Notes under the pieces: model-generated | The model's input: the letters and a program-made list of their open reading frames with translations, nothing else | Database searches by the model: none | Told to the model about the DNA's origin: nothing | Part shown: positions 1-34,798 of the stretch, piece by piece | How positions within the stretch are numbered: the stretch's first letter is position 1 | How the letters are laid out: every line of letters begins with the position of its first letter | NCBI GenBank assembly: GCA_001275005.1 | Contig: JWZX01002892.1 | Coordinates: 1-34,798, forward strand | Source: Chrysochromulina tobinii | Taxonomy: Eukaryota; Haptophyta; Prymnesiales; Chrysochromulinaceae | Reading direction: 5' to 3' | Length of the DNA stretch: 34,798 nucleotides | Program-made: the position numbers and the translations under genes

Positions 1-490
1 ACCTGTATGTCGCGAGCGCGCGCATGCGTGAGATATGGAGGACGGGGTGTGTGGCGCGCACCGCAGAAACGCCCTCGACCACTCTTGCCGCCGCCGTCTC
101 AGCCGCCCTTGTTGCCTGGCCAAAATCGATTGGCGTGCCCTTGTCAGGCCCAAAAACGCCAAAACTCGTCGAAGAAAGGCCGCGCGTGCTCGACGCGCGG
201 CGCCGGCGGTCGCCAGGCTCTACCGACACCTTGGCCCGTCGGAACAGCCATCGCGCATGCCCCCGATCGCTCCCATCGTCGGCTTGGAGCCGTGTTGCAT
301 TGCCGTACTGTAGACTTCCTGAAAAAGGCACGATGTTGAAGCCCCAGTGCGCCGCGATGATCAAGAACAAGAAGATGGGGATGATGCCCCGACTCGGGGC
401 TATCCAGTGGTGCCGGTTGCGCCGAGATCTGCCCTCCCGATCGCTCGCGCCAGCGTTGGGCACCAAAGGCGGCGGAAAGGCGACCGCCAT
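1..490 (-). CDS. 5'-partial type II membrane protein, family not recognised
   Basis: Reading the minus strand from the ATG at 490-488 gives about 163 codons with no stop, running off the left edge, so the gene is truncated by the window. The N-terminus is basic and polar (RSRRNRHHW), followed by one hydrophobic stretch at about residues 35-54 (GIIPIFLFLIIAAHWGF). That is the layout of a signal anchor with the rest of the protein lumenal or extracellular. The visible lumenal part is rich in Arg and Ser, then more ordered (ATRAAETAAARVVEGV). The last bases before the edge read CAG then GT in phase 2, so a splice donor may lie there. No family is recognised; a Golgi enzyme would fit the topology but that is a guess. 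The start lies beside a TTGAC array shared with the NHL gene on the other strand. Confidence 0.5.
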   Translation of the reverse strand, partial: MAVAFPPPLVPNAGASDREGRSRRNRHHWIAPSRGIIPIFLFLIIAAHWGFNIVPFSGSLQYGNATRLQADDGSDRGHARWLFRRAKVSVEPGDRRRRASSTRGLSSTSFGVFGPDKGTPIDFGQATRAAETAAARVVEGVSAVRATHPVLHISRMRALATYR

Positions 491-583
491 TTTGACTTGA
501 CTTGACTTGACTTGACTTGACTTGACTTGACTTCCCGAAAACCGCGGCATCAGACGATTCGATGCTTTACCCAGCTCTGCGTC
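491..583. promoter_or_regulatory. Short divergent promoter with (TTGAC)n array
   Basis: About eight tandem TTGAC/CTTGA pentamers occupy 491-533, between the minus-strand ATG at 490 and the plus-strand ATG at 584. The array is almost the whole space between two divergent genes and touches the minus-strand start codon. A second array of the same pentamer lies in another divergent promoter at 26640-26671. A TTGAC core resembles the W-box bound by WRKY factors in green plants; whether this alga has such a factor is unknown. Confidence 0.45.
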
Positions 584-1678
584 ATGCCCACTCGCTACGT
601 CTATGAAGACGCCCTGGGCGCCCGCGGGCAAGGCGAGCTTCGCTTCCTGAAACCGGCAGCCGTTGCGACCCTTGGAGGCTCGCGGCAAGAGACGCTCATC
701 GTGAGCGACACAGGCAACCATCGCCTGCAGCTGCTCCATCCGTCCGGACAGATGGTCCGGACAATTGGCGGTCCTACACTCACGCATGCCGACGGACGGA
801 CGATCAGCCCGGGATTGCGCTACCCAATGGGCGTCGACTCCGAGGACGACGGCTCCACCATCATTGTCAGCGACATGGCAAACCATAGGATCCTGCGCCT
901 GCGTGCCTCGGATGGTGCTGTGCTTGCCAACGCAACGAGCTGGCAGCAGACGTTTGGGCAAGTGGCGCAGCCCCTCCTTCGACCGCGTGGGCTCGCTCTT
1001 CACATGCAGCTTTGGCCCCCCTATGGCACACTCCCCATCCTCTTTGTTGCCGCCTCGGGTAACAATCGCATTGTCACGTATGCGCTTGCACCGCTGAGCC
1101 CTGCTACGATCGCGTTGCCCGGGGTGATCGCAACCGCGAGTGATGCGCGGATGATCCCCCTCATTTCCTTCGGCCAAAGCGGCAACGGCGCGAGCGACAT
1201 GGCGGAGCCGGCCGGCGTCTGTGCGGGCGTCCTCGCTGACGCGGAATTCGGCTTCACAACACGTGTCTTTGTAGCGGATCCGATACATAACCGCGTGCAG
1301 GAATGGCGCTTCCATCCGCAGCTGACCAACTACGAGCACGTGCACAACATCCTCGGCACGGAACCAGCGCTCTTCCAGCGCCCGTCGGCCGTTGCACTCC
1401 TTCCAGCCGCCGACCGACGCGCCGAGACCAGCAGGCTATTTGTAACGGAAAGCCAAGCTGGACGAGTTCAGATGCTCGATGCGAATGGCCACGCGCTGCA
1501 GGTGCTCGTCCCGCCGGCACGCGCGACGCTCGAGCGGTCCAATACGCGCCCTCTCGCCGGCATCGGCTTCGCCCGCCGACGCAACGCCGACCCGTCTGCG
1601 GATTCCCACAGGCTTATCGTGGCTGGTGGCGCGGGCTACAATCGGCTCTTTGTCTTCCGGCGCGAACGGTTTGCTTGA
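584..1678 (+). CDS. NHL-repeat beta-propeller protein
   Basis: Single-exon gene of 364 aa. The frame stays open upstream to a TTG at 527, but the first ATG is at 584. The protein contains repeated NHL-type blades: a run of small and hydrophobic residues then D-x-x-N-H/N-R (VSDTGNHRLQLL, VSDMANHRILRL, VAASGNNRIVTY, VADPIHNRVQEW, VTESQAGRVQML, VAGGAGYNRLFVF). That gives roughly six blades covering nearly the whole chain. NHL propellers usually bind proteins or RNA, or act as extracellular lyases; no extra domain (RING, B-box, signal peptide) is visible, so the role is open. The gene lies directly behind the TTGAC divergent promoter and carries no intron. Confidence 0.75.
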   Translation: MPTRYVYEDALGARGQGELRFLKPAAVATLGGSRQETLIVSDTGNHRLQLLHPSGQMVRTIGGPTLTHADGRTISPGLRYPMGVDSEDDGSTIIVSDMANHRILRLRASDGAVLANATSWQQTFGQVAQPLLRPRGLALHMQLWPPYGTLPILFVAASGNNRIVTYALAPLSPATIALPGVIATASDARMIPLISFGQSGNGASDMAEPAGVCAGVLADAEFGFTTRVFVADPIHNRVQEWRFHPQLTNYEHVHNILGTEPALFQRPSAVALLPAADRRAETSRLFVTESQAGRVQMLDANGHALQVLVPPARATLERSNTRPLAGIGFARRRNADPSADSHRLIVAGGAGYNRLFVFRRERFA

Positions 1679-1777
1679 GGGCTGGCTTCTGCGCTGGGCG
1701 AGCCGGCAAGCCGGCGAGGTCATCAAAAGGATGGTGTTTTCCGGTGTTCCAGTTATTTCCCCTGTCTCGTGTACAGC

Positions 1778-2899
1778 ATGTTGAATGTTCCCGCCCGTGC
1801 TACACCCCGGGAGCATGCTGCCCCGGGAGAGGAAAACAGCAACACGTTCACGCCTCAATCCACAGCCCGTTCACACATCCATCGAGGAGAGGGCCAGGGA
1901 TACAGCACGTACGCGAGGGCGAGCGACGGTGCCGGTATCGCCGCGGAGATGCTGCTTACTTTGCCCAGGCCGATTCTGCTACGGGTGCATGCACTCTTCG
2001 TTGATCCGCAATCTCTAAATTGCAGCATGGCCACATCAACAGCGTTGCGCTCCATCGCTCTCGAGGCTTCAGCACTCCGGAGAGCCGACCTGAGTCAAGG
2101 TACAGAGTCATGTGTCGTGCGCTGTGAGAATACAGTGAACGGTGAGCAATTTCCAGCTACGCCGTACGCCGCTGCGTGCTTCAGCACAGACTCACGGCTT
2201 TCAAGTGCAGTGATTCGTGGATGCAGTTGCGCAGATGCGCAGTGTGGCACGTTGGCATGCAGTTGTGCTTCTTCATCTGCATACGATGCGCACGGTCGGT
2301 TAATCTCCTTCGAGGTACCTGGCATCGTCGAGTGCTCCGAGCGCTGCCGTTGCGATGCACTGTGCTGCCGCAACCGCGTGGTCTCCCGCGGTCTACGAGT
2401 ACCGCTAGTCGTCTTCAAGACACGCGATCGTGGCTGGGGAGTGCGGTCTGAGTGGCCTCTGGAACGAGGCGAGTATGTATGTGAGTACGCCGGCGCGATC
2501 ATCTCGTCCGAGGAGGCGACGGCTCGGCAGGCACAGGGTGGTCACAACTATGTGATGAGCCTGCGTGAGCATCTCGCAAGCGGGCAGGTCTTCGTCACCT
2601 GCATCGACCCGACCGACAAAGGAAACGTAGGCCGCTACCTCAACCACTCCTGCGACCCTAATTTGGCCATCGTGCTGGTCCGTGCGGGCTCGTTTGTACC
2701 GCGTGCAGCCTTCTTCTGCACGCGCCCTGTGCCTCGAGGCGAGGAGCTCACATTCTTCTACGGCGACAGCGCGAGTACGCATGCGAGCAGCAAGCCTACG
2801 CCGCCGGAGGAGTTGCAGAACAAGAGCAACGCGGCGTCGCGGCGCATCTGCAGATGTGGAACGAAGCGATGCATGGGCTTCTTGCCGTTCGATGCATAG
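1778..2899 (+). CDS. SET-domain histone-lysine methyltransferase (pre-SET/SET/post-SET, SUV39/SETMAR-like)
   Basis: Single exon, 373 aa from the ATG at 1778 (the open frame begins at a GTG at 1769; ATGs at 1949 and 2027 are alternatives). A Cys-rich pre-SET region (about residues 147-200: GCSCADAQCG, CSERCRCDALCCRNRV) should hold a zinc cluster. The SET core follows, with GWGVRS, YVCEYAG, the AdoMet/pseudoknot motif RYLNHSCDPNL (NHSC at about 289-292) and GEELTFFYGD supplying the catalytic-pocket Tyr. The post-SET motif CRCGTKRCMGFLPF ends the protein. This order is typical of H3K9 methyltransferases, and the closest likeness I recognise is the SET part of SETMAR, without any transposase. The first 100 or so residues are unrecognised. 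A decayed copy of the last 70 nt lies downstream at 3449-3522. Confidence 0.85.
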   Translation: MLNVPARATPREHAAPGEENSNTFTPQSTARSHIHRGEGQGYSTYARASDGAGIAAEMLLTLPRPILLRVHALFVDPQSLNCSMATSTALRSIALEASALRRADLSQGTESCVVRCENTVNGEQFPATPYAAACFSTDSRLSSAVIRGCSCADAQCGTLACSCASSSAYDAHGRLISFEVPGIVECSERCRCDALCCRNRVVSRGLRVPLVVFKTRDRGWGVRSEWPLERGEYVCEYAGAIISSEEATARQAQGGHNYVMSLREHLASGQVFVTCIDPTDKGNVGRYLNHSCDPNLAIVLVRAGSFVPRAAFFCTRPVPRGEELTFFYGDSASTHASSKPTPPEELQNKSNAASRRICRCGTKRCMGFLPFDA

Positions 2900-3448
2900 T
2901 GCCGTCCGCCACTGTCTTAGTATAAAGGCCCTGAGGTCCCCGGCAAGCCAGAGTACGGACAACCAACACGTAAGTGTAAAATGTTCGCCTTCTTCGTGGT
3001 CTATCTGTATTTCGGCCCTGCCGCGGCGCCGGGCACCCGCGGCAGCCGGCGCGATGTACTCTCGCCGCGGGTGTGCGTAAAGGGGTGCGAGATGTACAAA
3101 ACAAAGACGATGGACAAGTACGGTACGAGCCAAAAAAAACAGTGAAATCAAGCTGGATCTGAGCTGGATCCAGTCTCAGGGGCAATTACTCAGGGCGTCA
3201 GGGGCCCCTTCCCGTGGAATTAGGGTTTTGGACTGGTTTCTGAACTTGCCTTTTGAGTATGGGATTTCCACGTTCGATTCTGAAAGTTTTGAGCCCAGAT
3301 CTCATTGGGAGAGCAGTGGACACCTCATCTCTATAACATCTCTCACTACTCCTCCTACTACTTAAGTAGTTCACTACTACTAGAACTTAAGCAGTCACTA
3401 CTTCCCATGGTCTGTCGGTCTCGAGTTACAGAATGCCAGAATCTACGA
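2900..3448. other. Intergenic region, SET 3' flank
   Basis: No gene is seen. TATAAAGG occurs near 2922, just after the SET stop. Around 3340-3410 the sequence is AT-richer and holds short palindromes such as ACTACTTAAGTAGT. The open frames on the minus strand here are antisense to the SET gene. Confidence 0.4.
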
Positions 3449-3522
3449 GAGCAAAGCGGCGTCGCTAGTCGCGACACATCTGCAGATGTGGAGTGATGCG
3501 ATACAAGGGCTTTCTAGCCGTT
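3449..3522 (+). pseudogene. Decayed duplicate of the post-SET end of the SET gene
   Basis: This segment aligns with the last coding bases of the SET gene (2821-2895). Shared runs include GCGGCGTCGC, CATCTGCAGATGTGGA, GATGC and AAGGGCTTTCTAGCCGTT against the original GGGCTTCTTGCCGTT. It has an in-frame stop and a small insertion, so it no longer encodes the Cys motif. It looks like the remnant of a local duplication, and it now lies just upstream of the next gene. Confidence 0.6.
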
Positions 3523-3586
3523 GTGTGACTTGACTACGATAAGAGCTTCGGTCGAGGCTGTGGCCACGTCACCGCAGCCTTTTTCT

Positions 3587-5018
3587 ATGAAGAAAGGCGA
3601 TTCTCTCGTTCAGCGCGCGGCGCAAGCCCTTCGCGAGCGGGCACTACGGCCCGACGGAATCGTGCAGCGCCTATCGGATCGGATTGCGTTTCCGCAGCTG
3701 TACAAGCGCTACAGCGAAAACTTTCTCACACATGGCGAACAGTTTTTGAAGGGCGACGATGAGCTGCCACTGTTTGCACCCGGCGTGTGGCATGCGCCAC
3801 TCAAGTGGCGGCCGATACCAGGGCCGACGACCGTCAGCCTTTCTCGCGCCACGCTCACAACGACTGATACGGGCACGGCGATGCTGCGTGGCTTCTACGG
3901 TGGCTCCCGAGGAGATGTAGCCTTGCTTGCCGGTGTGAGCGGGGCAACGGAGAAGGCACCAGTTGGCGCCGGCGCGTGCGGTGTGGGCTCCACGGGCCAC
4001 TGGACGATTGACCTAGCACAGCATCATTGGCTCGAACTCAAGCTGCGCACCGGCACCCGGCGGTTCGAGATGGTGGTCCAGGCGGATGGCCAATGGGAGG
4101 GCAGCACGCGGCTCTGGCGTGCGATCATTCCGGCAGCTGAGTTGCCGAGCCCAGCAGCTGCCGCCAAGAGCAGTGCCGGCGGTGGCGTGGGCCGTGGCGC
4201 ATACGGCATCCTTGGCGTGGCCGCCGACGCGAGCGACGCCGAGATCCGCGACTCGTACCACACGCTAGTGAAGAAGCTTCATCCGGACGTTGCGGGCGGT
4301 AATGAGGAGCAATTCAAGCGCGTAAGTCGCGCGTACGGCCTCTGATGACCTCTGATGACCTCTGATGACCTCTGAGAAGCTCTGAGGACCTCTGATGGCC
4401 GATATGGCTATGTCTCTTGCGAGCAGGTGAGTCGCGCGTATGGGCTGCTTTCGGACGTGCAGAGGCGGAAGCGGTACGACGAGCTCGGCGCCTCTGAGGA
4501 CGACGCGGACGACGACGAGGCGCTCGACGATCTCGGACCTTGGAGATCGATCAAGGTGCCGTTCACAGCCTTCCGAGACCGCGGTTTCTATCAGAGGGCC
4601 GAGCACATCAGCGTCGTGTACTTGCTGCTAGCGGGCGAGTCGACCGGACCGTTCGCTCTCGAGATCGGCGAGGTCAAGGCAGGCCGGTGCGAGAAGGCCC
4701 ACCTGGACGGCGCCGGCCAGTGGGGCCACGTCTCTTGCGAGCAGGTGAGGACCTCTGATGGCCTCCTGGATTACCTCCTGGATCACTGCCTGGATGACCT
4801 CTGATGACCTCTGATGACCTCTGATGACCTCTGATGACCGATTGGGCCACGTCTCTTGCGAGCAGGGCCACTGCGAGTGCGGCTACTATAACGGGTTGCG
4901 CACGGAGGCTTTCGATGGGCCGCTGAAGCTGCAGTCCAACGGGCGCATTCGAGATGGCGCGCTCGAGTGGGGCTTTGCGGAGCACCACCTCAAAGAGGGC
5001 GAGTTTCACGACGGTTGA
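3587..5018 (+). CDS. CIA30-like (NDUFAF1-type) protein with an inserted J domain
   Basis: Three exons by reconstruction: 3587-4321, 4427-4744 and 4866-5018, all phase 0, giving 401 aa. The first ATG is at 3587, though the frame is open from 3521. The N-terminus is basic and rich in Ala, Leu and Arg, compatible with a mitochondrial presequence. The first half ends with a CIA30-like strand set (WLELKLRTGTRRFEMVV, LWRAIIPAAE). A J domain follows at about residues 205-273, with AYGILGV, the Hsp70-stimulating HPD at 232-234 and DVQRRKRYDELG. An acidic linker leads to the C-terminal half of CIA30 (PWRSIKVPFTAF, GPFALEIGEVKAG). CIA30 proteins assist respiratory complex I assembly, and J domains recruit Hsp70, so a mitochondrial chaperone role is inferred. 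Both introns are flanked by duplicated exon sequence. Confidence 0.65.
4322..4426 (+). repeat. Intron 1 of the J/CIA30 gene: TGATGACC array with exon-derived ends
   Basis: The intron opens with GTAAGTCGCGCGTACGGCC, a near copy of the next exon's start (GTGAGTCGCGCGTATGGGC). It continues with 10-bp TCTGATGACC repeats and ends in TATGTCTCTTGCGAGCAG. That ending resembles the 3' end of intron 2, which itself copies the end of exon 2. Confidence 0.7.
4745..4865 (+). repeat. Intron 2 of the J/CIA30 gene: repeat array with exon-end duplication
   Basis: The last bases (GGGCCACGTCTCTTGCGAGCAG is 22 nt, ending at 4865) repeat the end of exon 2 at 4723-4744 almost exactly. Between the copies lie CTCCTGGAT repeats and a TCTGATGACC array. 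Splicing at GTGAGG/GCAG joins GHVSCEQ to GHCECGYYNG. Confidence 0.7.
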
Positions 5019-5453
5019 TCCGGCATAAATACGGTACATGGCGATGTAGTAATTCAGGTGCTGTACGAGGGTTGCCGCCACTCTCCGTCGTCGGAGTAAC
5101 CTGTCTTGTGGTTTTGAGATTGCGATAGCTATGACGCCAGCACCAGTCCGGTCCTCGTCAGATCTCAGAACTCGTCAGACGTCTCACGTCAGGAAGCGCC
5201 CTCTCAGCCCAGGACCCAGGTGACCGTGGGCAGCGGAGCCTGGGAGAGCCGTACTTTGAGACGGAGTGTGGTGAGCGCGCGCGGAGTGTGGTGTCCGCGA
5301 ACTTCGGGTGGAAAAACCAGCATTTCGAAGTCTTTGGAACCTTGGCGCAGCTTCTTCCACACCGACCCTGCCTGTGAGTTTGGGGCGAGCTGAAGGCCGA
5401 AGCGTCGAATGCGCCCCGCATATGAGGACACCTCGTTCTTGAGCGCCCCTGGC
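5019..5453. other. Intergenic/5' flank before the FAS1 gene
   Basis: No gene is seen apart from an in-frame upstream ATG at 5409. The interval holds a short duplication, GGAGTGTGGTG, twice near 5262-5290, and several AGAACTCGTCAGA-like direct repeats near 5165-5190. It probably contains the promoter and 5' UTR of the following gene. Confidence 0.4.
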
Positions 5454-5973
5454 ATGCGACGAGGTTTGATGACGCTGCTGCTAGCGCTCAGCATCCACGT
5501 TGCTTCCCCGTTTCGGTGCGGATATGGAGCCGGGGGCTTCTCGATCACCGCTCGATCGCCACGGCCGATCGTCATGGCCGACAAATTACTGAGCGAGGCA
5601 CTACTCATCAAGATTGATGAAATACGTAAAACGATGGAAGCTGCGCAAGCACAGCTCACGCAAGCGCAGCAACAGTACGACGCGCTGTTGACTGAACTGG
5701 TCAACAGTCAACTGGTGGTACCTACGGACGTTGAAGCTCCAGTGGCCCCGGAGGAATCGGCAAAACAATTGCAATTACCCAGCCCACCACCGCGATCAGA
5801 ATTCAAAATCGAAATGCCGCAACTCGAACTACCCAGCCCACCGCCACCGTCGGCGCTGCAGCTGTCCGTGCCACCGACAACGAACATCACCGACTCTCAG
5901 GCCCCAGTGACGGCAGCACAACCCAGTGCAGAAACTGAGGAGCACCGTGCGGCGGCATGGCAAGCGTACTATC

Positions 5974-6012
<39 letters not shown>

Positions 6013-9000
6013 CGCAGCAGCAGGCGCAGCAGCAGCATCAGGCGCAGGCGCAACAGCAGCAGCAGGCGCAGGCGCAACAGCAGCAGCAGGTGCAGCAGCA
6101 GACAGCTTCGTCTCTGGCAGCAGAGGCCGCACCAACGCCGCTCGAAAGATTTCGTGCCAAGGCAGAGGCTGAGGCCGCTGAAGCTGCGGGCAGGGCGAAA
6201 GCTGAGGCTGCGACCACCGAGGCTGCGGTCAAGGCAGAGGCTGAGGCTGACGCAAAGTTGGAGGCAGCCTTCACCAGGGCCAGGGCGAAGGCTGAGGCGG
6301 AGTTGGAGGCAGCCAAAGCGGCAGCCGCCGCCGATGCAGCCGCCGCTGAGGCCTCAGCCTTTGCCCTGGCCCTGGCGACGAGGAGGGCGAAGGCGGAGGC
6401 CGAGGTGGAGGCAGCCAAAGCGGCAGCCGCCGCCGATGCAGCCGCCGCTGATGCCAGCGCCAAGGCGAAGGCGGAGGCCGAGGTGGAGGCAGCCAAAGCG
6501 GCAGCCGCCGCCGAGGCAGCCGCCGCTGATGCCAGCGCCAAGGCGAAGGCGGAGGCTGAGTCGGAGGCAGCCAAAGCGGCAGCCGCCGCCGAGGCAGCCG
6601 CCGCTGATGCCAGCGCCAGGGCGAAGGCGGAGGCCGAGGTGGAGGCAGCCAAAGCGGCAGCCGCCACCGAGGCAGCCGCCGCTGACGCAGCCGCCGCCAG
6701 ATCAGCCGCATCAGTACTGCGTGCGGCGCCGACGGAGCCAGTGGAGCCTCCGGCGCCAGTGGCGAACGCGAGGCCCGAGCCCGGAAGCTCAATAACGGGC
6801 GGTGGTGGCACCGTGATGAGTACCCTTGCTTCGTTGCAGGGGCCACCGATCTTTTGGGGCGTCGAGGGTGCCAAATTAGGATATGGCGTGGACGACATCA
6901 AAGGGTATGACAACTTTGGGAGATTTCTGGCCGCGTGCCGTGAGCACGGCGTAGACTTAGACAGTGGGGAGTATACGCTGCTGGCTCCGACGGACTCGGC
7001 TATTGCGGCTCACCTGAAGTACAAGGAGGTCACGATCAGCGCCGAGCTCTTGCGCTACCACCTGATCCCAGGTCGCAAGCTCCAAGCGGCGCTTACAGTG
7101 GATCAGACGACGGTGAATGGCGGAACGCTCAAGTATGAGCGGCGCTTTCGTAAGACGTGGCTCGGGGATGCTGTCATTGGGCAGGCTCCGTCTGACGTGG
7201 CGTGCAGCAACGGCATCATCCACGCCATCAGCGTCGTGCTTGTGCCGGAGGGCGCGGCGGCGGTGGGTAAAGGGCAGGGTGGCAGTGGCGCGGGTGCAAG
7301 CGCGGCGGCGGCGGGTAAAGGGCAGGGTGGCGATGGCGCGGGTGCAAGCGCGTCGGCGGCGGTGGCTTCATTGGCTGAGGAGGCAGCAAGGGCGGCTAAG
7401 GCGGCGTTTCTCGCCAAGTCGAGTGCACCATCGTGGGGCAAGAAGGCCGCTAGTGATTCTCTGTATGCACCGCCCACACCGCCCCAAGTCAATCTTCGGA
7501 CATCGCCTCTCCCGTCTCCTCCTACGCCTCCGTACGTGCCGCCCTCCATCGCGCCACTTGATCCAAATTTGGGAAGTCCTGGTGGGTTCGTCTCGTCGCG
7601 TGGCCGAGGTAACCAGGGTGGGCCGCCGCCCTCAGTGCCGGACTCATCATCTCCGCTCTCACAGTGGAGCTCATCGTCTCTATCCTCGCCTGATGGTGGC
7701 ATGCTGTCGTCTCGTGCTCCGGCGACCGGCAGTCCGAATATGGACAATCCAAGTATAGGCAGTCCAATCATGGGTAGTCCTCGTGGGTCCATCTTGTCGC
7801 AGGACCGAAGCAACCAGGACGGGCCGCAGCAGCCACCGCAGCCTGGCATGCCGCCGCAGTCCGGCATGGCGCCTATGCAGGGTGGCATGGCGCCTATGCA
7901 GGGTGGCATGGCGCCTATGCAGGGTGGCATGGCACAGCAGCCTGGGATGGCACAGCAGCCTGGGATGGCACAGCAGACTGGGATGACGCCTATGCAGGGT
8001 GGCACGGCGCAGCAGACTGGGGCTCCGTTCCCTTGGAACGGTGCGCTCGAGCAGCCGGGGATGCAGCGTCCGTCGACGCTTCCACCGACCGTGGGCGGTA
8101 GCGATGTTCCCACCCAAATGCCACAGGAGGCTGAGGATCCCTTCAGACGAGGACTCGAGGCGCCGGCTGCAGAGTACGGCGGCGGCAGCGGCGGTTACGC
8201 TCCACCACCGCCCACCACTAGCAGTAGGCCTCCGCCTATCGACAGCTCTCGTCGTGACCGCTCGCCTGGCATTCAGAACAACTTTTATGACGTCTCCACC
8301 TCAGATTTCAAGAAGTCGTACGGCTCATCTGGGGCATCTCCGCCGCCTCCAATGGATGGCGGCGCGTCGCCGCCGGGCGGCTACGGCGGTGCACCACAGC
8401 CGGGAGGTTATGGTGGCGCATCGCAGCCGGGCGGCTACGGCGGTGCACCACAGCCGGGAGGTTATGGTGGCACACCGCAGCCAGGCTATGGCGGTGCACC
8501 ACAGCCGGGAGGTTATGGTGGCACACCGCAGCCAGGCTACGGCGGTGCACCACAGCCGGGAGGCTATGGTGGCGCACCGCAGCCAGGCTACGGCGGTGCA
8601 CCACAGCCGGGAGGCTATGGTGGCGCACCGCAGCCAGGCTACGGCGGTGCGTCGCAGCCGGGAGGCTACGGTGCGCCACCGCAAGGCTACGGCGGCTATC
8701 CGGCGCCGGCTGGCGCAGGGGCCGGCCCATACAACGGCCGCCCTCTGCCTGCAACCGCCGGGGGGAGCTTTGGGTTCGGGGCGAGTACTCTTTCTATTCT
8801 CCCGCCGACTGAGCGACCTACGACGTCTTTCCAGACGGGCCCCCCTTCGCCTCCCCCTCCCAGTCGGACAAGCCCGAGCCAGTCCCCCGACACTGCTGGT
8901 GCCGGTGGCGGCAGCTCGGAGGAGTTGCCAGCACAGAGGATGCTTAACAGGTTGAAGGCGAAACCTGCTGACAAGTCGAAGGAGGCGCCTAGGAGGCCTA

Positions 9001-9089
9001 CGCCTCCGCCGGCGCCGCCGGTTGCCATGGAGCAGGGCGGCATGATTCCGTTCAAGCGGAGGCCCTTCACAGGGCGAGAGTGGCAGTAG
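5454..9089 (+). CDS. Large FAS1 (fasciclin) domain protein with Gln, Ala and Gly/Pro repeat tracts
   Basis: Single exon. I prefer the ATG at 5454 (1211 aa) over the in-frame ATG at 5409, because it gives a clean signal peptide (MRRGLMTLLLALSIHVASPF). That is followed by a basic Ser/Arg stretch ending near PIVMADK, the form of a bipartite plastid leader. Parts in order: heptad-like Gln/Ala helix; Pro/Ser linker; poly-Gln at about 175-217; a long Ala/Glu/Lys repeat (AKAEAEVEAAKAAAAA units) at about 229-419, probably helical; one FAS1 domain at about 481-599 (YTLLAPTDSAIAAH, LRYHLIPGR, CSNGIIHAISVVLVP); then SP-rich, MAPMQGG and GYGGAPQPG repeats and a basic tail. FAS1 mediates adhesion or matrix association. 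Plastid or cell-surface location is unresolved. Unlike several neighbours it has no intron. Confidence 0.75.
5975..6104 (+). repeat. CAG trinucleotide tract (poly-Gln)
   Basis: Nearly pure CAG repeats, with GCG and CAT interruptions, encode a Gln/Ala stretch in the FAS1 protein. Such tracts are prone to length change between strains. Confidence 0.9.
6290..6710 (+). repeat. Tandem repeat encoding Ala/Glu/Lys-rich helix
   Basis: About five imperfect units of roughly 84 nt encode the motif EVEAAKAAAAADAAAADAS followed by AKAKAEA. The charge pattern predicts a long single helix or coiled coil in the FAS1 protein. Confidence 0.8.
7858..8000 (+). repeat. 21-bp minisatellite encoding MAPMQGG / MAQQPG
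   Basis: At least three identical units encode MAPMQGG, then shorter MAQQPG units. All stay in frame within the FAS1 gene. Confidence 0.85.
8380..8690 (+). repeat. Gly/Tyr/Pro minisatellite (GYGGAPQPG units)
   Basis: About eleven alternating 27- and 24-nt units encode GGYGGAPQPG and GYGGAPQPG. It is a flexible, low-complexity, possibly phase-separating or wall-associated tail of the FAS1 protein. Confidence 0.85.
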
Positions 9090-9494
9090 CGCTTTCCTTT
9101 CAAGACCTGTGTGTCAGAAGTCACACAGACACACATTCAAATTCACACGCACACATTCACACCAGTGTGTGAACACGGGTTGCCATGAAATTGACAAGTC
9201 CCATGTTCTGACACTGATCATGCGGGCTTCCATCTCTACGACCTCGGAGGTTTTTCGGAAAGTCCTCACAGCTGACCTTTCTTGCTCTTGTCCTCACACG
9301 CTTCATCGTTGACTCGTGTGAACCCGTTTTTTTCTAACGAAAATCCAGGCCGTCGCTCATCCACGAGCGGCGACGTTGGGAAATTCATTTCCAAAAGTCT
9401 AGCACGAGCCAAGCTTCATCGCGCCTCGCCGCCTGCACTCGCCGCCCTGCTTGCGCCGCACGAACGGCCTGTGGGGCCAGTGCGAGACCTCGAG
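9090..9494. other. Intergenic region with CA-rich tract
   Basis: After the FAS1 stop, 9108-9175 is rich in CACACA/TGTGTG and can form hairpins (GTGTGTCAGAAGTCACACA). The frame of the next gene stays open from a TTG at 9282, but the first ATG that gives a signal peptide is at 9495. I see no separate gene here. Confidence 0.45.
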
Positions 9495-12195
9495 ATGTTT
9501 GCTGCCCTCCTTTTTCCGACGCTTCTCGTCGCGCTGCTGGTGCTCCCAAGCCCCGTGGCATATAGAGGGCTCCACTTTCTGGGCTGCAGGATCCACCACG
9601 ATTGCCAGCAGACCTACTTGGTGCGCGTCGATGGCGAAGGCACGCCGCGCGAGCTGCGCCACGTCGGCAACGGCAAGTGGCTCTTGGACCGGGATCCTGC
9701 GCCAGTGGCGATCGAGCTGGGTCAGCCGGGCGATGTTTTCGAGCACGCTTCCATGCAGGGAGTCGAGGCAGCCGACAACGACCGTGACGATGCCGCCGCG
9801 CGCGCGGTGCGCGTTCGACGAGCGGCACCGCACTGGCCAGAGAGCTATGTGCGCTCGCTGGCATCGTGCGGCATTAGCGGGCAGGGCATGATCGCCTTCG
9901 ACGCCGACTTTTTCTTGTCGCAGCTCACGTCGACAGCGATGGACCATCCGCTCCTCTTCCCGCACGCCGCGGCCAAGCTCGAGCTCAACGGCCTGCGGCG
10001 ATGTGAGGAGCTGATGGCGGCAGCGGCCGTGACCCTCCGATGCGGCCGTGCCGACGTTTCGTCAAACGCCTTCGCGGAGGTGGTGCAGCGTGCCCAGCGG
10101 GCTCAGCGCTCGGTTGCGGCGATGGCCGCGATGGCACGCGACGGCGTCGGCGTGGCCGCACAAGCAAGCGACGGCGTCGACCCGACTTTGCCCTTGTGGG
10201 ACGGTGGTGGGCGCCTGATCGGCGAGTATGTCGACTGCCACTGATGGCCACTGATGGCCGCTGATGATGACCGCTGATGATGACCACTCTTGATGACCGC
10301 CGATGATGGCTGCTCATGATTCCCACTATTGAGCCGCATGATTCCCACTAACGAGCGCTGACGACTACGAGCGCGCCCCTCATCAGGCACCTGCCCAAGC
10401 TCCTGGATTGCGTCTTGATTGCATCTGATTGCACCGGATTGCACCCTCATCAGGTACCCCGACGGCGAGCTCGCACAGGTGGGCACACGGACGTGCACGA
10501 CATGAGTGCGACTCTTGCGACTCTGATGGACACTGATGACACCACTGATGACGACACTGATGGCGACAGGTGGGCACGGACGTGTTCGACGGCTGCGCGC
10601 TCGCAATTGGCCAAGGGCTGCTACGCACGAGCTTCGACCCGTCGGAGCCACTTGGGATCAGTTTCGGACCGTTGGCACGGCTCGAGGGGCGAGGGTGCGA
10701 GGTGCTCGAGGTCGAGCCGGGCGGCGCTGCCGAGCGGCTGGGCGTGCGCGAGTCGATGGTGATTGCGCTGATTGCGCGCACCACTGCTTGTGCCACTGAC
10801 GGCCTCTTTAATGGCGTCGCTGATGGTGTCCGATTGCCTCCCTCATCACCGACGGCCTTTTTAATGGCGTCACTGATGGTGTCCGATTGCCACCCTCATC
10901 ACTCATCGGATGGCCTCCCTCATCGCTCATCGGATTGCCTCCCTCATCAGGTGCTCCTCATCCTGATGACCTCGGATTGCCCCCCTCATCAGGTGCTCCT
11001 GCGCATGGAGCGTCCCGATCTGCTCGGTCTGAGCGATCTCCTGTTCGAGGACGTGATGGCCCGGATCGACGAGCGGCGGTCGGGCCAGCTCGGAGCGCCG
11101 TCCCGGGCACTCGACGAGCGGCGGTCGGGCCAGCTCGGAGCGCCGTCCCGGGCACTCGACGAGCGGCGGTCGGGCCAGCTCGGAGCGCCGTCCCGGGCAC
11201 CCCCTTCTGACAGCGGAGAGCTCGTGCTCGGAGCGCCGTCCCGGGCACCCCCTTCTGACAGTGGAGAGCTCGTGCTCGGAGCGCCGTCCCGGGCACCCCC
11301 CTCTGACAGCGGAGAGCTCGTGCTCGTGTTTGAGACAGCGGCGCCAGTGAGCCATCTGTATGCCGTCGAGCTTCCCGCCGTGCCCGCGCTCGCCGCCTTC
11401 GCTGCGAGCGAGGGACGGGCGACCGAATGGGTCGCGGCCGATGCCGATGCGAGCGGCGCGGTGCATCGGGCGCTGTCTCGGGCGCGTGAGGTTTCGTCCG
11501 CGCTGACCGGACTTGCCAATTATGGAAGTGGTGCGGTGCTGTGGAAGGAAGAGGAGACCAAAGCTTTCATTGGAGAGGCGAGCTCGATGACGTGCGCGCA
11601 CGTGGACATCGCGCCGCAGCTCGAGATAGCTCATGGGCTCGCTGGGCTGAAAGTGGTTGGAGTGGGCTCACACGGAGAGACGTTACGGCTGCTAAGCGAG
11701 CACGCGGGCGCATGCATGGAGGAGGAGGAGGAGGAGGAGGAGGAGGAGGGGCTGGCGACATGCGTCCCAACTGACAGACCTCTCAAGACGCATGAGGCGG
11801 CCTTGCTAGGTGACCCGGCCGTGACACTGTGCTGCCTTCATCCGGGTGATGCGCTCGTCTTCTCATCCGCCGTACGCTGACGAACCATGATTACCACTGA
11901 CTGATGGCCACTGATGACCCATGATTGCCTCTGAGTGCGACCGAGCGCCGCTGATCGCCCCCGTCATCAGGCGCTCCACTTTGCCACCAACGGCGCCGAG
12001 GGCATGCAGGCCGCCCTCTATCACGGCCTCGTCTCTAGCGCCTCTCTGCCCCGCTTGGAGGAGGCAGCCGTGCGCAGGCAGGCGGGCGGCGGCCCGTATG
12101 CGGGCGAGGATGGAGGCGCATTTGGAGGCGGGGTGCTCAGTGCGGTCGACGTGCTCCTCGAGGCCCAGCTTGCCCAGCGGGCTCTCGGCCTGTAA
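9495..12195 (+). CDS. Secreted protein with PDZ domain and JmjC/cupin-like domain
   Basis: Five exons by reconstruction: 9495-10225, 10454-10478 (25 nt), 10570-10758, 10993-11871 and 11971-12195, total 682 aa with consistent phases. The start ATG gives a signal peptide (MFAALLFPTLLVALLVLPSP). The N-terminal region is unrecognised. A PDZ-like domain starts near residue 279 (PLGISFGPL, VLEVEPGGAAERLGV, then across the intron ESMVLLRMERPDLLGLS and FEDVMARI). An in-frame 45/48-bp minisatellite then expands the last PDZ loop. The C-terminal part resembles JmjC/cupin oxygenases: HVDIAPQLEIAHGLAGLKVVGV gives an H-x-D pair, and HPGDALVFSSAALHFATNG a third His. An Fe(II)/2-oxoglutarate enzyme is therefore inferred. 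A Glu run (GAG repeat) interrupts it. Confidence 0.6.
10479..10569 (+). repeat. Intron 2 of the PDZ/JmjC gene with duplicated exon start
   Basis: The intron starts GTGGGCACACGGACGTGCAC and the following exon starts GTGGGCACGGACGTGTTCGAC, a clear direct repeat across the splice sites. The rest is a CTGATGRCAC array ending in GGCGACAG. Confidence 0.7.
10759..10992 (+). repeat. Intron 3 of the PDZ/JmjC gene: TGAT array with duplicated 3' splice site
   Basis: The interval is 234 nt, a multiple of three without stops. CCTCATCAGGTGCTCCT occurs twice near the 3' end, with AG ending at 10950 and 10992. Either acceptor keeps the frame and they differ by 14 codons. The PDZ fold favours the downstream one. 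Confidence 0.6.
11067..11325 (+). repeat. 45-bp and 48-bp in-frame minisatellites
   Basis: Three 45-bp units (DERRSGQLGAPSRAL) are followed by about three 48-bp units (PPSDSGELVLGAPSRA). Both contain GGAGCGCCGTCCCGGGCAC. They lie before the last PDZ strand (LVLVFETA), so they probably form an extended loop. Confidence 0.85.
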
Positions 12196-12997
12196 ACTAG
12201 ACACGTGCCCTAGATATGCGCCCCACTGGTCTTCTTGGGTGGCTCGGTGCTCGCGGACATCAATCATCATGAAGGACAAGGAGGCCTTCTGGATGACGGA
12301 AAGGCCGAGTATGATAGTCGAGTATTTCGATCGAGTATGAAAGGCCGAGAAAGGCGTCTCCGAGGTGCTCAAGACGAGCTAGCCTATACTGAGGAGGCAC
12401 AGGGCTGCAGGGGGTACGCGGCAGACCGCGCGACATAGTTTTCAGTGTGGGTGCTGACTGCTGACATGTTTTCGCAAAGCGAGAGCCCGGCCGAGAGGGA
12501 GGACCAGTAAGCAGTGTCGCTGCGTCTCCGGACGACTGCGCCGCGCACTGGGCACGATCCTACAGATGTGCCAGGAAATCGTGATTATTAGAACCGCGCA
12601 TGTAGAACCGACCGTTTACTTGGTCTTGGATGTCTTGTGATTGGAGCTACCGTTTCATCCGCGTTTGGGTTTGGGTACGGTCTCGAGCGGATGTCGAACC
12701 GACCCCCTAACAACGACCCCGCCCGCGGCGCCCGCTGCGGGGGCGCTGGCGTGTATTTTACGTTCCATGCCTACTGAGACGTTGGGTAAGAGGCTGACTA
12801 CCCATGCGCCAAATCTCCGAATGGGGTCTGAGACCCCAATCGCAATGTCGAATGCCTCCTGCCACAGACCCTGATGGCCCGGACGCCCTCAATCCCATGC
12901 TCGTTGCTCTTTCACGCTCCAACATTTTTGCACACACTCGAGCCAATGGTCATGAGCGCATTCAGATCGTCATTGTCCATGCGCACACAGTTGTTCC
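12196..12997. other. Convergent intergenic region
   Basis: This lies between the 3' ends of the PDZ/JmjC gene and the LRR gene. Short repeats of TCGAGTAT and AAGGCCGAG occur at about 12298-12350. GAACCGACC motifs occur at about 12606 and 12697. A GC-rich near-palindrome (GCGCCCGCTGCGGGGGCGC) is at about 12730. No gene is seen; 3' UTRs probably fill part of it. Confidence 0.4.
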
Positions 12998-15322
12998 TCA
13001 GAAAAGCAGCTCAAATCCAGCCTTTCCTAGCAGTGCCTCACGGATCAAGGCCTTCCCTTCCTCTCCAATGAAGTTGCTCGACAGCCTGTATAGGGATGCA
13101 GACAGGAAGGTTGTTCACACAGGAGGTATCCTTCCGTGGCCATCAGCTAGGCACGTGGTTCTTACAAATCAAAGTTTGGGAATTGGGCGACAAACTTACT
13201 CGATTTTTGTCAGCGAGCAGTTGACGCCAAGAGCTGCGGCGAGCTCCTTGATGCCTGTCATGTCCGTGCCCGAATGGGTGAGATAATTATTGGACATGTT
13301 GATGCTCGTCAGCCCGCCTGTGACGCTCGTGCGGAGCGCCTCGGCGATCAGCTTGACACCAACAGGGCCGATGTTCTCGGAGGACGCGTCCATAGACATG
13401 ATCTTGCTGTCCTTATTGCCGCAGATGGCGGCAAAGATGGCACCCCAGCCCTTGTCCCCGAGCTTGTTGCCCCTGAACTCGACGGACGTCAGCGCGCTGT
13501 TGACGCCAAGCATCTTGGCCACGTGCTTGGCACCTGCTGTGCAACCAATGTTGATATTTCCGTATGTACCGCCGCTGATGTCAAGCTCCTTGAGCGTCTT
13601 GTTCTGTTCAAGTGCCTCACAGATGGCCTTGGTGCCCTCCTCCCCCAACTTGTTTTTGGCGAGTGATATTTTGGTCAGCCCGCCATTAACACGCAGGGCG
13701 TCGGCAATTGCAGTGATGCCCTCTGCGGTGTAGGTGCCATATTGGTCGCCATCGTCGTCAGTCCAGATGCCACACAGCTGGCTTCTGGAGAGGTCGATGC
13801 TTGTCAGCCCGCCATTAACGCGAAGCGCATCAGCGATGGCGTTGATGCCCTCCGAAGTGTAGTCGCCATGCTGCCTGCCATTATCGTCGTCCCAGACACC
13901 ACAGAGACAATTGCCTGAGAGATTCAACTGCCAAAAAGATGCACAGGACCACTGGGTCAGGAGAAGAGAAGCCAGGAGGCTGTGGGCTGACAAGCCTCCC
14001 ATACCTCCGTCAAGGCGCCCATGACGGGTATGAGACCCGCCACAACCATGACTCCCTCGACTCCGAAGTCCTTCCCATTCAGGTCCAGCTCCGTGAACGA
14101 GTCGGCGCGCATCTCCTTGATCGGGATCTCGTTGAACATCTCGATCTTGAGGTTGCCGAGGACTGCCGCTGAGAGCTGCGCAGCGCCGTCGCCCGAGATG
14201 CTGTTACGGCGGATGTCGACGCGTGTTAGCGCGCCCATGACAGGCACGAGGTACGCAAGAAGCATGCCACCCTCGACGCTGATATTTCTCTCTTGCAGGT
14301 TGAGCTCAGAGACGGAGTCGTCGCGCATCATCTGCACCGGTATGCCGCGAATCTCGCCAGAGCCGGCGCAGGCGACAGCTGCAAGCAGTAGCTCGAGCGG
14401 CGGCTCGCCCTCTCCCTCAATGCAGCTGAGGAGAGCGGTTTTGGCAGGGCCTCCAAGGAGGCAGGGCCTCTCGTCCTCGTCCTCGTCCTCGTCCTCATCC
14501 CTCTCGTCCAGATCCACCGCGCGGACCGCGGCCACACTCACCTCGAAGCCCTCCCAACGCAGTCGGGCCAGGCTGGGCAGCATCCTCCCTGCCGCCGCCG
14601 CCTCCCATAGCCGGCCCGCGTCGACGAGGACCTTGATGTTGAGATCGGTGATCTCAGCCAGCTGAGTCGGCGCGGGCAGACCCTCACAGCGGCTGAGGCG
14701 GGAGCAGAGCACTCGCCGCGCGAGCGCCAACCACGATTGGCTCACGCCCTTGAGCTCGGCCAGCGTGCCCACGTCGACCATGCCCAGCGCCACCTCCTTG
14801 GCATCTTCTGTGGCTGCCATCCCCGACAGCGAGGGCTGCGGCTGCAGCGCGGGCGGCCCCGCCGCAGAGCCCACCGTGGCTACTGAAAGCTGCCCCCCCC
14901 GGCGAGAACGCCGGCTCTGCGAGTGCCGCCACACGATTCTCCGCACTGTCAAAGTCATCTGTTGCGCCGAGCAGCTCTCTCAGCTCATCGGCACATTTGC
15001 CGTTGAGGCGCGAGGCGAGGGCGCGCTGCGCGTGATTGAGCGCCCCGGGGGCGTCGAGGAAGCCGGCGCCCTCGACGAGCCTGAAGAGCTCCGAGATCGA
15101 GCACTGCTCGAGCCTCGCCGGCATGGAGTCGGCCTCGCACATCTCCCGGAGCACTGCCAGCTCTGCCGCAGCAATCATCGGCACCGGGTAGACGCCATCT
15201 TCCGTTGGAGCGTCGTCCATCATGTCTTTGAGCGTGCCTGCTCGCTGGGCCGCCCGGCGCGTCCACTCGACAGCCTCGCCCTCGCGCGCCCGCAAGCGCA
15301 CGCGCTCCTGGCCGTCAGTCAT
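12998..15322 (-). CDS. SKP1-like / F-box-like / leucine-rich-repeat protein, with frameshift
   Basis: Minus-strand exons: 15322-14005, 13927-13200 and 13085-12998. The N-terminal 130 or so residues read as SKP1: RVRLRAREGEAVEWTRRAA, TLKDMMDDA, FLDAPGALNHAQRALA, NGKCADELRELLGATDDF. A run of eight G (minus strand, near 14892-14899) then shifts the frame; dropping one base would join it to the downstream frame and give 710 aa. That frame has an F-box-like helix set (MVDVGTLAELKGVSQSWLAL), an acidic run, and ribonuclease-inhibitor-type LRRs (GAAQLSAAVL, GITAIADALRVNGGLTKISL, ending LSSNFIGEEGKALIREAL). The SKP1-to-F-box contact nucleates SCF ubiquitin ligases, so one chain carrying both plus substrate-binding LRRs would be striking. 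Two overlapping genes, or a sequencing error in the homopolymer, are alternatives. Confidence 0.6.
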
Positions 15323-15832
15323 TTTGATAGCGATCAGCGTAGGACCACCGAAGCAGAAGCTGGGATTGCGACGGGAGCAAAGCGCCCGCCGTCGCGTCGT
15401 CGGGCGTCGAATGGGTACTATGGTCTAGATACATGTACCGGTAGGAACCTGTGTCAGCGAACCGACCCCCCAAAGATTAACGTAAACCGACCGAACACCG
15501 TACACGCTTCGTATGCCTGGGGGGTTCGCCACGTGTACGCTGCCAGTACGTACCTTATACTTTCTAACAACGTAAACGCTAAACCGACCGGGAACCCACA
15601 TCCCGGCATCCGAACCGACGCCGAACCCCTTAACACTCTATCCGATGCACCTCTGCTGACCCCCAAACGCTGCCTCTCCGCTGGCGCGAAGTCCGTCTTC
15701 GCGACATATGCTCACTACGGCGCCCTCGCCCAGCGCGGCGGGCGCGGCGGAGTGGCTGTGGGAGTACCCCGAGCGACCCAGCGAGCACATCCGCGCACCC
15801 TCCCAGCCCGCGCCGCCAAGCAGCGAATCACG
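15323..15832. other. Intergenic region with AACCGACC motifs and a partial insert core
   Basis: This is the presumed promoter of the SKP1/LRR gene. AACCGACC or close variants recur at about 15459, 15485, 15591 and 15613. At 15709-15726 the 18-nt sequence TGCTCACTACGGCGCCCT is identical to part of the insert in intron 2 of the MFS gene. No gene is seen. Confidence 0.5.
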
Positions 15833-17011
15833 TCACCTTGCGCCACACTCCGCGGGCGTGCCGCGATACAAGTTCTCGGACGTGCGTGTGGTCGCGAGAT
15901 CGATGGTGGCCCCTCGGGCCCGGCCCGCCTGCAGTCGTGCCACCTCCTCATCCGCAAAGCGGAAGTCGAGGGTGCGCTGGTGCGTGTAGATGCCCGCGTC
16001 CTGGACGGGCATCACCCACGCGTCCTCGTCGCCCTCGTTGTGATGGGAGTGCCACCAGCCGGGCGGCGTCACGAACACGCCGCCCGTCTCCCACTTGGCC
16101 ATCATCGGGTTCACGAGAGCACCTTCCCCATCCAACTCACGAGACATGCGCGTGTAGACGGGCGCGCCCTCGGCGGCGTACACCGCGAGGTCCAGGGCGA
16201 CCGAGTTGTGCTTGTGTGGCTTCTGGTTCATCTTGGGGCCGATCGTGTTGAGCAGGGACCAGAGCGTCGGCGTGAGCGTGCGCGTCTGCGACGTGGCCGA
16301 GTTACCGAGCAAGATGCCGCGGCGGTTCTTCACCTCGCCGTCGGCATCGGTGTTGCTCAAAGACTGGACGGTGGCCTTCATGGCCACGGACGTGTAGAAG
16401 GCGGGATCGAAGCGGCGGCGCGAGCTGGGCTCCACGCCGAGATACTGAAGCAACGGCTCGTCGTGCACCCAGTACAACGCGCACCCGCCGTACTCGGGCT
16501 CCGCCGCACACGTGTGCACCACGCACTGCGCGCCGGCGGCAGATGTGGTGCACACTGGCTCGACGTCATCGCCGAAATAAGGGAGGACGAACATGTCGCC
16601 TGCCGCCCACTCGACGGTGCCATTCCGCGTCAGCGAAGAGCCCCTGCCACGGATCACGTAGAATGTCTGCGAGGTCGCTGCGAAAGCCACCCCGGTTTCG
16701 AGCGTCTCGTTCTCGAGCACGCGGACAAAGTTGGCGAGCAGGTTGGGCGATGTCGCGGGATAGTCAACTTCCAGCTCACTCGAGAGATCGAATGGCATGA
16801 TCGCAGAAGGCCCGCGTTGGTGCATTGAAGGAGGGTAGACCCGCACTGGCACCTCCGTCATGGTCGGATTCGCGTTGGACACGTACTCGTAAATGCGGAC
16901 CGACCGATCCCAGCTGGCGCCCGCGTAGTCGGTGTGCACCTGGGAGCACACCGGCAGCTCCAACGCGGCTCCCACTGCGAGCGGCGCGGCAATTGAAAGA
17001 AACGCTCGCAT
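15833..17011 (-). CDS. Secreted bicupin, gentisate 1,2-dioxygenase-like
   Basis: Single exon, 392 aa, starting at the ATG at 17011 with a signal peptide (MRAFLSIAAPLAVGAALELP). An N-terminal cupin-like half contains SQTFYVIRGRG and WAAGDMFVLPYF. The C-terminal half contains PHKHNSVALDLAVYAAEG (His at about 266 and 268) and GGVFVTPPGWWHSHHNEGDED (His at 321, 323 and 324). These match the metal-binding motifs of the bicupin dioxygenase group that includes gentisate 1,2-dioxygenase. A role in ring cleavage of an aromatic compound, or in a related oxidation, is inferred; the signal peptide makes it extracytosolic, which is unusual for gentisate dioxygenase. The gene is compact and intronless. Confidence 0.7.
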   Translation of the reverse strand: MRAFLSIAAPLAVGAALELPVCSQVHTDYAGASWDRSVRIYEYVSNANPTMTEVPVRVYPPSMHQRGPSAIMPFDLSSELEVDYPATSPNLLANFVRVLENETLETGVAFAATSQTFYVIRGRGSSLTRNGTVEWAAGDMFVLPYFGDDVEPVCTTSAAGAQCVVHTCAAEPEYGGCALYWVHDEPLLQYLGVEPSSRRRFDPAFYTSVAMKATVQSLSNTDADGEVKNRRGILLGNSATSQTRTLTPTLWSLLNTIGPKMNQKPHKHNSVALDLAVYAAEGAPVYTRMSRELDGEGALVNPMMAKWETGGVFVTPPGWWHSHHNEGDEDAWVMPVQDAGIYTHQRTLDFRFADEEVARLQAGRARGATIDLATTRTSENLYRGTPAECGAR

Positions 17012-17211
17012 CCCGAAAGATGCGTTCGCTTTCCGAAATGGCTCGGAACTGGCTCGGTCGGAAAGCGAACGGCGTCACCACGCGTGACTTCCACAGGAAT
17101 CTTCAGTTGTCAGCCGCAACGCCCGATGTTCGTGGCCGACGGAACTTTGCGACGTCGACTTTGGTGGAAGAATTCGTCGATGCGCGTTGTCGCGGTACTA
17201 TTGTATCAACG
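17012..17211. promoter_or_regulatory. Divergent promoter with a perfect 14-bp inverted repeat
   Basis: CGTTCGCTTTCCGA at 17023-17036 and its exact reverse complement at 17058-17071 are separated by 21 nt. They lie just upstream of the bicupin start at 17011. The frame of the plus-strand gene is open through this interval, but the arms suggest a regulatory site or an RNA hairpin rather than coding sequence. Confidence 0.45.
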
Positions 17212-17673
17212 ATGTTGTGTGCAGGAGCGCTCCCGATGGTCGGCGTGGCGGTGTCGGTCTGGCTCGACAGCAGCTGGCTGAGTGGAGTCGTCGTCGAGTC
17301 GAAGCCCGACGCGGGCGAGTTCCGCGTCGACTTTGACGACGAGGCGGAGGGCGAGGCGTGGGTGAGCGCGAGCCAGCAGTGGCAGCGTCTCGGGCCCGCG
17401 TTGGAGGTGCCAGAGCCCACGCCGACGGAGCCTGTGCTCAGTCAACGGAAGCCTCCGCCTGCGGAGAAGGAGCCCCAGAGCGCTGACGCACCACCCTCAA
17501 ATGATGAGGTCTCAGCCGATGACGAGGACCAACTCGGCCGCGTGGTGCTACAGGAGTTTGCGCAGCTGGTCCACGCGGCCATGCAGGCGGATGGCTTTGG
17601 GCCGGAGCCACTATTTGAGACGCGAGCGCGATTTCAGAGGCTGCATGATGCCGTGGTCACCGGTGTTGGGTAG
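17212..17673 (+). CDS. Small Tudor/Agenet-like domain protein
   Basis: About 153 aa from the ATG at 17212. The frame is open from 16825, and an ATG at 17020 would lie only 8 bp from the divergent bicupin start and inside the inverted repeat, so I disfavour it. After the start comes a short beta-barrel-like segment: VGVAVSVWLDSSWLSGVVVE, FRVDFDDEAEGEAWVSA, QWQRL. That spacing (W...G.V....F.V.FDD) is typical of Tudor or Agenet folds, which bind methylated Lys or Arg. A Pro-rich linker follows, then an acidic region and a helical C-terminus (LGRVVLQEFAQLVHAAMQAD). The function is not known to me and the gene call is moderate. Confidence 0.45.
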   Translation: MLCAGALPMVGVAVSVWLDSSWLSGVVVESKPDAGEFRVDFDDEAEGEAWVSASQQWQRLGPALEVPEPTPTEPVLSQRKPPPAEKEPQSADAPPSNDEVSADDEDQLGRVVLQEFAQLVHAAMQADGFGPEPLFETRARFQRLHDAVVTGVG

Positions 17674-17798
17674 TGTCCGATGAGTGTGTTTCAAACGAGA
17701 CAACCATGCAAGGTGACCACCCGTGCCTGAGCCACACAAGTTGCACATGCGAACGCGGAGCGAGAGACACTGTGCGCCGCGCGAGAGAGGATGAGAGT

Positions 17799-19879
17799 TC
17801 AGTCTTCCTCCGCACGAGCGGCGGCCTGGCCTGCGGCAACGAAGGCGAGTGCGCTGAGCGTGTACAGCACGCCCACCGTTGGGGCTAGCAGCTGCGGCAG
17901 CTCGTAACCTCCCGATTGCACGGCGAGCCCGATAGCGTACGGCGCAAAGTTGCCAACGAGCGTCAGGCACGAGAAGACGCCGGTGGTGAGGCCCTGCGTG
18001 CCAGCAGGTGCGGCGGCCTGGAGTGCCGTGATGGTGGGGCCGAACCAGCACTCGGCGAGCAGATACCTGATGAGGGAGGCAATCAAAGGGCATCAGGGGC
18101 ACGCAGAGGCCATCAGAGGTGTTATCATAGGTGTTATCAGAGGTGTTATCAGAGGTGTTATCAGAGGTTTCATCAGTGGCAATCCGATCTCGCCAGAGGC
18201 TTCCGATCCACGCACTCTATGAAGAGGCTCCCAAGAGAAAGCTCGAGAGTCGGCGCGTCGAGTGCGCCGAGCCAAAACGGGATGGCCAGGAGAGAGCCTG
18301 CCGCAGGCACCCAGTAGGAGGCGCGGCGGTCGAGCACCTGTAGGACAGGGCGCCGTAGTGAGCACTTGCAAGCAGCGGGCACCCAGTACGAGGCGCGGCG
18401 GTCGCGCACCGAGAGCTTGTCAGCGAGAAACCCCCCTCCAGTCGCCGAGATCGAGCCAGCGACGCCGTTGACCGAGGCCTTGATGAGGGCGAACTCGGTG
18501 CCAATCTCGGCGGGGAAGCGCGCGCGGTAAAAGGGTACCACCCACACGCCGATGCTGCAGCCCGCCGAGTGACAAAGCACCCGATGAGAGGGGCCATCAG
18601 ACGCAATCAGACGCAATCAAATGATGGGGACGTTGACGAACCTGAAGCCCGCCAAGAATCGAAGGGCGCTCGCGAGCAGCAGTAGAGCGACCACGGGCTC
18701 TGCCAGGAGCCGCTTGAGGTCGACGACCACGCTCTTGCTAGCTGCAGGGCGGCTGAGCTCCGCCGTAGCTGGCTTAATGAGCTCGTCCATCTCGCCCTCG
18801 CCGCCGCTCTCGGCCGACCGAGCGCCGTCCTGAGCGCCCTCCGCCCAAGAGAAGGATGCCTCGCGCCCAGTGACCTCGGTGACGACGCTGGCACTGTTAC
18901 CGTTGCTAGCTGCCTTCAATGAGTTCAATGAGTCCAAGGGCTCTGGCTCTGACGAACCTGACGAACTTGACGAGTCCAACGGCTCTGGCTGGGACGATAC
19001 AGTCGCGAGAGGGAGGGTGCGCATGGGCGCTGCGCCGGGCGCCTTGTCGAGCGTCGGCGCCATCGGCGGCAGCGTCAGCTGCACGGCGGCCGCGCTGGCG
19101 AGACCCAGCACACCAACGATCACGCACAACTGGCGCCAGCCTAAGGAAGCATCGAGAAGCACGGACAGGGCCGCTAGCCCGCCACCAAAATATAGGCCGG
19201 AGGCATAGAGCCCGTTGACGGACGCGAGGCGCTCCGGCGGATAGAGCCGGCGCAGGATCGCGTACGCCGTCGGATTGGCAAACGCCTGCCCGACGCCCGA
19301 CACCATACGCGCCGCGAGGACCTCATTGAAGCTGCCCGCTGCGCCCGTCAAGACTGTCGCACCTGTCCACAGCACTGACGTGCTCGTCAGCAAGTTGCGC
19401 GTGTCGGTGCGGTCCACGAGGCCACCCGCCACGAGCGAGGTGAGCGAGAAGAGCGCGGCAAAGCCAATCGACGCCAGTATGCCGTACTGCGCCTCATTGA
19501 AGCCGAGATCGACATTCATGAACTGGAAGGCAGCGTCGGCCGAGGGAGTTGCCTTGAAGTCCACGGTGTAAAAGATGAGCTGGCGCGCCCATTGATTCGT
19601 AGTGAAGAGCAGCAGCAATATTAGCACCGCCGCACCGCCGGGCCCGGCCGCCTCTGGCGGCTTTTCGTCCCCGTCGCGGTCTGGACCCTGCGGCAGCTTT
19701 GCGCCCTGGCCTGTGGACGTGTCGATCGCCTGCATTTCGAGAGTCTGGCGCCGCCGCGTCATTGGCGAGCTCATCATGGGAACCGTGCTCGTGCGGAAAG
19801 CAGCTGCGGGCGCGAACGATGTCAGGCCAGCAGCGCCCACGACCGCGAGCAACGCAAAACAAGCCATGAACGTGAACAC
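17799..19879 (-). CDS. Plastid-type major facilitator transporter (spinster-like)
   Basis: Minus-strand exons: 19879-18642, 18554-18410, 18337-18216 and 18066-17799, total 590 aa with consistent phases. The N-terminus is a signal peptide followed by TSFAPAAAFR, an ASAFAP-like plastid leader of secondary red-plastid algae. The transporter starts at about residue 85 (AVLILLLLFTTNQWARQLIF). MFS features include GGLVDRTDTRNLL after TM2/3, VSGVGQAFANPTAYAILRRLYPPE, and YLLAECWFGPTITALQ near the end. About 12 membrane spans are expected, with a long acidic/Ser loop (DSSSSSGSSEPEPLDSLNS) between halves. The substrate is unknown; spinster-type carriers move lipids or sugars. Intron 2 (18338-18409) is 72 nt, in frame, and half of it duplicates the next exon. 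The kept protein reads DKLS-VLDRRASYWVPA; if unspliced, 24 residues are added. Confidence 0.75.
18338..18371 (-). mobile_element. Short insert element, copy A (MFS intron 2)
   Basis: On the sense strand this 34-nt segment begins TTGCAAGTGCTCACTACG and ends TCCTACAG. It sits between two copies of a 38-nt exon sequence (18372-18409 in the intron, 18300-18337 in the exon; 34 of 38 identical). With the first copy it forms the 72-nt intron. Confidence 0.6.
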
Positions 19880-20305
19880 TGACTGGCTTCTTCATTATGA
19901 ATACACACAACACGTAAGCAGCACAGCCGTGAAAACAATACTATACAATACAGGCCAGGCCCCACATGAGACACATGCAGATGGCTTCTTCACGTTCATG
20001 GCAAGTAAATTTCAACAACCGAAACCCCGAGACGACAGATGCAGCAGGCGCACACAAACGTCTACTGTACGTCTGTACCCGGTACCGGTTCATAAACACC
20101 GGGGGGAGCCGGACAAACTCACGAAGCACAAAAACCGGTTCAAACCCCCCTCGGGTGAGCCGGACACGTGACACACGATAGACACACGAACCATAGAAAC
20201 AAACCGGTAAAAAGACACCGTGGGAGCCGGTACACCGGGTATGCGAGCTGCACGACGATCAAATGAAACGATCATCACAAACTTTGCGTTTCACGTTTGC
20301 GCACG
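19880..20305. promoter_or_regulatory. Divergent promoter of MFS and SAXO-like genes
   Basis: The 426-bp gap between two divergent starts holds repeated ACCGGT palindromes (about 20085, 20131, 20203) and GAGCCGGAC/GAGCCGGTAC repeats (about 20105, 20155, 20225). CACGTG occurs near 20165. No ORF is convincing. Confidence 0.35.
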
Positions 20306-21523
20306 ATGAGGGACTCGCGTGTCATTCAAGCAGTCGCAAGGCCTCTACCCGACCCGTACGTGTACAAGCAGTCGCGGAAGGGCGCCCCGTTCTTTGCAGC
20401 AGTCGGGTCGCGCCCTAGCTCCGCCGGCGTGTTGAAACCAAATGTCGCAAATCGTATCTTCGATCAGCCAATCGTTGCTGGCGCTGTCGACCGCCAAGCA
20501 GAGTGGTTGCTGCAGCAGCGCGAGGCGGTTATCAGCAAGCTTCGCCAACGTGCCTCTTCGGCAAAGCTACGCCAGGAGTCCATCGTGCACGCAGCTCACG
20601 CTCATCTATCGAGCTCCCCGGAGCCGGACGGCCCTCCTCAGCGTCCGAAATCAGCACACTCGGCATCAAGAAGGGCAGGTGTCGAGTGGATCGAAGCACC
20701 CGCTACCAACGTCGTCGCCGCCCCATCGAAGAAGCCGAGTAGGCCCTCAATGCGCTTTGAAACTACGTACAAATCTCACTATCCTGAGTTCAGAGGGTCT
20801 TCAGACTGGCTACGTCCTCCAAGGGTCAAGCCACCGAACAATCCACCGCCCTACCCGCTGGAAACCGACGAATCTATGGGCCGTACGACAAGCCAAGACT
20901 GCTTTCACGTGCCTCCAGTCGGATTTCCTGCGCGCGCGCCTGTCTGCCGACCAACCGAGGGTGAGCCGGTATGGTTTGAGCCCGCACAATCAAATCGCAC
21001 ACTGTGCTCAACCTACTGCGCACAGTACAAAGGATTCTTCCAAGTCCCGCAGCAGAAGCCTGTCGTATACCCAGTCAACCCGCCACCCTACATGTATGTC
21101 GGCCACGAGGAGGCGATGAGGCGGTCGACGAGTGTCGATTCCTTCCCCAGGCCACCTCGGAGCATGTTGCAGCGGCGAGAGCCGTTCGTTCCGCCAGTCA
21201 ATCCGCCACCCTATGAGCACGTTGGCCTTGAGCCGCCACTGTCGCGGACGACGAGTGCCGATGCCTTTCCCGAAGCTGGGAGATATGGGAGCATGTGCCG
21301 CAAGCGAGATCCAATTTTTCCACCTCAAAATCGCGCGCCCTACTCGAGCGCGGATGACTTGTACATGGACACGCCTCTTACGACCTATAAAGCTCAATTC
21401 CTTCATATGGGAGCGGACGTTTCAGCCGCAATTCAGGTTCAACAACCCGTCGCTGGCCGCACTCTGGTCGATCCCTTGCAGACCGCTGGTGGGGCAATCT
21501 TCAGCAACGACGACTACTATTGA
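20306..21523 (+). CDS. SAXO-like axonemal microtubule-associated protein
   Basis: Single exon, 405 aa from the ATG at 20306. The chain is Pro-, Ser- and aromatic-rich with no globular domain. It has recurring blocks: FETTYKSHYPEF, TLCSTYCAQYKGFF and TTYKAQFLHM (T-x-Y-K/C-x-x-F type), alternating with MGRTTSQDCF, MRRSTSVDSF and LSRTTSADAF after NPPPY segments. This resembles the Mn-type modules of SAXO/STOP proteins, which lie on or in axonemal microtubules. The periodicity supports a repetitive fit to the tubulin lattice. The assignment rests on motif spacing only. A second likely ciliary gene lies 0.8 kb away, so the two may be co-expressed in flagellated cells. Confidence 0.5.
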   Translation: MRDSRVIQAVARPLPDPYVYKQSRKGAPFFAAVGSRPSSAGVLKPNVANRIFDQPIVAGAVDRQAEWLLQQREAVISKLRQRASSAKLRQESIVHAAHAHLSSSPEPDGPPQRPKSAHSASRRAGVEWIEAPATNVVAAPSKKPSRPSMRFETTYKSHYPEFRGSSDWLRPPRVKPPNNPPPYPLETDESMGRTTSQDCFHVPPVGFPARAPVCRPTEGEPVWFEPAQSNRTLCSTYCAQYKGFFQVPQQKPVVYPVNPPPYMYVGHEEAMRRSTSVDSFPRPPRSMLQRREPFVPPVNPPPYEHVGLEPPLSRTTSADAFPEAGRYGSMCRKRDPIFPPQNRAPYSSADDLYMDTPLTTYKAQFLHMGADVSAAIQVQQPVAGRTLVDPLQTAGGAIFSNDDYY

Positions 21524-22329
21524 GGATCCGATCCGTATCATCGCAATGGCGAGAACACGCGTCCTCGTCCAGCAGCGGACCGCGCGGCGTGGAGCGGTAC
21601 AGTACGCGCTGCCCTCGATACTCATACACGATACAGCCTTTTTCTCGCACTTAATCCATGCACCTATCTCGCTCAACGTCGGGTCCGATCAAAACTAACA
21701 AAACCGAACGGTGTCCGCGCGAGGAACACGTGTTCCCGGTGTTGCCCGATTCTGTGTCAGGCGGGTCGCAATGTAGTCGCATATTAGACTAGATTGATGT
21801 ACGTTTGTCGATACATGTTACTGTGGTACGCGTATGGAATCGCGCGACAGCGGACCGACGGCGCGCGGACGGGGACGGCACATCACGCACAGTCGCACAC
21901 CAGGGCTCGCCGCCACGAGCGCCACACCGCGCGCCCGGCGACGAGGTGACGCGTCCTGCCACGTCGTACCGCGCAGCGCGCATGGGCATGCAGGACGGAC
22001 TGTGCTGCACGCGAACCAGCAACCACCGGGCACTGGCACCACTGCACCAATTCGTGCGCCCTTGATTCCTTCTCTGATTGCGCATTATTTTTGCGCCAGA
22101 ACCACCGCGGGTCCGCACGTCGACTGGCATGGGGCATGCTGGTCGGGCCGGCCGAGATGGCGACGCGCTCACCACTCGATGCACACAGCTGCCGCGCACA
22201 ACACGCAAGAACTCTCTCACTTCACTGGTGGATTGGCCTGCAAACTTCTCCAGACCACCACTGCATGCATCGACCGACCCAAGTGCTAATCCAGGCAAAG
22301 CAAGATCCAAGAAACGCGTGGCTCAGCTT
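21524..22329. other. Convergent intergenic region
   Basis: This lies between the SAXO-like stop and the CIMIP2-like stop. It is GC-rich with scattered GCGCGC. ORFs on both strands (for example 21789-22310) have no recognisable composition or domain. I see no gene, RNA or repeat of note. Confidence 0.4.
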
Positions 22330-23372
22330 TTACCTCTCCATCTCTGCGATGCGCCGCGACTGCTCGAATCCCATGCCAGCAGGGCGCTGCGGCCCACCGC
22401 GAGAGCCGCCGAGCTCGGGCTTTGCCTTGAGCAGCGCTTTGATCCCCATCGACCGTAGCTCCAGGATCTCGTTGGCTTCGTCAGCCTCGGCCTTCATGCG
22501 TGCGTACTCGGGGTCGACTGGGTACTTGCCGAAGTCGCCGGGCGTTTGCCCACCATAAAAGCGGCCGGCATCGTCGCGACCGTCCCACCCGCTCACAGCC
22601 GCCGGCGCGCTCTTCGGGTTGATGCCACCGCTGTTCTTCCAGTGGGAAGTGCCGTCTGCAGCAATGGGGTTCCGACAACACGCACAAAGTCAGGGGCTGG
22701 GGACTCTCAGACGAGCTCAGCGGGTTATCTTAGCGGGCAAGGCATCCGAGTTCGAATCTCGCCGTCCCCACAGTTCTTGTCAGCGTCGGCGAGGCCGCGG
22801 ATGTGTCCGGTGAAACCGACGACGGGCATCACGTACGGGTGCCCCGAGGTGTCAAGCGCTGACGTGGGCCGTTGGCGGGGTGGCGGTGCCGCGTTCGACC
22901 CAAGCACGTGGTGATGAGTCCCCTGTGGCCTGAAGCCCGTATACCCTGCGATTCCGGCGTACACGTTGGCGCAGGCAGGCTTATGGCGAGATTCAAAGTC
23001 TGTGTCGTTGTCCATAGCAGCGAGGGCGCCGGCAGCTACGAGGCCTTGCTTGGGAATGTGGACTGTGGTGCTCTCCTGGATGATTCCGCCGAAACGGCTC
23101 ACCACCGTCCTCAAGTTGGCCGTCTCAGTGTTTAGGACGCGTGCCGGAGGCATCTCAACCGGTGCTGCGAGCGTGGGCACGGCCACGGGGGGTCTGGCGA
23201 AGCCCATCTCGACGCGGCGGTGACTATCGAGCAAAGGCTTGGATGGAACATTGATTCGAACTCCTCGCTCGAGGGCCACCGTCCCAGGGTCGCGTTGCCT
23301 ATGCATGATGGCACCTCCCCCTGAAGAGTCCCAATGGCCATTGCGGAGCGAACTTAGTTTTCGTAGCAGCAC
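22330..23372 (-). CDS. CIMIP2/FAM166-like ciliary microtubule inner protein
   Basis: Two minus-strand exons, 23372-22772 and 22655-22330, with a 116-nt intron (GTGGGG...TGCAG), give 308 aa. The joined sequence reads ADADKNYGTSHWKNSGG across the junction. The protein has paired motifs GIAGYTGFRPQGTHHHVLG and PYVMPVVGFTGHIRG, the GYTG(H/F) modules of the DUF2475/FAM166 family, now CIMIP2, known as microtubule inner proteins of cilia. The C-terminus is charged and helical (YARMKAEADEANEILEL). The N-terminus is unrecognised, and a later Met could be the true start. The intron contains, on the opposite strand, a tRNA-like sequence. Confidence 0.6.
22699..22770 (+). pseudogene. tRNA-like relic inside an intron, antisense to it
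   Basis: The ends GGGGAC and GTCCCCA form six acceptor pairs. GAGCTCAGCGGG fits box A at 11 of 12 positions, and AGTTCGAATCT resembles box B with a T-arm of four pairs. The A-to-B spacing is about 8 nt too short and no good anticodon stem forms, so it is probably a decayed tRNA or tRNA-derived repeat. Its last base is 22770, one base inside the intron boundary at 22771. Confidence 0.35.
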
Positions 23373-23650
23373 ATCAACGAAACCGAAACGGTCGCTGCAC
23401 AGTTTGCATACACGCGCGATTACAGCAGAATTGAACTACACAGCCATGTCGCGTGGGTTTCAAAACACACACATGCCGCCGTCGCCCAAACCATCCTCAA
23501 CGCCGCCAGCGCGCGCGCATGCTCCGTGTCTCATATGGGGTCGTGTAAGGTGTGTGTATTTTGGGCGGGCAGTAACAGTGCCGTAACACCGGCTGTCGCG
23601 TCTGTCGTGTTAACGTTCACACAGGATTCAAAATTTGCGGTGCACTAGCC

Positions 23651-24956
23651 ATGCCTGTGCATGCGCGCTGCCTCGTGCTGAGCAACGGCATGGTCGGCGC
23701 CGAGAAGCAGGCTCTCGCTTTAGCTGAGGCGATCGGGCTGCCGTTTGAGGTGCGTAGAGTGAAACAGGTCATACCGGCACTCTCTCGGCTGCCGTCCTCC
23801 GTGCTAGCCTCCGCTACACATCTCCTGGGAAGCGTCGGCGTGAGTGGGATCGGTCCAATAGATGCTCCGTATCCGGCGCTGGCCATATCATGCGGCCGCG
23901 GGAGCATACCTGCGAGCATCGCGCTGCGCGACGCGGGCCGAGGAAGCACACTCACCGTGCACATTCAGCGGCCCGAGTGCAGTGCGAGCTGGTTCGACCT
24001 GGTGATTGTGCCGCGCCACGACTACCCGACGCTGGCACCGCCGAATGCAGTGCTGACCCGAGGATCGCTCCACAGCGTGACGCCCGAGCTGCTCGCTGCA
24101 GCGCGCAGGGAGTGGGAGCCCGTACTGAGGCCCTTCCCGTCACCGCGCCTCACGCTCCTCCTCGGAGGCACAGGTGAGATTGCCACTGATTGCCCCCAAT
24201 GATTGTGCTCTGATTGTGCTCTGATGGCTCCTGATCCTCCTTGGACGCACAGTGTCGCGTAGCTGGTGGCAGCGGCCGCTCGCACCCGAGCTCACCGAAG
24301 AGAGCGCGCGGGCCTTCGTGCACTCCGCACTCGGCGCCGTCCGCCGCTTGGCCGGCAGCCTGCTTGTAACCACCTCACGTCGCACCCCGGCGGCAGCACA
24401 CGCGGCGGTCGCGCTGGAGCTTAAGGCCGCCGCAGCTGCGGGCGTCCCCTGCCAGTTGTGGACTCCCGATGCGACGCCTAATCCGTTCCACGGACTGCTC
24501 GCATGCACGGACCAAGTGGCCGTTACCGCCGACTCGATCAACATGGTCACGGAGGCATGTGCCGCGGGTGAGCCGCCATCTCGCGTGCTCGACCACCCTG
24601 ATGGCCACCAAGAGAGCCCCTGATTGCCACTGAGTGCCACTGATTGGCCCTCCACTGAGTGCCCCTGATTGCGTCGCTCATTAGGTAAGCCCATCTACGT
24701 GTTGGACCCGTTAGCGTGCCGCCGCCGGTACGCGGTCTTCCACAGCCGCCTGCTTCAAGAGGGTCGCACGCGCCCGTGGCCGGCCGACGGTGTGCTCGAG
24801 CCTGCGACGCTGTGGAGGCGCAGTAGTGAGCACTCGCATGCCAACGGTGACCTCGAGCGTTCGACGTTGTGGACCGCCACCGACGAGCTGAGCGACACTG
24901 AGCGCGCGGCGGCGCGAGTGGCAGAGTTGCTGCGCGAGCGAGGAGTTTTGGTGTAA
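23651..24956 (+). CDS. ELM1-family protein (mitochondrial fission, DUF1022)
   Basis: Three exons: 23651-24173, 24253-24567 and 24685-24956, 369 aa. Family hallmarks are clear: LSNGMVGAEKQALALAEAIG at the N-terminus, PALAISCGRGSIPASIALR, HIQRPECSASWFDLVIVPRHDY, NAVLTRGSLHSVTPELL, then DQVAVTADSINMVTEACAAG and GKPIYVLDP. ELM1 was described in plants as needed for mitochondrial fission, recruiting dynamin-related protein. The fold resembles GT-B glycosyltransferases, and bacterial homologues are common. No targeting peptide is visible, as expected for an outer-surface protein. In exon 3 a 57-nt in-frame tandem duplication adds about 19 residues (VLEPATLWRRSSEHSHANG) that the family lacks as far as I can tell. 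Both introns are flanked by exon copies. Confidence 0.8.
24174..24252 (+). repeat. ELM1 intron 1 with duplicated exon end
   Basis: The upstream exon ends CTCCTCCTCGGAGGCACAG and the intron ends ATCCTCCTTGGACGCACAG. These are the same segment repeated before and inside the intron, flanking a TGATTG array. Confidence 0.7.
24568..24684 (+). repeat. ELM1 intron 2 with duplicated exon start
   Basis: The intron starts GTGAGCCGCCATCTCGCGTG and the next exon starts GTAAGCCCATCTACGTGT. The similarity continues to GCTCGACC versus GTTGGACC. The body is a GATTGCC/GAGTGCC array ending CGCTCATTAG. Confidence 0.7.
24790..24873 (+). repeat. Exonic tandem duplication around insert element copy C (ELM1)
   Basis: Direct repeats at 24790-24816 and 24847-24873 (22 of 27 identical) flank 30 nt at 24817-24846. 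That spacer contains AGTAGTGAGCACTCGCATGC, the reverse complement of the core found in copies A and B. The unit is 57 nt and in frame. No AG precedes the second copy, so it is probably translated rather than spliced. Confidence 0.6.
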
Positions 24957-25374
24957 GCGGGCGTGGAGCGACTCTACCCCTTAGTCGCCGTGCTGCAAGA
25001 GCAAGGAGTGATGGCTTTTGCGGTTGGTGGCACATCCCGAGGGGAGGCTGCGCTGCGTGCCGTGTGCCGGTGGGATGTGCTGATAGGCTGTCGGTATGGT
25101 CCGATCTTTCACGCCCTGCCCGGAGCCCGGGGTGCGCGGTACGGATAGATTAGCGAACGTAGCTCCCAGCACCCAACGCAAACCCAATGAGTTAATCAGA
25201 TCACACAAGGCATCCGCGACGGAGTGTAACTCAACTCACGAAGACATACAGGAGCGGGTTGCTGACTCAATGAACTCAGAAAGAGATCACACTGGAGTCT
25301 GGACACGCCTCGTGTGTCATGAGGAGACACAAAGGCTTCCAAAAGAGCATGATGAGGCGACGAGGACGTCCGCT
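24957..25374. other. Convergent intergenic region between ELM1 and FkbM genes
   Basis: No gene is supported. The plus-strand ORF reaching into 25375-25596 is antisense to the FkbM methyltransferase. The sequence is less GC-rich than the coding DNA and probably holds both 3' UTRs. Confidence 0.4.
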
Positions 25375-26328
25375 CTAGGAGTCGCAATTAAAAGTGTGGC
25401 CTCGGACTCCGCTGCAAACCCCTATCTTCCAGGGGCTGCGGGAAGCGTTGCCTTCCAACGTCCCTATCCATGGAAGTATCAAATCGCAGCCAAAATTGTG
25501 CTCAACGCATGGTGGCGTGTGCACAGGAACTTTGAAGCCGCACTCCGCAAAAAGCTGTTTGAGCTGTATTGGCGAACAGTCGGCACCCCGCAATAAGTGG
25601 CCATAAAATTCCACTTTGGCCACACCCACCCTGCCCTCTTGCAACCATCTTTTCATGCCACGCACAGTATGGCATTCATGTCCCTCCACGTCAATCTTCA
25701 AAACGTCCGCACGAAATGAGTCCGGCAGTATGTTATCCAGTGCGCGAACCGGCACATTCTTTTGGTACACCGTCGAGCTGTCCCTAGGGTTTTGCGTTGC
25801 GTTGGATTCTCTGAGAAACGCATGGCCACCATTATGTCGTTTGATTGCAAGTTTCATGGTGCTTGACGTGCTACTTGCGGCAAGTGGGTAGACAATAGCC
25901 CGGCCGGTCAACTCTGGATGCTCGCGAACGGCTTCCGAAAGTGTCGATGTCAAGTAGAAAAGGTTGGCAGGCGACGGCTCAAACGCAACTATTGATGCAT
26001 TCGCTAGCAGCATAGGGAGGGTGCATGCCCCAATATTGGCTCCGAGCTCCAAAAAGGATCGACTCGATCCTCGAGGAACCTTATTAAGCAAATGAAGCAG
26101 CGGACCACATTCAAACCAAGATCCAGCCCTCCGAAGCGAATCTGACATCAAATCGCTGCCCAGACCGTAGAGACACATGTGACCATATTTTGTATGTGTC
26201 CAATGGCATCTGTGGCCGGGCGGAGGTGGCAGGGCGGCATCACCCGCACGCCACGCTCTCCACGCCAAGCTGTCGCAAGGCACAGCTGTGGAGCCACAGC
26301 TTTCGTTGATCACAAGTTGCGCCAACAT
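25375..26328 (-). CDS. FkbM-family methyltransferase
   Basis: Single exon, 317 aa from the ATG at 26328. The frame is open to a TTG at 26370, which would add KLLPAIV and complete a hydrophobic N-terminal segment, so an upstream start or exon is possible. The AdoMet-binding motif I is FLELGANIGACTLPM (about 92-106), followed by the acidic strand end ASIVAFEPSPANLFYL. Later ADVLKIDVEGHECHTVRGM (about 207-225) is the IDVEGHE hallmark of the FkbM family, O-methyltransferases often acting on sugars or lipids. Multiple Cys and the hydrophobic N-terminus suggest a secretory-pathway or Golgi enzyme. The substrate cannot be read from sequence. Confidence 0.8.
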   Translation of the reverse strand: MLAQLVINESCGSTAVPCDSLAWRAWRAGDAALPPPPGHRCHWTHTKYGHMCLYGLGSDLMSDSLRRAGSWFECGPLLHLLNKVPRGSSRSFLELGANIGACTLPMLLANASIVAFEPSPANLFYLTSTLSEAVREHPELTGRAIVYPLAASSTSSTMKLAIKRHNGGHAFLRESNATQNPRDSSTVYQKNVPVRALDNILPDSFRADVLKIDVEGHECHTVRGMKRWLQEGRVGVAKVEFYGHLLRGADCSPIQLKQLFAECGFKVPVHTPPCVEHNFGCDLILPWIGTLEGNASRSPWKIGVCSGVRGHTFNCDS

Positions 26329-26803
26329 TACAATTGCAGGGAGAAGTTTGGTGCTGTGTCTATTCAACAAGTTTGGTCCAGACCAGCTCTGAGCGAAGCG
26401 CCCTAGTTTATTTCTGTACCGGTAACCCGGTTTCGGGTATGTCTCAAGGTATGTCTGTGTGATTTGCGTGTCAAGTCAAGACTCAAGAGTCAAGTCACTC
26501 ACTCATGTCAACTAGGCTTTACAATTAAACAACAGAGAGCAAAGAATGTGCTCCGGAACACCGGAAGCCAGCTATGGAAAACGGGAGAATGTTGAGAGGG
26601 CGCGGGGATCATATATAATGAGGCGCCACGGGAGTGGACTTGACTTGACTAATTGACTTGACTTGACTTGATCGCCTCTTGACTCGCGGGGCCGCCCTCT
26701 CTCAGCCCGCCCTCTCTCACCCCTCAAAGAACCCAAACGCACGCGACGCGTGACATCTCCACACTCGTCTCCTTCTTCACGAACACACACCGAGGTGCTC
26801 AGG
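26329..26803. promoter_or_regulatory. Divergent promoter with TTGAC/GTCAA arrays
   Basis: (TTGAC)n occupies 26637-26671 in direct orientation toward the plus-strand gene. GTCAAGTCAAGACTCAAG and related copies lie at about 26469-26515 in the opposite orientation, toward the FkbM gene. TATATAAT is at about 26611. The same pentamer array lies in the divergent promoter at 491-533. Confidence 0.45.
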
Positions 26804-28626
26804 ATGCCGCATCCCCCAGCTTCTGCGTCGAAAAACTGGGTAGATAAACTCAGCCCTGACGGCTCAGACGACTGGAGGCTTGGGCCGAGGCAAACTGGCG
26901 GAGGGGGCAAGAGCAAGGCGAAGGAAAAGAGCGCTAAGTTCGCGCCTCGTTCTGCGTCTCAGTTCCAATTGGCGCATCAAAGGCTCGCCGACCATCTTGC
27001 GTCGACGATCGACTTCCAGCCCGCCGGTCTGGTCTCTCCGGAGCGATGCCCGCGTCTGCAGCGATTGATACACACGTGCAAGGATCGGCAGCGCATGGAG
27101 CTTGGTCTACCCTCGGGCGACAAGAGGGACTGGACGGACTTTGAGATCGACCGCGCCACGGTCAGGATGGCCAAGGAGTGCACGGGCGTCTCCCCTTCTC
27201 CGGATGTCAACCTGTGGGAACTTGTGATGGAGTGCACGTGCATCAAGCCAATAAGTGACGAGATTTGCGGGCGAGAAGAGTATGTGGAGGCGCTTGTTGT
27301 TGTGAACGGCCTCAGGACGCTCACTGTCGGGCGCGCACTGCCCAAGAACGGCGACTTTCTGCATACGGGCTTCCTGAGCTTTTACGACGACGGATGCGTC
27401 AAGCATGCGTACGGTGACGACCCGGCTATTGGGTGTCAACAAGTCTCACAGATCAACGACGCGCAGGCGACGATCTACTTTGAGTTTGCGAAGGTGTACC
27501 GCAAGTACCTCGCGGTCGAGGATCAGATTGCGAAGCTGCTCGGCATGCACATGAACTTATACGCGCAGGCCGCCGATCAGCTCGAGTCACTGCGCTACAC
27601 GTTACTTTCGGTGCCCCAAATGCCCTCCCACTGATTGCCACGGATTGCCCTTGATTGCCTCTGATGGCCCTTGATTGCCTCCTTCATCAGGTGCCCAGAA
27701 TGCCCGCCCACTGCCGCGCGATCTTCGAACTGGTCAGCCGGCGGCTGCCGCACTTGTTCCGCGAGTGCGCCTTCTCCAAGTCGCAGAACCTGGAGAATCT
27801 CGCCATCATCGAGCCTCTCTACACGCTCGAGCTCGAGGTGAGATCGACGCTGGATGCATCTGAGTGCATCTGAGTGCTGCTGAGTGCAGCTGAGTGTGAT
27901 GTTTGAGCTCGAGGTGAGATTGTCGCCGCTGGTCGCCACGGATCGCCATTGCTGACCACCAATTACATCCCTCATCAGGCAATTGTCGCCATCAGTCCGG
28001 TGCAGGCCGCTCGAGCGGAGCGTGCCATTGCCGCAGGCAAGGGGCGTGCCGCCGCCGGGCTGTCGCAGTGCATGACCTCAGAACAAGCCTATGCGCTGCT
28101 CGATGCTGAGGACTCTGCACGGGCGTCCGAATCCCGCGCACTGCTGCCTCCACCTGCGATACCTCACGTGAGACGAAGCCGGGGAGATCGGAAGAGATCG
28201 GAGGAGATCAAGCGAGACCAAGCGAGACCGAGCGAGATTACGAGACCAATCGAGCTGCCCATCTCGCCTCCTGCTGCCGCCCCCGCCGACGCGCTGCCCT
28301 CACCACCATCCTCCTCCATAACCGCCGCCGACGCGCTGCCCTCACCTCCATCCTCCTCCATAGCCGCCGCCGACGCGCTGCCCTCACCACCAACCTCCTC
28401 CATAGCCGCCACCGACGCGCTGCCCTCACCTCCATCCTCCTCCATAGCCGCCGCCGAAGCGCTGCCCTCATCTCCATCCTCCTCCATAGCCGCCGCAGAC
28501 GCGCTGCCCTCACCTGCCGCGGCCGCCTCTGCAAGGGAAGAGTTTGGGCGGCTTGCAGAGGCAGTGACGGCGGGGATTGAGGACCTGGCCCTCATCAAGG
28601 GGTCATCATCGAGGGGCCTTCAGTGA
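26804..28626 (+). CDS. Conserved-looking protein of unknown function with Ser/Pro repeat tail
   Basis: Three exons: 26804-27610, 27691-27837 and 27979-28626, 533 aa, phase 0 throughout. The frame opens at a GTG at 26750; the first ATG is 26804. The body is globular and mixed: RLIHTCKDRQRMELGLP, FEIDRATVRMAKEC, a strand-rich segment (YVEALVVVNGLRTLTVGRAL, FLSFYDDGCVKHAYGDD), then long helices (IYFEFAKVYRKYLAVEDQI, RAIFELVSRRLPHLFREC). The C-terminus has about six 14-residue units of the type ADALPSPPSSSIAA. I recognise no family. 28168-28254 could be a further 87-nt in-frame intron (CAC|GTGAGA...TCGAG) made of GAGATCGG/GAGACCAAGC repeats. Confidence 0.55.
27611..27690 (+). repeat. Intron 1 of the unknown gene with duplicated exon start
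   Basis: The intron starts GTGCCCCAAATGCCCTCCCA and the next exon starts GTGCCCAGAATGCCCGCCCA. Both continue CTG. The body is GATTGCC/GATGGCC repeats ending CCTTCATCAG. Confidence 0.75.
27838..27978 (+). repeat. Intron 2 of the unknown gene with internal copy of its donor
   Basis: GAGCTCGAGGTGAGAT crosses the donor at 27838 and recurs inside the intron at about 27905, so a second GTGAGA donor exists. GAGTGCATCT repeats lie between, and the intron ends CCCTCATCAG. Confidence 0.65.
28288..28515 (+). repeat. 42-bp minisatellite encoding ADALPSPPSSSIAA
   Basis: About five and a half 42-bp units keep the frame in the last exon of the unknown gene and give a Ser/Pro/Ala tail. Confidence 0.85.
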
Positions 28627-29077
28627 TCGCCCCTGATCACCACTGATGGACCTTCAAGCTATCGAGGGGCCCTCATCAAGCCCCCCCCTAGGATTCCTAC
28701 CTTGGAGTGGCCAGAATGCCAAGGCTCCTACTGCATGCCCGCTATGGATAGAAAGCGAAGGGACGTTGGATGCTCTGTCGTGTGGACGTGGAACAGAAGG
28801 AACAACGAAGTGCGGCCAATTGAGTGCGGCGACGCGACGTCCGAGAGCGCGGACACAAGCGGGGACCGGGCCCCCTCACGTCGCCCGTCTCTCGAGTTTT
28901 CAGGTCTGCTATTATCATGGCTTCCTATTATACAAAAATAGTAGACGAGACGCCGCCGACGGCATGTCCATGACCATGTGCCGGTCGGCGAATGAAATTG
29001 GAAAATTCGACTTACATAGATCTAACGTATGAAAACTGCAACGCTGTGGGAACAACGGGTCTTGTTACAAACTGCAT
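28627..29077. other. Convergent intergenic region
   Basis: A short inverted duplication lies at the left end (ATCGAGGGGCC twice, with CTCATCAAGG and CTCATCAAGC). The rest shows no ORF of note. Both neighbouring genes end here. Confidence 0.4.
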
Positions 29078-32021
29078 TCAACAAGACTCCCAACTAGTCG
29101 AGAGCCACTCATGCCTCGCCGCGTCCTCCGCAGTGAGCCTCCTCTCGTAATCGACCGTCATCAGGCCGCGCACCATGCTCTTCGCCTCCGCGGAGATGTC
29201 ATCCCACCACGGTGAAGGGAAGCTGTACTCGCCGCCTAAGATATGCCGGTGCAGCACCGCCTCGTCGTCGGCACCCCACGGAGGGAAGGCGCACAACATC
29301 GTGAAGAGCGTCACGCCGAGCGCCCACATATCTGCGAGCCGGAGGGCACAATCAATGGTCCTCAAAGGCTAATGAATGCGAGCCGACGGACACAATCAAT
29401 GGTCCTCAAATGATAATCAGTGCGAGGCAACAGAAAGAGCGCGAGGGGAGAGGCTATCAATGGTACTCAGAGGTCATCCGGCGCAATCAGACGCAATCAG
29501 TCGCAATCAGTCATGCGCACCCGGCGTCGTTGACTCGAAGCCTCGGCCACTCAGCTGCTCTGGCGACACATATTTGGGTGTGCCGCACCAGCTCGAACCT
29601 CGCAGCACGTTCGGGCGCACGATCGCCGCGTACCCAAAGTCGATGAGCCGTATCGAACCCGCCTCGTTGACGAAGCAGACGTTCTCAGGCTTGATGTCGT
29701 TGTGAACGATCGAGCGCGCGTGGAGGTACCCGACGACGTCAAGCAGCTCCGCAAGGATCAGAGCAGCCTCATCCTCCGCGATGGCGCCGCCACGCTCGAT
29801 GAGGCTGTAGAGCTCGCCCCCTGCCGCGTACTCGAGGACGAGGCTGATCGTACCTGTGAACGAGCGACGCCACGCTGTGAACGAGCACATGCATGCAGAG
29901 GAGGTCAGGATCACGCTCCTCGTACCCGAGATAGGATCCGAGATCGTCTCATAGAGCTTCGCTATATATGGATGGTGGAGGCTGCGAAGCAAGGCCACCT
30001 CAGCCTCGACGGTGGGCAGTTGCGCATGCATCGTCACCTTCGCCACGTCGATGGTCTTAATGGCCACCTCGTCGGGGTAGCCGTTGGCCTTGGCGCACAG
30101 GTTGTGCGCACGGCGCACAATCGCGTAGCTGCCCACGCCAATCGTCTCAACGAAGCTATACCTGGTGAGGGAGAGGTACTCAAGAACGCAATCAACACGT
30201 AACCATCACGCCATCATCACGCAATCAACACGTTACCCTGCCAGCAAGTTGAGTGGCAGCTGAGGCGCGGCTTTGTGACGAAGCGCGGTGTCGGCCTCCT
30301 CGGGCTTGGCGCTTGCATGCACTCCCTTTTTGGACTCACGCTTTGCCGCGAGCACCGCCTTCTTGGCGGCCAGCCTATCGAGCGGAGCCGCCACCACAGC
30401 GGTGGAGGGCACGTGGGGCGCCGAGACGGGCACGTGAGGCGGTGTTGCCACTGGTGAGCTGCCCGCGCGCGCCTGTGGGGAAGAAGGGTGGCGCACCGTG
30501 GTGAGCGTGTGCATGCAAGGCAGAGGGGCGCATCTCGAGCTGCCCGCGCGCGCCTCCTTCTTGGCCGTCGCCATGGCACCCCGCCGCGCCGCGAGGATCT
30601 CCTTCTTGGAGCTCACCTGATGGAGGAGGCCATCGAGGCTCATCAGTGGTCATCAGTGGTTATCAGTGGTCATCAGATTCATCAGAGTCATCAGGCCTTC
30701 GAGGGTCATCAGTGGTCATCAGAGGTCATCATAGGCCATCGGAGGCCATCGGAGGCCATCGAGGGTCATCAGTGGCACTCAGGGTGGCACACAAGGTGGC
30801 AATCTCGTGCTTGGAGCTCACACTCGAGGTGGCAATCTCGTGCTTGGAGCTCACACTCGAGGTGTCAATCTCGTGCTCGGAGCTCACACTCGAGGTGGCA
30901 ATCTCGTGCTTGGAGCTCACACTCGAGGTCGTGCGCCAGCTCAAGCTACGCGAAGAGGACGAGCATACTTCCTCCATCAACGGCACAGGCAGTGGGCTGC
31001 GATTCATACCCCATCCGTCGTCGGACGTGAGTGCGCTCACGGCGCTCACGGCGCCGCGGCCACCGCCGTCGTCGCTGTCGCCGCCGTCATCGCGCGCGCG
31101 CGCCGGAGCCTCTGCGTGCGCGGAAGTCGCCGACGGTGATGGCCACAGCCGGCGCCGCTCGAGGACAGCGTCCAACCCCGCGGTCGGCTGGGCGCCGGAG
31201 ACGTCGTCGGCCAGCGCGCCGTGGAGGGCGACGGCGCGCCGCGCATGCATCATGAACGTCTCGAGAAGCTCGAGCGCGCCACCGCCGCGCGCCGCCACCG
31301 CCGCGAGTGGCAGCGCCATCAGCCCTGCTTGCAGCGTCGCTGCGGCGTTCGCTTCGAGCCGGAAGAGACAGAGTGCATCCTCGACGATCTCGACGCGCAG
31401 CGCCTGCAGCGCGCCATTCGTGGAGCAACCGAGGCTCGCGCACTCGAGCGCGACGGCCGTGAGCCCTTGCAGTCGCGGCAACTCAGCAGCCAGCTCGCGC
31501 ACGGTGCGGCTCGCCCACGCACGGCCAGCGTGGCCGTCGGCGTCGCGGAGCGTTCCGACGCCACTCCACTGGCAGAGCGCGCGCATGAAACCAGCGCACT
31601 CGCTCACGTACTCGCCCTGTGCGTGCCGGCCCTGCGGCTCGCAGCACACCGCAGCGAGCTCGCGCACCGCTTGGGAGAGCGACGCGACGTGCCCTGCACT
31701 CGCGACGCGGCGGAGCACGAGCAACGCCTTGGCTGCGACCGTCGCCGAGGCCGACGAGCGGCACGCCTGCAGCCGCTTGGTGAGCTCCGCATCCACCTGC
31801 GCCGCCGTCTTCTCCTCGCCCGCGAGCCGCACGATCGTGAGCACGTGCTTCTCCTTTGGTGGCAGCCAGTCGTCGGTCGTCGCCTCGAAGAGCGCCGTCT
31901 TGCACTCGTCTGTTTGTTGCGTTCGGCGGACGGACGATGCCCGCCCCTCTGTCGGCAGACGCACTGATGGCTGTCGCGCTGGCTTGCTGGCGGCACAGCC
32001 GCAGCCACGCAGCCGCAGCAT
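29078..32021 (-). CDS. ANTH-domain / serine-threonine protein kinase fusion
   Basis: Minus-strand exons: 32021-30921, 30616-30237, 30161-29926, 29853-29521 and 29331-29078; phases agree, 767 aa. The N-terminal ANTH domain has ATTDDWLPPKEKHVLTIV, matching the phosphoinositide-binding pattern A-T-x6-P-K-x-K-H of AP180/CALM. It continues with AAKALLVLRRVASAG and helical repeats to about residue 270. An acidic/Ser linker and Lys/Ala-rich segments follow. The kinase starts at YSFVETIGVGSYAIVRRA. It has VAIK, EAEVALLRSLHHPYI, a catalytic loop IVHNDIKPEN (Asn replaces the Arg of HRD), IDFGYA, KYVSPEQL and DMWALGVTLFTML. ANTH proteins act in clathrin coats and CAMK-like kinases phosphorylate proteins, so coat regulation is a plausible role. 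Separate genes are possible, but phase and splice junctions favour one chain. Confidence 0.65.
29854..29925 (-). repeat. 72-nt in-frame intron of the kinase gene with an insert-like core (copy D)
   Basis: The sense strand starts GTACGAGGAGC and the next exon starts GTACGATCAGC. The remainder begins CTGCATGCATGTGCTCGTTC, similar to the insert core, and has CTCGTTCACAG twice, the second ending at the splice site. Removal joins ISG to TISLVLEY, as kinases require. Confidence 0.6.
30473..30518 (-). mobile_element. Short insert element, copy E (kinase gene exon 2)
   Basis: The sense strand reads TTGCATGCACACGCTCACCA and ends CTTCCCCACAG. The 17-nt repeat GAGCTGCCCGCGCGCGC (plus strand) lies at 30456-30472 and 30537-30553, exactly 81 nt apart. 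The 81-nt unit has no stop in frame. It could be retained in the protein or removed as a GC-AG intron. Confidence 0.5.
30617..30920 (-). repeat. Kinase gene intron 1: four 33-bp copies of the next exon's start plus a TGAT array
   Basis: Four tandem 33-bp units at 30801-30932 each contain GTGAGCTCCAAGCACGAGAT on the sense strand. The next exon begins GTGAGCTCCAAGAAGGAGAT. Each unit offers a GTGAGC donor. The rest is a TGATGACC array ending CCTCCATCAG. Confidence 0.75.
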
Positions 32022-32921
32022 GCCCGTGTCGGGGTCCGACCACCGAGAGCGTGCAAACTAGGGGACAAGATTTGGGTACCAAGTGCCGTTAATCGGCAAA
32101 AGGTAGGGGGAAGTGGCGCAGGTGGCGCAACTATTGAATCAAAAGCGGGTGATTTATGCTGCCGTGACCCAGCGGGCAGCGGCCTTCCCCTAGAGTAACC
32201 CGATTTGGGAACCTCTTATGAGTTCTTTTTAGCCACAGGACACGGTTTTACCCAAGGGGGTCAGGGAGGCGGAGGGATGTTAATCTTCTGGATTTGCACA
32301 AAATCGTGGAACTCATAGTTACCCTGATTTCAAAGTAACTGAGATACTGAGTGATTTACAGTACATAGTCCCAACGGGGGGGGTAGACGTACTAAGACGA
32401 CTGAGGAGGGATTATTGTCTGGATATTGCGCACAAGATTCCACGGCACGCGATCCGGGCCTCAACCCCGCGTCGGACATCGCCCTCTGTTTTCACGTCGC
32501 GTCAAACCGTGCAGATTTGTACCCTGAGAAGTGAGATATTAATCTCAAATCTGACGGTGTTCACTTCACAGTGCGCACACTCTCGTGACCGCCCGTCACT
32601 GTCAGTTGTTCACTCACATCAGTGCATGCATCAGTGAGTCAAACTCACTGACACACGCTCCGCACTCGCACTCACACACACACATGCTGTGCAACACTCG
32701 CACACACACACACGCTGTGTGCACCTCCTTACGCACCCACTACGCTGCCTCCCCGTCTCAAAGCGAATCGGCTCCGCTGCCCTCGGTCAAGACAAGTAAT
32801 GAGTACTCGCTCGTGTTCCATCGATGCACTTATTCGATGCGAAACACAACTCCCCCGCAAGTCCAGATGGATACAGTCACATCATGCTCGATCGGCTCAC
32901 CAAAGCCCGCTTTGGCTTTTC
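32022..32921. other. Intergenic region upstream of the ANTH-kinase gene
   Basis: No gene is seen. 32660-32725 is a CA microsatellite with CACACGCTGTGTG hairpins. The rest is comparatively AT-rich with short G runs (GGGGGGGG near 32375). It presumably holds the ANTH-kinase promoter and the 3' UTR of the JmjC-like gene. Confidence 0.4.
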
Positions 32922-34796
32922 TCAGAGCGTGCCGCACGCATGCTGCTGGCAGTGCGGGATGTCATGGATGGCATACCCGCCCCGATCGCGCTTGCAGTCT
33001 CTGGCAGGCTGCTCCATATCCTTGCAGCAGCCCTTGTAGGTGATGCCGCCGACGCCCGCGGAGAAGTCGTCCATGCCACACGTCTCATGCCACCAATAAT
33101 TGGGGACCCAGATGACCTCACCCGGCTGCTGCACACACTCGAGGGTACTCGTCCGCCGACTGGCCTGATGTGGCCTGCACTGGTCGGCCGGATCGCGCAC
33201 ATGGCGTGCCATCATCTCGGGCGGTTCGGTCTCGCTGTGATGATATCGGAGCAGCAGGAAGCAGCGCGAGGCAATCAGCATGCAATGAAGGAGGCAATCA
33301 GCAAGGGGGAAGCAGCGCGATGAGTGGCATCATCAGAGGCGATGAGTGGCGACCGGATGCAATCAGTGTCCAATCACCTGTCCGGATGCAATCAGTGTCC
33401 AATCGCCAATCACCTGTCCGGATGCAGAAGCCAGCGCTTCCGTCCGACGACCGCCGCGAACCACGACGCCGGGTGATTCTCAGGCGGCACGCCCACGCCG
33501 AGCCCCGAACCAATCCCCATTTGGAAGGTGCTCATGGGCTGGAAGTAGGGGGGCACGTGATACGAGCCCTTGGCAATCTGGGGCGAGGGAAGCAATGAGG
33601 AGGGCAATTAGGACGGCAATTAGGGAAGCAATGAGGAGGGCAATTAGGACGGCAATTAGGGAAGCAATGAGGAGGGCAATTAGGACGGCAATTAGGGAAG
33701 CAATGAGGAGGGCCAACATGACACAAACATACGATGCCACGATCTGGAAGTCATGAGGCAATTATGACGCAATCATATGATGCCACGATCTGGGCAATCA
33801 TCACGAGGCAATCTCGATGCAATCTCGATGCAATCTGAGGCCATCACGAGGCCATCAAGAGGTCATCAAGAGGCAATCACGAGGCAATCACCTGCTCGAA
33901 TAGGAAGGGAGAGTACGGCCGCCATGGGTCCGAATAGCATGCATGAGCAGGGTAGACGGCGTGCCCCATGTGGTACTTTCCCTCCCAAGCAAGCAACTCG
34001 CCCAGGCTCTTATTGTACGTGTCGTGCAGTTGGAAAGGGCTGTGGAAATGCTCTTGCAGGATCACGTCGCGGGTCCATCCTTGCAGATTGGTCCAATTAT
34101 TGGTGAGGCCGTCGATGATGAAAGGCCACTCAGCCGTCTCGAGCAGCTCGCGTGTCACCTGCCACAGTGCGACGCGCTGCAGTGAGCACTTGCATGCAAG
34201 GCCACTCAGCCTCCTTGAGCAGCTCGCGCGTCGCCTGCCATCAGCGGCAATTACTATAGAACGAGGCCATCAAAGGCCATCAGAGGCAATCAGTGGCCTC
34301 TAGTCGCAGCCACCTCGGTCTTCCGAGCGTCCATTCGCCACAGGTCGCATCCCTTCGTCTTGTACGCCCCCGGCAGCTTGAAGCGCCCGGTCTTGGGAGA
34401 CCCTTCCATCCCAGCTCCCACGTGCGAGGGATCAATGTACCTGTGGGTATCGGGCTCGTCACGGGCTCGTCAGTGTTTCGTCAGGGTTCGTCACGAGCTC
34501 GTCAGTGTTTCGTCAGGGTTCGCCCTCGTGCGAGGGATGAAGGCACCGTTGGTGGGCAGGAGGGTTCGGCAGTGTTTCGTCAGGGTTCGTCACGAGTTCG
34601 TCAGTGTTTCGTCAGGGTTCGCCCTTCGAATGTACCGTTCGTGCTCGGGAATGTGGGACCACGCGTGCATCTCGGCAGGGACGTTGATGCCGGCTGCGAT
34701 GGCCTCGCTCAGGGTCATCATCCCTGGAGGGGGGCTGGATCTCGTGCTCGTGCCGCCCTGGGCGCCCATGCCCCCCATGCCCCCCCTTCCCCCCAT
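32922..34796 (-). CDS. JmjC/cupin-like protein, 5' end at window edge
   Basis: Minus-strand exons: 34796-34636, 34440-34314, 34158-33892, 33577-33414 and 33234-32922, 343 aa so far with agreeing phases. The first Met lies two bases from the edge, so the true start may be outside. Motifs follow the JMJD-type order: WPFIIDGLTNNWTNL (opening of the fold), HVPPYFQPMSTFQMGIGSGLG, NHPASWFAAVVGRKRWLLHP, and ECVQQPGEVIWVPNYWWHET near the C-terminus. Related enzymes are Fe(II)/2-oxoglutarate hydroxylases acting on proteins or tRNA. At the first metal site I read PPENHP where relatives usually have a His, so activity is uncertain. Four introns hold long arrays and duplicated exon pieces. Confidence 0.65.
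33235..33413 (-). repeat. JmjC-like gene intron 4 with tandem copies of its donor region
   Basis: TGCATCCGGACAGGTGATTGG spans the donor (21 nt; core CCGGACAGGTGATTGG) and recurs inside the intron about 40 nt on. A third partial copy follows. The intron thus carries copies of the upstream exon end together with its splice site. Confidence 0.65.
33590..33715 (-). repeat. 36-bp minisatellite in JmjC-like gene intron 3
   Basis: About three and a half units, each with GCAATGAGGAGGGCAATTAG and GACGGCAATTAGGGAA on the plus strand, lie next to the 3' splice site. The units are contiguous with no spacers. Confidence 0.85.
34159..34234 (-). mobile_element. Short insert element, copy B, with exon-derived direct repeat (JmjC intron 2)
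   Basis: 34159-34199 is the 41-nt insert; its sense strand starts TTGCATGCAAGTGCTCACTG and ends CTGTGGCAG at the splice site. 34200-34234 is a copy (30 of 35 identical) of the next exon's start at 34124-34158. That copy is preceded by its own TGGCAG. Confidence 0.65.
34441..34635 (-). repeat. JmjC-like gene intron 1: CCTGACGAAACACTGACGA array
   Basis: Five or so units of roughly 30 nt (GAACCCTGACGAAACACTG) fill the intron. Its start GTACATTCG resembles the next exon's start GTACATTGA. Splicing joins EHER to YIDPSH. Confidence 0.65.
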
Positions 34797-34798
34797 GC

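Follow-up and report, generated by a model that had tools for sequence, protein, structure and literature searches.

Where introns come from in large numbers is a long-standing question, answered at present mainly by transposon-like introners. Introners as listed by Gozashti et al. (2022), including a family in Chrysochromulina sp., carry target-site duplications (TSDs) of 3-9 bp, 4 bp in Chrysochromulina (PMC9860276). Daphnia neointrons have direct repeats of 4-12 bp at opposite intron ends, which the sections of that report considered here ascribe to staggered double-strand breaks; secondary insertions also occur (PMC4202315). In the Rogers model, AGGT tandem duplication makes introns with GT and AG both taken from a duplicated exon segment (PMC4974935). 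Mammalian interstitial telomeric sequences are inserted at breaks, with TSDs among the reported outcomes (PMC2246262).

Here we describe a short DNA sequence of about 25 letters that recurs about 2,000 times in Chrysochromulina tobinii and often lies beside a short duplicate of the interrupted coding sequence. Core and exon copy together look like a new intron and may show the mass birth of introns. The core is introner-like, without the 3-9 bp duplications or the inverted repeats of transposon introners. It shares with introners a haptophyte host, similar sequences making predicted introns at many unrelated positions and, possibly, splice sites of mixed origin, one in the insert and its partner in the duplicated target (PMC9860276). 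Copies with their own 5' splice site (type L) resemble the Chrysochromulina introner as given in a legend of the same paper. An earlier sequence-only reading, which knew of no described element like this one, was therefore too strong on that point. The duplications differ from the 3-9 bp of introners in being about 15-50 nt long, and they make up as much as half of the intron. The Daphnia neointrons likewise have direct repeats at opposite ends and secondary insertions, but the repeats there are shorter and the sections considered describe no recurrent filler family (PMC4202315). As in the AGGT introns (PMC4974935), the duplicated exon segment starts with GT and the encoded protein is predicted to stay the same; however, in type S copies the AG lies inside the insert and not in the exon copy, and branch point and tract also come from inserted foreign sequence. 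As in mammals (PMC2246262), some internal telomere repeats are flanked by duplicated target sequence; here several of these duplications are of 11-50 nt, and at least one site, L008, lies in a predicted intron.

The core sequence and its copies

Written in the splicing direction, the core reads GCATGCAAGTGCTCACYACGGCGCC, with a branch-point-like CTCAC inside. With up to 3 mismatches it has 2,021 matches in the genome, against 7 for the reversed pattern; further counts of pattern and control gave 1,235 against 0 and 1,972 against 24. The same core is found across unrelated genes and contigs, it and its ends are steady across many genes, and many highly similar introns are predicted at unrelated positions of this one genome. 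As judged by reading the ends, GCATGC... and ...CCCCACAG do not pair as terminal inverted repeats. Type S inserts have a fixed AG end abutting exon copy 2 and a varying amount of extra sequence before the core, type L inserts are exact at the 5' end (GT) and without an AG tail, and in minimal copies both splice ends are missing.

In the window, the whole 34,798-nt stretch that was analysed, GTGAGCACTTGCATGCAAG with up to 3 mismatches matches 4 times (A 18358, C 24826, E 30501, B 34182), against 0.00 expected from 100 shuffles (Table 1). This confirms the claim of a tiny insert recurring in several unrelated genes, and the genome search that had been proposed extended the family genome-wide. 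The looser pattern TGAGCACNNGCATGC with 3 mismatches gave 23 matches in the window against 22.8 expected, no signal alone; copy D (29882) is recovered only by this pattern, which overall is at chance level.

Table 1. Copies of the core, their exon copies and related features in the window.
Feature	Position	Strand	Parts and remarks	Duplication
Copy A, predicted GT-AG intron, 72 nt, MFS gene	18338..18409	-	exon copy 1 18374-18409; insert 18338-18373; core 18358-18373	36 nt at 92%
Copy A, exon copy 2	18302..18337	-	retained in mRNA under the model	36 nt at 92%
Copy C, minimal insert in ELM1	24787..24873	+	insert 24817-24841; exon copies 24787-24816 and 24844-24873	30 nt at 83%
Copy D, predicted GT-AG intron, 72 nt, kinase gene	29854..29925	-	diverged core; read from sequence	
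Copy E, predicted GC-AG intron, 81 nt, downstream of kinase exon	30473..30553	-	core 30501-30516	19 nt exact
Copy B, JmjC gene	34122..34240	-	core 34182-34197 between copies 34198-34240 and 34122-34164	43 nt at 88%
Truncated piece sharing TGCTCACTACGGCGCCCT with copy A	15709..15726	+	present in sequence	

The single copies had been read less exactly. Duplications of 38, 35, 27 and 17 nt had been given for A, B, C and E; they exist, with the lengths of Table 1. The diverged copy D had been placed within 29854-29898 in a kinase intron, and an intron is indeed predicted there, of larger extent. Copy E was said to leave the frame open in a kinase exon and is instead a predicted intron. The CAG in which copy B was said to end at a splice site belongs to the upstream intron and is carried within the duplicated stretch. 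Copy C is antisense to the ELM1 gene, as had been seen, and keeps the frame as a 57-nt insert with no intron; not every copy is an intron.

Exon duplications and predicted introns

Among 98 sampled copies having a pyrimidine tract followed by YAG, the next 16 exon bases recur upstream of the core in 72 (null 2.8%). The flanks of 96 of 141 copies are more alike than the 95% null, and the inverted control exceeds the 99% null in 0 of 141; this supports the earlier reading of an insert tied to exon copies. No duplication was scored in 30/148 copies. Duplication length is widely variable, and only 26 of the 72 duplications are identical, many copies having diverged. Exon copy 1 begins with GT in 56/72 and with GC in 8/72, and a G precedes its start in 62/72.

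The predicted intron has its 5' splice site in the exon copy, while the insert provides the putative branch point and the AG. Predicted length is 57-93 nt in 67/72. With 90-nt flanks, the reading frame agrees in 42/62 once the intron is excised, versus 19 unexcised; for the 39 with lengths not a multiple of 3 the figures are 26 and 3, and shifting the 5' site as a control leaves agreement in 8/62 and 11/62. The ClpX, DSPc (phosphatase) and JmjC domains continue across the junctions after predicted excision, and the Pkinase score of the copy D gene is 131.8 bits spliced versus 123.1 unspliced. The frame tests and the ClpX, DSPc and JmjC results support the view that the insertion yields a spliced intron, its intron status being predicted. 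In 8 of 10 spliced segments (L076, L011 twice, L074, L041, L038, L080, L054) no cut-off-passing domain spans the junction; a weak TniB match touches the junction in the second L011 segment. The MFS score, tried as a splicing test for copy A, showed no gain (91.8 bits spliced versus 93.0 unspliced).

The long exon duplication is not specific to the core, because two other fillers also show it. Minisatellite introns have an exon duplication in 13/30 (null 0.7%) and end at a fixed AG abutting copy 2. At interstitial telomere repeats the duplication is above the 95% null in 9/12 and above the null maximum in 6/12; of the several sites with 11-50 nt duplications, at least L008 lies within a predicted intron. 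A broad direct-repeat scan, a lead only from which L008 was picked by eye, gave at least 149 pairs classed as 'other', many of them within coding sequence that is itself repetitive. Direct repeats of exon occur at opposite ends of predicted introns with core and minisatellite fillers, and duplication is independent of whether core, minisatellite or telomere repeat is the filler; this common signature means that the insertion process is separable from the inserted sequence. The idea that a very short insert tied to exon copies makes introns agrees with the predictions, but the duplication is not unique to the element.

Proposed mechanism and alternatives

The interpretation in the sequence-only reading is partly supported; of its two ideas the second, templated insertion during break repair, agrees best with the evidence. 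We consider it somewhat probable that long-stagger breaks are repaired with a captured filler, and that the core is one such filler that recurs, an ultra-short introner-like half-intron. Exons of this alga would suffer breaks with staggered ends of about 15-50 nt, the overhang would be duplicated by fill-in, and a short filler (the core family, the TGATTGCC-type minisatellite or telomere repeats) would be sealed between the copies, sometimes at 2-6 nt of microhomology. The filler would supply a branch point (CTCAC, CTGAT or CTAAC), to which the commonest core form would add a pyrimidine tract and CAG. Where the duplicated segment starts with GT right after that AG, the upstream exon copy and the filler could be spliced out and the exon restored, and the insertion would therefore be tolerated. 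Existing introns may serve as templates for further copies. What we observe is the repeat family, its exon duplications, the restored frame, the empty site in a paralog and similar duplications around unrelated fillers; the break, the copying step and splicing itself are what we infer.

Random filler capture would not predict one sequence with steady ends in thousands of copies, and this counts against the proposal. Microhomology of at least 2 nt is present at 10 of 13 usable inner junctions; it is not general, because 45/62 inner junctions carry unexplained bases. Left extensions are shared by 25/197 pairs within a locus, a set that includes arrays, and by 311/9,905 pairs otherwise. Element similarity within one locus is not significantly above that of others (210/2,000 shuffles), so local templating is weak; with the arrays, this led us to reject local multiplication.

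More tentatively, introns may be mass-produced without a transposon. Long-stagger repair in this haptophyte lineage would duplicate 15-50 nt of exon around any available short filler, and telomere repeats and minisatellites would become introns likewise; a 25-nt branch-point filler would be a hitchhiking half-intron, reaching some 2,000 copies because each captured copy could be removed by splicing from a 5' splice site that the exon copy provides.

Telomere repeats are RNA-templated. An RNA route to the insertions, which we regard as unlikely, would have excised intron RNA, or a fragment of it, reverse transcribed at a nicked exon in a target-primed manner by an enzyme of LINE, Penelope or telomerase type. 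The product would have a fixed AG end, a 5' end that varies and a target duplication that is long and of variable length. Type S fits this LINE/SINE-type pattern of fixed 3' end, variable 5' end and variable duplication; the fixed AG of type S and minisatellite introns, the variable sequence before the core, the inner-end microhomology and the telomere fillers all speak for it. The exact 5' end of type L and the lack of both splice ends in minimal copies do not fit.

Slightly less likely again is a very short introner that spreads as a non-autonomous family of DNA transposons, with an unusual transposase that would make 15-50 nt target duplications. The core and its ends stay steady from gene to gene, in agreement with it, and introners broadly like this have been described (PMC9860276), but the ends lack terminal inverted repeats on reading, duplication length varies widely, and the same duplications flank unrelated minisatellite and telomere blocks.

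Simple tandem duplication of exon segments that contain AGGT, spreading as tandem units with the core a by-product, or an assembly error, is very improbable: tandem units of exon copy and insert are seen, e.g. at L012, L024, L048 and L051, and a G usually precedes copy 1, but the type S AG is in the insert, one core common to unrelated genes and contigs already contradicts it, most duplications are not identical, and related metagenome ORFs also hold the insert.

Empty site and relatives

Viral carriage was considered and rejected: the sole IMG/VR match (L061) looks chimeric by eye, with phage-like ORFs and a short tail of eukaryote-like sequence that holds the core. A 19-mer of the core had no match in IMG/VR, and a 23-mer had none in GTDB contigs. 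The relatives' ORFs P0125 and P0126 are without the copy A insert and also without the neighbouring introns, and may be transcripts; P0132 was left out of the count for its poor alignment left of the junction. A paralog without an intron at the filled site occurs in the same genome, an empty site in support of the sequence-only reading, and related metagenome ORFs carry variants of the copy A insert. With filled gene and empty paralog in one genome and insert variants in close relatives, the process could be put to the test in natural populations as well as in living algae.

Abundance and anatomy of the core family

The core family is real and abundant. It resembles introners, and its insertion signature is unusual. 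The sequence-only reading had claimed that the core recurs in the window, and four matches with at most three mismatches were found there, against none expected. At the same threshold, the further genomic copies that it anticipated number at least 2,021 in the genome of C. tobinii (53.15 Mb, 2,253 contigs), against 7 for the reversed pattern; a 24-mer of the family gave at least 1,235 matches (control 0) and a degenerate core pattern at least 1,972 (control 24). The copies are clustered, with 167 same-locus pairs on the same strand and 12 on opposite strands. The exon copies reported around window copies A, B, C and E are present, and their lengths have been corrected to 36, 43, 30 and 19 nt as measured.

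Read in the direction of splicing, opposite to the strand on which GTGAGCAC was described, the core is GCATGCAAGTGCTCACYACGGCGCC. Type S has the order exon, exon copy 1 starting with GT, core, pyrimidine tract and CCCCACAG, exon copy 2. In type L, GTACGTTGATTGCCACTGATGACCTGCCTT lies ahead of the core, there is no tract and the 3' site comes from an exon copy ending in CAG, while the minimal type is a bare core between exon copies. We identified 62 type S copies, four of them also with the L extension, among 148 distinct copies, a non-random sample (exact matches to two patterns, plus the first contigs for a third) in which members of tandem arrays are counted separately. A duplication was scored in 28 other copies (minimal, arrays and shifted); a further 23 have the L extension, 11 of these with a scored duplication. 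Thirty copies have no scored duplication, and the flank is too short in 5.

Five loci (L012, L024, L045, L048 and L051) contain tandem units of exon copy plus insert, approximately 48-90 nt each. Copies at L024, L045, L056 and window copy C lie in an open frame and may stay in the protein, for example as ACMQVLTTA.

Coordinates of individual features in the window and in two sampled loci
Sequence	Position	Feature
Window	15709-15726	18 nt identical to the insert, lacking the GCATGCAAG half; truncated copy or remnant
Window	18338-18409	Copy A site (MFS gene)
Window	24817-24841	Copy C (ELM1 gene, antisense)
Window	30600-30790	TGATTGCC/TGATGACC minisatellite-unit introns
L008	60-330	Telomere-like block within a predicted intron, flanked by exon copies of some 18 nt
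L061 (IMG/VR contig)	4290-4554	Short eukaryote-like end stretch containing CCACCACAG and one copy of the core

Exon duplications and predicted introns

In 96 of the 141 copies with flanks, direct similarity between the two sides was above the 95% null, and in 46 it was above the 99% null; inverted flank repeats above the 99% null were found in none of the 141. With the left flank shifted 150 nt away, 4 of 138 passed the 99% null. The 16 nt after the AG are repeated upstream of the core, with up to four mismatches, in 72 of the 98 copies with a downstream tract and YAG (45 copies had none), against a null of 2.8% from the exon starts of other copies; trying as many as three AGs per real copy and one for the null introduces a slight bias in favour. 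Among these 72, which include window copy C, where there is no intron, copy 1 starts with GT in 56 and GC in 8, the predicted intron is 57-93 nt long in 67, and the duplications are identical in 26.

Reading frames were scored by the codon usage of the window genes (3,426 codons) in 62 of the 72 copies, those starting with GT or GC and shorter than 110 nt. With 90-nt flanks the best frames on either side agree in 42 after excision and in 19 unexcised; across flanks of 60-150 nt the counts are 35-42 and 18-24. For the 39 predicted introns with a length that is not a multiple of three, agreement is 26 excised versus 3 unexcised at 90 nt, and 20 versus 9 at 60 nt. Agreement falls to 8 and 11 of the 62 when the 5' site is displaced by one or two nucleotides; in 49 of the 62, coding scores are better on the sense strand.

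The ClpX gene of contig C608 (L043-L046) has seven core copies and, spliced by hand, aligns with solved ClpX without gaps at two core-intron junctions (KAHLDR joined to FVIGQDEAKRALSV, and TADFV to RHGLEPEFIGRIPV). Ten spliced segments were used in domain searches: the phosphatase gene at L003 matches DSPc 1-132 of 133 and the JmjC gene at L001 matches JmjC 1-114 of 114, both through the junction, and the remaining eight gave no information on the junction. Excising copy D raises the Pkinase score from 123.1 to 131.8 bits; excising copy A changes MFS_1 from 93.0 to 91.8 bits, and splicing of A thus gets no support.

Other fillers and the insertion process

The exon duplication is general and extends beyond the core family. 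An upstream repeat of the exon start, with up to three mismatches, occurs in 13 of 30 testable minisatellite introns (TGATTGCC-type units followed by AG; null 0.7%), and one of a control stretch deeper in the exon in 1 of 30; 9 of the 13 duplicated intron starts are GT. Introns of TGATTGCC/TGATGACC units also occur at C608, where several, some of them nested, lie in the ClpX gene.

Direct duplications of 11-50 nt accompany interstitial CCCTAA blocks (L102-L113 and L008). Twelve blocks (L102-L113) were chosen among the first 100 of 192 matches; blocks at either end of a contig and longer arrays (e.g. C881, C882, C978, C1042 and C1556) were excluded. Flank duplication exceeds the 95% null in nine of the 12 and the null maximum in six (25, 50, 33, 29, 16 and 33 nt), and several directly adjoin the block; the L111 duplication, counted among the nine, lies far from its block and is probably chance. 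A CTAAC in the L008 block could be a branch point.

This common signature around unrelated fillers points to the process of insertion more than to the element itself. All three core types would follow from long staggered ends that are filled in and capture a filler. Seventeen of the 62 type S duplications reach the element, four of them array cases set aside after inspection, and microhomology of at least 2 nt is present at 10 of the remaining 13 inner junctions; the chance of such overlap is about 0.09 for the right side only and, by a reasoned estimate, about 0.16 for both sides. Unexplained bases are present at 45 of the 62 inner junctions. The weakest point of the break-repair reading is the high copy number of one sequence with steady ends. 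Its main rival, reverse transcription of intron RNA, agrees with the fixed AG in type S but misfits type L and minimal copies.

Introners have been reported in 175 genomes, with repeats of 3-9 bp in some families, and a legend of that study describes one Chrysochromulina family with 4-bp target-site duplications and its own 5' splice site (Gozashti et al. 2022, PMC9860276). In other systems, reported repeats are 4-12 bp for Daphnia neointrons (PMC4202315), 3-5 nt for Amoebophrya introners (PMC7789003) and 4-30 bp near splice sites in a survey of 213 introns (PMC11782384); further papers describe the AGGT model (PMC4974935), candidate introners in mirusviruses (PMC12768974), insertion of telomere sequence at breaks, in some cases with target duplications (PMC2246262), and repair-mediated duplication with filler and duplications (PMC2671141). 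Among the open-access papers listed in the literature searches, none was seen that concerns haptophytes and long exon duplications around a recurrent ultra-short filler. The insertion mechanism of the core family is testable and possibly more general.

Filled and empty sites, and the host

When the genome was searched with eleven joined empty sites, all 11 own loci matched as two overlapping pieces, so these sites are filled. A paralog of the L003 gene on contig C2204 matches across the junction (84% over 69 nt) and reads HCQHGVSRSATLVIAYIMWKRG unbroken there; P0006 (61%), which could be DNA or transcript, is uninterrupted at the L003 site. At the copy A site, the insert is read in frame in metagenome ORF P0124 (94% identical); P0129 and P0131 carry differing versions, and one of the three relatives apparently has two cores. 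P0125 and P0126 (68% and 62% identity in that alignment) are uninterrupted; they are also without the neighbouring introns and may be transcripts.

For one window protein, the sole relative with a named organism is from Haptolina ericina, a prymnesiophyte haptophyte (47% identity over 71%). A U2 snRNA is present in the genome with GTAGTA within its sequence, and CCCTAA repeats begin some contigs. Outside its tabulated end stretch, IMG/VR contig L061 is phage-like on reading, and it is probably a chimeric assembly.
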